64,000 bases of DNA from Gammaproteobacteria bacterium (GTDB lineage Bacteria > Pseudomonadota > Gammaproteobacteria > Steroidobacterales > GCA-2729495). A program made the position numbers and the translations under genes. Numbering within the stretch: the first letter of the stretch is position 1; the number at the start of each line of letters is the position of its first letter. Positions 1-64,000 of this stretch are shown in pieces. The stretch lies in the NCBI GenBank assembly GCA_030066665.1, contig JASJBD010000056.1:1-64000 (forward strand). The letters are read 5' to 3'. The notes beneath the pieces were generated by a model. That model saw nothing but the letters and a program-made list of their open reading frames with translations, was not told the DNA's origin and did no database searches.

Positions 1-1178
1 GCGCCCATGCAGCGTCCGGCGCGGAAGTCCTTGACCTCGCCCTCGGCACGCGCACCACCGTGATAGTCGTAGCCGCCCATCGTGATACAGCCGGCGCCGG
101 CAAAACCATTCAGCACCAGCTTCATAACCGAGGCCGTCTTCCGGAACTCGTTATCGTTGTCGAACTCGTTCTCCGTGAAGATGCCGGTCGGGCCAACGAT
201 GTCGGTGTCCGCTCTGACGTCAAATACCGTCTGGTCACCGAAGCGTTCGGCGACGTCGGCAGCTTTCATGTAGCCGCACTTGATCAGGTCGCGAATCACG
301 TCGTTACCCGTGATACCGAGTTTTGGATCGACCACGTCCATCTTGTCACTGGACAGTCGTTGAATCGATTCCATGACGGCAACGGCGTCGTCCTGCCCCA
401 GCAACCCAACCAGGTCACCGGTGTCGACCAGGCCCAGCACGTCAGATGGACGATCCACCTTGGTGGGCCGCCAAATCGCGCGCTGCTCCGGCGGAATCAG
501 GTTGACTGGATCCATCGAGTTGCCGCCTGAATCGCTGTTTCGCGACCCGATAAGGGTCAGCAGCTCGCCGTCACCGCCAGCCTGCGCGATGCCGTACATT
601 GGGTTGTGCGGATTATTGCCGGTGTCATTGTCGGAACGCGCCGGGATCACCGCGCCGTTGACGTTCAGGGCGGTACCCGGGCTCATGCTTGCCTGCATGC
701 CGCGCAGGAAGGCGCTGTCACTGTGGAACGCCAGCCCGAGGCTCGTGTCCGTGTGATCACCATTACTGGTCAACGTCGGCGTGGCCTCTGTCACGCCCGG
801 CACCATGTCACCCGGCAGGCCCATCTTGCTGTAACCCTGCGTGGTCAGAAAATCCATCTGACCATCCTGGCGACCAACCAGCACGTTGGACGCCGACATG
901 TTCGCGCCGCCCGCCAGGTCGAAGCAGATGAACGGCACCGGGTTGAAGGCGTTTGGATTGATCAGCGGACAGGTGCCGGCATTGATGATTGCCTGCAAGT
1001 CCGGAGACAGTGCCATCGCCTCACGCGGATTCGCGAACAGGCTCAGCACGCCACCGGTCGCGACGGTGGCCGCTCCCGCCATGAATCCCTGCGAGATCAA
1101 CTGCCGCCGCGTGACCGGACGCGGATGGTCCGGATGCCGCTGTGGCTCGAAGTAGTTACGCTTCTTTCGCTTGGCCAT
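1..1178 (-). CDS. Secreted protein with twin-arginine-like signal (3' end truncated by window edge)
   Basis: Reverse-strand reading from the ATG at 1178 gives MAKRKKRNYFEPQRHPDHPRPVTRRQLISQGFMAGAATVATGGV..., open to position 1. TRRQLI plus a hydrophobic segment resembles a Tat signal. Absent from the ORF track because it runs off the edge. Confidence 0.75.
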   Translation of the reverse strand, partial: MAKRKKRNYFEPQRHPDHPRPVTRRQLISQGFMAGAATVATGGVLSLFANPREAMALSPDLQAIINAGTCPLINPNAFNPVPFICFDLAGGANMSASNVLVGRQDGQMDFLTTQGYSKMGLPGDMVPGVTEATPTLTSNGDHTDTSLGLAFHSDSAFLRGMQASMSPGTALNVNGAVIPARSDNDTGNNPHNPMYGIAQAGGDGELLTLIGSRNSDSGGNSMDPVNLIPPEQRAIWRPTKVDRPSDVLGLVDTGDLVGLLGQDDAVAVMESIQRLSSDKMDVVDPKLGITGNDVIRDLIKCGYMKAADVAERFGDQTVFDVRADTDIVGPTGIFTENEFDNDNEFRKTASVMKLVLNGFAGAGCITMGGYDYHGGARAEGEVKDFRAGRCMG

Positions 1179-1189
1179 CTGTCTCACCC

Positions 1190-3715
1190 TTACTGCACCA
1201 GGGCGATGCCGCTGCCGAGTACGGCGGAGCACACTGCCTTGGCAATATCTTCAGTTCGATCCGAGTCACTGTCGTCGGCCGCGATCAGCCGATCGATCAG
1301 GTTCGGCGGCCGTGCCGGGTTGCCACCGGCGGCGACGTACCCGAGCTCGTCGACCACATCGGCGAAGGCCGGTTGCGAAGCGATCAGGCCGACACCCATG
1401 ATCCGGTCAACCAGCGGATTGATCAGGTCATCGCGATTCGCGCCCGCGTACGCCGTACTTGGAATCTGTCCGAAGTTCGTCGTGAAGTTCGGGAAGTACT
1501 GATTCCGGCGGTTCACGTCGTTCTCGATCAGCGCGTCGCAGTAGGCAATCGCCAACTGGGCAATGCCGATTTCCTGTGCCGAGGAGAAAGTACCCGCGTC
1601 CGGCACCGCCGGCAGCTGCTGGCGGACCAGGTCGAAAGTGCTCTGCACTTCACCTGGCGGGACTGTGGTCACGGCGGACATGGTCGCGTTGATCTCGTCG
1701 AAAGTGCGCAGGCCAATGTCCGGCTGCGGACCTACGGCCGCTTCCGGCGGTAGCGTCAGGTTCGTTGGTGGTGTTACCGGGCCGAAGTTCTGGCCGAGCT
1801 GATCGAAGGTGAGGAAGAACTCATCCACGTCCGGACCATTCTGCAGCGGTATGACCGTGCCCATGTTCGACAGCGGCTGCCCAACTGTGTCGTTAAGCGT
1901 GAGGTTCAGGTTGGCATAGGCCTGACCGACATCCAGCACCGAACCGTTCAGGCCGATCTTCATGCCCACCAGCGGCACGCCCGATATCGTCGTACTCGTG
2001 TCGAGATTCAGGAACACCGGCGCATTGAACAGGTAGCTGTAGTTGTCGAACTGTGCCACCTCGAACATCACGTAGGACCCCGGCAGGTTCACCAGGTCGC
2101 CGACATAGAACAGCAGGAAGAACTTCTGGCCGACACCGGCATCCATGTTCTGCTGGATCTGGGCGTCGGTCAGCGTGCGATTGTGAATCGCGACGAGCTT
2201 GATTACGCCCTGCCATTGGCGGTCGCCAGACACTTCGTTACCGAGTACGAAGGCAAAGGTATCGTCCCAGTCGACCAGCGTATCGCCAGGCACCGGGTCG
2301 ACATCGTCGGTGAATACGCCGTTGACATAGATACGCCGGCCGTTGATCGGGTCGTAATTCACGACCACGTGCTGCAACGTCGCCTGCAGATCTTCGTCCG
2401 CGGCCGACGTCGTCAGGAACGGTTCTCCGTTGCCATCGGTGCTGCCACTGCGATTGTAGGCATCGTACTGGTACAGCGTCTGGCCGAGGTGGAAGTTACG
2501 CGCCTGCGTACCGGCGGAGTAACTCACGATGCGAGACTCCTCCTGCACCACGTTACCAGGCGCCACCCACGCTTCGATCGCATATTCACCCGTGAGGTTG
2601 GCAATCAAGTCGTGCAGCTTGCGGCTGGTCGTCGTGGTCGCTTGCGCTTTACCGTCGATGAGTTCAATACCCCAGCCGCCAACCCAGTTGACGCCTGTCG
2701 GGGACAGGGCCAGGTCCATGGCCGGGGCCACGCCACTGGTGTCGAAGGCGGTGAAGCCTTGACCCGCCTTGAATTCGTACAGTGCGATCTGGTTCGCCTC
2801 GAAGCGGTTGCCGCCAGACGCGACCGTGCCCTCGAGCAGGGTCAACGCCATGCTGGTGACCAGGTTCGGATCCACCGGCTCGGGATTGATCAAACCGGCG
2901 TAGGCCTGAATCGCGGCCAGCATGGTCGCGGAGTCCGACGCGCAGTCGCTCCAGCAATTGTGAAATTGCACACCCAGCCGGAATACGAAGCGCGAGTCGG
3001 GCGGGTTGTTCAGGTCGATCTTCGATTGCGCCGCCGCGTACGCAACGTTGATATCGGTTTCAGCAAAGAACGGCTGCTGCTGCAATATTGGACCGTCACT
3101 GCGGTGGCAGTCCGAGCAATACTGGGTCAGCAGGTCGTGTATCGGCGTGAAATCCGGTGGACCAGCCGGGGTCGGCGGGAACACCTTGGTGGATCCGGGC
3201 GGATTCAATGGTGGCGGTGTCAGAATAATCTGACGGCCACCCGTCGCGCCGCCACCGACCCAGTTCTCGATCCAGGTCGTCATGATATCGGCACAGGCCT
3301 GCGGACTGGCGAGCCAGCAGTTATGACCGGCACCGTTGTTGAACACTTTGGTGACCAGCCGTGACAAGGCCGGCTGGTCACGATCGGTCAGCGGGCCGGC
3401 CGCGGCGTACGCCGAGTTCACATCATCGAAGCGCGCAAACAGTGGCGACTGCCCGCCCGCCTGCGAGTGACAGTCACCGCAGGCGGCTGCACCGGTCGGT
3501 TGCAGGTTGGTCCACAGCTCGACCATGAAATTCTGCACGTCTTCGGTCGCCGGCGGCGGTCCGTTATACGTTTGCTGCTGTGTACCGGGTGTGGCCGGCG
3601 GCAGCGCTTCCGTGCTCGCACCGCCACCGCAACCGCTCAGAATCACAGCGGCACCGGCCAGGGCGGCCCAGCGCGCCGGGCGCACGATCACTTCAGGAAA
3701 TCTAAGAAAATTCAT
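1190..3715 (-). CDS. LamG-like lipoprotein with two c-type heme motifs
   Basis: 841 aa; lipobox-like LSGCGGG; CGDCH and CSDCH motifs; central concanavalin/LamG-like segment (EAWVAPGNVVQEESRIVSYSAGTQARNFHLGQ...IYVNGVF). Confidence 0.8.
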   Translation of the reverse strand: MNFLRFPEVIVRPARWAALAGAAVILSGCGGGASTEALPPATPGTQQQTYNGPPPATEDVQNFMVELWTNLQPTGAAACGDCHSQAGGQSPLFARFDDVNSAYAAAGPLTDRDQPALSRLVTKVFNNGAGHNCWLASPQACADIMTTWIENWVGGGATGGRQIILTPPPLNPPGSTKVFPPTPAGPPDFTPIHDLLTQYCSDCHRSDGPILQQQPFFAETDINVAYAAAQSKIDLNNPPDSRFVFRLGVQFHNCWSDCASDSATMLAAIQAYAGLINPEPVDPNLVTSMALTLLEGTVASGGNRFEANQIALYEFKAGQGFTAFDTSGVAPAMDLALSPTGVNWVGGWGIELIDGKAQATTTTSRKLHDLIANLTGEYAIEAWVAPGNVVQEESRIVSYSAGTQARNFHLGQTLYQYDAYNRSGSTDGNGEPFLTTSAADEDLQATLQHVVVNYDPINGRRIYVNGVFTDDVDPVPGDTLVDWDDTFAFVLGNEVSGDRQWQGVIKLVAIHNRTLTDAQIQQNMDAGVGQKFFLLFYVGDLVNLPGSYVMFEVAQFDNYSYLFNAPVFLNLDTSTTISGVPLVGMKIGLNGSVLDVGQAYANLNLTLNDTVGQPLSNMGTVIPLQNGPDVDEFFLTFDQLGQNFGPVTPPTNLTLPPEAAVGPQPDIGLRTFDEINATMSAVTTVPPGEVQSTFDLVRQQLPAVPDAGTFSSAQEIGIAQLAIAYCDALIENDVNRRNQYFPNFTTNFGQIPSTAYAGANRDDLINPLVDRIMGVGLIASQPAFADVVDELGYVAAGGNPARPPNLIDRLIAADDSDSDRTEDIAKAVCSAVLGSGIALVQ

Positions 3716-3718
3716 CGC

Positions 3719-4930
3719 TTAGTCCCCCATGCAGTACACAGCGCTCTCGGCGAAGACCTGCTTCAGCCGATAACCACCGTCGCGGAAGGACACCGTCATG
3801 CTCTCGATCTGCGCTGCGTCATTGGCATCGGCAGGATCGCGCAGGCACACGGCACGGAAAACTTTCTTGGCCTGGCAGCGGGCGAAGGCTTTGGAGTTAG
3901 CCAGTTCGCGTCCCATGGACGCCGCCCCGCTGCCGCTACCACCCGGGGTGTTAGGCCCGAAGTCCCACTCGAACCTGTTGTTCGGGCCGTCGCGCCAGTA
4001 GTTGTCCCAACTGTCGTCAGGCGTCACGAAGCCATATTGGAACGTCGTGTCATTGTTGAAATATTTTGGTACCACCGTACCCGGCGTATAAACCAGCCGC
4101 CCGGTCGCGTCGTCGTAATCGTGATACGCATAGGCTTGTGCCAGCGGGTCCATGCCCGAATGGCAGCCAATGCAATTGGTCAGATATACGCGGCTGTCAC
4201 CACCCGGGCTGCGGGACACATCCTGGCGGATGCGATCGGCCGCGCGGGTCGTGTCGAGCATCTGCTCCATGTCGTTACACAGATGGTTGACCATCGTGAA
4301 GCGGAACATGGCGCGGTTGGTGCCGGCAACGAAAAACGCTTCGGCCGCTGCCCGTGTGGTCAGCACGCCGGCAACGCCAGCCGCCGGAATGCCGTTACGC
4401 ACAGTCTGGGCATCGCGCACGAGCTGCAGCGGGTCGCCGAGATCGACGTCGTCACGCTCCATTTGCGCGTAGTGATTGTTGTTGGCCGCTGAGTAGGCCG
4501 GTAAACCGAGATTGCCGGCGCCGACATACAGCACGTCGGCCGACAGCAACTCGTTGAACGGCACATAGCCCGGCTGATCGTCATCCCTGACGATGCCGAT
4601 AACCGTGGCAACGTAGTCGTTCAGCGGAACGAACACGTCGAAGTCACGGTTTGTCCACGGCGCCGCGAAGTTCTTCAGCGTGACTTTGTAGAACTCGCTG
4701 TTCTGCATAGCCGTGTACGCCGCAGACTCGTAAGCCGCCTGGGACTGTCCACCGTTGATGATGTCCTGTTCCATCGTGTCCAGGACAGTTTGCGACGGCG
4801 GCACACCGGCTAACCGGTCGTGTATCCGTCTGGCCTGGTCACGGACGTCTGCACTGGCGGTGCCTGAAATCAGGCAAAACGCGCACGCGACGAGCAAGAA
4901 CCCCTTTCGCAATCTGCGGACGCTATGCAT
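3719..4930 (-). CDS. Secreted CxxCH (cytochrome-like) protein
   Basis: Likely start MHSVRRLRKGFLLVACAFCLISGTASA (signal peptide); NCIGCHSGMDPLAQAYAYHDYD motif; same strand and 3 bp from the LamG-cytochrome gene. Confidence 0.75.
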   Translation of the reverse strand: MHSVRRLRKGFLLVACAFCLISGTASADVRDQARRIHDRLAGVPPSQTVLDTMEQDIINGGQSQAAYESAAYTAMQNSEFYKVTLKNFAAPWTNRDFDVFVPLNDYVATVIGIVRDDDQPGYVPFNELLSADVLYVGAGNLGLPAYSAANNNHYAQMERDDVDLGDPLQLVRDAQTVRNGIPAAGVAGVLTTRAAAEAFFVAGTNRAMFRFTMVNHLCNDMEQMLDTTRAADRIRQDVSRSPGGDSRVYLTNCIGCHSGMDPLAQAYAYHDYDDATGRLVYTPGTVVPKYFNNDTTFQYGFVTPDDSWDNYWRDGPNNRFEWDFGPNTPGGSGSGAASMGRELANSKAFARCQAKKVFRAVCLRDPADANDAAQIESMTVSFRDGGYRLKQVFAESAVYCMGD

Positions 4931-5164
4931 CGCAGCTGCCTCCATGCTTCTGCAGCGAAATCGCCGACAACAACAAAATCTTCCCAAAACAAACGGCGCC
5001 TCCAGCACCGTTGGTGCAACGATCCATGTTGCGGCCGCTCGCTACTGTGACCGGGTTAACAGTCCGGCTTTTCGGCTTTGCATTACGTTACGTCGCGGGC
5101 GCTTTATCTACTCTAGCCAGCCAAACTTCGGGGCGTTGTTGTGAGCGAATGCCAGGGGCATCCA

Positions 5165-7801
5165 ATGGCTATTAAACTGCGCGACCTGCGCGGCCGGGTT
5201 TCGGCTGCACTTACATTTAGCTTCTTGCCGCTCGTCTTGCTGCTTGCCGGATGTGGCGGTGGCGGTGGTGGCGTCGGTATTGCGGAAGGACAGGTTCCTG
5301 ATCCGGTCCTGGTCGAAGTACCGATTGCCTACATCAAACGACCGCTGCCGATGGATGACATGGGCGGGCTGGAACCCATCCAGGCAGACGAGCTGCTGAC
5401 ATTCGATGTCGGTGCTGATCTCTACCTGCGTGATCGCGCCTCGCCAACCGCGTCGGAAATCAACATTACCGCCGCGGAGACGCAAGGCATGGGCGACGTC
5501 CGGGATGTCGACGTGTCCTGGGACGGCACGAAGATCGTCTTCGCGATGCGCGGCCCGTTCGATCCGAACCTGGACGACGAAGATCAGCCGCCGTGGAATA
5601 TCTGGGAATACGACATACCGAATGCCTCGCTACGGCGTGTCATGGTGTCTGACATCGTTGCCGATGCCGGTCACGACATCGGTCCTGCGTATCTGCCGGA
5701 CGGCCGGATCATGTTTGCGTCGACACGCCAGCGGACTTCCGGCGCGATCCTGCTGGACGAGGGCAAGCCCCAGTTCTCGGCCATGGACGAGGAGCAGAAC
5801 GAAATGGCTTTCGTGTTGCACGTCATGAATGAGGACGGCAGCAACATCCGCCAGATCACCTACAACCAGAGTCACGACTTCAACCCGACCGTCATGTCCG
5901 ACGGCAAGATCGTGTTCAGCCGTTGGGATGCCGCCGGGCCGAACAGTGCCATCCACTTGTATCGCGCGAACCCGGATGGTTCGGGCCAGGAGATGCTGTA
6001 CGGTCGCAACAGCCACCTCACTGGTACGAACGGCGCCGAGATTCACTTCCTGCGGCCCCGGGAAATGGCCAACGGTCTCCTGCTCACGGTCATTCACCAA
6101 TTGACCGCGCCGTTGCGCGGCGGTGACCTGGCGTCGATCGACACTGGTATCTACCTGGAAAACACCCAGCCCAACAGCGGGAATCCCGGCATGACCGGAC
6201 CCGCGCAGATTCGACCGGTGGTCAATGACGTGCACACCGACGGCACGATTTCTCCGGGTGGCCTGTTCGCGTCGGCGTATCCCCTGTGGGATGGCACCGG
6301 TCGTATGTTGGTGAGCTGGAGCCAGTGCGCGATCCAGGAAGGCGCAAACACGGTGCCGTGTACACCGGCCCGGCTGGCCGACCCGACTTCCGTGCCGGCA
6401 ATGCCGGCATACGGCATCTGGGTCTACGACGTCGCGCAAGGTACCCAGGTCCCGATAGTCGCGCCTGAAGCCGGCTTTGCGTACACCGACGTGGTCGCGG
6501 CCCAGGCACGCAGCCTGCCGCCCATCATCCTCGACACCGAGCTCACCGGCGATACCAACCTGATCGCCGAGAACGCCGGTGTGATTAATATTCGCAGTGT
6601 CTACGACCTCGATGGCGTGGATTCCGCCGTGCCGGACATTCCGACCCTGGCCGATCCGGTTGCAACGACGCCGGACATGCGACCGGCGCGCTTTGTGCGC
6701 GTCGTCAAGGCGGTGAGCCTGCCCGACGAGGACATTGTCGATCTCGACAACACGGCCTTCGGGCGCAGCGATGTCAATGGCATGCGCGAGATCATCGGCT
6801 ACGCGCCGGTGGAGCCGGATGGTTCAGTGCGGGTCAAGGTTCCGGCGAACGTCGCGCTGCAAGTCAGTGTGCTGGACGTGCAGGGCCGGCGCATTGGTCC
6901 CCGACACAACAGCTGGATCCAGCTGCGCCCAGGCGAGGTGCTGAACTGTACCGGTTGTCATGACCCGAATACCGGTCTGTCTCATGGTCGGAGCGATGCA
7001 TTCGCCAGCGCGTATCCGGGTGCGTTGACGACCGGGCAGCCGTTCCCGAATACCGATCCGGCGATCTTCGCCGACTTCGGTGAGACGATGGCGGAAGCGC
7101 GTGGACGTATCAGCTGTGCGACCGACTGTGCGGCAATCACGCCCAGCGTGGACGTGCGTTACGAAGACGTCTGGACCGACCCGAATATTCAGACGCCGGC
7201 GACGCCGTTCACTTATGAATACGCCACCATGACCACGCCGCATCCGGTATCGGCGGCGTGCCAGGGTGAGACGCTGGGCCTCAGCAACTGGTCGACGCTG
7301 TGTCGCACCTTGATCAATTACGAAATGCACCTGCAGCCGCTCTGGGATCTGCCGCGGCTGGCGCCCGATGGCGTCACCGACGTGACCTGTGTGCTATGCC
7401 ACCGGCGCGTGGACGACATGGGTAACCCGATGGTGCCGGAGGGGCAGCTGGAGCTGACCGGCGGTCCCGACCCGAACGTGATGGAACACGTCGTGTCCTA
7501 TCGCGAGCTGATGTTCACGGACGAGGCGCTGGAGTTCGACCCGGTGCAGGGCATCCTCGTACCTATCCTGGTGCAGGTGGGCGTCGATCCGGTTACAGGC
7601 GACCCGATTTTCGACACCGTGCCGGTGCCGCCGTCGATGTCGACAGCCGGCGCCCGCGCGTCCGGCCGCTTCCTCGATCGCTTTGATCCCGGTGGAACTC
7701 ACGAAGCCTGGCTGACCGAAGCGGAACTGCGTCTCATTTCCGAATGGCTGGATGTGGGCGGTCAGTACTTCAATAACCCCTTCGACGTGCCGATAAATTG
7801 A
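5165..7801 (+). CDS. PD40/HzsA-related lipoprotein with two CxxCH motifs
   Basis: Internal start MAIKLRDLRGRV; lipobox LLLAGCGGG; TolB/PD40-like repeats (DVDVSWDGTKIVFAMRG, DFNPTVMSDGKIVFSRWD); CTGCH and CVLCH motifs. Confidence 0.8.
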   Translation: MAIKLRDLRGRVSAALTFSFLPLVLLLAGCGGGGGGVGIAEGQVPDPVLVEVPIAYIKRPLPMDDMGGLEPIQADELLTFDVGADLYLRDRASPTASEINITAAETQGMGDVRDVDVSWDGTKIVFAMRGPFDPNLDDEDQPPWNIWEYDIPNASLRRVMVSDIVADAGHDIGPAYLPDGRIMFASTRQRTSGAILLDEGKPQFSAMDEEQNEMAFVLHVMNEDGSNIRQITYNQSHDFNPTVMSDGKIVFSRWDAAGPNSAIHLYRANPDGSGQEMLYGRNSHLTGTNGAEIHFLRPREMANGLLLTVIHQLTAPLRGGDLASIDTGIYLENTQPNSGNPGMTGPAQIRPVVNDVHTDGTISPGGLFASAYPLWDGTGRMLVSWSQCAIQEGANTVPCTPARLADPTSVPAMPAYGIWVYDVAQGTQVPIVAPEAGFAYTDVVAAQARSLPPIILDTELTGDTNLIAENAGVINIRSVYDLDGVDSAVPDIPTLADPVATTPDMRPARFVRVVKAVSLPDEDIVDLDNTAFGRSDVNGMREIIGYAPVEPDGSVRVKVPANVALQVSVLDVQGRRIGPRHNSWIQLRPGEVLNCTGCHDPNTGLSHGRSDAFASAYPGALTTGQPFPNTDPAIFADFGETMAEARGRISCATDCAAITPSVDVRYEDVWTDPNIQTPATPFTYEYATMTTPHPVSAACQGETLGLSNWSTLCRTLINYEMHLQPLWDLPRLAPDGVTDVTCVLCHRRVDDMGNPMVPEGQLELTGGPDPNVMEHVVSYRELMFTDEALEFDPVQGILVPILVQVGVDPVTGDPIFDTVPVPPSMSTAGARASGRFLDRFDPGGTHEAWLTEAELRLISEWLDVGGQYFNNPFDVPIN

Positions 7802-7804
7802 TAC

Positions 7805-8545
7805 ATGGGCAGATTGATGGTCATTACGGCTTTGTGTGCACTTCTTGTCGCGCCCCTGGCGCAGGCGAAGAAGCGCTATTACGAAGTCGTAGTGACCGAC
7901 CCCTACATCGAACTGCATACCGGTCCGGGCAGGGGTTATCCAATCTTTCATGTGATCGATCGTGGCGAGCAGATCGAGGTGATCAAACGCCGCACCGACT
8001 GGTTCAAGGTTCGCAATGATCGTGGCGTCACCGGCTGGGCCAGCGCCCAGCAAATGGCCCGCACCATGGAACCCACCGGCCGGCCGGCAAAGATCGAGAA
8101 TCCCGATCGCGATGACTACACGAGCCGCCAGCGCGAAGCCGGCATCATGCTCGGTGACTTCGAGGGTGCCAACGTTATCTCTGCTTACGGCTCCTGGCTA
8201 TTCACGCCCAATTTGGGTGCCGAAATCTGGGGGTCGCTCCTGACGGGTGACTTCTCGAACGGGTGGATGGTCAACGCCAATATCGTGCACACACCTTTTC
8301 CGGAGTGGTGGATTTCGCCATTCCTGACATTGGGGACCGGCGTGCTGCACGTCGATCCGAAATCCAGCCTGGTCAGCGCGGAGGACAGAACTGACCAGAC
8401 AGCGCACGCCGGTATCGGTCTGCGCGCCCACCTTACCCGTCGGTTCCTGCTCCGGGCGGAGTACAAAACCTACAAGGTGTTCACCAGCAGGGACGACAAC
8501 GAGGAAGTCGCAGAATGGAAAGCCGGATTTTCGTTCTTCTTTTGA
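7805..8545 (+). CDS. SH3-domain protein with C-terminal outer-membrane beta-barrel domain
   Basis: Signal peptide, SH3b-like IELHTGPGRGYPIFHVIDRGEQIEVIKRRTDWFKVR, then beta-barrel-like repeats ending in EWKAGFSFFF (aromatic C-terminus). Confidence 0.75.
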   Translation: MGRLMVITALCALLVAPLAQAKKRYYEVVVTDPYIELHTGPGRGYPIFHVIDRGEQIEVIKRRTDWFKVRNDRGVTGWASAQQMARTMEPTGRPAKIENPDRDDYTSRQREAGIMLGDFEGANVISAYGSWLFTPNLGAEIWGSLLTGDFSNGWMVNANIVHTPFPEWWISPFLTLGTGVLHVDPKSSLVSAEDRTDQTAHAGIGLRAHLTRRFLLRAEYKTYKVFTSRDDNEEVAEWKAGFSFFF

Positions 8546-9168
8546 TTGTGGCGGTCAGCCTGACAACGGGCTGCAGTCGAAACAAGGTCGTGGACAACTC
8601 CGCGGACGCGACCGTGCCCGTTATCAATCCCGAAGTCGCGCGCCGCGACATCAAGGAACCCAAGATTGACAACGAGAATTTCGAAATCGGCGCGTTCGTC
8701 GGCTACAAGAGCGTGGAGGATTTCGAATCCAACATGGTCTGGGGTGCCAAGCTGGCGTACCACGTGACTGAGCACCTGTTTGTCGAAGGTACTTACGGCC
8801 AGACCGACGTGGGCGAGACCAGCTTCGAGAAGTTGAGCGGTGGTGCCCCGCTGCTCACCGACGACGAGCGCACCTTGAAGTACTACGACGTGTCGATCGG
8901 ATTCAACATCTTGCCGGGCGAGGTGTTCATCGGTCGCAGGTTGGCCTTCAACAGCGCCCTGTACGTGATCGGCGGCGTCGGTAACACCGAATTCGCGGGC
9001 GATGATTTCTTCACGGTCGTGTTTGGCGCCGGCTACCGAGTGCTGGCGACTGACTGGCTCGCGCTGAACTTCATGGTGCGCGACCACATGTTCGATTCGG
9101 ATCTGCTGGGTGAGGAAAAAACCACCCACAACATTGAGTTCAACTTAGGTCTGACCCTGTTCTTCTGA
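8515..9168 (+). CDS. Outer-membrane beta-barrel domain lipoprotein
   Basis: Lipobox VSLTTGC; alternating beta pattern ending EFNLGLTLFF; overlaps the preceding gene. Confidence 0.75.
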   Translation: MESRIFVLLLIVAVSLTTGCSRNKVVDNSADATVPVINPEVARRDIKEPKIDNENFEIGAFVGYKSVEDFESNMVWGAKLAYHVTEHLFVEGTYGQTDVGETSFEKLSGGAPLLTDDERTLKYYDVSIGFNILPGEVFIGRRLAFNSALYVIGGVGNTEFAGDDFFTVVFGAGYRVLATDWLALNFMVRDHMFDSDLLGEEKTTHNIEFNLGLTLFF

Positions 9169-9191
9169 CGGAAAGGCTCGTCGCGGAGGAG

Positions 9192-9713
9192 ATGCAAATG
9201 CAAAATTGGCAACGAAGAATTCTCTTGTTCGTACTCGGCGGAATGCTCGTAGCAAGCGGGATGGCCGGTGCCAGCAGCACCGAAGTGTCAGGGCCGGCGC
9301 CGGATTTCACATTGGTGGATCGCAGCGGGCAGCCGGTGTCCCTCAGTGAACTGAAAGGGCAGGTCGTACTCATCAACTTCTGGGCGACCTGGTGTGGTCC
9401 CTGCCGCAAGGAAATGCCGTTACTGGAGCAGCTCTACTCCCGATACGAAGCGCTGGGCTTCACGCTGCTCGGCGTCAACGTGGAAGAGGGCGACGTGAAT
9501 GCGGAAGCCTTTCTCGCTGAGACGCCGGTGTCGTTCCCGATCCTGTTCGATCCGGAGAACCGCGTGAGCAAACTGTACGACGTGTCGGCGATGCCGAGCA
9601 CGGTGCTGGTCGACCGGCAGGGCAACATGCGTTTCCTGCACCACGGTTACCAGGACGGCTACGAAAACATCTATCAGGACCAGATTCGCCAGCTGGTTCG
9701 CGAGCGGGGCTGA
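9192..9713 (+). CDS. TlpA-family thiol-disulfide oxidoreductase
   Basis: Signal peptide; FWATWCGPCRKEMPLLEQL thioredoxin motif. Confidence 0.9.
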   Translation: MQMQNWQRRILLFVLGGMLVASGMAGASSTEVSGPAPDFTLVDRSGQPVSLSELKGQVVLINFWATWCGPCRKEMPLLEQLYSRYEALGFTLLGVNVEEGDVNAEAFLAETPVSFPILFDPENRVSKLYDVSAMPSTVLVDRQGNMRFLHHGYQDGYENIYQDQIRQLVRERG

Positions 9714-9714
9714 C

Positions 9715-9954
9715 GTGATGCAAGCTGCAACACGCCATTGGCTCGTGGTCGTGGCTGTCGGTGTGCTCGTCACCCTCGGCGGCTGTGCGATAGAACCCTG
9801 GGTCAAGCCCTACGAACGCGACCGGCTGGCCGATCCGATCATGAGTTTCGACCGCGATCCGATCTCGAACGCTTATATCCATCACGTCTACGAAGCCCGT
9901 GAGGGCGCCCGCGGGGCGTCCGGCAGCGCGGGAGGTGGTTGTGGCTGTAACTGA
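9715..9954 (+). CDS. DUF4266-like small lipoprotein
   Basis: 79 aa; GGCAIEPWVKPYERDRLADPIM...GASGSAGGGCGCN, typical of DUF4266 proteins. Confidence 0.75.
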   Translation: MMQAATRHWLVVVAVGVLVTLGGCAIEPWVKPYERDRLADPIMSFDRDPISNAYIHHVYEAREGARGASGSAGGGCGCN

Positions 9955-11086
9955 GCCAAAGCTACTCTGCCGCCTCGCGACGGGCCTGCTGACCCTGGTC
10001 GCGGGCGTGTCGCTGGCGGGTGTGTTGCCCGAGGACCGGCTCGATGCGCTGTACCACTACTACAATGGTGGTGGTGTCGAGATCGACGGCCCGTCGATTC
10101 TCGCCCGCAAATCCATCGGCCAGCACGTGTCTGTGTCCGGCAATTACTACGTGGACACCGTCAGCAGCGCGTCCATTGACGTCCTCACCACCGCGAGCCC
10201 GTACGAAGAAGAGCGTACCGAGCACAGTTTCGGCGTGGATTTCCTGCGCGGCGACACGATCATGAGCCTGGCTGTGGGCGAGAGTGACGAAGATGATTAC
10301 CAGGCCGAGACCATCAACGTGGGTATCGCGCAGGAAATTTTCGGCGGCCTGACGACCGTGACAATGGGTTACGGCGTCGGCGACGATACCGTGCGCCGGA
10401 ACGGTGACCCGGATTTCGAGGATTACGTGGAGCGGCAAGCCTACCGGCTCGGCATTTCACAGATTCTCACGCGCAGCCTGATCGTCTCGCTCAACTACGA
10501 AGTCATCAGTGACGAGGGGTTCCTGAATAACCCGTATCGGTCGGTCCGCTATCGTGACCCGAACAGCGGCACGGGCTATAGCTTCCAGCCCGAGGTTTAC
10601 CCGCGCACGCGGACCAGTAACGCCGTCGCCATCCGCGGCCGCTATTTCCTGCCCTATCGGGCCGCGGTCCACCTGGGCTATCGCTATTTCACGGATGACT
10701 GGGATATCGCTGCGCACACCGGGGAAGTGGGTTATACGCATCCCTTGGGCGCCTTCAACCTCGATCTGCAGTATCGGTATTACACGCAAACCAAGGCCGA
10801 TTTCTACAGCGATCTGTATCCGTATCAAGATGCGCAAAACTTCCTGGCCCGCGACAAGGAGCTGAGTACCTTCCAGAGTCATACAATCCGCTTCGGCGTC
10901 AGCTACGACTTCCTGGAGAACGGCTGGACCTTCCTGGAGCGCGGCGCAATCAGCGCGTTCTATGATCACATCATGTTCAACTATGACGACTTCCGCGATC
11001 TGACCAGCGACGAGCTGGTCGGTCAGGAGCCGCTGTATTCCTTCGACGCCGACGTCATCCAGCTGTTCATCTCGTTCTGGTTCTGA
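9941..11086 (+). CDS. DUF3570-like outer-membrane barrel protein
   Basis: Longest ORF 9899-11086; likely GTG start near 9941. Follows the DUF4266-like gene; aromatic beta-rich sequence ending DVIQLFISFWF. Confidence 0.75.
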   Translation: MAVTEPKLLCRLATGLLTLVAGVSLAGVLPEDRLDALYHYYNGGGVEIDGPSILARKSIGQHVSVSGNYYVDTVSSASIDVLTTASPYEEERTEHSFGVDFLRGDTIMSLAVGESDEDDYQAETINVGIAQEIFGGLTTVTMGYGVGDDTVRRNGDPDFEDYVERQAYRLGISQILTRSLIVSLNYEVISDEGFLNNPYRSVRYRDPNSGTGYSFQPEVYPRTRTSNAVAIRGRYFLPYRAAVHLGYRYFTDDWDIAAHTGEVGYTHPLGAFNLDLQYRYYTQTKADFYSDLYPYQDAQNFLARDKELSTFQSHTIRFGVSYDFLENGWTFLERGAISAFYDHIMFNYDDFRDLTSDELVGQEPLYSFDADVIQLFISFWF

Positions 11087-11096
11087 CCGTTCTGCG

Positions 11097-11175
11097 CACG
11101 GGCCGTGGTGGCGAGAACTCGCCGCGGCGACTTTCAAATCAGGAGCAAGGCGAATTGTCGCCGGCGCGGCCCGTG
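11097..11175. repeat. Structured intergenic repeat, copy A
   Basis: CACGGGCCG...CGGCCCGTG terminal inverted repeat enclosing GGCGAGAACTCGCC and GGCGAATTGTCGCC hairpins; near-identical to 22967-23044. Confidence 0.85.
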
Positions 11176-11241
11176 TCCCGAAATGATCAGAACCGGCGTG
11201 GTGATATACTGCGCGCGCTTCAGGCCCACGGAATCCGGGAC

Positions 11242-11580
11242 ATGGCAATCAACACGAAAGGCATGAACGAAAGCCAGTTCTGGCTGCTGACCGCGCTGAG
11301 CGCGTTGGCGCTGATCCTGGTGCTGATCTGCACCGGGCTATTCTTCGACAATCGTTCAACTCAGGCGGAAGTGAACGCCCGCCAGCAGTACATAAACCAG
11401 ACAGTTCAGTTGGGGCAGCTCAACACGCAGGTTGCCCAGTTTCTTGCGAACCTGGCCGTGCAGACCAACGATCAACGGATTCGCGAGTTACTGGCTGCCA
11501 ACGGTATTACGATCACTGAACGACCGGCCGAAACGCCCGTGGAAACGCCCGGGCCGGCGCCGCTTGGACCGCAGGAGTGA
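11242..11580 (+). CDS. Small single-TM coiled-coil protein
   Basis: Internal start MAINTKGMNESQFWLLTALSALALILVLICTGLFF; helical C-terminal tail. Confidence 0.6.
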   Translation: MAINTKGMNESQFWLLTALSALALILVLICTGLFFDNRSTQAEVNARQQYINQTVQLGQLNTQVAQFLANLAVQTNDQRIRELLAANGITITERPAETPVETPGPAPLGPQE

Positions 11581-11583
11581 GGC

Positions 11584-11898
11584 ATGGCCTGGATTGAGCT
11601 GAAAAACAGGGACGGTTCGTTCTCGCCTTTTCTACCGTTGTTGCTGCTGGCCTGGACCCTCGTCACGCTGGCCGGCCTGCAGACCTACGGGCTTCTGAGC
11701 GAACGAGACCAATTGGCGACCGCGCTGGTGAACCAGGCGACCCCTATGGAAGAGGCGCAGAAGATTCGCGCACAGCTGCAATCGCTCGCGACCGGCGCCG
11801 CTGACCTCGCCGTGCAAGGCAACGAAAACGCACAACGCCTGATCGACGAACTGGCCAGGCAAGGTGTCACAGTCAATCCATCCAGCACCGCGCCGTAG
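11584..11898 (+). CDS. Small single-TM coiled-coil protein, paralogous to the upstream gene
   Basis: N-terminal TM segment; ATGAADLAVQGNENAQRLIDELARQGVTVNP resembles ANLAVQTNDQRIRELLAANGITITERP of the preceding ORF. Confidence 0.6.
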   Translation: MAWIELKNRDGSFSPFLPLLLLAWTLVTLAGLQTYGLLSERDQLATALVNQATPMEEAQKIRAQLQSLATGAADLAVQGNENAQRLIDELARQGVTVNPSSTAP

Positions 11899-11899
11899 C

Positions 11900-12862
11900 A
11901 TGCCCGTCGCGCTGTTCCTGACGGTGATGCTGTGCACCGCGCCCGCGCTCGCCGCGTGGCACAGCGACACGCAAAGCAAGATGGGGACTCGCATCGAGGT
12001 GCGTTTCTGGCACGAGGATGCTGCCGAGGCCGCCACTCTGCTAAGCGCTGCGATGGCGGAAGTCGATCGCATCGAAGCGGCGATGAGCACCTACCGCGAG
12101 AGCTCGGAAATCTCCCACGTCAATCGCAACGCCCACGCCGGCGCGATCGTGATTTCCGAAGAGTTGTTTATCTTGCTGGAACGCTCACTCGAACTGTCCA
12201 GCCGCACGGGCGGTGCCTTCGATATCACGTATGACAGCGTCGGGCAGCTCTACGACTATCGCGAGCGCGAGCGTCCTGACCAGGCCGCGATCGACGCTCG
12301 GCTCGCGGCAATCGACTTTCGCATGGTCGAATTAACGCCGGCGTATCGCAGCATCAGATTTCTGGCCGATGGCGTGCGCATCAACCTGGGGGGTATCGCC
12401 AAGGGCCATACGGTGGAGGCGGTGATCAATTTGCTGCGCGATGCCGGCGTCGAGCACGCGCTGGCGACGGCGGGCGGCGACACCCGATTGCTGGGAGACC
12501 GCATGGGTAAGCCGTGGGTTGTCGGCATTCGTGACCCCGACGACGCGGACGGGCTCGTCACCCGGCTGGCGCTGGCCGACGAAGCGATTTCCACATCCGG
12601 TGACTACGAACGCTTTTTTGACGAAGATGGCGTGAGGTACCACCACATTCTCAACCCGGACACCGGGCGTTCCGCGGGCGCCTTGCGGAGCGTTACCGTA
12701 ATCGGCCCGGACGCAATCATGACTGACGGCCTGTCGACCAGCGTATTCGTGCTGGGTCCTGAACGCGGCATGGCGTTGATCGAAAGCCTGCCCGGCTATG
12801 AGGCCATCCTGGTCCAACCGGACCACTCGGTGCGGTTCTCACAGGGCCTTATTTCTCAATAA
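11900..12862 (+). CDS. apbE: FAD:protein FMN transferase (ApbE family)
   Basis: MSTYRESSEISHVNR, GGIAKGHTVE, ATAGGDTRLLG, YHHILNPDTGRSA, MTDGLSTSVFVLG are ApbE family signatures; signal peptide at the N-terminus. Confidence 0.9.
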   Translation: MPVALFLTVMLCTAPALAAWHSDTQSKMGTRIEVRFWHEDAAEAATLLSAAMAEVDRIEAAMSTYRESSEISHVNRNAHAGAIVISEELFILLERSLELSSRTGGAFDITYDSVGQLYDYRERERPDQAAIDARLAAIDFRMVELTPAYRSIRFLADGVRINLGGIAKGHTVEAVINLLRDAGVEHALATAGGDTRLLGDRMGKPWVVGIRDPDDADGLVTRLALADEAISTSGDYERFFDEDGVRYHHILNPDTGRSAGALRSVTVIGPDAIMTDGLSTSVFVLGPERGMALIESLPGYEAILVQPDHSVRFSQGLISQ

Positions 12863-12960
12863 TTTTTCCCTTAACGTAAGTAGCCGGTGATCCGTGACCC
12901 GGGTCACAGGAATCCCCCCGATGCCCTGAGAACATAGCCCCACTGGTGGGTCCGTGTGCC

Positions 12961-13080
12961 GGATCTGCCCGTCAGACAAGGGCAAACCCGCCGAAAGTCG
13001 GGGACGCAAAGCCACCGGTCCGGGCACCCCTGCCAGGGTGTCGGACAGCGGGGCTACCGGAGCGCGCGCGGGTGCAGCTC
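12961..13080 (+). ncRNA. Cyclic di-GMP-I (GEMM-I) riboswitch
   Basis: Conserved core AAGGGCAAACCCGCCGAAAGTCGGGGACGCAAAGCC with GAAA tetraloop stem, P3 hairpin gtccgggcaccc/gggtgtcggac, then AGCGGGGCTACCGG; upstream of the redoxin gene. Outer P1 boundaries approximate. Confidence 0.88.
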
Positions 13081-13129
13081 CCGCGGTGCGAGCGTTCCTG
13101 ACTGGTTGCGGTAGTAAGGGGCAATCGCA

Positions 13130-13687
13130 ATGCGCAGCATCGGGGCACAATTCGCAGGCGGCCGGCATGGATGGCTGGTCGCTGTCGTCCTGTTCGCGAT
13201 CGTTGCGAGCGTCCAGGCCGGCTCCAAACTCGTCGGAGAGTCGGCGCCCGATTTCGCGTTGAAAAGCACGGCAGGCAAGAACCTGCGACTCAGTGAATAT
13301 CGCGGTGAGCTCGTGCTGCTCACGTTCTGGTCGGCCGGCTGTGGTCGCTGCATCGAGCAATTGCCCCAACTCAACCGCTTGCAGGATCACTATGCGGATC
13401 TGCCGGTCAGGATTCTTAGCGTGAACCTGGATCGCAAGTTGAAACGGGTCCACGAAGCCGAGACAGATCTCGGGCTCGGGTTCCCGGTGCTCCTGGACCA
13501 ACGCAAGAAAGTCACACGTCGCTACGACCCGAATCGTTTACCACTGACAGTGATTCTCGACCCGGCAGGAGTCGTCCGCTACCGGCACGAGGGCTTCAAG
13601 CCGGGACACATGGATTTGTATTTCCAGCAACTGGATGGATTGCTGGCCGAACAGGCCGGCGTGTTGATGAAGGCAGGCACCCAATGA
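13130..13687 (+). CDS. Redoxin/TlpA-like thiol-disulfide oxidoreductase
   Basis: GESAPDFALKSTAGKNLRLSEYRGELVLLTFWSAGCGRCIEQLPQL. Confidence 0.85.
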   Translation: MRSIGAQFAGGRHGWLVAVVLFAIVASVQAGSKLVGESAPDFALKSTAGKNLRLSEYRGELVLLTFWSAGCGRCIEQLPQLNRLQDHYADLPVRILSVNLDRKLKRVHEAETDLGLGFPVLLDQRKKVTRRYDPNRLPLTVILDPAGVVRYRHEGFKPGHMDLYFQQLDGLLAEQAGVLMKAGTQ

Positions 13688-14223
13688 ACAGAAGTTCCCA
13701 CCGATCCTTTCGTGTGATCGACCTCGTGCTGCTGGCGACGCTGTTTGTCGCCGCACCGGCGTGGTCGGAATCCACGGCAGCCAGCATGGACGACGAAATT
13801 CAGGACCTCAAAGCCGAGATTCTCGATTTGAATCGGGAACTGTTTCTGCTCGAGGAGGAACTCCTGTTCCCGGCCAACACGCAGATCGCAATCTTCGTAT
13901 CCATGGATGTTGGCGAGTTTTTTGCACTGGACTCCGTGCAGGTCAAGCTGGACGGTAAAGAAGTTGGTAATTACCTGTACACGGAGCGCGAGGTGGCAGC
14001 ATTACATCGTGGTGGTGTGCACCAGCTCTTCCTGGGCAATGTCAAAACCGGTGATCACGAGCTGGTTGCGATTTTCACTGGACTTGGACCGCACGGTCGC
14101 GAGTATCGTCGCGGCGCCACGTTGAATTTTGACAAACAGATCGGCGCGAAATTCGTCGAATTACGCATTACCGATCGCGAGATCAAGCAGCAGCCTGAAT
14201 TTTTCGTCCGGGAGTGGGAGTAG
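13684..14223 (+). CDS. Secreted hypothetical protein
   Basis: Signal peptide, coiled-coil start, beta-rich C-terminus; coupled to both neighbours. Confidence 0.65.
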   Translation: MNRSSHRSFRVIDLVLLATLFVAAPAWSESTAASMDDEIQDLKAEILDLNRELFLLEEELLFPANTQIAIFVSMDVGEFFALDSVQVKLDGKEVGNYLYTEREVAALHRGGVHQLFLGNVKTGDHELVAIFTGLGPHGREYRRGATLNFDKQIGAKFVELRITDREIKQQPEFFVREWE

Positions 14224-14226
14224 GGG

Positions 14227-16119
14227 ATGCGCTCGGGCGCGGGTGACCGCAGCAAGCTGGCCGCGGCCTCCACGTTTCTCGTGGGGGTCGCGGTCATGCT
14301 GTTGTGTGCGCCTGCTGCAACGGCGCGCGATAAGCCGGGTATTGAAGTGCGCGATATGCACTACGGGGAAGTGCTGTTCCACTTCTACCAGCAGGACGAT
14401 TTCACCGCGCTGAATCACCTGCTCGCGGCAAGGTATGCCGGGCGCATCAGTCATCATGACGAAGAATCGGAGCTCCTGCTGGGCGGTCTGTTTCTCGCCT
14501 ACGGACAGCATCGGCAGGCAGGTGAGATCTTCGATCGTCTGCTGAGTGAATCCGCCGACAAAAAGGTCCGTGACCGCGCCTGGTTCTACCTCGGCAAGGT
14601 TCGGTTCCAGCGGGGACTATTCGCCGATGCGGAAGCCGCGCTGCGCCAGGTCGGCAAAAAACTGCCCAAACGTCTCGCGGCTGAGCACAAGCTGCTGCTC
14701 GCGCAGAGTCTGATGAATCAGGACCGCTTCGACGAAGCGGCCACAGTACTCGAACAATGGAAGGGCCCCGGCGACTGGACCGCCTACGCACGGTTGAATC
14801 TCGGCGTGGCGTTTGTGCGCGCGGGCAGGCTTGCGGATGGCGCCGCCGCGCTGGACCGGGTTGGTCGCATCAGCACGCGCAGCGATGAATTGCGCAGCCT
14901 GCGTGACAAAGCCAATCTCGCGCTGGGATACGCGTTCCTGCAATCCGAACAACCGGAAGCCGCGCGCGATGTGCTGTCGCGCGTCCGTATCAATGGACCG
15001 TTTTCCAACAAAGCGCTGCTGGGCGTTGGCTGGGCAGATGCGCTGCAGGCAGACTATCGCAACGCACTGGTCCCATGGCTCGAGCTCCGCGACCGTGACT
15101 TGCTGGACAGCGCCGTGCAGGAATCCCTGCTGGCGGTGCCGTACGCGTTTGGCCGCTTGCAGGCACATGGCTCGGCCGTTGAGCATTACCTGACCGCAAT
15201 TGGTGCGTTCGATACCGAGATTGCGCGCATCGATCAGGCGATCGAGCGGGCGCGAACCGGCGAGCTGGTTCCTGCCCTGTTGCAAACCGACGATCCGGAT
15301 ATCGGCCGCTGGTATTGGCAGTTGCAGGATGTGCCCGACAACGCGGACGCGCGCTACCTCTATCACCTGGTCGCAAACCACGATTTCCAGGACGGCTTGC
15401 GGAACTTCCGTGACTTGCTTGCACTGGGCGGCTACCTGCGCGACTGGTCGACCAAGCTGGACACCTTCGAGGACATCCTGGACACCCGGACGCAGGCTTA
15501 TGAGCAACGTGTGCCGGTCGTCGAAGCCAGTTTCAGTGCGGAAAACCTGCAGGAACTGCATGCACGCCGCGATGCCCTGGCGGCGCGCCTGGACGAGATT
15601 GCCCGTGAACGTGATGTCGCCGGTCTGGCAACGACCGCGGAACGACAGCAATGGGAACTTCTGAGCAGCCTGGAAGACTCGCCGGCGTGGTCGCATGCCG
15701 GGGCCGCCGATGCCCGCGACAAACACCGACTGCTAAAGGGTCTGCTGGCGTGGAACCTCGACCGCGACTACAAACTGCGACTGTGGCAGCAGCGCAGCGC
15801 GTTGGGCGATCTCGATCAGGTCATTGCCCGGGCCGACGCGGCCGCGGCAAAAATGAACGCGGTCAAAGGCGATATACCGGCAGAAATCGATGGCTACCGC
15901 GCCCGACTGGCGGAGCTGCGCCCGCGCCTGGATCGCATGCAATCCGGCGTCACTGTGGCGCTCGGTGGTCAGCGGGAGCACCTGCAGATGCTGGCCGTCA
16001 CTGAACTCGAGGCCCAGCGCGAGCGGTTGGCGACGTATCGCGTGCAGGCGCGTTTCGCACTGGCCACCATTTATGACCGTGCGAACGCCACAGCCGCGAA
16101 CCAGGAGCCGCAGCCATGA
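14227..16119 (+). CDS. TPR-repeat secreted protein
   Basis: 630 aa, repeated TPR-like helices (AGEIFDRLLSESADKKVRDRAWFYLGKVRFQRGLFADAEAALRQV). Confidence 0.8.
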   Translation: MRSGAGDRSKLAAASTFLVGVAVMLLCAPAATARDKPGIEVRDMHYGEVLFHFYQQDDFTALNHLLAARYAGRISHHDEESELLLGGLFLAYGQHRQAGEIFDRLLSESADKKVRDRAWFYLGKVRFQRGLFADAEAALRQVGKKLPKRLAAEHKLLLAQSLMNQDRFDEAATVLEQWKGPGDWTAYARLNLGVAFVRAGRLADGAAALDRVGRISTRSDELRSLRDKANLALGYAFLQSEQPEAARDVLSRVRINGPFSNKALLGVGWADALQADYRNALVPWLELRDRDLLDSAVQESLLAVPYAFGRLQAHGSAVEHYLTAIGAFDTEIARIDQAIERARTGELVPALLQTDDPDIGRWYWQLQDVPDNADARYLYHLVANHDFQDGLRNFRDLLALGGYLRDWSTKLDTFEDILDTRTQAYEQRVPVVEASFSAENLQELHARRDALAARLDEIARERDVAGLATTAERQQWELLSSLEDSPAWSHAGAADARDKHRLLKGLLAWNLDRDYKLRLWQQRSALGDLDQVIARADAAAAKMNAVKGDIPAEIDGYRARLAELRPRLDRMQSGVTVALGGQREHLQMLAVTELEAQRERLATYRVQARFALATIYDRANATAANQEPQP

Positions 16120-18917
16120 AACTTGTCATGCTCGTGACAAGTATCAGTCTGTGCGGCGGACTGTGGCCGTTTGGTGGCGGTGAAAAGGAATACGACGAAA
16201 AAGACACCATCGCCGATCTGAAGCCCCGGCCCATGGAAATGAAACGTCAGCCCGATGTGGCCGACGGCGCCGCCCTGGCGCGGCAGCAGTACGAGGCTTT
16301 TCTCGGCGTTTCGGATGGCTATCCCGGCATGCAGCTCGAAGCCATGCGGCGTCTCGCTGACCTGAATCTGGCTGCCGGTGAAGAGGCCGGCATGGAAGGG
16401 CTCGATGACGCGCAGTTCTATGCCGATGCCATCAAGCTCTACGAACAGTTGCTGATCGCCAACCCGGACGCGGCCGAACGCGACCTGATCCTGTATCAGC
16501 TCGCGCGGGCCCACGAGATCACCGGCGAGATCGATGCGGCGCTGGGCATTCTGGACGACCTGGTGACCAACTATCCAGCCAGCAAGTTTTACGACGAAGC
16601 GCAGTTTCGTCGCGGCGAAATCCTGTTCGTGAACAAACGTTACCGCGAGGCCGAGGCCGCTTATGCCGCGGTCATTACATTCGGGAGTGTTTCCAGCTTC
16701 TACGAGCAGTCCCTGTACAAGCACGGCTGGTCGCTGTTCAAGCAGGGCCTGCATGACGAAAGTCTCGACTCCTTCCTGGCACTGCTCGACGCGCGGCTCG
16801 ATGTCGAGGCCGGACCGGCGGCCGCGTTGGAAGCCATGTCGCGCCCGGACCGCGAGTTGGTCGACGATACCTTCCGGGTGCTGGCGATCAGCTTCTGGTA
16901 TATGGATGGCGCCGACAGCCTGGACGAGTTGCTGGCACGGCGCGCCGATCTGGCTTACCCGGACTTGTTGTACGCCGGACTCGGTGACCTGTACCTGGAC
17001 AAGGAACGCTTCCAGGACGCAGCGGAAACCTACGCGGCGTTCGTGGTCATGCGGCCGACGCACGAAGCGGCACCGGGATTGCAGAAGCGAGTCATCGAGG
17101 CGTACACACTGGGCCGCTTCCCGAGCCTGGTGCTGGAAGCGAAAGAAGACTACGTGCGCTTTTACGGATTGGACGCAGGCTTCTGGGCCGGCCGCCAACC
17201 GGCTAATTACCCGGAGGTCGTCGCGAACCTGAAAGAGAGTCTCAGCGACCTGGCGGGTTATGACCATTCGCGCGCGCAGGCGGACGATGACGTCGAAGCT
17301 TATGAGCGAGCTGCGGACTGGTACCGTCGCTACCTCGCTTACTTCCCCGAGGACCCGGACTCGGCGCAGCGCAGTTTCCTGCTGGCAGAAATCCTGAACG
17401 AACTCGGCCGCTACGGCGAGGCGACCGACCAGTACCTGGACGCGGCCTATGCGTATGGCCCGCATCCGCAGGCCGCCGAAGCTGCTTACGCCGCGATCCT
17501 GGTCGCGCGCCAGCACGAAGCGCAACTTGGACCGGAATTGCTGCCGGCCTGGCGCGCCCGCACGCTGGAAGAATCGCTGCGTTTCGCCGACAGTTTTCCG
17601 CAGCACGAGCAGGCTGGACCGGTCCGGACCAAGGTTGCGGAGGAGTTGTTCGAAGGCGGACAGCTCGCGCGCGCCGTCGAAATTGCCGGTCTGGTCGTGA
17701 CCATGCAGCCACCGGTCGCGATGGAGCTCGAGCGGACGGCCTGGACGGTCATGGCTCACGCGCAATTTGACCTGGCGAACTATGCCGAGTCAGAACAGGC
17801 GTATCTGCGGTTGCGCATGCTGCCGCTGGAGGGTGAAGCGATCGCGGCAGAGATCGACGCCCGTATTGCCGCGTCGGTTTACCGCCAGGGTGAGCAGGCG
17901 CGTGATGCGGGTGATATCGACACCGCGGTGGCCCAGTTCTTGCGCGTTGGCGCGGCCGCGCCGGGCACGGAGACCGTGCCGGTTGCAGTCTACGATGCCG
18001 CTGCCCTGCTGATCAGCGCGGGTCGATACCAGGAGGCCGTTCCGGTACTCGAGGAGTATCGCAACACCTTTCCGGGCCACGAATTCAATGACGACGTCAC
18101 CCAGAAGCTGGCTGTCGCGCGACGCGAATCCGGTCAGACGGTCGCGGCCGCGATGGAATACGAGCGTGTGGCCAGTCTTGCCAGCGTCGACAACGAGATG
18201 CATCGCGAAGCCCTGTGGGAAGCGGTGGAACTCTACGAAGCAGCGGACCGAATCGCGGATCAGCGGCGCGTATATACGGAGATCGTGCAGCGGTTCCCGG
18301 CACCGCTGTCGGAGTCCATCGAAGCGCGCCAGAAACTGGCGGACCTGGCGCGTGATGCCAACGATTACCAGGATCGACGCCGCTGGCTGGAAGATATCGT
18401 GAAGGCCGATGCGATGGCGAACGTGGAACGTTCGGAAAGAACGCGCACGCTCGCGGCCCGTGCCAGCCTCGAGCTTGCCGAACCGCTGCGAGATGCATTC
18501 ATCGTTGCGAGCCTGACCATTCCGCTGAAAGACAGTCTTAAGGTCAAGAAGAGTCGCATGGAGCTGGCACTGGCGGCCTACGGCAATGCGGCTGCGTATG
18601 GCATCGCCGAGGTCACGACTGCAGCGACCTACCAGATTGCGAACCTGTACTACCGGCTGAGCCAGGATCTGATGAATTCCGAGCGCCCGGCCGAACTGAA
18701 CGCGGAAGAACTCGAGCAGTACGACATCCTGCTGGAAGAGCAGGCCTTCCCGCTCGAGGAGCAGGCCATCGACATTTTCGCAAGCAATGCGAAGCGTGCC
18801 GCCGACGATGTCTATGACGAGTGGGTGCAGCGCAGTTTCGAACGCCTGGCCGAGCTGATGCCCGGCCGTTACGCGAAGTCAGAGAGGAGCGAAAACCTTG
18901 TTGCACTATTGGACTGA
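16116..18917 (+). CDS. Large TPR-repeat protein
   Basis: 933 aa with many TPR units; overlaps the preceding and following genes. Confidence 0.8.
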   Translation: MKLVMLVTSISLCGGLWPFGGGEKEYDEKDTIADLKPRPMEMKRQPDVADGAALARQQYEAFLGVSDGYPGMQLEAMRRLADLNLAAGEEAGMEGLDDAQFYADAIKLYEQLLIANPDAAERDLILYQLARAHEITGEIDAALGILDDLVTNYPASKFYDEAQFRRGEILFVNKRYREAEAAYAAVITFGSVSSFYEQSLYKHGWSLFKQGLHDESLDSFLALLDARLDVEAGPAAALEAMSRPDRELVDDTFRVLAISFWYMDGADSLDELLARRADLAYPDLLYAGLGDLYLDKERFQDAAETYAAFVVMRPTHEAAPGLQKRVIEAYTLGRFPSLVLEAKEDYVRFYGLDAGFWAGRQPANYPEVVANLKESLSDLAGYDHSRAQADDDVEAYERAADWYRRYLAYFPEDPDSAQRSFLLAEILNELGRYGEATDQYLDAAYAYGPHPQAAEAAYAAILVARQHEAQLGPELLPAWRARTLEESLRFADSFPQHEQAGPVRTKVAEELFEGGQLARAVEIAGLVVTMQPPVAMELERTAWTVMAHAQFDLANYAESEQAYLRLRMLPLEGEAIAAEIDARIAASVYRQGEQARDAGDIDTAVAQFLRVGAAAPGTETVPVAVYDAAALLISAGRYQEAVPVLEEYRNTFPGHEFNDDVTQKLAVARRESGQTVAAAMEYERVASLASVDNEMHREALWEAVELYEAADRIADQRRVYTEIVQRFPAPLSESIEARQKLADLARDANDYQDRRRWLEDIVKADAMANVERSERTRTLAARASLELAEPLRDAFIVASLTIPLKDSLKVKKSRMELALAAYGNAAAYGIAEVTTAATYQIANLYYRLSQDLMNSERPAELNAEELEQYDILLEEQAFPLEEQAIDIFASNAKRAADDVYDEWVQRSFERLAELMPGRYAKSERSENLVALLD

Positions 18918-19542
18918 ACGCGCCTGGCCTTGCCTGGCTGCTGCACTGCTGGTCCTGACCGGGTGCGCATCCGCTCCGGAGCGCAGTGAGCAGGCGGTCG
19001 AGGTTGATGGCGATAAAGAACCGAGCTATCCGCAGGCGGCGCTGGAAAAATACGCGTACGCGCTGGGACTCATGGACGCTGGTCGGTTTGAAGAAGCCGT
19101 CGCGGCCATGCGCAAGCTCACCGAGAAATACCCGGAGTACGCCGGGCCGTACACGAATCTCGCGATTCTTGCGGCGGCGGGCGGCGATGATGACAGCGCC
19201 GCGGCATACCTCCAGCAGGCCCTCGACGTTTGCTCGAACTGTGCGCCGACGTTGAACCAGATCGGCATCATGCACCGCAAGGCCGGCCGCTTCGCTGCCG
19301 CCGAAGAAGCCTATCTCGCCGCGGTCGAAAACGATCCGTCCTATGCGCTGGCCTACTACAACCTCGGCGTGTTGTATGACCTGTACCGCCAGCAGCACGA
19401 GCTGGCGGTCGAACACTACGAGCATTATGTCGCCTTGTCCGGCGATGCCGAGCGCACCAAGCAGGTCGGCAAGTGGATTGCCGATTTGCGCCGGCGGTTG
19501 GGTGAGAGCCCGCGCACGGCCCAGGCAGGAGGCGAGCTGTGA
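18898..19542 (+). CDS. TPR-repeat lipoprotein
   Basis: Lipobox LVLTGCAS; TPR repeats (ALAYYNLGVLYDLYRQQHELAVEHYEHYV). Confidence 0.8.
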   Translation: MLHYWTERAWPCLAAALLVLTGCASAPERSEQAVEVDGDKEPSYPQAALEKYAYALGLMDAGRFEEAVAAMRKLTEKYPEYAGPYTNLAILAAAGGDDDSAAAYLQQALDVCSNCAPTLNQIGIMHRKAGRFAAAEEAYLAAVENDPSYALAYYNLGVLYDLYRQQHELAVEHYEHYVALSGDAERTKQVGKWIADLRRRLGESPRTAQAGGEL

Positions 19543-19970
19543 TGCGCGTTCTCCTGATACCGCTTCTTGTAATCACTTTTTCGGCCAGCGCCACGGAGCC
19601 GGCGCCCGGGGACACGGAGGTCCCGGCCGAACCCTTTGCCGGCGCTGCGGCGGCGCCAGCTGATCCGCTGGCGGACGAGATGCCGATTCCGCTGGATCCG
19701 CTGGCCGGCGAATCCATGGTGCCGGCCGAGCCGTCGCCGCGCATCATGGCCGCCGCCAGGGACCGCCTGGAGCTGGATTCGACGTCGATTCGCGGCAACC
19801 AGGAGCTGCCGCGGGTGCTGACGATCGTGCCGTGGAAGGACCCGGCGCTGGGTGACCTGGTTGGCAAACCGGTGAATAGCCTCGTGGATGAGGCATTGGC
19901 ACCCGTGGACCGTGAAGTGTTCCGCAGACAGACGTCTTATTTCGATCAATTGTATGGGGGCGCGGAGTGA
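19539..19970 (+). CDS. Secreted hypothetical with Pro/Ala/Asp-rich repeat segment
   Basis: ATG overlapping the preceding stop; signal peptide; PAEPFAG/PADPLAD/PLDPLAG/PAEP repeats. Confidence 0.6.
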   Translation: MMRVLLIPLLVITFSASATEPAPGDTEVPAEPFAGAAAAPADPLADEMPIPLDPLAGESMVPAEPSPRIMAAARDRLELDSTSIRGNQELPRVLTIVPWKDPALGDLVGKPVNSLVDEALAPVDREVFRRQTSYFDQLYGGAE

Positions 19971-20070
19971 CGCAGGTCACACGGATGTGACCGCAACGAA
20001 TCGGGCCTGACGACGGTACGACGTTACCGTCGTTGGCCATGTCGAGTGATCTCAGAGGAGGAGAGCAGTC

Positions 20071-20733
20071 ATGGATTTCTATTCCGGAATCGTTAACTTT
20101 TTCCAGAACGGCGGGGTCTTCATGTACCCGATTGTCGTCGTGCTGGCGCTGGGAATGGCGATTGCCGTTGAGCGCTGGATCTACCTGAACAAGACCAGCA
20201 TCAGCAACAAGATCGTCTGGAACAAGGTCACGCCTTTCATAAAGGCTGGCAAGTTCCAGGAAGCCGTCAACGTAACGCAGAAGTCGAAGGCAGCGATCGC
20301 CACGATCCTGACTTACGGCCTGCATCGCATCAAATCGGCCGCGCGGCGTGTCGACATCGAAGCGGCCATGGAGGAGAGCCTGATGGAAGTCGTGCCGCGA
20401 CTCGAAAAGCGCACGCACTATCTGGCGACCTTCGCCAATGTGGCGACGCTGCTCGGCCTGCTGGGCACCATTATCGGCCTGATTCGCGCCTTTACCGCGG
20501 TGGCGGCCGCGAACCCGGCAGAGAAGGCCGACATGCTGTCCGCCAGTATCTCGGTCGCGATGAACACGACCGCTTTTGGCCTGATGGTCGCGATTCCGCT
20601 CCTGCTGGTGCACACGCTGCTGCAGAGCAAGACCACCGAAATCGTCGACAGCCTGGAAATGGCGTCGGTGAAATTTCTGAACACGATTGATGAGCGGCGC
20701 CACGAGGCGCAGGCGGCCCAGGCGGCATCATGA
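20071..20733 (+). CDS. MotA/TolQ/ExbB-family proton channel
   Basis: FMYPIVVVLALGMAIAVERWIYL; ANVATLLGLLGTIIGLIRAFTAVA; MNTTAFGLMVAIPLLLVHTLLQ. Confidence 0.9.
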   Translation: MDFYSGIVNFFQNGGVFMYPIVVVLALGMAIAVERWIYLNKTSISNKIVWNKVTPFIKAGKFQEAVNVTQKSKAAIATILTYGLHRIKSAARRVDIEAAMEESLMEVVPRLEKRTHYLATFANVATLLGLLGTIIGLIRAFTAVAAANPAEKADMLSASISVAMNTTAFGLMVAIPLLLVHTLLQSKTTEIVDSLEMASVKFLNTIDERRHEAQAAQAAS

Positions 20734-21251
20734 GCAAATTCCGCAGCAGGCATCGCCGCCGCGACCCGGCGGATCTGGACATCACAGCGTTCATGAACCT
20801 GATGGTGATCCTGGTGCCGTTCCTGTTGATCACAGCCGTGTTCTCCCGCCTGGCGATTCTGGAGCTGAACCTGCCCTCCTCCGGGGATCAGCCCAATGAC
20901 ATGCCGGAGACCATGCAGCTGGAAGTCATCGTGCGCGCCGACCGTCTTGAGGTCGGCGAGCGGAACGGCGGCCTGCTGACGCGCCTGCCGAAGCAGGACG
21001 AAGCTCACGACTATGCCGGCTTGACCGAGTACCTGAAAAAGGTGAAAGCCACGTTCCCGGACAAGCTGGACGCCGCCATCCTGCTCGAGCCCGACGTACC
21101 CTATGACGTGTTGGTGCAGGTCATGGATGCGGTACGCCTGTTCGAAGAGGTCGAGCTGGACGAACACGGCCAGCCGGTGAGTGAGCCCATCAAGGCGGAA
21201 TTGTTTCCGGAGATTTCCATCGGCGACGCGCCGGTGTTGAAACGGAGCTGA
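20730..21251 (+). CDS. ExbD/TolR-family protein
   Basis: DLDITAFMNLMVILVPFLLITAVF, ExbD TM segment with Asp; C-terminal periplasmic domain. Confidence 0.85.
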   Translation: MSKFRSRHRRRDPADLDITAFMNLMVILVPFLLITAVFSRLAILELNLPSSGDQPNDMPETMQLEVIVRADRLEVGERNGGLLTRLPKQDEAHDYAGLTEYLKKVKATFPDKLDAAILLEPDVPYDVLVQVMDAVRLFEEVELDEHGQPVSEPIKAELFPEISIGDAPVLKRS

Positions 21252-21254
21252 ACC

Positions 21255-21794
21255 ATGCAGATGTCCAAACGCGCCAAGCGGATGGAGAAACGCAACCTGC
21301 GGGGCAAGCGCGGTGTTGCGCTGAACCTCGTGTCCCTGATGGATATCTTTACGATCCTCGTGTTCTTCCTGCTGGTGAACTCGTCGGACGTGGAAGTTCT
21401 GCCAAATGCGAAGGACGTGCAGCTGCCGGAATCCGTCGCCGAACAGAAAGCGCGTGAGAACGTCGTGGTGCTGGTAACCGGCGAGCAGATCCTGGTGCAG
21501 GGCACACCTGTCGCCAACGTCGATCAGGTCATGCGAGGCAAGAGCATCGTGATTCCAGCGCTGGAGAGTGCGCTGCGTCAGCAGACCGATCGCGTCTTGC
21601 GGAAGGCGTCGATGGCCGAGGTCATCGATCGCGAGGTTACGATCATGGGCGACCGGGAACTGCCTTACCGTTTGCTCAAACGAGTAATGGCGACCTGCAC
21701 CGCCGCGGATTACGGGCGGATATCGCTGGCCGTACTGCAACGCGCACCGTCGCGTCAGGCCGCCGTGAACAACCGCGCAGAGCCGAAGGGGTAA
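21255..21794 (+). CDS. ExbD/TolR-family protein (second)
   Basis: VALNLVSLMDIFTILVFFLLVNSSDVEVLPNAKDVQLPES. Confidence 0.88.
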   Translation: MQMSKRAKRMEKRNLRGKRGVALNLVSLMDIFTILVFFLLVNSSDVEVLPNAKDVQLPESVAEQKARENVVVLVTGEQILVQGTPVANVDQVMRGKSIVIPALESALRQQTDRVLRKASMAEVIDREVTIMGDRELPYRLLKRVMATCTAADYGRISLAVLQRAPSRQAAVNNRAEPKG

Positions 21795-21801
21795 GACACC
21801 A

Positions 21802-22749
21802 GTGATTGCTTTCTATCGGGTTTACGCGCTGCCCTGGGAACTGGGCCTGGAGCAGGACGATGATTTTCGCGAGCTGCTCAAGCGCGTCGTCATCGGGGTC
21901 TTCGTCCTCGCGGTGGTGTTCTCCTTTCTGCCGGTGCCGGAGATTGACCGCGCCGAGATCGAGGAAGTCCCACCACGCTTTGCCAAGCTTCTGCTGGACA
22001 AGCCCAAGCCGCCACCGCCCCCGCCGGTGGTGAAAAAGGAGCCTGAAAAGCCGAAGCCGGAGCCGGACAAACCCAAGCCCGTCGAGAAAAAGGTCGTCGA
22101 GGTCAAGCCGGATCCGAAGCCCAAGATCGACAAGACCGAGCAGGCCCGTAAGAAGGCCGCCATGGCGGGACTGCTGCCCTTTGCCGATGAGCTGGCCGAC
22201 CTGCGTGATAACGAGGCGGTCGCCAGTGTTGCCAACAAGCGCAACCTGGCGGGCGCGGCCGGTGCTGCGGCGCGTTCCGAACGTTCGATGATTACGTCGT
22301 CTGCCGGCCGTGCCAGCAGTGGGATCAACACCGCCAGCATGAGTCGTGACACTGGCGGCGCGGGCCTGGTTGGCCGGGACACGACGACGGTGTCCAGCAC
22401 GGTCGCCGGTTTGGACGCCCAGCGGCCCGAGGCGGAGCGCTCCGGCGATCCGGACCGACCGGCGCGCAGCCGTGAAGAAATCGAGATGGTTTTCGACAAG
22501 AACAAGGGTGCGATTTACGCCTTGTACAATCGGGCTTTGCGTCGCGACCCGAGTTTGCAGGGCAAACTCGTACTGCGCCTGACCATCGAGCCATCGGGTG
22601 CGGTGTCAATGTGCGAAGTGGTCTCCAGCGAGCTGGAAGATGACGAACTGCAGCGCAAGCTCGTGCAGCGCGTGAAGCTGTTCCGCTTCGTCGACAAGGA
22701 TGTCGCACCGGTTACGACAACCAAGCCGATAGACTTCTTCCCGGCCTGA
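21802..22749 (+). CDS. TonB/AgmX-PglI C-terminal-domain energy transducer
   Basis: TM plus Pro/Lys-rich linker (PKPPPPPPVVKKEPEKPKPEPDKPKP) and C-terminal SREEIEMVFDKNKGAIYALYNRALRRDPSLQGKLVLRLTIEPSGAV. Confidence 0.85.
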   Translation: MIAFYRVYALPWELGLEQDDDFRELLKRVVIGVFVLAVVFSFLPVPEIDRAEIEEVPPRFAKLLLDKPKPPPPPPVVKKEPEKPKPEPDKPKPVEKKVVEVKPDPKPKIDKTEQARKKAAMAGLLPFADELADLRDNEAVASVANKRNLAGAAGAAARSERSMITSSAGRASSGINTASMSRDTGGAGLVGRDTTTVSSTVAGLDAQRPEAERSGDPDRPARSREEIEMVFDKNKGAIYALYNRALRRDPSLQGKLVLRLTIEPSGAVSMCEVVSSELEDDELQRKLVQRVKLFRFVDKDVAPVTTTKPIDFFPA

Positions 22750-22761
22750 CGACGGTCAAGT

Positions 22762-22921
22762 GTGCCGGGAAACGGCTCGCAGCGGATTATGCCGCTCACT
22801 TAATCTCGCTGCGCCATCCCTGGCGCCGCTCGAATCGTTTCGGCCTCGCTTGTGCTGTCCCTGCACCGCTCGACCTCTACGACGCTCGCGGTCAAATCCG
22901 CTGCGAGCCGTTTCCCGGCAC
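22762..22921. repeat. Inverted-repeat element with perfect 27-bp arms
   Basis: gtgccgggaaacggctcgcagcggatt (22762-22788) is the exact reverse complement of aatccgctgcgagccgtttcccggcac (22895-22921). Confidence 0.9.
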
Positions 22922-22966
22922 GACAGACTTGATTAATCGGTGGCCGGTTGTTCAGCGGCCGACCTG

Positions 22967-23044
22967 GCGGGCCGCGGTGGCGAGAACTCGCCGCAGCGAC
23001 TTACCAAACTAGGAGCAAGGCGAATTATCGCCGGCGCGGCCCGC
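22967..23044. repeat. Structured intergenic repeat, copy B
   Basis: Near-identical to 11097-11175 over about 78 bp, with the same terminal inverted repeat and internal hairpins. Confidence 0.85.
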
Positions 23045-23072
23045 ACGAACGTGTAGAAAACCGGCCTGCCGA

Positions 23073-23984
23073 TCAGAGTTCGCTGCAGGACGAACCGAAC
23101 CTGAAGCACGAATAGCAACGGTGATGGGCGAGCATGATACGCGCCCGCATCGCGTGAGTGAGGTTACTGCCGAGATCGTAGGTCGGGTCGTCATCCACCA
23201 GCGTGCAGGCGTAGACCCGCATGCGGCCGCCCACCTTGATGACCATCTTGCTGAACGCGCACATGAATGCGCGCCGCGTTTGCTCGGTCTGGTAACGCGT
23301 CATGCAGTCCTCGGTGACGTCCGGCACCTCGCGCGTCGCGCCCGGCACATCGAAATCGGGAAAAGCCACAATGCGAATGTCATCCGGCAAGCCGCTGTCC
23401 CGGAGTATTCCCTGAAACTCTGCATCGACCGCGTCGCTGTCTTCGTCGGGCTCCATCTGCCGCGCCAGCGACACGTGAAATCCCATGTCATGCAGTTCGC
23501 GCATCCCTTGCAGGGCCTTGTCGAAATTACCGGCGCCTCGACCAGCGTCGTGGCGCTGGCGATCGGGCCAATCAATACTGATGCGGAAGGAGATGGGATA
23601 CGCCGTCTCCGTCAATCGCCTGATCTGGTGCAACCGTTTGAGCACCGGGTCCGTGCCGTTGGTCAATACGAGGCACGGTCGACGGCTCGCAGCGTACCCG
23701 AGGATATTGACAAAGTCCTTGACGATAAACGGCTCGCCACCGGTAAATGAAAATTGCTGGACGCCGAGCGACACGGCCTCATCCATGAACGGCCGGGCAT
23801 CTTTCAGCGTGATGCGCTGCAGGCGATTATCGCCGGGCTTGGAACCCTCCAGGCAGAACGGGCAGTCGAGATTGCAGGCCGTACCGGTGTGGAACCACAG
23901 CTCATCGAGCGCATGCGGCTGGATATAGCCGCGCGGCTGGCCATCGGCGGCCACGAAAAAGTCTCGCTGAGTTCTGGTCAACAT
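23073..23984 (-). CDS. Radical SAM protein
   Basis: GTACNLDCPFCLEGSKP (CX3CX2C cluster motif), FSFTGGEPFIV, Cys-rich C-terminus CYSCFRFGSSC. Confidence 0.88.
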   Translation of the reverse strand: MLTRTQRDFFVAADGQPRGYIQPHALDELWFHTGTACNLDCPFCLEGSKPGDNRLQRITLKDARPFMDEAVSLGVQQFSFTGGEPFIVKDFVNILGYAASRRPCLVLTNGTDPVLKRLHQIRRLTETAYPISFRISIDWPDRQRHDAGRGAGNFDKALQGMRELHDMGFHVSLARQMEPDEDSDAVDAEFQGILRDSGLPDDIRIVAFPDFDVPGATREVPDVTEDCMTRYQTEQTRRAFMCAFSKMVIKVGGRMRVYACTLVDDDPTYDLGSNLTHAMRARIMLAHHRCYSCFRFGSSCSEL

Positions 23985-24682
23985 TCAGTCATGCCCTTGC
24001 TGTCCTCTATCGGACGATAATGACGCGCCAGGGTTCCCGGGGAAATGCCCGCGAGGTAGCCCAGTGCCAGGATCCGGTTGGCCAGGCTGCGGCGCAGCCA
24101 GCCGTCCCGCTCCCAACGCCGCGGCGAGACCCCGATAGCTTGCGCGGCGCGATGGAACCGGCCCTGTCGTCGCAGGGCGCGGATCAGCGGGACCTCCTCG
24201 AACAGCGGTTGGTCCGGGAATCCGCCGGCCTGACGGTACGCGTCCGCGCGCGCGAATAATCCCTGGTCACCGTACGGCACTCCGATCCGGGTGCGCCAGT
24301 TGATCAGGGTCTGCAGCACCGATTTGTGCCAGCGTGGCGAACCGGTGAAGCGAAACCGGAAATATCCGCCCACAGCGCCGGCTCGGGCTGCCTGTCGAAT
24401 CGCCCGGGCTCCATCCCCCGGTGGTTCGGCATCGGCATGCAGAAACCACAGCAGCTCGCCGCTGGCCGCGTCGGCGCCGCGCGCCAGTTGCCGACCGCGG
24501 CCAGCATCGGACGCGACATAGATCGCGCCGTGCTGCTCGGCCTGTTCACGACAATCCGGACTGCGCGCGCCGTCGACGACAATGATTTCCTCCGCGCTAT
24601 CGAGTGCGCGACCGAGTCGCTCCAGCAGATTGCCCAAGGCCGGCTCTTCGCCGAGCACCGGGATGACAATACTGAGCTTCAC
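23978..24682 (-). CDS. TIGR04283-like glycosyltransferase (arsenosugar-type clusters)
   Basis: Likely GTG start overlapping the upstream stop; KLSIVIPVLGEEPALGNLLERL...IIVVDGARSPD...LWFLHADAEPP. Confidence 0.8.
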   Translation of the reverse strand: MKLSIVIPVLGEEPALGNLLERLGRALDSAEEIIVVDGARSPDCREQAEQHGAIYVASDAGRGRQLARGADAASGELLWFLHADAEPPGDGARAIRQAARAGAVGGYFRFRFTGSPRWHKSVLQTLINWRTRIGVPYGDQGLFARADAYRQAGGFPDQPLFEEVPLIRALRRQGRFHRAAQAIGVSPRRWERDGWLRRSLANRILALGYLAGISPGTLARHYRPIEDSKGMTEC

Positions 24683-25353
24683 TGCAGCCACCTCGTGACA
24701 CGATTCAGCAATGCCTGGCGGGACGGCCGGGAGTCGTTCGCGAGTTCGTGGCGCAGACGGTGCAGGTCGACCAGTCGATCGACATCGAAGCGGGTGGGCA
24801 ACTGGAAAACTCGCAGACTCGAGCGCTCGCAAGCGGCCCGCAGGGCATCCCCGAGCGCGGCTGTTTCCCACGGCAAGGCCTGGAGTTCCGGCCAGGGCGT
24901 CGAGGCCCCCATCAGAGTGACCCCGCCATCTGCAGCCGGGCCCAGCACCACGTCGCCGGCTTCCAGCTGCGTGATCGCGAGGTCATAGTCATCTGCAGTC
25001 AGCGATGGGGCGTCACTCCCGATGAACACCAGTCTGTGATGACCCTGTTGCCGCAGCTCACGATCTACAGTCGCGATGCGCTGGCCGAGCGTGCCGGGAG
25101 GCTGCGGGCAGACAGCGCACGTGCGCGGCAGCAAATGACCGGCCCAGTCCGAATCAGCCGCGTCAGCCGGAGCGATGACAACCGCGCCGGGCCAAACCGC
25201 TGCATCCGCGAGCGCGGCTTCGAGCAGGCCGTCCGCGATGTCGGCGGCGGCCTCGTCACCGATTTCAGCAGCGAGACGGCGTTTGCCGTGACCGACTCGG
25301 GGACGGCGGCAAAACAGCGCGAGCGTCGGTGATAGGCTAGGTTCCGGGCGCAT
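24679..25353 (-). CDS. TIGR04282-like glycosyltransferase (arsenosugar-type clusters)
   Basis: LALFCRRPRVGHGKRRLAAEIGDEAA...VFIGSDAPSLTADDYDLAITQLEAGDVVLGPAADGGVTLMG. Confidence 0.82.
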   Translation of the reverse strand: MRPEPSLSPTLALFCRRPRVGHGKRRLAAEIGDEAAADIADGLLEAALADAAVWPGAVVIAPADAADSDWAGHLLPRTCAVCPQPPGTLGQRIATVDRELRQQGHHRLVFIGSDAPSLTADDYDLAITQLEAGDVVLGPAADGGVTLMGASTPWPELQALPWETAALGDALRAACERSSLRVFQLPTRFDVDRLVDLHRLRHELANDSRPSRQALLNRVTRWLQ

Positions 25354-25434
25354 GGAGCGGAAGCATACCGTGCTTCATGGAACCTTTTTCCCGCGTGTTG
25401 GACCAACACCAGAGCCGACCCCGGAGGAGAATCG

Positions 25435-26478
25435 ATGCGCGCTGAAGTGCAACGCTATTACGGTGAAACGCTGCAATCGACAACCGATCTGCGCACTACA
25501 GCCTGTTCGACGCCGGATGCGCCGCCCGCTTACCTGAAAGCGGCGCTTGGGAATGTACATGAGGAGGTCCTGGACCGTTATTACGGTTGTGGACTGGTTT
25601 TGCCGGAAGCGCTGGACGGTGCCCATATACTTGACTTGGGCTGCGGCGCCGGCCGTGATTGCTATGTGCTGGCGCAACTCGTCGGCGAGCAGGGGCGGGT
25701 GACCGGTGTCGACATGACGCCGGAGCAACTTGCTGTCGCACGTCGTCACCAGGATTTCCATACGCGCCGGTTCGGCTACCGGCAATCGAACGTCGATTTC
25801 GTCGAAGGTGACATCGAGAGGCTGGCAGACCTTGGCTTGCCGAATGAGAGTGTCGACCTGATTGTCTCCAACTGCGTGATCAATCTGGCGTCTGACAAGC
25901 GCGCTGTGCTCGAGCAGGCCTGGCGCTTGCTACGCCCCGGTGGTGAGCTGTACTTCGCCGATATCTATGCCGATCGCCGGATTCCGCCCGAACTGCGATC
26001 GGATCCGGTGTTATACGGAGAGTGTCTGTCGGGTGCTCTCTACTGGAACGACTTTCTGCGGCTGGCGCGACTGTCCGGTTTCCTGGATCCGCGACTGGTT
26101 GACTCGAGAATGGTCGCCGTGACGGACTCCCAGCTAGTCGCCCGGCTCGGTGACATCCGTTTCGTATCCGCGACCTATCGGCTGTTCAAGTTGCCTGGGT
26201 TGGAGGCCGCCTGCGAAGACTACGGCCAGGCAGTCTGCTATCGCGGCACCGTCCCACATTTCTCCGCGGCTCTGAGCCTCGATCGCGGACACCGTTTCGA
26301 AACGGGTCGGGAAACGCCGGTTTGCGGCAACAGCTACCGGATGGTGGCCGAGAGTCGGTTTGCCGAACACTTCGACTTTCCGGCCCGCGCCCGCGCACAT
26401 CGCGGCCTGTTTGCCGGTTGCGGAACCGCCGACCCCTACGTTGGCGCCGGCGCGGCAGTGGCGGGAGATTGCTGCTAA
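25435..26478 (+). CDS. Arsenite methyltransferase-like SAM methyltransferase (ArsM-like)
   Basis: ILDLGCGAGRDCYVLAQLVGEQGRVTGVDMTPEQL, SNCVINL, GECLSGALYWNDF: conserved Cys positions typical of ArsM; C-terminal AGDCC. Confidence 0.82.
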   Translation: MRAEVQRYYGETLQSTTDLRTTACSTPDAPPAYLKAALGNVHEEVLDRYYGCGLVLPEALDGAHILDLGCGAGRDCYVLAQLVGEQGRVTGVDMTPEQLAVARRHQDFHTRRFGYRQSNVDFVEGDIERLADLGLPNESVDLIVSNCVINLASDKRAVLEQAWRLLRPGGELYFADIYADRRIPPELRSDPVLYGECLSGALYWNDFLRLARLSGFLDPRLVDSRMVAVTDSQLVARLGDIRFVSATYRLFKLPGLEAACEDYGQAVCYRGTVPHFSAALSLDRGHRFETGRETPVCGNSYRMVAESRFAEHFDFPARARAHRGLFAGCGTADPYVGAGAAVAGDCC

Positions 26479-26862
26479 GCAACACGGCGCGCGAACCGGC
26501 GCGCCACAGGGCCCGGCGCGCTTCACGAGCAGTTGATGGTACTTCCAGTAACTAGTTGATTGAAGTGAATAATCACTCTTTGCTGTAGGCCAGCATCCGG
26601 GCGTCATTCAGATTCTCCTAGCGCCCACGGATCAGTCAGTTATACTGCCCACCACCCGCTGCCAGCGGGTCCAGAACCGGCCAACAGAGCATTACTAAGT
26701 GTCGGTTTTCCCGGGCAGCGCCGCTGTCCGCAAACTGCCGGACGTTCTCGCAACGGTCGGCTAAGACAATCAGTTTGTGCCAGGCGCCTTGCCAGTCGTG
26801 CTGCCGTCGCCCGTGTCGGGGATAACCCTTCGGTAGAACAACGGCGGGGCGCCTGGCCAACC

Positions 26863-27096
26863 TCAACGGCACTCTCTGAAGCGCTGCAGCTCGAGCTCAC
26901 GGAGCTGGTCCTTCCAGCGGCGGCCCTGACTGGCGGTATACCCGCCGCGGCGTTTCGACTCGAGCTTCCTGATTCGTTCGTCCAGGCGTTCGCAGGCGGC
27001 CTCCTGCTTTTCTTTGTCACTGTCGTGCGCCATAGCACCGGGCAGCCAGAACAGGCTTAGCGCGCATAGCAATGACAGCAGGTTCTGATTAGACAT
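26863..27096 (-). CDS. Small secreted hypothetical protein
   Basis: MSNQNLLSLLCALSLFWLPGAMA signal peptide, charged coiled-coil remainder. Confidence 0.55.
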   Translation of the reverse strand: MSNQNLLSLLCALSLFWLPGAMAHDSDKEKQEAACERLDERIRKLESKRRGGYTASQGRRWKDQLRELELQRFRECR

Positions 27097-27197
27097 AATC
27101 CCGAGCTTCGCCAGCTGTGTGCCTCGCGACCAGTGTCCAAAATACCTGGAACGGCGCGTAATCGCGGCGCATCGGCGTATCGCTACGGTGGCAGGGT

Positions 27198-27581
27198 TTA
27201 TGCGCCGGCGGGTAACGGCTGGGTCGCAATTACGTATTCGGCCACCGGCATGCCCCCGATCAGGTGCTCCTGGATGATGCGCTCGAGCACCTCCGGTGTG
27301 CAGTTGCGGTACCAGGTGCCATCGGGGTAGACCACTGCAATGGGGCCGGCTGTGCACACCTGCAGGCAGTTGACCTTGCTGCGGAAGACGCCTCCGGCGC
27401 CGGTGAGTCGCAACTGGATCAGACGTTTTTTCAGATAGTTCCAGGATTCGAGACCGGCCGCCTTGTCACAGCACTTTGGTGTGCTCTGATCACAGCAGAG
27501 CAGCACGTGGCGCCGCATGTTCGTCACACCGATCCTGTCCAGTTGTTCTTGCAGCGTCAGGCGCGGGTCATAGTTGCCCAT
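27198..27581 (-). CDS. Thioredoxin-like [2Fe-2S] ferredoxin
   Basis: [17 protein letters not shown]...[38 protein letters not shown]. Confidence 0.82.
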
Positions 27582-27786
27582 GGCGCTCCCCGGTCCAATC
27601 GGTCGCTAGCTTAAACCGATGACGCGACCTGTTACAGCGAGGTCATGTCCGCGAATAAAGCTCCTGAATCACTGGGATTGGCAGTTGTCCGCCAGCCGGC
27701 TTCGGTTTTCCGAGGTGTTGCTGTCGGCCGGCCGGCCGTTACACTGCGCGTCCCTTTCAGGGTCACAGTGATTGCAGGAGCAAGCA

Positions 27787-28599
27787 ATGAGCGCGGGTAC
27801 CGAAACCAAGACAATTATGGAGTTTCTGACCGAGAATCCAGACGTGGATGTCTCGAACGCCTGGGAACGCTGCTGGAATACTCACTCCGGCATCGTCGAC
27901 CGGATTCGTGCGCGCTTCGATGTCAGCAAACATCATTCCTGCGAGGGCGAGGACTATTTCCAGTCACCCGATGGTCAGCTGGAGGGCTCATTCAATGCGT
28001 ATACGGGGGAAGGAGTCGACTGGCTGGTGCATTCGTGGATTGGCAACCGTAAGGCCAGCATCCTCGATATGAACGCCACCTGTTTCCTGGGCCAGCAGAC
28101 ACGTGTTCCGCACCTGTGCGTGATCTTCGGCACGATCCCGAAGCTGTATTTCTATGCGGAGTACACGCCGCGCGCCGATCTGCGTACGAATTACGAGTAC
28201 CTGCAGAAGTACTACGAACCCGCCAATGAAGACTTCCTGAAATTTCGCGCCGATCCCAACTGGACCCGCTTCGTCAGTCACGGCACCTATCTGCGCGCGC
28301 TGATGTCACCCGTGGCCGTGAGCTCGACCGCAGAATTGACCGACGACAATATTGATACGTGCGAGAAGTTCCTGGTTGGCTTCGTCGACCGGTGGTTCCG
28401 CTGGCTGGATGACGCCGAAGAAGTGCCGGAAGAAGAGCGTGCAGCTCAGCAGGACTATGATTTCATGGTGCGCGAGCTCGGCTATCGCACCGACCCGATG
28501 AACGTCCTGCCGCAAAAGGTCTTCGGGCAGGAGGAATTCGAGCGTCGGCTTAACCTGCGTATCGGGACCGAGCAAATGGCCGAAGCCCGGCGCGCATAA
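27787..28599 (+). CDS. Red chlorophyll catabolite reductase-like protein (putative)
   Basis: PHLCVIFGTIPKLYFYAEYTPRADLRTNYEYLQKYYE...YLRALMSPVAVS resembles the RCCR family as I recall it. Confidence 0.55.
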   Translation: MSAGTETKTIMEFLTENPDVDVSNAWERCWNTHSGIVDRIRARFDVSKHHSCEGEDYFQSPDGQLEGSFNAYTGEGVDWLVHSWIGNRKASILDMNATCFLGQQTRVPHLCVIFGTIPKLYFYAEYTPRADLRTNYEYLQKYYEPANEDFLKFRADPNWTRFVSHGTYLRALMSPVAVSSTAELTDDNIDTCEKFLVGFVDRWFRWLDDAEEVPEEERAAQQDYDFMVRELGYRTDPMNVLPQKVFGQEEFERRLNLRIGTEQMAEARRA

Positions 28600-28629
28600 A
28601 AAAAAGGGTCAGAGCCGCCACTCTGACCC
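28598..28629 (-). terminator. Rho-independent terminator for the minus strand
   Basis: GGGTCAGAG-ccgcca-CTCTGACCC stem preceded on + by an 8-A run, i.e. stem plus U8 on the minus strand. Confidence 0.75.
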
Positions 28630-28682
28630 CCTGGTTGCCGGCCTGCCGGGTGGCTGCGTCGCCCCCGGCAGCAGGCCGGCGG

Positions 28683-28793
28683 TCACAGACCGAGCATGGC
28701 CGGCAGCGTCGCCAAGGGGATCATTAACGCGATCACGGCCACCAGGATCTCGTCTCTGCGATCAAAACCTTTTGTTTCTCTACGTTTCCACAT
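28683..28793 (-). CDS. 36-aa membrane small protein
   Basis: MWKRRETKGFDRRDEILVAVIALMIPLATLPAMLGL; SD-like AAGGAG upstream of the ATG at 28793; terminator downstream. Confidence 0.6.
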   Translation of the reverse strand: MWKRRETKGFDRRDEILVAVIALMIPLATLPAMLGL

Positions 28794-28872
28794 TGCTCTA
28801 GCTCCTTCTACTGTCACCCATCCGGGATGTTGAAAATATAGGGCTGACCCCGGTCCGATTCCTTTCGCGGGG

Positions 28873-28897
28873 GTAACAGCCTGTAACAATTTGTAAC
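28873..28897 (+). promoter_or_regulatory. Triple CpxR-like GTAAC direct repeat
   Basis: GTAAC-AGCCT-GTAAC-AATTT-GTAAC, 10-bp periodicity, between divergent genes. Confidence 0.65.
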
Positions 28898-29009
28898 CGC
28901 TTGAATGGCTTTGTATTCAACGGGTTACAATGCGATTCCAGTGATACTCGGAAACCCGCGCCCGCGCCCGGCGCATTGCACCGGAACCGCGGCGGGATTG
29001 ATGTGATCC

Positions 29010-29702
29010 ATGACCAAGATTTTGCTGATCGATGACGATGAAAAGCTCGGCGGATTGTTGAGCAACTATTTCGACCGCTTCGATCTCGAGCTGGTTGCGG
29101 CCACGCATCCGGACGATGGCCTGGCCAAGCTGAAGAGTGAACAGCCGGACCTGGTCATCCTGGACGTGATGCTTCCCGGCCAGGACGGTTTTGAGGTCTG
29201 CCGCACGATTCGGAAGACCAGCGCCGTGCCGATCGTGATGTTGACGGCGCGTGGCGAGGTCACGGATCGGATCGTGGGCCTGGAACTGGGCGCCGATGAC
29301 TATTTGCCGAAGCCGTTCGAACCCCGTGAGCTGGTCGCCCGCATTCAGAACGTGCTTCGGCGGAGCGGATCTCGCAGCGATGTCGACGGCGTGCTGCGCT
29401 ACGCAGGCTTGGAGATCAACCCGGACAAACGCGCTGCGTTTCTCGATGGCGAACCGCTGGATCTCACGACCATGGAGTTTCAGTTGCTGACGTTGCTCGC
29501 GGCCAATCCCGGCAAGGTCTATTCGCGTGACGATATTCTCAACGAGCTGCGCGGCATCGATGCGCAGCTGTTTTCGCGCTCGGTCGATATTCTGGTCAGT
29601 CGACTGCGCAACAAGCTCAAGGATACGGCGAAGCAACCCCGCTTCATCAAGACAGTCTGGGGCGCGGGCTATACCTTCGTCGGTGAGGAGTCATTGGCAT
29701 GA
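29010..29702 (+). CDS. OmpR/CpxR-like response regulator
   Basis: ILLIDDDEKLGGLLSNYF...LVILDVMLPGQDGFEVCRTIR...LGADDYLPKPFEPRELVARI; winged-helix C-terminus. Confidence 0.9.
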   Translation: MTKILLIDDDEKLGGLLSNYFDRFDLELVAATHPDDGLAKLKSEQPDLVILDVMLPGQDGFEVCRTIRKTSAVPIVMLTARGEVTDRIVGLELGADDYLPKPFEPRELVARIQNVLRRSGSRSDVDGVLRYAGLEINPDKRAAFLDGEPLDLTTMEFQLLTLLAANPGKVYSRDDILNELRGIDAQLFSRSVDILVSRLRNKLKDTAKQPRFIKTVWGAGYTFVGEESLA

Positions 29703-31066
29703 TCGATGCGATCACCCGGTCACTGTCAGCACGTCTGCTGGCAATCTTTCTGCTCACGTCGCTGGCCTACGGCGTCGCGTCCCGGTACACGGTGGAGTTC
29801 GTGCTCGACCGCGACTACCTGCGCGAAATCGTTGGCGCGCATATGAGCCGGTATACGAAGTACATGCTCGATGATCTCGGCTATCCGCCGAGTGTGGAGC
29901 GCGCGCAGGCCATTATTCAGGACAATCCTTACGATATTCGCATCGACGGCCCCGGAGTGACCTGGTCCTCGGATCCCGATTTCCCGACCGCCGAGGAAAT
30001 CCCGTTCGAGGACAGTGAGTTTCTGGAACGCATTCGCGCCAGCGCCGATGCTGACAGCACCTGGGTCGACGCGATCAACCGCCTCGGTTTCGCCCGGCAT
30101 GACCGGCATTCCTTCGTGCGCGTCGACGAAGGTGAGTACATCATCCTGTTCTCCGCCCCGAAAATCGCCGTGCGACCGGGAGCCGATCTCACCTGGCCGT
30201 TAATCGGGTTCATTTCCGTGCTCGTGCTGGCCGGTTGCTACTTCGCGGTGCGCTGGACCATCAGGCCGATCCAGTGGATCAAGGCCGGTGCTGACCGGAT
30301 TGGTCAGGGCGAACTCGACTATCGCATCCCGGTTACGCGCAAGGACGAGTTGGGGGAGCTCACGAAAGAAATCAACCAGATGGCCGACGACGTGCAGGAC
30401 ATGCTGGAAGCCAAACGCCAGATGTTGCTGGCAATCAGTCACGAACTCCGGTCGCCGCTGACGCGCACCAAAGTTGCGCTCGAGTTTCTCGACGATTCTG
30501 AATCCCGGCGCAGCATCATGGAAGACATCGCGGAAATGGAACGGCTGATCGACGACTTGCTCGAGAGCGAGCGGCTGAATACGCGCCACAGCCCGTTGCA
30601 GCGGGCCGAGATCGATGTCGGGGCGATGCTGGAGAATCTGCTCGCTGAGGAGTTCGTTGATTTGCCCAACCGGCTCAAACTCGGGGTCGAGAATGGACCG
30701 GTCCATGCCGCCGTCGACGCGACCCGGGTGCGGTTGCTGGTCAGGAACTTGCTGACGAATGCGCTGTGTTACTCACCGGCCGATGGGGATCCAGTGCAGC
30801 TTGTGGTGCGACGTGTCGCTGATTCGACGGAGATTCGCGTCACCGATCACGGGAGCGGCATGTCGCCGGAGCAGGTGGCCCGCGCGACCGAGCCCTTCTA
30901 TCGGGCTGACCCGGCGCGGTGTCGCGATACCGGCGGACTCGGCCTCGGTCTCTACCTGTGCCGGCGCATCGCCGAAGCGCACGGTGGCCATCTCGACATT
31001 GCCAGCCGGCCGGGGCAGGGTACGGTGGTGACCGTCGTTCTGCCAGACAATGCGGAGGTTGGCTGA
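29699..31066 (+). CDS. Sensor histidine kinase (CpxA-like)
   Basis: HAMP region; LLAISHELRSPLTRTKVALEFL H-box; GSGMSPEQVARATEPFYR, GGLGLGLYLCRRIAEAHGG. Confidence 0.9.
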   Translation: MIDAITRSLSARLLAIFLLTSLAYGVASRYTVEFVLDRDYLREIVGAHMSRYTKYMLDDLGYPPSVERAQAIIQDNPYDIRIDGPGVTWSSDPDFPTAEEIPFEDSEFLERIRASADADSTWVDAINRLGFARHDRHSFVRVDEGEYIILFSAPKIAVRPGADLTWPLIGFISVLVLAGCYFAVRWTIRPIQWIKAGADRIGQGELDYRIPVTRKDELGELTKEINQMADDVQDMLEAKRQMLLAISHELRSPLTRTKVALEFLDDSESRRSIMEDIAEMERLIDDLLESERLNTRHSPLQRAEIDVGAMLENLLAEEFVDLPNRLKLGVENGPVHAAVDATRVRLLVRNLLTNALCYSPADGDPVQLVVRRVADSTEIRVTDHGSGMSPEQVARATEPFYRADPARCRDTGGLGLGLYLCRRIAEAHGGHLDIASRPGQGTVVTVVLPDNAEVG

Positions 31067-31072
31067 CACACG

Positions 31073-31783
31073 ATGACCGAGCACGATTCGCCCTTTAGCA
31101 CCCCTTTGCCATTTCTCGAGCACGTAAAGGACGCGGAAAAACACTTCCTGTCCGGGCGGCGGAATCGCGGTGCCGACCTGGAAAGTGCGGTGCGCATGTT
31201 TCTGGAGTTCCTGAAGGGTTTCGAGGAGCTCGACTTCGCCGGGCCCTGTGTCACCGTGTTCGGCTCGGCGCGTTTCGCGGAGGACCACGAGTATTACCAG
31301 CTTGCCCGTGAACTCGGCGGGCGGCTGGCCGGTGATGGCTACGCCGTAATGACCGGCGGCGGGCCCGGCATCATGGAAGCGGCGAATCGCGGTGCGCGCG
31401 AGGCCGGCGGGCTTAGTCTTGGCTGCAACATCCGGCTACCTAAAGAACAGGAGCCGAATGCCTACCTCGACCGCTTCGTTGAATTCGAGCACTTTTTCGT
31501 TCGCAAAGTCATGCTGGTCAAGTACTCCACCGCGTTCGTGGTCATGCCCGGCGGCTTTGGCACGCTGGACGAGGCTTTCGAAGTCGTGACGCTGATCCAG
31601 ACCGGCAAGCTGGAGTCTTTCCCGATCGTCGGCATGGGCGGCGGTTATTGGGAGGAACTGCGCGACTTTGTGCGCAAGGCGCTGATTCCCGCCGGCACAA
31701 TTGACCCCGAAGACGCGTTGTTGATCAGCCGGGCCGACGATGTCGACGAGGCAATAGAGATAATCAGGCGTGCCGCCAGCTAG
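31073..31783 (+). CDS. LOG family (TIGR00730-like) nucleotide 5'-monophosphate phosphoribohydrolase
   Basis: VMTGGGPGIMEAANRGA; MPGGFGTLDEAFEVVTLIQTGK. Confidence 0.9.
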   Translation: MTEHDSPFSTPLPFLEHVKDAEKHFLSGRRNRGADLESAVRMFLEFLKGFEELDFAGPCVTVFGSARFAEDHEYYQLARELGGRLAGDGYAVMTGGGPGIMEAANRGAREAGGLSLGCNIRLPKEQEPNAYLDRFVEFEHFFVRKVMLVKYSTAFVVMPGGFGTLDEAFEVVTLIQTGKLESFPIVGMGGGYWEELRDFVRKALIPAGTIDPEDALLISRADDVDEAIEIIRRAAS

Positions 31784-31822
31784 GCGGCAGGCGGCCAAAA
31801 CCCTTCGCTCGGAGCTGCGCGG

Positions 31823-32455
31823 GTGACTTCCCGCATGCTGGTGGTGGTCTTGACGTCGATTGCGGCGACGGCCCATGCAGCGGAGCCGCCGCACCGCTTC
31901 GAACTGACGCCCTTCATCGGTTATCGCGTCGGTGGCTCATTCGAAGATGATGAAACCGGCGAGTCCTTCGATCTCGACGATGATTCGAGTTTCGGGCTCG
32001 TGCTCAACATCCGGGACAAGAGTTTTACGCAGTGGGAATTTGGCTGGTCGCACCAGGAAACGGCGGTCGACGTCGGCACTGTTGGCGGCGTGCCGGCGAA
32101 GCTGGACCTGGATATCGACTATTTCCAGGCCGGCGGCACATACCTGTGGGACGGGGAGCTGGCGCGACCGTTCCTGGTCGCGACCCTCGGGGCAGCGCAC
32201 CTCAGCCCCGGCAAGGGTGGCGGCAGCTCCGAAACATATTTCGCATTCTCGATCGGCGGGGGCTGGAAGCTGTGGCCGACCAAACGATTCGGCCTGCGAC
32301 TGGAAGGTCGCTTCTTTGGCACGGTCATTGACAGCGACAGCAAGATCTTCTGCGTGTCCGACCCGGGCGGGGGCCAGGCGGGCTGCCTGTTTCGCTCGAG
32401 TGCCGACATTCTCTGGCAGTTCGAGCTGATGGCCGGCGGGGTGGTCAGGTTTTAG
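31823..32455 (+). CDS. Outer-membrane beta-barrel protein
   Basis: Signal peptide, FELTPFIGYRVGGSFED... beta pattern ending FELMAGGVVRF. Confidence 0.75.
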   Translation: MTSRMLVVVLTSIAATAHAAEPPHRFELTPFIGYRVGGSFEDDETGESFDLDDDSSFGLVLNIRDKSFTQWEFGWSHQETAVDVGTVGGVPAKLDLDIDYFQAGGTYLWDGELARPFLVATLGAAHLSPGKGGGSSETYFAFSIGGGWKLWPTKRFGLRLEGRFFGTVIDSDSKIFCVSDPGGGQAGCLFRSSADILWQFELMAGGVVRF

Positions 32456-32822
32456 CGTTCGGTACCGTGCCGTTACCAGCGGTCTTGCGAGCGCGTTTGC
32501 GAAAGAACGCCCTCGACATGGCCAGTGCCTGCCAGGCCCGATGCAAGTCGCCATCGAGCAGCATGCGTTCCACGCCGCAGCTGCCGTCGAGCCGGCCCAC
32601 CAGTGCCCGCGCCTGTTCGCGTCGCTCCCTGAATACCTGCCGCTGCAGGCTGGCTTCGCGATCATCGCCGGCGGCTGGCAGACAGGCCTCGACGTCAGCA
32701 ATCAGGGCCCGAATGTCTTCGAGTGCCCTGTCAGGTGAAAAGGCGGCGTCCTTGCCGAGCGTTTCATCCATGATCAGTGAATTCTGCGCCGTTCCGGCGC
32801 CTGAGTCCGTTAGCTTCTTCAC
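32445..32822 (-). CDS. Hypothetical protein
   Basis: 125 aa charged helical ORF in a gap between + genes. Confidence 0.5.
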   Translation of the reverse strand: MKKLTDSGAGTAQNSLIMDETLGKDAAFSPDRALEDIRALIADVEACLPAAGDDREASLQRQVFRERREQARALVGRLDGSCGVERMLLDGDLHRAWQALAMSRAFFRKRARKTAGNGTVPNAKT

Positions 32823-32882
32823 ATTAATCGGGTAGCATTATTGCCATTCACGCCATGCGACCAGCGAGCCAGGAGCGCATCC

Positions 32883-33191
32883 ATGACAGCGATTGAGCAA
32901 CCCGATACGACCTTCGACGACACCGCGCGCCAGACCGTAGAGCTCGGGAACCGGGTGCTTGACCAGGATGGCGCGGCCGACAGCTGGGAGGTGGCCTCCG
33001 GCCTGCTCGCCGGTGCCGTCCAGTTCTGGCTCTTCTCGCGGCAACCCTGCGACGACCCGTTCTGTGAGGCCTGCGCAGAGGTCAGCACGGCGCAGCGGCG
33101 GCTGAAGATGTTGCTGGAGGAGGTCCAGGAACTGGCCGAAACCAGCGACTATTTTGAATCTGTGCGGGACGCCGGAGCCGGCACGCACTAG
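32883..33191 (+). CDS. Hypothetical protein
   Basis: Internal start MTAIEQPDTTFDDTARQ; helical; CDDPFCEAC motif. Confidence 0.6.
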   Translation: MTAIEQPDTTFDDTARQTVELGNRVLDQDGAADSWEVASGLLAGAVQFWLFSRQPCDDPFCEACAEVSTAQRRLKMLLEEVQELAETSDYFESVRDAGAGTH

Positions 33192-33274
33192 TCCCGAGCT
33201 GCGGTTTTCTCGCATACAGGCGGGCCGATGCCCTGTGCTATAGTCCGCGCCCTTTTCCGGACACCGAGAATGGA

Positions 33275-33598
33275 GTGATGGGCAAGATTCACGTTACTGA
33301 TCGCGAGGGCGGTCAGCACGAACTGGAAGTCGAGTATGGCGACAGCCTGATGGAACCGCTGCGCGACCTCGACAGCGGTGGCATCGAGGCACTGTGCGGC
33401 GGCATGTGCTCCTGTGCAACCTGCCACGTGTTTGTTGAACCCGAATGGTTTGCGAAGCTCGATGAGCGTCAGGACGATGAACTGGAGTTGCTCGAGGGGA
33501 CCGAGTGTTTCGACGACAACACGTCGCGACTGGGATGTCAGATCACAATGCGCGAGGATCTCGACGGCATTGTCGTGAAGATTGCGCCAGAGGAATAA
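33275..33598 (+). CDS. 2Fe-2S ferredoxin
   Basis: GGIEALCGGMCSCATCHVFVEPEWF...LGCQITMREDLDGIVVKI. Confidence 0.9.
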   Translation: MMGKIHVTDREGGQHELEVEYGDSLMEPLRDLDSGGIEALCGGMCSCATCHVFVEPEWFAKLDERQDDELELLEGTECFDDNTSRLGCQITMREDLDGIVVKIAPEE

Positions 33599-33606
33599 AT
33601 CACTCG

Positions 33607-34215
33607 ATGAAGCTCTACCACGTTTCGAAGTCGCGCTCGACCCGAATCCTGTGGTTGCTCGAAGAACTCGGGCTGGAATACGACTGTGAAGCGATGCCCT
33701 TCGGACCGGAGGCGCTGCAGAGCCCCGACTACCTGGCCATCAATGCGTTTGGCAAAGTGCCGGCCCTGATCGACGGTCCGGTCACGATGGCGGAGTCCGT
33801 CGCCATCGTGCAGTACATCCTGGATCGCTACGCCGACGGTGCCCTGGAACCCGATCGCGACGCGCCGGAATACGGCAAATTCCTGCAGTGGCTCGAATTC
33901 GGCGAGGCAACGCTGATGGGTCCGGTGGCCAATATCATGCTGCATGGGCAGTTTCTGCCTGAAGCGGAACGCGATAGCCGCAGTCTGGAGCGCAATCGCA
34001 AAACGCTGAGCGCTTATCTCGGCGTGCTCGACGAAGAACTGGCCGATCATAAGTATCTTGTTGGAAATGACTTCACGGCTGCGGATATCGTCGTGGGCTA
34101 CGGCATCTTCGCCCTCAAACTCTTTCGCGAAATGCCGACAGGCTTCGCGAATGTCGAGAACTGGTTCGAGCGCCTGAGCGCCCGGCCGGCCTACCAGAAG
34201 GCCACTGCCGCCTGA
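33607..34215 (+). CDS. Glutathione S-transferase family protein
   Basis: MKLYHVSKSRSTRILWLLEELGLEYDCE...GKVPALIDGPVTMAESVAIVQYIL; internal start of ORF 33505-34215. Confidence 0.9.
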   Translation: MKLYHVSKSRSTRILWLLEELGLEYDCEAMPFGPEALQSPDYLAINAFGKVPALIDGPVTMAESVAIVQYILDRYADGALEPDRDAPEYGKFLQWLEFGEATLMGPVANIMLHGQFLPEAERDSRSLERNRKTLSAYLGVLDEELADHKYLVGNDFTAADIVVGYGIFALKLFREMPTGFANVENWFERLSARPAYQKATAA

Positions 34216-34238
34216 CTCCTGCCCGCGATCACGCGGTC

Positions 34239-35093
34239 ATGGCACTGGATTACGACGATCTGAAATCACGCCGCAGCAGCGGGGTGCCAATCGCGTGGCG
34301 CGACCGCGATGTCATGTTATACGCGCTGGCTGTCGGGATGGGCCGCGACCCGCTTGATCCGCGAGAACTGGCGTTCGTCTACGAGGGTGGGGGCCTGCAG
34401 GTCTTGCCGAGTTTCGCCAGCGTGTTGGCCGCTACCGACTTGCTGGAGGGCTGCGGCTGGGACTACCGCCAGGTCTTGCATGGCGCGGAGCGCCTGCAGT
34501 TGCATCGGCCACTTAGCGACCAGGGCGAAATCCTGACTGCGGCGCGCGTCGCACGGGTCCGAGACCTTGGCAGCCGCCGGGGTGCGTATCTCGATCTGGA
34601 GGTCGCCGCCGTACGGGCGGGCGACGAAGCGCCGGCCTTTACAGTGGAGCGCACACTGGTGGCTCGCGGGGATGGGGGCTTTGGTGGTCCAACGGACCGC
34701 GGGCCCGCCCCGCATGCATTGCCCGATCGCAAGCCCGATCTGGTCTGTGATTTACAGACGCATCCCAACCAGGCCCTGCTGTATCGCCTGTGCGGCGACC
34801 GCAATCCGTTACACGCCGATCCGGCCCTCGCGCGCCGGCTGGACCAGCCCGCGCCGATCCTGCATGGCCTGTGCACCTGGGGGATTGCCTGTCGCGCGGT
34901 TCTGGGCACGATCTGTGAGTACGATGCAACCTTGATCCGCACGCTGGAAGGGCGGTTCTCCGCGCCGGTGTTCCCCGGTGAAAAACTGGTGACGGAAATG
35001 TGGCAAGACGCGAATATCGTGTCATTTCGGGTGCGCGCCGCCGAACGCGACATCGTGGTGTTGAGCCACGGCCGCTGCGAACTGGCCACCTGA
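34239..35093 (+). CDS. MaoC-like (hotdog) dehydratase
   Basis: NQALLYRLCGDRNPLHADPALARRLDQPAPILHGLCTWGIACRAVL. Confidence 0.85.
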   Translation: MALDYDDLKSRRSSGVPIAWRDRDVMLYALAVGMGRDPLDPRELAFVYEGGGLQVLPSFASVLAATDLLEGCGWDYRQVLHGAERLQLHRPLSDQGEILTAARVARVRDLGSRRGAYLDLEVAAVRAGDEAPAFTVERTLVARGDGGFGGPTDRGPAPHALPDRKPDLVCDLQTHPNQALLYRLCGDRNPLHADPALARRLDQPAPILHGLCTWGIACRAVLGTICEYDATLIRTLEGRFSAPVFPGEKLVTEMWQDANIVSFRVRAAERDIVVLSHGRCELAT

Positions 35094-35154
35094 CGATGGA
35101 CCGGCCGGGTTGTGGTCTCCGTCGATGTTGCCCTAGAATCGCGCCGGTTCGTTT

Positions 35155-35230
35155 GGGGCGGTAGCTCAGCTGGGAGAGCGCCACGTTCGCAACGTGGAGG
35201 TCGGGAGTTCGATCCTCCTCCGCTCCACCA
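35155..35230 (+). tRNA. tRNA-Ala (anticodon CGC)
   Basis: GGGGCGG...CCGCTCC acceptor stem, GCTCAGCTGGGAGAGC D-arm, CCACG-TTCGCAA-CGTGG anticodon arm, GGGAGTTCGATCCTCC T-arm, encoded CCA. Confidence 0.96.
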
Positions 35231-35395
35231 ATTTCCTTCTAAGTCTCGGTTTTTTTGGGACATTCCCGTTTGCGAACCCGGTCAGTACCGGCGCCCGCGC
35301 CGGGAATTGTGAACCCGTTCCGGATGTCAACATAACGCGCCAGCAGAATACGTTGATCTGCCAACCAGTCCGGCAATGCCGGGTTATGGACTGAC

Positions 35396-36370
35396 ATGAT
35401 CAAGCCGCCGCTACCGCATGATGAAACGCTGCGCCTGAAGTCGCTGCATTCGCTGAAAGTGCTGGATACCGAGCCCGAGGAACGCTTCGACCGAATCACC
35501 CGACTCGCACGCAGGATTTTCGATGTGCCAATCGCGCTGGTGAGCCTGGTGGACGGCGATCGCCAGTGGTTCAAGTCGCGCATCGGGCTGGATGCCACCC
35601 AAACGCCGCGGGACATTTCGTTTTGCGGCCATGCAATCGTGGGTAGCGATATCTTCGTCGTCGGCAATACGAAAGACGACGAGCGTTTTTGCGATAACCC
35701 GCTGGTGACCGACGATCCCAATATCCGCTTCTACGCGGGCTATCCGCTGCGTGCGCCCAACGGCTTGCGCCTGGGCACGCTGTGCATCATCGATTACGAA
35801 CCCCGGGAATTTTCGACAGCCGATGCGGAGAATCTGCAAAGCCTGGGTGAACTGGTCGAAGCGGAACTGTTCTCCGTGACACTGGCTACCACCGATGAAC
35901 TGACCGGCCTGTCGAATCGGCGTGGATTTATGGCCGTCGCACCCCATGCGCTCGCGCTGTGCCAGCGCGCCAACCTGCCGGCGACCCTGGCGCTGATCGA
36001 TCTGGATGGTTTCAAGGAAATCAACGACAACCTCGGCCATGAGGACGGCGACGCCGCGCTGAAGGAATTCTCGCGTTGTCTGATCAAGTCCTGCCGGGAA
36101 TCCGACATCGTGGCACGAGTGGGTGGGGACGAGTTCTATGGGCTGTTCAGTGGCAGCAAGATCGACCAGCTGCAGGCGGCGTTTGACCGGCTGACCGACA
36201 GCCTCGCCGAGAGCAACACGGCGCGCGACCCGCGTTTCCCGATCCGGTTTTCGGCCGGCGCCGCAGTCTACGAGCCGCCGGCGCAGCCGGACCTTGATGC
36301 ACTGATGCGGGCCGCTGACGAGGTGATGTACGAGCGCAAACGGAGCCGCGCAGCGGCCAAAGCCGGTTGA
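35396..36370 (+). CDS. GAF-GGDEF diguanylate cyclase
   Basis: GAF region then DELTGLSNRRGF...RESDIVARVGGDEF (GGDEF plus RxxD I-site). Confidence 0.92.
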   Translation: MIKPPLPHDETLRLKSLHSLKVLDTEPEERFDRITRLARRIFDVPIALVSLVDGDRQWFKSRIGLDATQTPRDISFCGHAIVGSDIFVVGNTKDDERFCDNPLVTDDPNIRFYAGYPLRAPNGLRLGTLCIIDYEPREFSTADAENLQSLGELVEAELFSVTLATTDELTGLSNRRGFMAVAPHALALCQRANLPATLALIDLDGFKEINDNLGHEDGDAALKEFSRCLIKSCRESDIVARVGGDEFYGLFSGSKIDQLQAAFDRLTDSLAESNTARDPRFPIRFSAGAAVYEPPAQPDLDALMRAADEVMYERKRSRAAAKAG

Positions 36371-36535
36371 CCTTGATAGTTTGCTGCGAATGCACAAGCC
36401 GGAACTGCGTGGCACTTTGACGCTGGCGCGCAGCCCCGGACGGGCCCGACAGCGAAATTGTGATCGCCATCACGTTTGTCTGACCGGCGCGAGGCTTATG
36501 TTTGTTTTTAGCAATGAATAGCCTGGTATTGCAGG

Positions 36536-36871
36536 ATGAGATGGTTTCGTTTTTTCTTCCGGCGTAAAGAAGAGCCGCAGGACAGCCGGATCTATACGGT
36601 CGGCAAGACGCGTCCGCGTCGGCCGCTGCCGCCGCCCGTGCCGCGCAACGTGCCGGAGCCGGACCCCATATTTGGCGATACCAGCGCGTTGACCATCCAG
36701 GGCGACGAAGGCATGCCCAACGACAACCCGTACGACACGGCTTCCTGGAAAATGGATCCTGAGAAAGGCCTGCGCCGCGTCGACGATGACAAGACCGTCA
36801 CGAAAGAACGCGGCCACAAGACCAGCGAAAACAATCCCTACGATACCGGGACCTTCCGCAAAGGCTGGTAA
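36536..36871 (+). CDS. Small hypothetical with duplicated NPYDT motif
   Basis: NDNPYDTASWKMD and ENNPYDTGTFRKGW. Confidence 0.65.
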   Translation: MRWFRFFFRRKEEPQDSRIYTVGKTRPRRPLPPPVPRNVPEPDPIFGDTSALTIQGDEGMPNDNPYDTASWKMDPEKGLRRVDDDKTVTKERGHKTSENNPYDTGTFRKGW

Positions 36872-36873
36872 GA

Positions 36874-37635
36874 CTACAGGCGCAACGCGCCGTCGATATC
36901 AAAACAGCGTCCCGACACGTAGTCGTTCTGCAGAATGAACTCCACCGTGTGGGCGATTTCGTCCGGCTGACCCATGCGCTTGAGCGGGATTCCCGACGTC
37001 AGTTTTTCACGCGCTTCGGGCTTCATCCCCAGGACCATCTCCGTTTCTATGAATCCGGGTGCAATCGACGCCACGCGGATACCGTAACGAGCCAGCTCCT
37101 TGGCCCACACTACTGCCATTGCCTGCACACCGGATTTGGCGGCCGAGTAGTTCGTCTGACCCATGTTGCCGGCCCGCGAAATGCTCGCGATGTTGATGAT
37201 GACGCCTTGCGCACCGTTTTTGACCATGCGTTCAGCGGCCTCGCGACCACAGAGAAACACGCCGGTCAGGTTCACGTCGATCACCGACTGCCACTGCTCC
37301 AGACTCATTTTCGAGAGCACTTCCCCGTCTTTGTATTTCAGTAGCAGCGCATCCCGGGTGATACCCGCATTGTTGACCAGCGCGTCAACGGTGCCGCAAT
37401 CGTTGACCACCTGGTCGAACAGCCCGATCACGTCCGCTTCGCTGGCCACGTTGGCCGCATAGGTCCTGACGGTTGCACCCGCCGCTTCGCAGGCGCTGGC
37501 ACAGTCGGTCAGGCTGGCGGCATCGAGATCGACCAGGGCCAGGATGGGACCGTGTGCCGCGAGCCGACGGGCCATGGCCGCCCCGAGACCTCGTGCAGCG
37601 CCGGTAATCACGATGACTTTGCCCTTGATATCCAT
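36874..37635 (-). CDS. SDR-family 3-oxoacyl-ACP reductase-like
   Basis: [44 protein letters not shown]. Confidence 0.9.
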
Positions 37636-37777
37636 AAAGCTCCCCGTCGATGTCTGGTCGGAAAGCCGCGTATGGTACCGGTTGGCAACAAAGCGGTGTA
37701 GGCGGGGACTGCCAGCTTGTTAGCAGTTTGAACGGCAGCGGCTTGGCTTCTAGCATCAAGCGCAGGAGGACAGGCTC

Positions 37778-38545
37778 ATGCAAGATCGATTCAGCCTCGC
37801 CGGTCGCACAGCAATGGTTACCGGAGCGAGCAGCGGACTCGGACGTCACTTCGCCGATACGCTGGCTGCGGCGGGTGCGACCGTGGTGCTGGGTGCCCGG
37901 CGTCGGCGACGCCTGGATGAAGCCGTGGATCAAATAGCCGCCGTTGCCGGTCGGGCCTTCGCGGTGGACCTGGATGTTACCGACCCGGGTTCGGTCACCG
38001 CGGCGTTTGCGGCGGCCGAAGCCGAGTGCGGATTGATCGACATCGTGATCAACAACGCCGGCACGGTGACCGGCGGCCGTGCGGAGGAGACTTTGCTCGA
38101 CGACTGGCAAATGGTGGTCGATACGAACCTGACCGGTGTACACCTCGTGGCCGCAGAAGCAGCGCGGCGACTCATCGCGGGCGGCAGGCCCGGCAGCCTG
38201 GTCACCATCGCGTCGATACTCGGCCTGCGGGTGTCGCCGGGCAACGCCGCTTACAACGCCACCAAGGCCGCCGTGATTCAGTTGACGAAGAGCCAGGCAC
38301 TGGAATGGGCGCGCCATGGCATCCGGGTCAATGCCATCTGCCCGGGCTACTTCGAGACGGAACTGAACCAGGGCTTCCTGCAATCCGAGCGCGGCCAGGC
38401 CATGGTCCGCAGGATTCCATTGCGCCGTGTCGGCCGTCTCGAAGAGCTGGATGGCCTGTTGCTGTTGCTCGCGTCGGATGCCGGTTCCTTCATTACCGGC
38501 AGCGCCATGGTGATCGATGGCGGACACCTGTGCAGCAGCCTCTGA
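37778..38545 (+). CDS. SDR-family oxidoreductase
   Basis: TAMVTGASSGLGRHFADTLA, NNAGTVTGG, YNATKAAVIQL. Confidence 0.9.
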   Translation: MQDRFSLAGRTAMVTGASSGLGRHFADTLAAAGATVVLGARRRRRLDEAVDQIAAVAGRAFAVDLDVTDPGSVTAAFAAAEAECGLIDIVINNAGTVTGGRAEETLLDDWQMVVDTNLTGVHLVAAEAARRLIAGGRPGSLVTIASILGLRVSPGNAAYNATKAAVIQLTKSQALEWARHGIRVNAICPGYFETELNQGFLQSERGQAMVRRIPLRRVGRLEELDGLLLLLASDAGSFITGSAMVIDGGHLCSSL

Positions 38546-38608
38546 CCCCTTACGGGCCACCCCTCGTTGGTGATAGGGTCGCCAGCGGAACGCGAGCAGG
38601 ACGAACAC

Positions 38609-39406
38609 ATGCGCATCACTCATCGGAAAGGCTACGTGGACGGGCCATTCGGTCAACTGCATTACATGACGGCGGGGGAGGGTCAGCCGCTGGTCATGAT
38701 TCACCAGTCACCGGACTCGATGGTGCAGTTTGAACCCGTGATGAGCCTGCTCGCGGATCATGGTATTCGGGCGATCGCAGCGGATATCCCGGGCTACGGC
38801 ATGTCGGATACGCCGGATCACCCGCCGACGATCGCGGAGTACGCGCAAATGATCCCCGCATTACTGGACGGCCTGGGCCTCGACCAGGCAAGCCTGCTCG
38901 GGCACCACACCGGGGCGTTGATCGTGACCGAAGCGTCGCTCTTATATAAAGAGCGCGTCGACAAACTGATTCTGAATGGGCCGCTACCGCTTCATGACGA
39001 GGAACGGGCCTACTTCAAGGACATGATGAGCGCGGAAAAAACCTGGGGGCCGAAATGGGACGGCAGCCATTTTGCCGAACAATGGGCGTTCCGGTTCAAG
39101 GCCCAGCCGGAATGGAGCAACCTGCCCGGCTTCAATGCCCACTTCGTGCATGGCCTGCTGGCCGGCGATAAGGTCTGGTACGCGCATGATGCAGTGATGG
39201 CTTATCACCACGAGGACGTTATTCCGCAAATCACGCACCCGACGCTGGTGCTGGCGAATACCGGCGATGCAATTTACGCGCAGTCGCAGCGGACGATGGA
39301 AATGCGCCCGGACTTTGCCTACGCGGAACTGGCGGGCGGGACGATCGACATCATCGATGAGCAGCCCGCGGAATGGGCTGCTGCAGTGGCGCAATTCCTC
39401 GCGTAA
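38609..39406 (+). CDS. Alpha/beta hydrolase
   Basis: MIHQSPDSMVQFEPVMSLLADHGIRAIAADIPGYGMSD...ASLLGHHTGALI. Confidence 0.85.
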   Translation: MRITHRKGYVDGPFGQLHYMTAGEGQPLVMIHQSPDSMVQFEPVMSLLADHGIRAIAADIPGYGMSDTPDHPPTIAEYAQMIPALLDGLGLDQASLLGHHTGALIVTEASLLYKERVDKLILNGPLPLHDEERAYFKDMMSAEKTWGPKWDGSHFAEQWAFRFKAQPEWSNLPGFNAHFVHGLLAGDKVWYAHDAVMAYHHEDVIPQITHPTLVLANTGDAIYAQSQRTMEMRPDFAYAELAGGTIDIIDEQPAEWAAAVAQFLA

Positions 39407-39567
39407 TTTGGATCGCGCTGCCCCGCGACAGTCGCGTTAAGCCGCGGCTGGCGACCACTGTTCGGTTGGAGACCGGGCGCGAGCAACTGCGCCTACTTCA
39501 AGGGTTTTACAAGGAAAATCGGCCGCTGGGCTGCGGAAATTCGTGCAAGCTTATGTTAAGTCTGGGT

Positions 39568-39595
39568 TTGACCCGGGGATGGGCTCGGGTATAGT
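39568..39595 (+). promoter_or_regulatory. Sigma70-like promoter ahead of c-di-GMP riboswitch
   Basis: TTGACC-16 nt-TATAGT; predicted start just upstream of riboswitch P1. Confidence 0.6.
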
Positions 39596-39609
39596 CGGAG
39601 CGTCCGAAT

Positions 39610-39733
39610 AAGAAGGAACGGGCAAACCAGGTGCGAGCCTGGGACGCAAAGCCACGGATCTTGCTTTCCGAATCCGCCCGCAAGAGCAGACGGAAGGTGA
39701 ACTAGGGGAAGACAGCCGGGTTTCAACCTTCTT
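39610..39733 (+). ncRNA. Cyclic di-GMP-I (GEMM-I)-type riboswitch
   Basis: GGGCAAACCAGGTGCGAGCCTGGGACGCAAAGCC core with GCGA GNRA loop; P1 AAGAAGG (39610-39616)/CCTTCTT (39727-39733); CAGCCGGGTT near 3' end. Confidence 0.85.
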
Positions 39734-39775
39734 CTAAAGACGAAGAATTCAAAGGATCTTTGGAGGATAGTTGTA

Positions 39776-40366
39776 ATGAGGAAACTCGCAATTGTGGCAG
39801 GCGCCTTGTTTTTGGGCCTGACCTCTCAAGCGCACGCGATCGTATACATCCCGGTGTCGCTTGAAAACCTGAACGCGAACTCCGATGGGTTTGCGCTGTT
39901 GCAGGATTGGAGTGCCGACAACGTCGACATCACCGGTCCCGCCTTTGCACTGACCAACCCGACCTTCCGTGTCGAGGTGTTCATTGGGCCGAATCTGTTT
40001 ATTGATTCCACCGTCGTTGCTGATGCCTGGAATTTCAATCTGACTGATCCCAACGGCACGTGGCCGACCCCGACCAACCATGTCTGCACCGATAACCCGG
40101 CTGCATTCCTGGAAGTCTGCCCGGTTGATCCGATGGAGACCCCCGGCTTCTCGCAGTCCGGTGAGGGCTTCTTCGGCACGGTCACGGGCGGCCCAGGTGC
40201 GCCGACGGTCGTGATTACCTGGTGTAACGAAGAAGGTTGCTTCGATGAAATGGCGATGGAAGGTAGCACCTATCGCCTGACCCTGGAGCAGATCCCGGTA
40301 CCGGCCGCTGTCTGGCTGTTCGGTTCCGCGCTCGGCCTGCTCGGTTGGGTACGGCGTCGCGCCTGA
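39776..40366 (+). CDS. VPLPA/PEP-CTERM sorting-domain protein
   Basis: Signal peptide; C-terminal IPVPAAVWLFGSALGLLGWVRRRA. Confidence 0.88.
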   Translation: MRKLAIVAGALFLGLTSQAHAIVYIPVSLENLNANSDGFALLQDWSADNVDITGPAFALTNPTFRVEVFIGPNLFIDSTVVADAWNFNLTDPNGTWPTPTNHVCTDNPAAFLEVCPVDPMETPGFSQSGEGFFGTVTGGPGAPTVVITWCNEEGCFDEMAMEGSTYRLTLEQIPVPAAVWLFGSALGLLGWVRRRA

Positions 40367-40404
40367 GAATGCAGTCAAGCTAAGTTTCACTTAGCGACTC
40401 ATTG

Positions 40405-40437
40405 GAAAAGCCCCGCTCGATGCGGGGCTTTTCTTTT
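40405..40437 (+). terminator. Rho-independent terminator
   Basis: GAAAAGCCCCGC-tcgat-GCGGGGCTTTTC followed by TTTT. Confidence 0.9.
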
Positions 40438-40481
40438 GGTGGTGTTAGAATGCGCCGCTTTCGCGCAAACGGGACGGAGTC

Positions 40482-41678
40482 ATGGCAGGGCCCCTGGACG
40501 GCATCAAGATCCTCGAACTAACCAGCGTCGTGTTGGGCCCTTGGGCGTGCCAGATTCTCGCCGACATGGGCGCCGAGGTCATCAAGGTCGAGCCGCCACG
40601 CGGTGACAGCAATCGCACCCTGGGTGCGTATCGCAACCCTGGTATGGCGGCGCTGTACCTGACTTGCAATCGCAACAAGCGCGACATCGTGCTGGACCTG
40701 AAACAGCCGGCAGCACGCGACGCGCTGCTTGCCATCGCCGAAGACGTGGATGTCGTGATCCACAATAACCGACCCCAGGTCATGACCAAGCTGGGCCTGA
40801 CCTACAAGGATTTCAAGTCCGTCAACGAGAGGATCATCTACTGCGGGACCTACGGCTATGGGAAGGATGGGCCTTACGGCGCGAAGGGCGCGCTGGATGA
40901 CTCCATCCAGGCGGTCGGCGGCGTGGCCGTGTTGAACGAGATGGTGCTCGGCGAGCCGCGCTACCTGCCGACGGTCATCGGCGACAAGACCACCGCGATG
41001 GCGGTAGCCTATGCGGTCAACGCCGCGTTGTTTCACCGCGAGCGCAGCGGCGAAGGCCAGGAAATCGAAGTGCCGATGTTCGAGCACATGGTGTACTTCG
41101 TGATGGCCGAGCATCTGTGGGGTATGACCTTCGAGCCGCCGATCGGCACGCCCGGCTACAAGCGGCTGATGAGCTATCACCGCAAGCCCTACAAAACGGT
41201 GGATGGTTACATCGCGATCCTGCCGTACATGGATAGCCACTGGGAGGTGTTCTGCCGCAAGTCCGGCCGCGAGGAATTGCTCGATGATCCGCGCTTCACG
41301 ACGCTCGCGGATCGGGTGAAGAATATCGATGACACGTATCAGGAAACCGCCAAGACCATGGCGACGAAGACGACCGGCGAATGGATCGAGATTTTCGGCG
41401 ACACCAGCGTACCGACGATCGTCATGAATACGCTGGAGTCGTTAAAGGATGATCCACATCTGAACGACGTCGACTTCTGGCAGGAAGTGGAGCACCCGAC
41501 CGAAGGCAAGATCAGAATGACCCGTTTCCCGGTCAATTTCTCCGCGACGCCGGCGGACGTGCGTCGGCACGCGCCCCGACTCGGTGAGCACAGCGTCGAA
41601 ATTCTGCGCGAAGCCGGTGTGGGCGAAGACGAGATCGACGCCCTGCTGCAGTCGCGCGGGACGATCCAGCCGGACTAG
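40482..41678 (+). CDS. CaiB/BaiF-family CoA-transferase
   Basis: GIKILELTSVVLGPWACQILADMGAEVIKVEPPRGD...RNKRDIVLDLK. Confidence 0.92.
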   Translation: MAGPLDGIKILELTSVVLGPWACQILADMGAEVIKVEPPRGDSNRTLGAYRNPGMAALYLTCNRNKRDIVLDLKQPAARDALLAIAEDVDVVIHNNRPQVMTKLGLTYKDFKSVNERIIYCGTYGYGKDGPYGAKGALDDSIQAVGGVAVLNEMVLGEPRYLPTVIGDKTTAMAVAYAVNAALFHRERSGEGQEIEVPMFEHMVYFVMAEHLWGMTFEPPIGTPGYKRLMSYHRKPYKTVDGYIAILPYMDSHWEVFCRKSGREELLDDPRFTTLADRVKNIDDTYQETAKTMATKTTGEWIEIFGDTSVPTIVMNTLESLKDDPHLNDVDFWQEVEHPTEGKIRMTRFPVNFSATPADVRRHAPRLGEHSVEILREAGVGEDEIDALLQSRGTIQPD

Positions 41679-42628
41679 TCCTTCAGCCCGTAGATGCGGA
41701 CCGTGTTGTCCCGCATCAGCTTGCGTCGGGCTTCCGGTTTCAGGCCGAGATTATCGATGTCTGCCACCGTTCGCTGGAACGGCAGGACCGGGAAATCGGT
41801 GCCGAAAATCACCTTGTCCTGGCCAAAGCTGTTGATGTAGTGCGTAAAGGACTGCGGCCAGTATTTCGGCCGATGCGCGTCGCAGCCGATGTAGATGTTC
41901 TTGTGTTTCCAGGCCATTGCGATCATTTCGTCGTGCCACGGGATGCCGACGTGAATGCCGATGAGCTTCAACTCGGGGAAATCGCAGGCGACCGGGTCCA
42001 GCGCAATCGGCCGCCCCACGCTCTGGCACGGAAAGTCGGGCGAATAAACCATCGACTGGCCGACCTGCATCTGGATCGGCACGCCGAGCTCCCAGCACTT
42101 CGCATAAAACGGATAGTACTTACGATGATCGGGGGCGAGCTCGAACCAGTGCGGGTACAGGTGCGCCCCGACGAAGCCCATGTTGGTGACGGCATCTTCG
42201 AACGCCTTGACACCGTTCATGCCATCGAAGGGGTCAATGCCCGCCAGTCCGTAAAAGCGGCCGGGGTACTGCTCGCAGGCTTTCGCGACTACCTCGTAGG
42301 GCATGTGGTAACAGCCCGGCAGACCGGGGCGGCCGCTGTGGGCCGCAATCAGAAAGGCCTTGTCGATGCCAGCCTCATCCAGCATTTCCAGCATCTTTTC
42401 CAGTGGAATGGGGTTGCCGATCATGCCGGCGTCGGCGCGCATCTTGCCGGAGAAGAAATCGTTGCCCCAACCGGGGCGCTGTTGCAGTGCCTCTTCCGTC
42501 CAGATATTGACGACGGCATCAATGGCCTTGTAATCGTATGATTCCGTTGACATTGCTATGGGATTCTTTTTCTGCTGGAAGGCGCGGAACGATACCAGAA
42601 AGAGGCGCAATACCTCGACCTGTTTCAT
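41675..42628 (-). CDS. Amidohydrolase family protein
   Basis: GLAGIDPFDGMNGVKAFEDAV...LIGIHVGIPWHDEMIAMAWKHKNIYIGCDAHRPKYW...VIFGTDFPVLPF. Confidence 0.88.
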   Translation of the reverse strand: MKQVEVLRLFLVSFRAFQQKKNPIAMSTESYDYKAIDAVVNIWTEEALQQRPGWGNDFFSGKMRADAGMIGNPIPLEKMLEMLDEAGIDKAFLIAAHSGRPGLPGCYHMPYEVVAKACEQYPGRFYGLAGIDPFDGMNGVKAFEDAVTNMGFVGAHLYPHWFELAPDHRKYYPFYAKCWELGVPIQMQVGQSMVYSPDFPCQSVGRPIALDPVACDFPELKLIGIHVGIPWHDEMIAMAWKHKNIYIGCDAHRPKYWPQSFTHYINSFGQDKVIFGTDFPVLPFQRTVADIDNLGLKPEARRKLMRDNTVRIYGLKD

Positions 42629-42684
42629 TGTTCCGTCACGACACCTGTGGCAGGCTCTGCGGCGCTGACAGATAACAACAACTT

Positions 42685-43785
42685 ATGTCAACGCTGACAG
42701 TACATCTGATTGCGGCCGCCCGGCCGAATTTCATGAAAGTCGCGCCGCTGTTTCATGCGCTCGCGGCCGTGCCTGAATTCGACGTCCGGGTCGTCCACAC
42801 CGGTCAGCACTACGATGCCAACATGTCGCAGACATTCATCTCCGACCTGGGGCTGCCCGAACCGCATTTTCACCTCGGCGTGGGCAGTGGCAGCCACGCG
42901 GAGCAGACTGGTCATACCATGATCGAGTACGAGAAAGTCTGCGAGGCCGGGCCACCCGACTGTGTGGTCGTGGTCGGCGACGTCAATGCGACGGCCGCCG
43001 TCGCGCTGGTGTGTACCAAGCTCGGTATTCCAATTGTGCACCTGGAAGCCGGGTTGCGCAGCCGTGATCGCAGCATGCCGGAAGAAATCAATCGACTGGT
43101 CACCGACTCGGTAGCCGACCTGTTGTGGACACCGTCGCCTGATGCCGACGAGAACTTGCGGTCCGAGGGTGTACGGGCGGACAAGATCGACTGCGTCGGC
43201 AATATCATGATCGACTCCTTTGAATTGATGCGCGCGCAAATCGACGCGGCCACCACGCGCGCCGACATGGGGCTGGAGCCCGGCAGTTACGGGATCGTCA
43301 CACTGCACCGCCCGGCTAACGTCGACGACCCGGCGGTCCTCGCCGTGCTGGTGCGGCAACTGGTCGAAGCTTCGGAGGCGATCACGCTGGTCTTCCCGGT
43401 GCATCCGCGCACACGTGCACGCCTCGAGGTTGCGGGGCTGCATGGTGCACTGGCAGACGCGCCCGGCATCCGGCTGATCGAGCCACTTGGCTATGTCCCG
43501 TTCATGAACCTGGTCACAGCGGCGCGCCTTGTGATCACCGATTCGGGCGGCGTGCAGGAGGAAACCACTTACCTCGGCATTCCCTGTATTACGCTGCGAC
43601 CGAACACGGAGCGGCCGGTCACGGTAACGCAGGGCAGCAACCGGCTCGCCAGCCCGGGGCAGCTCGGCGACTTGTTGAGTGATGTGCTGGCTGGTCGCTG
43701 GGAAACCGGCAGCGCGCCGGATCTCTGGGATGGCCATACGGCCGAGCGCTGCGTCGACAGCCTGCGACGCTTTCTTGTAACCTGA
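42685..43785 (+). CDS. wecB: UDP-N-acetylglucosamine 2-epimerase (non-hydrolyzing)
   Basis: AARPNFMKVAPLFHAL, VHTGQHYDANMSQTF, VHLEAGLRSRDRSMPEEINR, ITDSGGVQEETTYLGIPCITLRPNTERPVT. Confidence 0.93.
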   Translation: MSTLTVHLIAAARPNFMKVAPLFHALAAVPEFDVRVVHTGQHYDANMSQTFISDLGLPEPHFHLGVGSGSHAEQTGHTMIEYEKVCEAGPPDCVVVVGDVNATAAVALVCTKLGIPIVHLEAGLRSRDRSMPEEINRLVTDSVADLLWTPSPDADENLRSEGVRADKIDCVGNIMIDSFELMRAQIDAATTRADMGLEPGSYGIVTLHRPANVDDPAVLAVLVRQLVEASEAITLVFPVHPRTRARLEVAGLHGALADAPGIRLIEPLGYVPFMNLVTAARLVITDSGGVQEETTYLGIPCITLRPNTERPVTVTQGSNRLASPGQLGDLLSDVLAGRWETGSAPDLWDGHTAERCVDSLRRFLVT

Positions 43786-43842
43786 ATCAATTGTGATCGG
43801 TCAGGACAAAACGCCAGTTCTGGCAGGAAGGAAGGAACCTTT

Positions 43843-46233
43843 ATGAACCCCATTCGCTACATGATCCTCGTAATCGGTCTTGCCGCGCTGGGAGCGTGCG
43901 GCTCACCGGAGGAGCGCGCCGCGCAGCATCTCGCCAAGTCCGAGCAGCTGCTGGAGGAAGGCGACATCGTCAAGGCCAAGCTGGAAGCACAGAACGCCGC
44001 GCAGATCCTGCCGAAGGACCCGAACGCGCGCGTGTTGTTGGCCAAGATCGCCGAGCAGGACCAGGAGTTTCGGGCGGCGGTCGGGCACCTGCTGGTCGCT
44101 GTCGATGCCGACCCCAATCATGTCGAGGCCCGGATCAAACTGGGCAATTACTACTTCCTCGGCCGCGCCGTCGAACAGGCGCGCGAGCAGGCCCAGGAAG
44201 CCCTGAAACTGGAGCCCGACAACGCCGCAGCGCACCTGCTCAATGGCCGGGTGAAATTCCTGGAGGGTGACAAGGACGGCGCCATGACCGAGACAGACCG
44301 GGCGCTGGAGCTCGATCCGGGTCTTCCGGACGCCATCATGTTCAAGGCCGGTTTATTGGCTGAACGACAAGGCTTCGACGCCGCGTTCGAAGTGATCGAT
44401 ACCGGCATCGCGAATGCCAGCCTGGAAGGGTCGGAGCCCCTGCGACAGTTCCGTCTGCAGCTGTTACGACGCGCCGGTCAGGACGAAGCGCTGGAAGAAG
44501 ACCTGCAAGCGCTGGCCCGGGATTTTCCGGACAAGGTTGAATATCAGTATGCGTTGTCGCGATTCTACGCGAGCCGCAATCGGACCGACGAAGCCGAGCA
44601 GGTGATCCGCAATGTCATTGCGGACAAGCCCGAAGAGATCGAGCCGAAGCTGGCACTGATTCGAATTCTGGCCGCTTCGCGCGGCGCCGAAGCCGCGGAA
44701 GAGGATCTGCAGGCATTCATTGCGTCTGACCCGGAGAATCTGCAGCTGCGCCAGGCACTCGGCAGCCTGTACGAATCCCTGGATCGGCGCGATGAGGCCT
44801 ACGATGCCTATTCCGAACTGGCGCAACTTGCGCCGCGCTCCGATGAAGGCCTGGCGGCGCGGAATCGAATGGTCATCATCGATATCGGGCGCGAAGAACT
44901 CGATACCGCCCGTGGGTTGATCGAAGAAATCCTCGTCGATGCGCCTGACAACGCCGATGCGTTGCTGGTGCGCGCCGCGTTCCGTTACGCCGACCGGGAG
45001 TTCAACGATGCGATCAGCGATCTGCGTGTTGTGCTCAGAAAGGAAGAGAGCTCCGAGCGTGCGCTGCGATTGCTGGCGCGTTCCTACGTGCAAAACGGTG
45101 ACGCCGTGTTGGCACAGGATACGTACCGACGCCTGCTGGCAATCAAACCCGGTGACCAGCTGGCATCAGCAGAGCTCGCCACGCTGCTCGCGCGACAGGG
45201 CGAAATCGGCGCTGCCGAGGACGTCCTGCGCGAGCGCCTGGAAGCGGAACCGGACGACTCACGCGCGATGGCGGGCCTGGTACAAACCCTGCTGGCACAG
45301 CAGGATATCGAGGCGGCGGAACTCGAAGCACGACGGCTCGTGGATCTGAACGAGGAAAATGCGCTGGCGCAGTTTCAACTGGGCCGCGTGATGCAGGCCA
45401 AGGGCGACGTTGATGAGGCAGTTGCCGCGTACAAGATGACGCTCGAGGAGAACCCGAACGCCACGCCGGCTTTGCAAGGATTGACGCAGGTGCTGGTACA
45501 GAACGGACGGGAGCAGGAGGCGCTGGATTACCTGCAGAGCTACCTGCAGAAGAACCCGGGTCAACCGGCCGCGCAGCTGTTACTGGGTGCGGTTCATGCG
45601 CGCACCGGCAACGTTGATGCGGCGCGCGAAGTCTACGAGGCCGTCATTAGCGGCAATCCCCAGCTCGCCCAGGGCTATGCCGCGAGGTCGGGACTCGAGC
45701 CTGCGGGGTCCGACGCGCGCCTGCAGGTATTGCGGCGGGGATACGACGCCAACCCGACCAATGCTAGCCTCGCCCTGTTGCTCACGACGGAACTGGAACG
45801 ACAGGAGCAGTACGAAGAGGCGATGGCGATTTACGAATCCCTCGTCGAGGCAAATCCGGACAACCTGATCGCGGCCAATAACCTGGCTGCGCTGATGCTG
45901 GACCACCGCGATGACGCGGCCAGTCACGCGCGGGCGCTGGAACTGGCGAAAAAGCTCGAGCAAGCCGAACAGGCCCCGTTGCTCGACACCGTGGGCTGGG
46001 CGTACTACCGCAATGGGGACTACGCGCGCGCTGTCCGTTACCTCGAGCGCGCGGTTGCGGGTGCCAGTGAGCTGGCCATCCTGCGTTACCACCTCGGCAT
46101 GGCCTATGCCAAGAACAACAACCCGGTCGGCGCCAGGCAGGAACTGAGCCAGGCACTCGAACTGGCGGCCGACAGCACGTTCGTCGGCATCGAGGAAGCG
46201 CGGGCCACGCTGGCGGAAATCGAAGCGTCGTAA
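43843..46233 (+). CDS. TPR-repeat lipoprotein (PrsT-like)
   Basis: Lipobox AALGACG; long TPR array across 796 aa. Confidence 0.8.
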   Translation: MNPIRYMILVIGLAALGACGSPEERAAQHLAKSEQLLEEGDIVKAKLEAQNAAQILPKDPNARVLLAKIAEQDQEFRAAVGHLLVAVDADPNHVEARIKLGNYYFLGRAVEQAREQAQEALKLEPDNAAAHLLNGRVKFLEGDKDGAMTETDRALELDPGLPDAIMFKAGLLAERQGFDAAFEVIDTGIANASLEGSEPLRQFRLQLLRRAGQDEALEEDLQALARDFPDKVEYQYALSRFYASRNRTDEAEQVIRNVIADKPEEIEPKLALIRILAASRGAEAAEEDLQAFIASDPENLQLRQALGSLYESLDRRDEAYDAYSELAQLAPRSDEGLAARNRMVIIDIGREELDTARGLIEEILVDAPDNADALLVRAAFRYADREFNDAISDLRVVLRKEESSERALRLLARSYVQNGDAVLAQDTYRRLLAIKPGDQLASAELATLLARQGEIGAAEDVLRERLEAEPDDSRAMAGLVQTLLAQQDIEAAELEARRLVDLNEENALAQFQLGRVMQAKGDVDEAVAAYKMTLEENPNATPALQGLTQVLVQNGREQEALDYLQSYLQKNPGQPAAQLLLGAVHARTGNVDAAREVYEAVISGNPQLAQGYAARSGLEPAGSDARLQVLRRGYDANPTNASLALLLTTELERQEQYEEAMAIYESLVEANPDNLIAANNLAALMLDHRDDAASHARALELAKKLEQAEQAPLLDTVGWAYYRNGDYARAVRYLERAVAGASELAILRYHLGMAYAKNNNPVGARQELSQALELAADSTFVGIEEARATLAEIEAS

Positions 46234-46286
46234 TGTGCCAAAGGGGACATTCCTGGTAGGAATTTCCCCGTGCTATTCTAGCTGCG

Positions 46287-46372
46287 ACCTAAGGGGTGGC
46301 CGCGTGCGGCCTGAGACCTGGAAAGGGAACCCTTTGAACCTGATCCGGTTAATACCGGCGTAGGAATAGGAT
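46287..46372 (+). ncRNA. TPP (thi-box) riboswitch
   Basis: AGGGGTGGCCGCGTGCGGCCTGAGACC...ACCCTTTGAACCTGATCCGGTTAATACCGGCGTAGGAA, near-consensus. Confidence 0.95.
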
Positions 46373-46429
46373 TCGCAATCCCCCGTTCCCCCGTCCGCGA
46401 CAACCGGATCTCCTCACGGAGATTCGTGC

Positions 46430-48649
46430 ATGACAATGCGATTGCTGACCCGCCGCGACCGACTCGCCGCGCTTGCCGTAGTTGCTGTGCTGGCTGCGAC
46501 TCCGGGTGACGCGGCGCCAATCGAAGAAATCACCGTGACGTCGCAGTTGCGCGAGCAGACACTGCAGGACCTGCCCGTCAGTATCACGAGCCTGGATGCT
46601 GAAGCGATCGACCGGGCGACCGTGCAGCACTTCGAGGAACTCACGCGGCTCGTGCCGAATCTCAACTGGTCCGGTGAGGGTTCCCGCGCCCGTTACTTCC
46701 AGTTGCGCGGCACGGGTGAACTCGAACAGTACGAGGGCGCGCCGAACCCGTCGGTGGGCTTTATCGTGGATGACATCGACTTCTCCGGTATCGGCGGCGC
46801 TGCGACACTGTTCGATATGCAGACAGCTGAAGTGCTGCGCGGTCCGCAGGGCACCCGCTATGGGGCCAATGCGCTGGCGGGACTGGTGTACTTGCGCTCG
46901 GCCGACCCGGGGCCTGAGCCGGAAGTCTGGTTGGAGGCGAGCGGCGGTAATGACGACACGCTTGCCCTTGGCGGGGCGGCCGGCGGGCCAATGGCCGGGC
47001 TCGAGGACCGACTGGCGTTTCGCGTGTCTGCGCACTACTACCGCAGTAACGGCTTCAGGAATAACCGCTTTCTGAACAGCGATGATACGTACGAGCGGGA
47101 TGAATTCACCGGTCGTCTGAAACTGCGCTGGACGCCCAATGATGACTGGCAGATAGATTTCACCGGCCTGTTCATCCAGCTCGACAACGGCTACGACGCG
47201 TTTGCGATTAACAACGGGTTCGATACCTTCAGCGACAAGCCGGGCCGTGACGCCCAGGAAACGGTCGGCGCCAGCCTGCGCATCCGCGGTGATATCGCGC
47301 CATCATTCAGCCTGATCAGCATTACCAGCGTCGCCGATTCCGATATCGAATTCAGTTTTGACTCGGACTGGGGCAACGATGACTTCTGGGACCAGCCACA
47401 GTTCGGCAATTCGCGCTACGACTACACGTCGGATACGGAACGTCAGCGCACTACGGTTACGCAGGAATTCCGGTTGCTGTCGACGTCAGCCGGGCGCCTC
47501 GCCGGGCGGGCAGACTGGGTGCTGGGCGCATTTCTACTGGGCCTGGACGAAGACAATGACCGCATCGATCTGGGGGTCGACAGCGGCTTCTTCTGTCCGG
47601 ATCCCTGCGCGACCACCGTGCGAAGCGCGTACGACGCGACCAGCGTGGCGCTATTCGGGCAACTCGACGTACCTCTCTCCGCGCGGCTGGCACTGACCAC
47701 CGGGCTGCGCTGGGAGCAACGGGACGCGGACTACGCGGAAACGTTCGGCTTTTCGACCGTCGGTTTCGGGATCACCGTGGACAATGAGTTCAGTCCGACG
47801 GACCGGATGTGGGGTGGTGAGGCGGCGCTGCGCTTCTTCCTGTCGGACGCAACACAGATCTACGGACGTATTGCGCGCGGTTACAAGGCCGGTGGTTTCA
47901 ATGTCGGCCTGGCACGCGCCGAACTCGGGACTCCTGGCGCCGTTCTTGGTCCGCAAGATATTCCTTTCGAGCCCGAATATCTGTGGAGCTATGAAACGGG
48001 ACTACGATTTGGCTCCAGCGACGGCCGCTGGCTCGCCGACCTGGCGCTGTTCTATCAGGACCGGGACGACATGCAGGTCCGGATTCCGTTTCAGGTGCAG
48101 CCGGGCGATCCGAACACGTTTTTGTTCCTGACCGCGAATGCGGCAGAGGGTCGGACTCTCGGCGCCGAGGCTAGCCTGCGCTGGTCCGCGACCGAGAGAC
48201 TCGCGCTGGAGGGCAGCGTCGGCCTGCTGAACACCGAGGTGCGGAAATTCAGCCTGATCGATCGCGTCGCCGGCCTGCCGGCGTTCGATGGTCTACAGGG
48301 CCTGATCGGCCGGGATTTTGCGCATGCGCCGGAATACAGCTTCAGCGTTGCCGCGGACTGGCAATCCGGGAACGGCTGGTTTGCTCGCGCGGAAATCTGG
48401 GGGCGAGATCGGTTTTATTTCGATTACGGTCACGATGAGCGCAGCCGCGCATACGAGATTGTCAACCTGCGTATCGGCAAAGAGTGGGAACGCTGGAGTG
48501 TTACCGCCTGGGCCAGGAATCTGTTCGACGAAGAATATGCAGTGCGAGGTTTCTTTTTCGGCAACGAGCCACCGAACTTCCCCAACAAGCTTTACGTGCG
48601 TCTCGGCGATCCGAGGCATTACGGCATTACCATCAGGTACAGGATGTAA
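46430..48649 (+). CDS. TonB-dependent receptor, predicted thiamin(e-moiety) uptake
   Basis: Signal peptide, plug IEEITVTSQLREQTLQDLPVSITSLDAEAI, aromatic C-terminus GITIRYRM; downstream of a TPP riboswitch. Confidence 0.88.
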   Translation: MTMRLLTRRDRLAALAVVAVLAATPGDAAPIEEITVTSQLREQTLQDLPVSITSLDAEAIDRATVQHFEELTRLVPNLNWSGEGSRARYFQLRGTGELEQYEGAPNPSVGFIVDDIDFSGIGGAATLFDMQTAEVLRGPQGTRYGANALAGLVYLRSADPGPEPEVWLEASGGNDDTLALGGAAGGPMAGLEDRLAFRVSAHYYRSNGFRNNRFLNSDDTYERDEFTGRLKLRWTPNDDWQIDFTGLFIQLDNGYDAFAINNGFDTFSDKPGRDAQETVGASLRIRGDIAPSFSLISITSVADSDIEFSFDSDWGNDDFWDQPQFGNSRYDYTSDTERQRTTVTQEFRLLSTSAGRLAGRADWVLGAFLLGLDEDNDRIDLGVDSGFFCPDPCATTVRSAYDATSVALFGQLDVPLSARLALTTGLRWEQRDADYAETFGFSTVGFGITVDNEFSPTDRMWGGEAALRFFLSDATQIYGRIARGYKAGGFNVGLARAELGTPGAVLGPQDIPFEPEYLWSYETGLRFGSSDGRWLADLALFYQDRDDMQVRIPFQVQPGDPNTFLFLTANAAEGRTLGAEASLRWSATERLALEGSVGLLNTEVRKFSLIDRVAGLPAFDGLQGLIGRDFAHAPEYSFSVAADWQSGNGWFARAEIWGRDRFYFDYGHDERSRAYEIVNLRIGKEWERWSVTAWARNLFDEEYAVRGFFFGNEPPNFPNKLYVRLGDPRHYGITIRYRM

Positions 48650-48654
48650 ACGAC

Positions 48655-48921
48655 ATGCGCATAACCGCTGAGCTGTCGCTCTACCCGCTCCAGGAAGACT
48701 TTGTCACCGAGATCCGGCGATTCATCGAAGACCTGCGAACCCGGCCCGGCCTCGAAATCACCACCAACCAGATGAGTACGCAAATCCGCGGCGATTTCGA
48801 TGCCGTCACCGGCGCCATCACGGCTGCGATGCGTACAAGCTTTACAAGCGGCGAATCGATGAGCCTGGTTGTCAAATACCTGAACGCGGACCTGCCGATC
48901 GGTTCGCCACCGAACGTCTGA
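48655..48921 (+). CDS. YkoF-like thiamin/HMP-binding domain protein
   Basis: ITAELSLYPLQEDFVTEIRRFIEDLRTRPGLEITTNQMSTQIRGDFDAV; operon context. Confidence 0.75.
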   Translation: MRITAELSLYPLQEDFVTEIRRFIEDLRTRPGLEITTNQMSTQIRGDFDAVTGAITAAMRTSFTSGESMSLVVKYLNADLPIGSPPNV

Positions 48922-48939
48922 CACCAGCCGTCGGCAGAT

Positions 48940-49527
48940 ATGACGTCTCCGCTGGAAGTAGCCGCCGCGACACTGGCCATCGCCTATTTATTGTTCGCGA
49001 TTCGGCAGAACCCATGGTGCTGGCCGGCGGCGATTCTCAGCACCGGCATCTATGTCTTTGTGATGTACCGGGCCGGTTTGTATATGGAATCCGCCCTGCA
49101 GCTGTTTTACATCGCGGTGGCGTGTTACGGCTGGTGGTCCTGGCTGCGTGGTGGGGCACAAGGCGGCGAACTGCAGGTGAGCCGCTGGCCGATCCGGCAA
49201 CATTTCGCCGCGATCGGCGCGATCGTACTGCTGAGCCTGGCGAGCGGCGCCTTGCTGAGTCGCTACACCCAGGCCGCTTATCCCTACCTCGATTCTTTGA
49301 CGACCTGGGGCGCCATTGTGACCACGTGGATGGTGGCGCGAAAAATACTCGAAAACTGGTTCTACTGGTTCGCGATCGACAGCCTGTCGGTTTACCTGTA
49401 CATCAATCGCGGTCTTTTCATCACGGCACTGCTGTTCGTGCTCTACCTGGTTCTGATAGTCGTTGGTTACCAGGCCTGGCGTCGCAGCATGCTGACAGCG
49501 GCACGCCCCGCGGCGGCATATGGCTGA
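48940..49527 (+). CDS. PnuC-family transporter (PnuT-like by context)
   Basis: FAIRQNPWCWPAAILSTGIYVFVMYRAGLYMESALQLFYIAVACYGWWSW...WFYWFAIDSLSVYLYINRGLFITALLFVLYL. Confidence 0.88.
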   Translation: MTSPLEVAAATLAIAYLLFAIRQNPWCWPAAILSTGIYVFVMYRAGLYMESALQLFYIAVACYGWWSWLRGGAQGGELQVSRWPIRQHFAAIGAIVLLSLASGALLSRYTQAAYPYLDSLTTWGAIVTTWMVARKILENWFYWFAIDSLSVYLYINRGLFITALLFVLYLVLIVVGYQAWRRSMLTAARPAAAYG

Positions 49528-50320
49528 CACCGCAGCTCAATGCATGAATCCGACAGCTGCCCTGGCGCGCTTGCCGGGCCTCGAAACGGCCCATGTCCTG
49601 GAGATGCTGGCTGATACACCGGTCAGTCGGAGTTTCCGCATCCGCGATGGCGAACGCGACCTCGCGCTGAAGATCGACAAGCCCCTGGCGGCGCGGCTTC
49701 GGCTGGATCGCGTGCGCGAATCCGAGGTGCTGGAATTGGCCTGCAAACACGGGATTGGCCCCGCGGCGGTGGCCGCGGACGCGCCGGCCGGTTTGCTCGT
49801 GACCGAGTTCCTGTCCGGCCGCACTCCGGCTGCGGGCGACCTGCAGCGGCCGGAGTTCCTGGAGCGCGTGGCAAAGCTGCTGGGGATACTGCACACGCTG
49901 CCACCGGTTGGCCGGTCTATCGACCCGGCCGCAGCGGCCCGCGCCTACGCAAGCGCGATCGGCACGACCGATGCCCGGCAGTTGGCAGACAGGATCGTTG
50001 GCCTGCTCGATGACAATGAATTGGCGCATGCGACGCCGTGCCTTTGCCATAACGACATTCATCCGGAAAACCTCCGGGTGATGACGGACGGACGCCTGAT
50101 GTTGCTCGATTGGGAATACGCAGGCGTGGGGCACCGCGGTTTCGAATTCGCGGTCATTCTGCGACATAACAAGCTCAGCGGGGCGGCCCGCGACGCGTTG
50201 CTCGACGCTTACGAGCACTTTGGCGGGCACCTGCGCCGTCTCGACATGCCGGCCTGGTATCGCGTCTACGATGGCCTGGCGGTGCTGTGGGAGCTCGCCA
50301 CGCATCGCGTTGCCGGATGA
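49520..50320 (+). CDS. APH-family kinase, predicted thiamine kinase
   Basis: LCHNDIHPENLRVMTDGRLMLLDWEYAGVGHRGFEFAVIL, APH/choline-kinase fold motifs; TPP-riboswitch operon. Confidence 0.8.
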   Translation: MADTAAQCMNPTAALARLPGLETAHVLEMLADTPVSRSFRIRDGERDLALKIDKPLAARLRLDRVRESEVLELACKHGIGPAAVAADAPAGLLVTEFLSGRTPAAGDLQRPEFLERVAKLLGILHTLPPVGRSIDPAAAARAYASAIGTTDARQLADRIVGLLDDNELAHATPCLCHNDIHPENLRVMTDGRLMLLDWEYAGVGHRGFEFAVILRHNKLSGAARDALLDAYEHFGGHLRRLDMPAWYRVYDGLAVLWELATHRVAG

Positions 50321-50588
50321 AACTGGTCCGGAAATCGATGTTTTACAGGCGCTTAGGGTCAGCGGATCCATCATGCACCGCAACATGTCAGATCGTTAAT
50401 CCGGCCTTAATGCGCCGGACAGGCCGGGTTGTCTATTATCGGGCTCCGCCAAGGCATCCAGGGGTCGGGGCCCGGGATTCGCGCTCGGCGGCGTTCTGCG
50501 TCGCCGGTCACAGATTCGCGTGGAGATGCGGGTTACACTTCAAATCTCTACAATAAATAATTGAACTTCATAAGGTTCTGTAATCCAC

Positions 50589-52346
50589 ATGCTAGACGAC
50601 AGGGACTATCTTGCTGACGAAGGCAAGGGGCTCGGCGATTTTTTGTCTTCGCTTCGCCGGCGCAAAAAACTGGGTTTGATTACCGCCGCGGTGGTGTTCG
50701 TAGTCGGCGTATTTCTGACGCTGGTCTGGCCGACCAAATATACGTCGACAGCGGTCATTCTGATTGAAGAGCCGGAAGTGCCGGAGCAGCTGGTGCAGAC
50801 CACCGTGACGACCTTCGCGGCCCAGCAAATCCAGCTCATCAACCAGCGCGTCATGACGCGGTCGAACCTCGCTGCCATCATTGAGCAATTCGACTTGTTT
50901 GCCGAACAGCGCGAGTACCTGCCCACGCTGTTGCTGGTCAAGGATGTGCAGGATCAGATTCAGATGGACCTGATCAACGTCGAGTTACAGGACCCGCGGC
51001 GCGGTTTGCCGACACTCGAAACGATCGCCTTCACGGTTGGCTTCGAGCACGAAGATCCGCGCACTGCACAACAGGTCGCGAACCAGCTCGTCAGCCTGTA
51101 CATGGAAGAAAACGTCCGCTCGCGCACGGTGCAAACCGCAGAAACGAGTGAGTTCCTTGGCACCGAAGTCGCGCGTCTTGATCGCGAGGTCAAGCAGCTT
51201 GAAGACGAGCTGGCGGCATTCAAGGAAGCCAACAAGGACAGCCTGCCGGAAATCGTGCAGCTGAACATGCAGATCATGCAGCGCACGGAAGACCAGGTGC
51301 TGGATGTTCGCCGGCAGCTGCAGTCGATCGAAGAGAGCCGCATCCTGTTGCGCGCCCAGCTCGCCCAGGTCGACAAGATGGCACCGACCATTCTGCCGGA
51401 CGGGCAGGCCGTGGTCTCGCCGGAGAACCAGATCAAGGCCCTGGAGACCCGTCTGGCTATGTTCAAGGGGCAGTACAGCGAAGACCATCCGGACGTCGTG
51501 CGCACACGCCGTGAGCTGGAGGCGCTGCGCGCGCAGACCGGTATTACCGGTGAACTCGCCGGCAGCGCGGCGGCGCTGACGTCGGCGCGGGCCGAGCTCG
51601 CCAAGGCCAGTGAGACCTACACCGATGATCATCCTGAGGTACAGCGCCTGCAGCGCCTGGTTACAAGCCTCGAGTCGGAAACGATCGCCGAGCGTGAGAG
51701 AGCCGACGCCCTGGTCAAACCCGATAACCCGGCCTACATCCAGATCGACGCGCAACTGAGTCAGCTCGATGCTGATGAGACGGCGCTGCGGATGCAGGAG
51801 AGGGAGCTGCGCCAGCGACTCGACGAGTTCGAGCAGAGCTTCCGGCGCGCGCCCCGGGTCGAGCAGGAGTTGTTCGCGCTGCAGAGACAGCTGAGCACCG
51901 CCACGCAGCAATATGTGGCGATGCGTGAGCGGGAGTTCGGCGCCGAGATGGGCCAGGCCCTGGAGTCGCAAAGCAAGGGCGAACGCTTCGTGTTGGTGGA
52001 GCCGCCGGACCTGCCGTTGCAGCCGTCCAGCCCGAATCGTCCGGTGCTGCTGTTGATGTTACTGATCCTGGCGCCCGCCATCGGCATCGGCCTGATTCAG
52101 CTGCGCGCCTCCATGGACAATGCATTATGGTCGCCGAAAGACGTCGAGTCGGTGCAGGGTTTCGCGCCGATCGCCGAGATTCCGGTGATCTTGAACGAGG
52201 ACGATGTCGCCCATCGCAAACGATTGATGCTGTTGGGATTCGCCGGTGTCCCCGCTGTGCTCGCGCTGGCGGCAATCCTGGTGCATTTCGCAATTCGACC
52301 GCTCGACGTGCTCTGGTTCACCGTCGCGCGCCAGTTGGGCATGTAA
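50589..52346 (+). CDS. Wzz/GumC-like polysaccharide chain-length determinant
   Basis: Two TM segments bracketing long coiled coils; LVEPPDLPLQPSSPNRPVLLLMLLILAPAIGIGL. Confidence 0.88.
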   Translation: MLDDRDYLADEGKGLGDFLSSLRRRKKLGLITAAVVFVVGVFLTLVWPTKYTSTAVILIEEPEVPEQLVQTTVTTFAAQQIQLINQRVMTRSNLAAIIEQFDLFAEQREYLPTLLLVKDVQDQIQMDLINVELQDPRRGLPTLETIAFTVGFEHEDPRTAQQVANQLVSLYMEENVRSRTVQTAETSEFLGTEVARLDREVKQLEDELAAFKEANKDSLPEIVQLNMQIMQRTEDQVLDVRRQLQSIEESRILLRAQLAQVDKMAPTILPDGQAVVSPENQIKALETRLAMFKGQYSEDHPDVVRTRRELEALRAQTGITGELAGSAAALTSARAELAKASETYTDDHPEVQRLQRLVTSLESETIAERERADALVKPDNPAYIQIDAQLSQLDADETALRMQERELRQRLDEFEQSFRRAPRVEQELFALQRQLSTATQQYVAMREREFGAEMGQALESQSKGERFVLVEPPDLPLQPSSPNRPVLLLMLLILAPAIGIGLIQLRASMDNALWSPKDVESVQGFAPIAEIPVILNEDDVAHRKRLMLLGFAGVPAVLALAAILVHFAIRPLDVLWFTVARQLGM

Positions 52347-52358
52347 GGAGCACACGGT

Positions 52359-53213
52359 ATGGAACATATTCGCAAAGCGCTCGAGCAGGCCGAAAAAGAC
52401 CGCGCCGAAGTTCGCAAACAGGCCGACTCCGGTGTGTTCGAGGCTAAACAGCCAGCAGTTCAGGCCGCGGCGGAAGCGGCCGTGCCGGCCACGGCTGAGA
52501 TTCGCTACAAGAGCACGAAGGTCGTGGAAGTGCCGGATGAGGTGCTGGAACGAAACCGGCTGATCGCGGCACTGCCCAACCATGAATTACGCGATTCCTA
52601 TCGAATGCTCCGCACGCGGGTCCTGCAGCAGATGACGGCCAACGGCTGGAACGCATTGGCGATTACGAGTCCGGCGACGGGTCATGGCAAGAGCCTGACT
52701 GCGGTCAACCTGGCAATCAGCCTCGCGTCGGAGGTGAACCATACCGTCCTGCTGGCCGATCTCGATCTGCGCAGTCCCAGTGTGCACTCGTATTTCGGCT
52801 ACGAGCCACAGGTTGGACTCAGCGATTACCTGGAGGGTGACGTGCCCCTGTCCGAGGTGCTGTTTTCCCCAGGCATCGATCGTCTCGTCGTGCTGCCTGG
52901 CCGCGAGCCCGTCATGAACTCATCGGAAATGCTGAGCTCACCGAAGATGGTGAGCCTGGTATCAGAACTCAAGAGCCGCTACCCGGATCGTCTGGTGATT
53001 TGCGATCTGCCACCGCTGCTCGCGACGGACGATGCGCTGGCGTTTACGCCGTACACCGACGGCATGCTGATGGTGGTCGAGGCCGGTACGACCCAGAGCG
53101 AGGACTTCGAACGGTCACTGGATATATTGAAGGACGTACCGCTGGTGGGCACTGTGCTCAACAGGTCCGAGACCGCCGCCCGTGCGGGGCACTACGGATA
53201 CGGCCGAACATAG
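52359..53213 (+). CDS. CpsD/CapB-type tyrosine kinase (XrtA-associated-like)
   Basis: ITSPATGHGKSLTAVNLAISLASEVNHTVLLADLDLRSPSVH; VICDLPPLLATDDALAF. Confidence 0.85.
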   Translation: MEHIRKALEQAEKDRAEVRKQADSGVFEAKQPAVQAAAEAAVPATAEIRYKSTKVVEVPDEVLERNRLIAALPNHELRDSYRMLRTRVLQQMTANGWNALAITSPATGHGKSLTAVNLAISLASEVNHTVLLADLDLRSPSVHSYFGYEPQVGLSDYLEGDVPLSEVLFSPGIDRLVVLPGREPVMNSSEMLSSPKMVSLVSELKSRYPDRLVICDLPPLLATDDALAFTPYTDGMLMVVEAGTTQSEDFERSLDILKDVPLVGTVLNRSETAARAGHYGYGRT

Positions 53214-53251
53214 GCGGAGCCCGGTCAACGGGTTAGCTGGAGCCGCCAGGG

Positions 53252-54073
53252 ATGTACGAGCACTTTTACGGACTGCAGGAAAAGCCTTTCTCGATCCTGC
53301 CGGATCCGTCCTACCTGTTCATGTCCAAGGCGCACAATCGCGCGCTGGTGCTGCTGCGGTACAGCCTGATGAGCGGCCAGGGATTCACCGTGCTCAGCGG
53401 TGAGATTGGCTCCGGCAAGACCACGCTGATCAACAAGCTCATCGAAGACCTCGACCAGGAAGTTAAGGTCGGCATCCTCGCGTTCACGCAGACCGGCACC
53501 CAGGACATCCTGGAATGGGTAGCAATGACTTTCGGTCTCGATTACAGCGGCAAGACCGAGGCGGAGCTATATGAGACGTTCCTCGAGTTCCTGATCCGGG
53601 AGTATTCGGCCGGCCGCAAAGTCGTGTTGATCATCGACGAAGCGCAAAACATGGGCCTGACAGGGCTCGAGAAACTGCGCATGTTGTCGAACGTCAATGC
53701 CCGCAAGGAATACCTGCTGCACATGATCCTGGTCGGTCAGCCGGAACTGCGCAGCCTGATCAAGTCACCCCAGCTCAAGCAGCTATTGCAACGAATTGCC
53801 GTCGCATTCCACCTCGATGCAATGACGGACAACGAGGCGAAGCAGTACATCAGGCATCGAATCGAAAAGGCTGGCGGTGACCCATCGATAATCAGCGAGC
53901 AGGCGGTACGTTTGCTGGTGGCCGCGAGTGACGGTGTGCCGCGCCTGATCAACTCGCTTTGTGATCTCGCGCTGGTGTACGGCTATTCGGTGGAGCGTAA
54001 CCCGATCGATGTGCGCATCGTCCGGAATGTCCTCGAAGATCGCACCAGCATGGGGCTGGCGGGCGTTGGCTAG
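53252..54073 (+). CDS. ExeA-like AAA ATPase (exosortase/PEP-CTERM-associated type)
   Basis: MYEHFYGLQEKPFSILPDPSYLFMSKAHNRAL...LSGEIGSGKTTLINKLIEDL...VVLIIDEAQNM. Confidence 0.9.
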   Translation: MYEHFYGLQEKPFSILPDPSYLFMSKAHNRALVLLRYSLMSGQGFTVLSGEIGSGKTTLINKLIEDLDQEVKVGILAFTQTGTQDILEWVAMTFGLDYSGKTEAELYETFLEFLIREYSAGRKVVLIIDEAQNMGLTGLEKLRMLSNVNARKEYLLHMILVGQPELRSLIKSPQLKQLLQRIAVAFHLDAMTDNEAKQYIRHRIEKAGGDPSIISEQAVRLLVAASDGVPRLINSLCDLALVYGYSVERNPIDVRIVRNVLEDRTSMGLAGVG

Positions 54074-54089
54074 CCGCACCGGCGCTAAC

Positions 54090-55547
54090 ATGAACTCTGC
54101 CGCAGGCCAGGTTGCACAGTCCGTACGCTGGACTGGCATCTCGAAAGCGGTGGCGCAAGGCAGTACCTTCGCCACGACGCTCATCCTGGTTCGCCTGCTG
54201 TCCCGGGAAGACTTCGGGCTCTTCGCGCTGGCGCTCTTCTACATTGGTTTGATCGACATGTTCGTCGAGCTGGGGCTGTCGAGTGCGATCATTCAGCGCA
54301 AGAACCTGAACGATTCGCAGCTGTCGAGCTGCTTCTGGGTACTGGCAGCCTGTTCGGGGTTGCTGTTCACAGCGAGTTTCCTCGCTGCTCCGGGAATCAT
54401 GGCGACCATATTTTCGGACGAGCGCCTGATCCCGATCATTCAACTCATCTCGGTGGTGCTGCTGGTCATACCGCTGTCAGCTACGGCGACCGGCATTCTG
54501 TCGCGCAAACTCCGGCTGGATACGATCGCGAAGATCGAGCTGAGCGCGGCGATTATCAGGTGCGTCGCGTCGCTGTTCCTGGCTTTCTCCGGCTTCGGCG
54601 TGATGAGCCTGGTGTATGCCTTCGTGGGCGAGCGCATTCTCGTCGCGCTGCTTCTGACCCTGGCGAGCAATTGGCGGCCGCGCGGTTGCAAGATCGAGGA
54701 CAGCGTCAAGTCGCTGCTGATTTTCGGCGCTCACATAACGGCGGGCCGGCTGCTGTGGTACGTCTACAGCCGTCTCGATACGCTCGTGGTCGGTCGTCTG
54801 CTGGGTGTCGAAGTACTTGGCGTCTATAACGTGGCATTTCAAATCGCCAATGCATTCCAGCAATTTATCTCGTCGGTCTGCTATCGAATCGCATTGCCGG
54901 CATTCTCGAAGCTCCAGGACAGCCCCGAGCTGCGCGGTACCGTCATTAAAGCCAGTCGGTACCTGGCCATCGTCGCTCTGCCAGTCTTCTTTGGCATCGT
55001 GGTGACGGCGCCGGACATCGTGAACCTGTTCCTCGGGCCGAAATGGATAGACGCCGTGGCGGTGATCCAGGTCCTCGCGATTATCGCGTCACTTCAGGCC
55101 CTGTCGGGTTTGCTGGCTCAGTCCGTCAATGCGGTTGGCAAGCCGTCGGTCAACACACGAATTAATCTTGTCAGCGTGCCGGTATTCGCCATCGGGTTCT
55201 ATTTTGGTGCGAGCCTCGGCGGGCTCCCCGGAGTGCTGGCTGCGTGGATCTTCATGTTTCCGCTGCGCTACCTGGTCGTCGCGCTGGCCACGCGGAGCGC
55301 CGTCGGCGTCGATTTGCGGCTATACCTGCGGGCAATTGCCGGGCCGCTGATCGCGGCGGCTGTGATGGCCGCGATCGTGCAGGCATTGCTCCTGTTGCTG
55401 CAGGATTGGACGCCGGCCGGACGCCTGCCAATGCTGGTTGCGCTCGGTGCCACTGCGTACGCGCTGGGCGCATTCGTGATCTTTCGCAGCAGCGCCCGGG
55501 AACTCGTCTCGATGTTGCTCCCCAGATTTAGCAGGGTGGCGCCATGA
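54090..55547 (+). CDS. Wzx-like oligosaccharide flippase
   Basis: Internal start MNSAAGQVAQSVRWTGISKAVAQGSTFATTLILVRLLSREDFGLFALALFYIGLIDMF. Confidence 0.88.
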   Translation: MNSAAGQVAQSVRWTGISKAVAQGSTFATTLILVRLLSREDFGLFALALFYIGLIDMFVELGLSSAIIQRKNLNDSQLSSCFWVLAACSGLLFTASFLAAPGIMATIFSDERLIPIIQLISVVLLVIPLSATATGILSRKLRLDTIAKIELSAAIIRCVASLFLAFSGFGVMSLVYAFVGERILVALLLTLASNWRPRGCKIEDSVKSLLIFGAHITAGRLLWYVYSRLDTLVVGRLLGVEVLGVYNVAFQIANAFQQFISSVCYRIALPAFSKLQDSPELRGTVIKASRYLAIVALPVFFGIVVTAPDIVNLFLGPKWIDAVAVIQVLAIIASLQALSGLLAQSVNAVGKPSVNTRINLVSVPVFAIGFYFGASLGGLPGVLAAWIFMFPLRYLVVALATRSAVGVDLRLYLRAIAGPLIAAAVMAAIVQALLLLLQDWTPAGRLPMLVALGATAYALGAFVIFRSSARELVSMLLPRFSRVAP

Positions 55548-57058
55548 AACGAAATCGGCCTGCTCCCGGTACACCGATTCTGAATTCCCTACTGCTGATT
55601 GGGCTCGTACTAGGCGGTCCGGTCGCATTGTTCATTCTGTTTACGTACTGGGAAGACTCGCTGCAGCGGCAGCTCGTCGGCATCGCAGGGCTGTTGACGC
55701 TCGGTGCATTTCTGCTGCTACGGCGGAAGTACGAAATCCTCATGCTCGCGCTGCTGTTTTCGTCACAGTTCGCCATATCCCTGTTGAGTATCAGGATGGC
55801 CGACCCGGCCGTGTTCCAGATCTGGCTCACGGATGTTTTCCTGCTTCTGTTTTTCATTGGAGCAATTGAGCGCGGTGAGAAATTCCGGGCCGATGGCATC
55901 GGCTGGTTGTTGGTGATACTCATCGCGTGGCTCGCCATTACGTCCATTTTTTCGGCGCATCAAAGCCGCAGCATTGTCTTCCTGACGTGGCAGCTCAAAT
56001 ATCTCGGCGTTTACCTCCTGCTGCGGAATGCCGATATCTCGGAAAAACTGGCGAAGCGATTTGTTCTGGTCGCGTTGGGTGCAATCGCAATTCAGGCGGC
56101 AATTGCGTTTGCGCAATCGATCGTCGGCAACCTCGGTCTCGTGGTGCTGGGAGAACAAGATCCGGATCGCTTGCGTTTTGTGAAGGGTGCCCTGCGAGTT
56201 TCAGGCACACTTGGGGCTACCAACGGATTCGCAGGATATCTTTCGATGCTGCTGGTATTCGCGCTGCCATTCTTGTTCCGCCGGCGGAACCCTGTCTGGT
56301 ACGTGATCCATGGGTTCGGTGTCATTGCGTTGCTGGTGACTTACTCCAGAGCAGGCTGGTTGAGTTTTGTTGTTGGCAGCGCCGTCGTCGCCTTCGGGTT
56401 ACTGCGGGTCGGAATCATTAGACCTAGCCGCATTATTTCTCTCGGTTTGCTCGGAGCTGCAATTGTCGGCATCGGCGTCGCCGTATATTTCGATCGTGTG
56501 CAGGATCGGTTCCAGGATCAGGATGCGATCCAATCAGCCGAGGGCCGGCTTCTGCAATTCTCGATGTTCTGGCCGATTATCGAAGATTACCCGATATTCG
56601 GTATTGGCCCTGGTGTCACCGAGTATTTCGGCGCCTGGAACGATAATGAGAAATACGTGCGTCAGGAGTTGCCCGACGTACGCATGACCAACCAGCCGCA
56701 TAGCAGTCAGCTTCAGTATTGGATCGAGACTGGCACGCCGGGTTTCCTGCTGTTCATCGCGCTCTTTGTGGCCGTATTTCGGTCAGCACTGGCCAGGCCC
56801 AGGAGCCGTCGAGATCGTCCCGAGTTGTCGTTTCTTCGCATTGGTGCAGCTGCAGCAGCAGCTGCGGCAATGACGCATGCATCGTTCGGTACGGAGATCA
56901 ACAGCCATCAGATTTCGCTGATCTTCTGGATGTTCCTCGCAATGGCGCGAAACGATCGATTGGAAGTAGCAGAATTTGCGTCGCGCCGCGCTGCGAGGCG
57001 GGCCCAGCTGGCAGGAACACAAACGTCGGGTAAAGCCGCCAACGCAAGCTCCGTCTGA
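55544..57058 (+). CDS. O-antigen ligase/polymerase-like membrane protein
   Basis: Multi-TM; FGIGPGVTEYFGAW..., QPHSSQLQYWIETGTPGFLLFIALF. Confidence 0.85.
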   Translation: MKRNRPAPGTPILNSLLLIGLVLGGPVALFILFTYWEDSLQRQLVGIAGLLTLGAFLLLRRKYEILMLALLFSSQFAISLLSIRMADPAVFQIWLTDVFLLLFFIGAIERGEKFRADGIGWLLVILIAWLAITSIFSAHQSRSIVFLTWQLKYLGVYLLLRNADISEKLAKRFVLVALGAIAIQAAIAFAQSIVGNLGLVVLGEQDPDRLRFVKGALRVSGTLGATNGFAGYLSMLLVFALPFLFRRRNPVWYVIHGFGVIALLVTYSRAGWLSFVVGSAVVAFGLLRVGIIRPSRIISLGLLGAAIVGIGVAVYFDRVQDRFQDQDAIQSAEGRLLQFSMFWPIIEDYPIFGIGPGVTEYFGAWNDNEKYVRQELPDVRMTNQPHSSQLQYWIETGTPGFLLFIALFVAVFRSALARPRSRRDRPELSFLRIGAAAAAAAAMTHASFGTEINSHQISLIFWMFLAMARNDRLEVAEFASRRAARRAQLAGTQTSGKAANASSV

Positions 57059-58230
57059 TGCACGGTGGGGCGAAGCGGGGTACACGCGTGCGCAAACCGA
57101 ACGATCGGTTGAGGGTCGCCTTTGTTTTACCATCATTGGTGCGCGCTGGCGCAGAGACGCAAACAGTCAATCTCGTCAACGGCCTGGCGGACAGAGCATT
57201 CGAAAAGCATCTGTTTGTCTTCGAGTCGAATATGGATCAGGCCGACAGGGTCCGGCAGCCCGGCGTGGCTTTACACCATGTGTCGCGTCGCTCGAAGTTC
57301 GACCTGGCGCCGGTTCGCGCGTTAGCGCGTTTGATCGACGAGAAAGAAATCGATGTCCTGCATTGTTCGCTGCAAATCGCCCTGTTCATGGGCTGGTGTG
57401 CCAGGCGCGTGTCGCGGCGAAAGCCGAGGCTGCTGGTCGCGCTCCACACGACCCACAATCGCAGCCGCCGCGAGGATATGTTCGACTTGCTGCTTTTCCA
57501 GTGGTTGATGCGCAGCTGCAATCGCATCATCTGTGTTTGCCAGGCGCAGGAACGTCACTGGCAAAACAAGTACGCATTCCTCCGCGGGCGTACGCAGGTC
57601 ATCTATAACGGGGTTGATACGGAATTTTTCAGCCCGGACACGGTTTCCGATGCCGGCGCCAAGCTGCGGCGTGAGCTCGGCATTGCGCCAGACGCCGTCG
57701 TCGCCTGCTGCATCGCTGCGTTTCGACCGGAAAAAGGCCACGACATCCTGTTGCGCGCCTTTGCCCGAGCGCTGGAGTCAGAGGTCGATGCGTACCTGCT
57801 GCTCGCAGGAGCGGGACCGAGGCTGTCGGAAATCGAGGCGCTGGTGACCGAACTCGGTTTGAATCAGCGGGTCGAATTTCTCGGGATTCGTGCGGATGTG
57901 AGGCCGATTCTCGCAGCGGCTGACGTTTCCGTCATTGCGTCGACCGCGGTCGAGACGTTTTCCATTGCGATGCTCGAGTCTCTGTCAATGGGCGTGCCAG
58001 TAATCGCTACGGATATCGGAGGTGCCGGGGAAATGGTGTTCCCCGATGAAACGGGCTTGCTGGTGCCCTGCGGCGACCCGGAATCATTGGCACGGGCGAT
58101 GACGAAAATGTTCGGGCAGCCCGCGGCGTGCGCCGCGATGGGTCGAAAAGGCAGGCAACTCGTCATGCGGCAGTTCTCGGAAGAGATGATGCTGTCGCGT
58201 ACCACCGATCTGCTGGTAGAACATGGGTAG
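57058..58230 (+). CDS. Glycosyltransferase (GT4-like)
   Basis: FRPEKGHDILLRAFA...ETFSIAMLESLSMGVPVIATDIGGAGEMV. Confidence 0.9.
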   Translation: MHGGAKRGTRVRKPNDRLRVAFVLPSLVRAGAETQTVNLVNGLADRAFEKHLFVFESNMDQADRVRQPGVALHHVSRRSKFDLAPVRALARLIDEKEIDVLHCSLQIALFMGWCARRVSRRKPRLLVALHTTHNRSRREDMFDLLLFQWLMRSCNRIICVCQAQERHWQNKYAFLRGRTQVIYNGVDTEFFSPDTVSDAGAKLRRELGIAPDAVVACCIAAFRPEKGHDILLRAFARALESEVDAYLLLAGAGPRLSEIEALVTELGLNQRVEFLGIRADVRPILAAADVSVIASTAVETFSIAMLESLSMGVPVIATDIGGAGEMVFPDETGLLVPCGDPESLARAMTKMFGQPAACAAMGRKGRQLVMRQFSEEMMLSRTTDLLVEHG

Positions 58231-59455
58231 TTTTGCGACTCATTCATCGCGAAAGATGCATCTCCTTTACGCCTACATGACAATCGCCGCCGAAGGATCA
58301 CAGGTCCATGCCGATTCCTTCGTCCGGGCGTTTCGCGAGATCGGTGGGCGCGTGACCCGCTGTGGGATCGCTTACGATCCTTATACCGGTGGCAAGGAAT
58401 CCTGGTCGCTGGCGAAGCGGCTGGCGGTTCGCATGCAGTGGATCCTGTCAAATTTTGGCTATGCCTTTCGGGTTGTGAGGGCCGCCCGGTCGTCTGCGGC
58501 GGACGTCGTCTTATTCCGCTTCGATCCGCTCAATCGCCTGACTGTCGCGATCGTGCTCGCATCGTGGTTTCGGCCGGTCGTGCTGGAGATCAACGCGGTG
58601 CGTTCCATAGAGAACGCCGAGGGGCGTCCACGTATCAGCGACTGGCTTGACGGCATCGCGCTCCGCCGGGCGAAGCGAATATTCGTCGTCTCGAATGTCC
58701 TTCGCGGCCACATTCGAGAGCACTACGGAATTGAACAGCGCAAGATCGCCGTCGTGGAAAACGGCGTCGATGAGAGACGCTTCCGACCGGATATAGATGG
58801 CTTGCCGATACGCAGGAAACTGGGGCTCACCGACAACTTCACGGTCGGACTGGTCAGTAGCTTCCGTCCCTGGCACGGTGTCGAGTTGCTGCTCGATATT
58901 GCCGAAGTCGTTTGCGCCCGGCTTCCCAGCGTCGTGTTCGTGCTGGTTGGTGACGGGTCAGACAGACCCAGGTATGAAGACTTGGCGCGTGAAAAGCGCC
59001 TCACCGATAACGTGCTCTTTACCGGGCTCGTGCCGCATGATGATGTGCCCAGGTACACAGCTGCGATGGATGTGCTCGTCGCGCCATGGCCGCTTGCAAG
59101 TTACCGCAACGGTTTCTATGGATCTGCGCTCAAGATCTTCGAATACATGGCTATGGGAAAGCCAGTAATCACTGCTGGCTTGGGGCAGATCCTGGAAGTG
59201 ATCGATGATGGTGTATCCGGGCTGATTGTTGCGGCGGAAGATGCGAATGGATTCGCGGACGCCATAATCGGGCTCAAGAACGATTCCGGTCTGCGCGATC
59301 GGCTTGGTGCGGCGGCCAGGGAAAAGGTTACTGAGCGCTACACGTGGAAGCAAAACGCCGAGAAAATCATGCGGCTCTGCCAGGACGCGATCGGTAAATC
59401 TCGCGGAGACATGACTGGTGATTCGACGGCGAATCGAATGAGCATAAAACCGTGA
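58223..59455 (+). CDS. Glycosyltransferase (GT4-like)
   Basis: VGLVSSFRPWHGVELLLDIAEVV...LKIFEYMAMGKPVITAGLGQILEVI. Confidence 0.9.
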   Translation: MGSFATHSSRKMHLLYAYMTIAAEGSQVHADSFVRAFREIGGRVTRCGIAYDPYTGGKESWSLAKRLAVRMQWILSNFGYAFRVVRAARSSAADVVLFRFDPLNRLTVAIVLASWFRPVVLEINAVRSIENAEGRPRISDWLDGIALRRAKRIFVVSNVLRGHIREHYGIEQRKIAVVENGVDERRFRPDIDGLPIRRKLGLTDNFTVGLVSSFRPWHGVELLLDIAEVVCARLPSVVFVLVGDGSDRPRYEDLAREKRLTDNVLFTGLVPHDDVPRYTAAMDVLVAPWPLASYRNGFYGSALKIFEYMAMGKPVITAGLGQILEVIDDGVSGLIVAAEDANGFADAIIGLKNDSGLRDRLGAAAREKVTERYTWKQNAEKIMRLCQDAIGKSRGDMTGDSTANRMSIKP

Positions 59456-60735
59456 CCTCGATGCGAATGATGCGCACAAGCTGTTGCACTGGCGTACTCC
59501 TGCTGTGCTGGCTTGGAAATACCGCGGTGGGGGATGTGTCAGCCACCGGATATCCACGCATTCTCGGTATGAACATCGGCGGCCCGATCTACTACGATGA
59601 TTCCGACCGTATCGACGAACTCAGCCGGCACGATGTCGTGATTCTCGGTTTCTACAACGGGTGGGAGCAGCACGGCCGGAAACCGCGCAGCATGCTCGAT
59701 CTCGTGCGGACCATGAAAGCAAAAAACCCCGGACTGCTGGTCGGGCAATACACCATCCTTCAGGAGACCCAGTACGACCCGAAACATCCCAATCGCGAAA
59801 AGGCCGCGAAGCTCGACAAGGAGGGCTGGTGGCTTGTGGACGCCAATGGCGATCGGGTGCAGTGGACTGACCGATATCGGGCATGGGATATCAATGTCAC
59901 GAGCTGGGTTGATGCCGACAGGAATGGCCAGCGGTATTCGGAATGGCTGGCGGACTACGACTACGCAACCTTCTTCGAGCCAGTACCGGAGTTCGATATC
60001 TGGTATTTCGACAATGCCTTGAGTCGGCCCGCGGTGAAACGCGCCGACTGGGATCTCGATGGCAGAAACGAACGACAAGATGACGCGTTCGTCGAGGAAA
60101 TGTACCGCGTTGGTAACGTGCGGCACTGGGCCCGCGCCCGTGAATTGCGACCGGACGCCATGTTGATGGCAAATTCAGATGACCTGTCGTCGCCGGAATA
60201 CCGCCAGCAACTCGAAGGCGCGTTCCTGGAGGCGATCGTCGGACTTAACTGGTCCACCGAGACCAAGCAGGGCTGGGTCGCCGCCATGGAGCGATATCGC
60301 GCGGCGATTCGGGACACCCGGGCCCCGCATATGGTCACGTTCAATGTGCATGGTCGTATCGACGACTATGCGACGATGCGCTTCGGCCTGGCCTCGGCAT
60401 TGCTGGAGGACGGGTACTATGCATACTCCGAGGCCGGCGCGAGTTATCGGTCGGTGCCGTGGTTCGACGAGTTTGACGTGGACCTGGGTCAGCCGGTCGA
60501 GCCGCCGCAGGCAGAGCCCTACGAGAAGCGTGTGTACCGCCGGGTGTTCGAGAAGGGAATGGCGATCGTCAATCCGACGCGCCGGCGCGTGACTGTCGAT
60601 ATCGAGCCCGGATACCGGAGATTCCTGGGCTCTCAGGATTCCGCCACCAATGATGGTACTTCGGCACGCTCCGTGGCCATTCCGCCGCGGGATGGGTTGC
60701 TGCTGGTCCGGGCAACCTCGCAGGGATCCGAGTGA
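59452..60735 (+). CDS. Secreted putative glycoside hydrolase
   Basis: Signal peptide; LGMNIGGPIYYDDSDRIDELSRHDVVILGFYNGWE...FDIWYFDNALSRPAVKRADWDLDGR; TIM-barrel GH-like with repeated Asp motifs. Confidence 0.7.
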   Translation: MTSMRMMRTSCCTGVLLLCWLGNTAVGDVSATGYPRILGMNIGGPIYYDDSDRIDELSRHDVVILGFYNGWEQHGRKPRSMLDLVRTMKAKNPGLLVGQYTILQETQYDPKHPNREKAAKLDKEGWWLVDANGDRVQWTDRYRAWDINVTSWVDADRNGQRYSEWLADYDYATFFEPVPEFDIWYFDNALSRPAVKRADWDLDGRNERQDDAFVEEMYRVGNVRHWARARELRPDAMLMANSDDLSSPEYRQQLEGAFLEAIVGLNWSTETKQGWVAAMERYRAAIRDTRAPHMVTFNVHGRIDDYATMRFGLASALLEDGYYAYSEAGASYRSVPWFDEFDVDLGQPVEPPQAEPYEKRVYRRVFEKGMAIVNPTRRRVTVDIEPGYRRFLGSQDSATNDGTSARSVAIPPRDGLLLVRATSQGSE

Positions 60736-61832
60736 GGAGACGAATCGTCATGCTGGGGCCGGCGCCGCTGGCCATGGGCGGGATAGCCTCGGTCGTGAAG
60801 ATGTATGAGGACGGCGGACTGTTCTCGCAATGGCCGGTCGAGTACATCCGAACCTATGAGGACGCTGGTTGGCAGAGGAAAGTATGGCTCGCGCTGTGCG
60901 CGATATCCCGCGTGTTCCGGTTGGGGATCACCGGGCGTCTGCAGGGTGTCCACGTGCATGTCGCGCAGCGCACGAGTTTCTGGCGCAAGTCGATCTTTAT
61001 CTGGCTCGCGTCCCTGTTTCGGGTGCCTTCCATTATTCATGTGCACGCGTCGCAGTTCGATGTCTTCTATGAAGACGAGTGCGGCGGGTTGGCAAAGCGC
61101 TACGTGCGCGCTTGCCTGCGTGCCAGCAGCGCCATCGTGGTCTTGTCGACCAGCTGGAAAGCGTGGATGGAGCAGGTTACCGACAATCCGCGGGTCCGGA
61201 TCATTTTCAACCCGGCCGATCTGCACGGGTTCAGTGACGAGCCAAACCACGAGCAGCGCGAGCCCCGGGTGTTGTTCCTGGGCCGACTCGGCGAAAGGAA
61301 GGGTCTGGCGGAGCTGATCAACGCCATTGCCGGCATCCACCAGGAAGTCCCCGGAATTCACCTGGATATCGGCGGCGATGGCGATGACAGCCCCTTCCGG
61401 GATCTGGTTGACAAACATGGCTTGCAAAGTTGCGTGACCTTTCACGGATGGATTGCGGGAGACGACAAGGCGAACCTACTGCAGTCGACGGCTGTGCTGG
61501 CACTGCCGTCTTACAACGAGGGCTTGCCAATGGCGATACTCGAAGCGATGGCGGCCGGCGTCCCTGTCGTGGCGTCCGACGTCGGCGGTATTCCCGATGC
61601 CATTGAGGACGGCGCCGAGGGCTTGCTCGTCAAAGCTGGCGATGAACCCGGCTTGAGCCACGCGCTTGCGAGGCTGCTCACGGACGCAGCCTTGCGGGAT
61701 CGCCTCGGGGCGAACGCGCGAGCCAAGGTTCGCCGGCATTTCGCCGTAGACAGGGTGCTGGCCGAACTCGGCACGCTGTACGCGGAGCTCGGCTTCGACA
61801 ACGAAGTTCGAACAAATACCAAACATGCCTAG
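60732..61832 (+). CDS. Glycosyltransferase (GT4-like)
   Basis: LFLGRLGERKGLAELINAIAGI...SYNEGLPMAILEAMAAGVPVVASDVGGIPDAI. Confidence 0.92.
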   Translation: MRRRIVMLGPAPLAMGGIASVVKMYEDGGLFSQWPVEYIRTYEDAGWQRKVWLALCAISRVFRLGITGRLQGVHVHVAQRTSFWRKSIFIWLASLFRVPSIIHVHASQFDVFYEDECGGLAKRYVRACLRASSAIVVLSTSWKAWMEQVTDNPRVRIIFNPADLHGFSDEPNHEQREPRVLFLGRLGERKGLAELINAIAGIHQEVPGIHLDIGGDGDDSPFRDLVDKHGLQSCVTFHGWIAGDDKANLLQSTAVLALPSYNEGLPMAILEAMAAGVPVVASDVGGIPDAIEDGAEGLLVKAGDEPGLSHALARLLTDAALRDRLGANARAKVRRHFAVDRVLAELGTLYAELGFDNEVRTNTKHA

Positions 61833-61849
61833 CGCAGCCGAGTGACGCA

Positions 61850-62914
61850 ATGAAGGTCTGGATCGATATCACGAACTCGCCCCATGTGCTGTTTTTTCGG
61901 CAGATGATTCGCGAACTCGAGACGGACCATGAAATCATCATCACGTGTCGACCGCTGGCCAATACGATCGACCTGCTCGACATGGAGGGATTGGATTACT
62001 CGGTGGTCGGCAAGCACTATGGCCGCAACAAGATCGCGAAGATCCTCGGGTTCTTCATTCGCGTCATACAACTGGCGTTGGTTGTGGCACGGCATCGACC
62101 GGACGTGTCGATCTCCCACAGCTCGTTCTACTCACCGGTCGTATCACGACTGCTGCGCGTGCCCTGCATCTATCTGAACGACAATGAACACGCACGTGGG
62201 AACGTGGTTTCCTTTCTTTTCGCGACGAGGATATTGGTCCCCGAGTTTCTCGACGTCCGCAAAGTCGTCGCGCAGCGTGCCAATCCCGCGAAAATTCGAC
62301 AATACCCTGGCGTGAAGGAAGGTGTGTATCTCTGGGCGCTGCAGCACCAGGAGGCTGCGCAGGGGCCGGCCCGCCAGGCCGCGGACACGGTATTCGTTCG
62401 TCCCGAGCCGCGCACTGCCGAGTATTACGCAGGGCAGACTGAATTCATGGACGAACTGTTATTGAACTTGCAGTCTGACGTCGCGGTCCAACTTTTGCCG
62501 CGTGACAACGTCCAGCGAGAGCACTACCAGGAACCGGCCTTCGCGCAACTGGAAGTCGCCGTAAAGCCCATTAGCTTAAGTGACATAATCAACCGCTGCA
62601 TTTTGTTTATCGGTGCCGGCGGCACTATGACAAGAGAGGCGGCGGTGCTGGGCATTCCGACGATCTCGATCTACCAGGAGGCGCTGCTCGATGTGGACCG
62701 GTACCTAGTTTCGACCGGATTGATGGCCCATAATTCCAGTCCCACCGCGCAATACGTCAGGGATTTCCTCGCTGCCGCGGAGGGCCGGCCACCGAACAAG
62801 GAACTGTTAGAAAAAGGCCGCCAAGCGCACCAATTGATCCTCGCAGAGCTGGTCAATCTTGGCGATCCCGATCGCAGCCCAAAAAAGCCATTGAAGGCCA
62901 GATCAAACGCATGA
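61850..62914 (+). CDS. DUF354-family protein
   Basis: MKVWIDITNSPHVLFFRQMIRELETDHEIIITCRPLANTIDLL...FIGAGGTMTREAAVLGIPTISIY. Confidence 0.9.
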   Translation: MKVWIDITNSPHVLFFRQMIRELETDHEIIITCRPLANTIDLLDMEGLDYSVVGKHYGRNKIAKILGFFIRVIQLALVVARHRPDVSISHSSFYSPVVSRLLRVPCIYLNDNEHARGNVVSFLFATRILVPEFLDVRKVVAQRANPAKIRQYPGVKEGVYLWALQHQEAAQGPARQAADTVFVRPEPRTAEYYAGQTEFMDELLLNLQSDVAVQLLPRDNVQREHYQEPAFAQLEVAVKPISLSDIINRCILFIGAGGTMTREAAVLGIPTISIYQEALLDVDRYLVSTGLMAHNSSPTAQYVRDFLAAAEGRPPNKELLEKGRQAHQLILAELVNLGDPDRSPKKPLKARSNA

Positions 62915-64000
62915 ACAGGGAAAGTATCAGAGTAGGATTCGTCGGCTTCGGCCGAATGGGAATTACCCACTATTCCATCCTGAACAACCACCCGAATGTC
63001 AACATCGTGGCGGTTTGCGACGCATCGAAAATGATGCTGCGCGTGCTTGGCAAGTATGTCGATGTGGCGACCTACACGGATTTCCGGGAAATGATCGACA
63101 GCGATAAGCTGGATGCGATCGTTGTTTCCACCCCGGCGTCATCGCATGCCGAGATAGTGCGCGTGGGGCTCGATCGTGGTCTCCATACCTTCGTGGAGAA
63201 ACCCTTCACGCTCACGGCTGCCGACAGTCGAGAAATTGTTGACCGTCTGGATGGCCAGCACGTCGTCAATCAGGTCGGCTACGTGAATCGTTTCAATGAA
63301 GTGTTCGACGAGGCACGCCGGCTGCTGCAGCTTGGTGTGATTGGCGATGTGCGTCGCTTCCGGTCTGAAATGTACGGGGCCACCGTTACGAAGGACTCGA
63401 AATCGAGCTGGCGTTCGAAACAGGCGCAGGGCGGCGGCTGCATGTACGAATTCGCCTCACATTGCATTGATCTCGCGGTCTACCTGTTCGGTGAACCTGT
63501 CGGTGTCAGTGGCAGCACGCTGCAGAGCATCTACTCGTCCACCGTCGAAGACGTCGTGTCGTCGAACCTCGAGTATGGCAATGGCTGTCTCGGCGAAATC
63601 GCGGTCAACTGGAGCGATATGAGCTACCGCAAGCCGGCCAATGTCGTGACGGCTATTGGCAAGGACGGAAAGCTGATAGCCGATCGCTACGTACTGAAAT
63701 TGTTTCTCCGCCACGCACGGCCGGATCTCGGCTTCCACGAGGGATGGAACACGAAGTACATCACGGATATCGCCAAGCCGGTGCGAGTGTACGTGCGGGG
63801 TAACGAGTTCACGAATCAGCTGGATGATTTCGTGGCGGCAATCGCTGACGGGCGGGCGACCACGCGTTGCAGTTTCGCCGACGCGGCGATCGTCGACCGG
63901 ATCATGGAGCAGATTCGTGAAGACGCTGCCGGTGAGGGGGTCGGAGCTCGGGCGAATGAGGTCAGCGTGAGGCCGGCGACCACCCGGAGCTGGATTTCCC
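62911..64000 (+). CDS. Gfo/Idh/MocA-family oxidoreductase (3' truncated by window)
   Basis: MNRESIRVGFVGFGRMGITHYSILNNHPNVNIVAVCDASKMM...VEKPFTLTAADSREIVDRL; open to 64000 with ATGA overlap with the DUF354 gene. Confidence 0.88.
   Translation, partial: MNRESIRVGFVGFGRMGITHYSILNNHPNVNIVAVCDASKMMLRVLGKYVDVATYTDFREMIDSDKLDAIVVSTPASSHAEIVRVGLDRGLHTFVEKPFTLTAADSREIVDRLDGQHVVNQVGYVNRFNEVFDEARRLLQLGVIGDVRRFRSEMYGATVTKDSKSSWRSKQAQGGGCMYEFASHCIDLAVYLFGEPVGVSGSTLQSIYSSTVEDVVSSNLEYGNGCLGEIAVNWSDMSYRKPANVVTAIGKDGKLIADRYVLKLFLRHARPDLGFHEGWNTKYITDIAKPVRVYVRGNEFTNQLDDFVAAIADGRATTRCSFADAAIVDRIMEQIREDAAGEGVGARANEVSVRPATTRSWIS

Follow-up and report, generated by a model that had tools for sequence, protein, structure and literature searches.

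Layout of the gene cluster

The DNA analysed here, a window of 64,000 nucleotides (positions 1-64,000 of contig JASJBD010000056.1, assembly GCA_030066665.1), comes from a Gammaproteobacteria bacterium of the Steroidobacterales (GCA-2729495). A cluster of about 21 neighbouring genes spans approximately positions 1-22749. It includes block A (tatX, lamGcyt, cytD) on the minus strand, block B (cytPD40, sh3barrel, barrel2, tlpA1, DUF4266, DUF3570) and the core block C, which has the order tlpA2-hypC-gltC-gltD-gltE-hypD-aglR-aglQ-aglS-gltG. Ahead of the core unit, the gap between two blocks holds a riboswitch.

3-1232, minus: tatX, Tat-signal protein extending past the window start; adjoins lamGcyt in many loci (block A)
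1190-3715, minus: lamGcyt, conserved lipoprotein with a LamG domain (PF13385, 70 bits) and two CXXCH haem motifs (block A)
3719-5008, minus: cytD, secreted protein with one CXXCH, divergent to cytPD40 (block A)
5141-7801, plus: cytPD40, lipoprotein with a PD40 propeller (PF07676), an HZS-alpha-like middle domain and two CXXCH (block B)
7805-8545, plus: sh3barrel, SH3 domain (PF08239) and outer-membrane barrel; TIGR04565 31 bits, below cut-off (block B)
8515-9168, plus: barrel2, outer-membrane barrel of the GltA/GltB/NfsA/NfsB family; TIGR04565 170 bits, cut-off 60 (block B)
9192-9713, plus: tlpA1, exported TlpA-like thioredoxin-fold protein (CGPC; PF00578), CXXC conserved (block B)
9715-9954, plus: DUF4266 lipoprotein (PF14086, 82.8 bits) ending in CGCN, CXC conserved (block B)
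9899-11086, plus: DUF3570 outer-membrane barrel (PF12094, 148 bits) with SSAS and TTAS motifs (block B)
11155-11580, plus: hypA, small membrane-anchored protein, genus-only
11584-11898, plus: hypB, small membrane-anchored protein, genus-only
11864-12862, plus: apbE, periplasmic flavin transferase (PF02424, 272 bits)
12972-13062, plus: c-di-GMP-I-GGC riboswitch aptamer (Rfam RF03167, 66.6 bits, E 1.5e-13)
13130-13687, plus: tlpA2, second TlpA-like protein (CGRC; PF00578), start of core block C
13684-14223, plus: hypC, conserved exported protein, coiled helix and beta-sandwich
14227-16119, plus: GltC/NfsC-like TPR protein (family HMM)
16116-18917, plus: GltD/NfsD-like TPR protein (family HMM, 153 bits on the Myxococcus protein)
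18898-19542, plus: GltE/NfsE-like TPR lipoprotein (family HMM; NF033758 the top NCBIfam match)
19539-19970, plus: hypD, exported protein with a conserved ELPKVLYIVPWK motif, kept in core loci
20071-20733, plus: AglR, ExbB/MotA-like stator protein (PF01618; tree)
20730-21251, plus: AglQ, ExbD-like (PF02472), Asn23 at the proton-site position
21255-21794, plus: AglS, ExbD-like (PF02472), Asp30 kept
21802-22749, plus: GltG-like force transducer with a TM helix, proline linker and AgmX/PglI C-terminus

Gene calls and profile matches show that the genes at 7805-22749 share one orientation and frequently overlap. The original prediction, made from sequence alone, set the cluster boundaries at this interval, which proved too narrow. 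Only 3 bases separate position 7805 from the end of cytPD40, and the divergent cytochrome genes at 3-5008 are conserved partners of the cluster. The gene types it had listed (two barrel-like and two TlpA-like proteins, ApbE, three TPR proteins, one of them a lipoprotein, one MotA/ExbB and two ExbD proteins, and an AgmX/PglI C-terminus) were all confirmed, the lipoprotein being the GltE-like protein; DUF3570, DUF4266, hypC and hypD had gone unnamed. Beyond tatX, the only recurring shared gene is methyltransferase-like.

The motor

Does the channel belong to the Agl, Tol or TonB type? In a phylogenetic tree, the window AglR groups with AglR of Myxococcus, Hyalangium and Sorangium (support 98/94), and the TolQ and TonB-type ExbB encoded in the same genome fall elsewhere. 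An AglR HMM scores 124-161 bits at the R-Q-S loci of these three genera; no other ExbB/TolQ exceeds 83. Tree and HMM together show that AglR is the orthologue of Myxococcus AglR and is distinct from TolQ/ExbB. Each of the two ExbD-like proteins is likewise orthologous, in the order Q then S: at the Myxococcus and Hyalangium loci, AglQ finds its match in the first ExbD and AglS in the second. The genome's own TolQR is encoded on a separate contig (C96), and AglR falls outside the TolQ group. A TtpC/ExbB-like locus, also separate from the cluster (contig C15), likewise carries two ExbD genes, and two tandem ExbD genes are therefore rejected as diagnostic of the Agl type. Thus, the proposed better match to Agl than to TolQRA or TonB-ExbBD held on the AglR tree, but the stoichiometry argument offered for it failed.

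Asp is not present in both ExbD-like proteins of the window. Across homologues, Asn occupies the proton-site position of AglQ in 43 of 54 cases, while AglS has Asp in 55 of 55. At the sequence level the motor is thus a variant of the Agl motor and not identical to it, given Asn23 of AglQ. No earlier mention of a natural Asn at the position equivalent to AglQ D28 was found in the literature searched. The D28N mutation abolishes the function of Myxococcus AglQ (PMC3858216). Since AglQ has Asn, it is inferred that the Asp of AglS alone carries protons. The proton-motive-force drive itself, as originally proposed, remains an inference without experimental data.

Transducer, TPR proteins and conserved unknowns

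The family HMMs connect the periplasmic proteins with Myxococcus to different degrees. The weakest of the three TPR links is that of GltC, whose HMM matches the GltC-family protein of the Myxococcus Nfs locus with 39 bits (E 4e-11); the GltE HMM reaches 108-184 bits on Myxococcus loci. GltG matches NF033768 with 65 bits (cut-off 40), and its family HMM gives 52 bits on the NfsG-like protein of Myxococcus. The full GltG equivalog scores 39.7 bits and does not reach its cut-off of 650, similarity to TonB_C is weak and below cut-off, and a search of GltG against the PDB matched nothing. One Myxococcus locus (L259) has the order barrels-gltC-gltD-gltE-gltG, the same as in the window. Among the counterparts, interactions are known for AglR-GltG (PMC3169522) and GltA-GltB-GltC (PMC4488436).

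Neither hypC nor hypD has a known counterpart. The AF2 model of hypC (pLDDT 86.7) has no PDB match at E<=0.001, and the protein occurs throughout the class. The identification of hypD with NfsF was rejected, as no similarity was seen in a comparison made only by eye.

Outer-membrane barrels and redox proteins

TIGR04565 has five copies in Myxococcus, every one at a glt/nfs-type locus, and none in 14 control genomes. The window barrels show no plug and no match to a family of TonB-dependent receptors.

The middle domain of cytPD40 matches PF18582 with 60 bits and the alpha subunit of hydrazine synthase (PDB 5c2v) with E 1e-8, and its CXXCH motifs are conserved. For cytD, the similarity to PSD2/DUF1585 is weak (PF07624, 22 bits, below cut-off), and tatX has no Pfam or NCBIfam match. 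ApbE, DUF3570, DUF4266 and a thioredoxin occur together in the cluster. The DUF3570 protein is modelled as a 16-strand barrel (pLDDT 86.9); a fold search returned only generic barrels, the model resembling porins and the PelB/PgaA exporters. Set against the two [ST]GA[ST] sites of such flavinylation systems, the window protein has SSAS and TTAS; this [ST]xA[ST] motif is conserved, as SSAS in most copies and SGAS in a few homologues. The barrel is a probable ApbE substrate, although its flavinylation is inferred.

The c-di-GMP riboswitch

The predicted riboswitch inside the cluster held, with both the aptamer score and a conserved covarying structure present. Compensatory changes were found in 12 of 19 pairs, and the G of GGC, which we take to be the ligand-selecting position, is invariant across the 16 aligned copies. 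The ligand is inferred from sequence to be c-di-GMP rather than cAMP-GMP; there are no binding data. Promoter and terminator scans of the leader gave chance-level results and no expression platform is claimed; the leader fold is not unusual (z -1.1).

The riboswitch precedes the core operon at 24 of the 40 core loci within the order. At two loci (L200 and L205) it precedes cytD. All 20 loci from outside the order lack it, and it was therefore rejected as a universal part of the machine. No earlier case of a c-di-GMP-I riboswitch ahead of a Glt/Nfs-type operon was found in the literature searched.

Conservation across genomes

Of 197 genomes from the order, 100 have GltG, TIGR04565 and the short type of DUF3570 together and 68 have none of the three, counted without phylogenetic correction. 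Canonical DUF3570 associates only weakly with the core; the link is with the short class. Of the pairs found on the same contig, 45 of 46 lie within 26 kb. Conserved synteny is far above chance, TPR, barrel and channel genes being syntenic across many families, and the association of core, barrel and DUF3570 recurs in other families of the class. The machine is widespread in Gammaproteobacteria.

The three blocks are rearranged yet retained. Some lineages carry blocks B and C at unlinked positions (genome G065 has 590 kb between them), and a few genomes contain only one of the two; block B stays intact where it is unlinked or divergent. In the loci of one family (f7), tlpA and apbE accompany the core rather than block B.

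A proposed mechanism

Homology and synteny establish the family and architecture of the cluster. It is likely to encode a Glt/Nfs-type proton-driven trans-envelope machine with a built-in motor, which assembles or moves a surface layer bearing haem and flavin; the drive, flavinylation and cargo are inferred. The Agl/Glt-like reading of the original prediction therefore held, and neither outcome that would have refuted it (ExbB within the TolQR or TonB clades, or no synteny of TPR and barrel genes) occurred.

By homology, AglR and the AglQ/AglS pair would form a proton stator of the MotA/ExbB class, with GltG as its TonB-like transducer, and the GltC, GltD and GltE proteins together with hypC and hypD would span the periplasm to the GltA/GltB-family barrels. 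The stator is inferred to move GltG, so that force reaches the outer-membrane platform. The surface partner would differ from that of Myxococcus, consisting of the haem lipoproteins cytPD40 and lamGcyt, cytD, and the DUF3570 barrel, probably flavinylated by ApbE. The TlpA proteins and DUF4266 may keep these partners redox-competent, and the redox-active layer would be assembled or moved by the machine. Within the order, c-di-GMP may tune the motor and periplasmic part through the riboswitch, a putative tie to the surface-attached state; the direction of the switch is inferred. Several observations weigh against this reading: the lack of phenotypic or biochemical evidence from gammaproteobacterial members, the uncorrected co-occurrence counts, the unlinked blocks and single-block genomes, the predominance of SSAS over SGAS, the restriction of the riboswitch to the order, the weak GltC match and the absence of counterparts for hypC and hypD.

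We lean slightly against a bolder reading, in which the cluster represents a class of mechano-redox envelope machine not recognised before. Its proton motor, of the Glt/Nfs type, would build or move a surface layer carrying flavin and haem, with c-di-GMP as the switch in one order, and would run on a hetero-dimeric ExbD axle of which only AglS can carry protons. Whether AglQ and AglS form a heterodimer is stated to be unknown (PMC9389320). The native split of Asn in AglQ and Asp in AglS makes this question directly testable, because the homologous change abolishes AglQ function in Myxococcus.

Alternative explanations

Are these instead two separate systems under shared selection? It is possible, though less likely, that a Glt-like core of unknown cargo and an extracytosolic DUF3570/ApbE/cytochrome redox system merely share a lifestyle and a genomic island. 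DUF3570-DUF4266-thioredoxin-ApbE clusters do exist elsewhere without Glt genes (PMC8238504), and the unlinked lineages and single-block genomes fit this view. By contrast, a GltA/B-family barrel sits in block B itself, co-occurrence persists without linkage, tlpA and apbE join the core in some loci, and the riboswitch stands ahead of the core in most loci and ahead of cytD in others.

It is unlikely that the cluster is a TonB/Tol-like energiser, in which AglRQS-GltG gates the barrels for uptake or export of polymers or metals while the redox proteins process the substrate. The weak TonB_C similarity and proline linker of GltG, and the exporter-like DUF3570 model, favour this idea. However, the barrels are not TonB-dependent receptors, and TolQR and TtpC/ExbB/ExbD are encoded at loci of their own in this genome, with AglR outside those clades.

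Surface gliding as in Myxococcus, supported by the homology of motor and core to the gliding machine, is very unlikely, since no MglA homologue was found in the genome itself or in four relatives (each assembled as one contig; MglA was detected in the Myxococcus control), the core alone is held not to drive motility (PMC3169522), and the gene order resembles nfs; the earlier caution that the machine is not necessarily for gliding thus held.

Comparison with known systems

The window AglR does not meet the TolQ/TolR orthology of TolQRA-Pal, nor is the ExbB/ExbD orthology of TonB-ExbBD met. The riboswitch shares its aptamer sequence and covarying structure with c-di-GMP-I (GEMM-I) riboswitches (RF03167/RF01051), but precedes a Glt/Nfs-type operon.

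Like the ApbE/DUF3570/thioredoxin/DUF4266 clusters described previously (PMC8238504), the window has tlpA1-DUF4266-DUF3570-apbE, the CXC end and [ST]xA[ST] motifs. It differs in its divergent short DUF3570 (mostly 75-159 bits versus >300), with SSAS and not SGAS, in the absence of DsbD from the cluster, and in being linked to a Glt-type machine. That study regarded the role of DUF3570/ApbE systems as uncertain; they now gain a possible mechanical partner.

A close relative in architecture is the spore-coat (Nfs) machine of Myxococcus xanthus with the AglRQS motor (PMC3858216), which shares the order barrels-C-D-E-(F)-G, the stator R-Q-S and the GltG/NfsG transducer. The order is closer to the single nfsA-H operon than to the split glt clusters, which refines the original likeness to gliding Glt proteins. 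In contrast to Nfs, the window has the motor genes inside the cluster, the additional hypC/hypD and redox modules, and Asn instead of Asp28 in AglQ; no counterparts of NfsF or NfsH were recognised in the cluster.

Luciano et al. (2011; PMC3169522) reported a gammaproteobacterial AglRQS-GltCDEG "core complex" of unknown function. The original description of the system as under-described thus held in part, for function and extent, the existence of the seven-gene core in Gammaproteobacteria having been published; no phenotype or biochemistry of any gammaproteobacterial member was found. Both clusters combine AglR/Q/S and GltC/D/E/G with an extra gene absent from Myxococcales. That study assigned gltA, gltB and gltF to Myxococcales/Bdellovibrionales (its supplementary gene lists are not covered here), whereas in the present case a GltA/B-family barrel and flavinylation and cytochrome genes are linked or co-occurring, with a riboswitch in front. 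No precedent was found in the literature searched for a linked block that joins GltA/GltB-family barrels to a c-type cytochrome, TlpA, DUF4266, DUF3570 and ApbE and is accompanied by a divergent cytochrome block. The 2011 view of these barrels as confined to Myxococcales and Bdellovibrionales is revised, and the surface redox proteins and c-di-GMP as gene partners give concrete hypotheses for a Glt/Nfs-type machine of unknown function.

Gene Content of the Locus

Every gene type listed in the original prediction, which proposed an Agl/Glt-like supercluster, is present in the window, and the c-di-GMP riboswitch it placed there is confirmed by an Rfam match. DUF4266, DUF3570, the conserved unknowns hypC and hypD, and all parts left of 7805 had been overlooked.

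3-5008, cytD, lamGcyt (CXXCH haem-motif proteins) and tatX (Tat-signal protein), divergent to cytPD40
5141-7801, cytPD40: PD40 propeller, hydrazine-synthase-alpha-like domain, two CXXCH
9715-9954, DUF4266 (82.8 bits)
9899-11086, DUF3570 (148 bits)
12972-13062, c-di-GMP-I-GGC riboswitch (Rfam, 66.6 bits)
13684-14223, hypC, conserved unknown
19539-19970, hypD, conserved unknown

For analysis, the locus was split into three blocks: block A (cytD-lamGcyt-tatX), block B (cytPD40-sh3barrel-barrel2-tlpA1-DUF4266-DUF3570(-apbE)), and block C, the core (tlpA2-hypC-gltC-gltD-gltE-hypD-aglR-aglQ-aglS-gltG). The structural model of DUF3570 is a 16-strand barrel; if strands are counted from a periplasmic N-terminus, the SSAS/TTAS loop is inferred to share a side with the long loops, which are probably extracellular. 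Radical SAM, glycosyltransferase 2, DUF2064, and methyltransferase genes downstream of gltG (23073-26478) are likely to be a biosynthetic cluster unrelated to the machine.

Linkage between the Blocks

Do the blocks constitute one system or two? The survey covered 197 genomes, namely the window's own and 196 from the order Steroidobacterales: 100 encode GltG (NF033768), TIGR04565, and short-type DUF3570 together, and 68 lack all three. Pairwise odds ratios are 50-350, uncorrected for phylogeny, and NF033768 also matches a second, larger GltG-like class. When GltG and DUF3570 share a contig, they lie at most 26 kb apart in 45 of 46 pairs; 31 pairs are co-oriented and 14 are in opposite orientation. 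Where block B is unlinked or divergent (n = 20, one at a contig edge), it is intact except for tlpA1. In one family (f7) tlpA and apbE are placed with the core rather than with block B, and in another (f11) block A reads into the core. Outside the order, hypC is present in 48 of 226 sampled gammaproteobacterial genomes; block A, block B, or apbE adjoins the core in 18 of the 20 such loci examined.

Genomes with multiple hypC matches (G006, contig C33; G300; and others) carry an additional, paralogous system, which has a hypC homologue of its own and whose GltG-like protein is larger (470-520 aa). A SAM-methyltransferase-like gene adjoins tatX in nine loci (including L209, L211, L212, L222, L227, and L229) and may belong to block A. 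Some cytPD40 proteins have a third CXXCH (L052, L070, L071, L277-L279, L282); block A was not seen near these.

A Lineage-Specific Riboswitch

Of 40 core loci in the order, 24 have the aptamer according to a covariance model. It directly precedes the tlpA-hypC core, except where blocks B and C are contiguous (L052, L070, L071): there it is upstream of cytPD40. Of these 24 loci, 14 contributed to building the model, leaving ten new ones; L065 and L066 are near copies, and L059 is weak (E 1.7e-4). Compensatory changes are found at 12 of 19 aptamer pairs. Two loci (L205, L200) have an aptamer ahead of a cytD divergent to core-unlinked block B, with a weak match of this kind in L193. Since the aptamer is absent from all 20 loci examined outside the order, the riboswitch is a lineage-specific control of unknown ON/OFF direction. 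No terminator-like site was found between aptamer and gene in the window.

The window has a second c-di-GMP-I riboswitch (39611-39728, +, 51.5 bits), which fronts a small exported protein (39776-40366) whose end is PEP-CTERM-like, and a TPP riboswitch (46282-46383, +, 70 bits).

Kinship of the Motor and the Question of Gliding

Loci of Myxococcus sp. CA023, Hyalangium, and Sorangium, obtained via MglA, were scanned with HMMs for AglR, AglQ, and AglS derived from proteins of the order. The AglR HMM scores 124-161 bits on tandem R-Q-S loci versus at most 83 on all other ExbB/TolQ proteins, and of the two ExbD proteins in each Myxococcus or Hyalangium locus, the first best matches AglQ and the second AglS. 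In a maximum-likelihood tree, the window's AglR, its relatives, and the six R-Q-S proteins from myxobacteria fall into a single clade (support 98/94), separate from the TolQ and TtpC/ExbB of the window's own genome; some outgroup branches are long and sequences were trimmed by the gamma HMM. A separate energiser of the TonB type is encoded on contig C15 of this genome (1189-3020) by a TtpC-like gene, an ExbB-like gene, and two ExbD genes in tandem.

Neither the window's genome, which is 87% complete, nor any of four relatives assembled as single contigs yielded an MglA; Myxococcus-style gliding is therefore disfavoured. A record titled Comamonas sp. KCTC 72670 (L077) encodes an MglA 99% identical to that of Myxococcus, so its title is probably wrong.

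Comparison with Known Systems

The core complex (function unknown; PMC3169522, PMC3858216) and the DUF3570/ApbE cluster type (PMC8238504) have been described previously. The open-access literature searched, supplements excluded, yielded no report of a link between the barrel family and the core, the joint three-block architecture, a riboswitch before such a machine, or the AglQ-Asn/AglS-Asp split.

One Myxococcus locus (L259) has two TIGR04565 barrels followed by GltC-, GltD-, GltE-, and GltG-like genes (39, 153, 108, and 52 bits) in the window's order. By NCBIfam, its GltC and GltG score 209 and 336 bits, both under the gliding equivalog cut-offs; the arrangement fits the nfsA-H operon (PMC3858216), an inferred assignment. 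Barrel2 itself matches TIGR04565 (170 bits, cut-off 60). This family has five copies in the same Myxococcus genome, each at a glt/nfs-type locus, and was not found in 14 control genomes. Two of the copies immediately precede a long ORF that occupies the gltC position (compare gltB-gltA-gltC); GltA and GltB are integral outer-membrane barrels that bind GltC (PMC4488436). Luciano et al. (PMC3169522) assigned gltA, gltB, and gltF to the ancestor of Myxococcales and Bdellovibrionales. Barrel2's match at the level of the family argues that GltA/GltB-type barrels are more widely spread.

The ten Asp-type AglQ loci placed on trees (L037, L039, L043, L045, L046, L058, L065-L067, and L075) form one weakly supported group (61) on the AglR tree, whereas on the GltD tree the ten are scattered and require four changes. 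This suggests exchange of motor genes between machines, with the motor swapped horizontally inside an otherwise vertically inherited machine.

Myxococcus AglQ loses both proton conductance and function when it carries the substitution D28N (PMC3858216); in one Myxococcus R-Q-S locus, the aspartate is residue 28 from an in-frame Met, in agreement with the published numbering. Where Myxococcus AglQ has Asp28, window-type AglQ has Asn in most copies (27 of 38 within the order, 16 of 16 beyond it), and AglS retains its Asp in 55 of 55. If AglQ with Asn is functional, AglS would therefore be the sole proton path, which would suggest either that the axle is a heterodimer or that AglS is the working ExbD.
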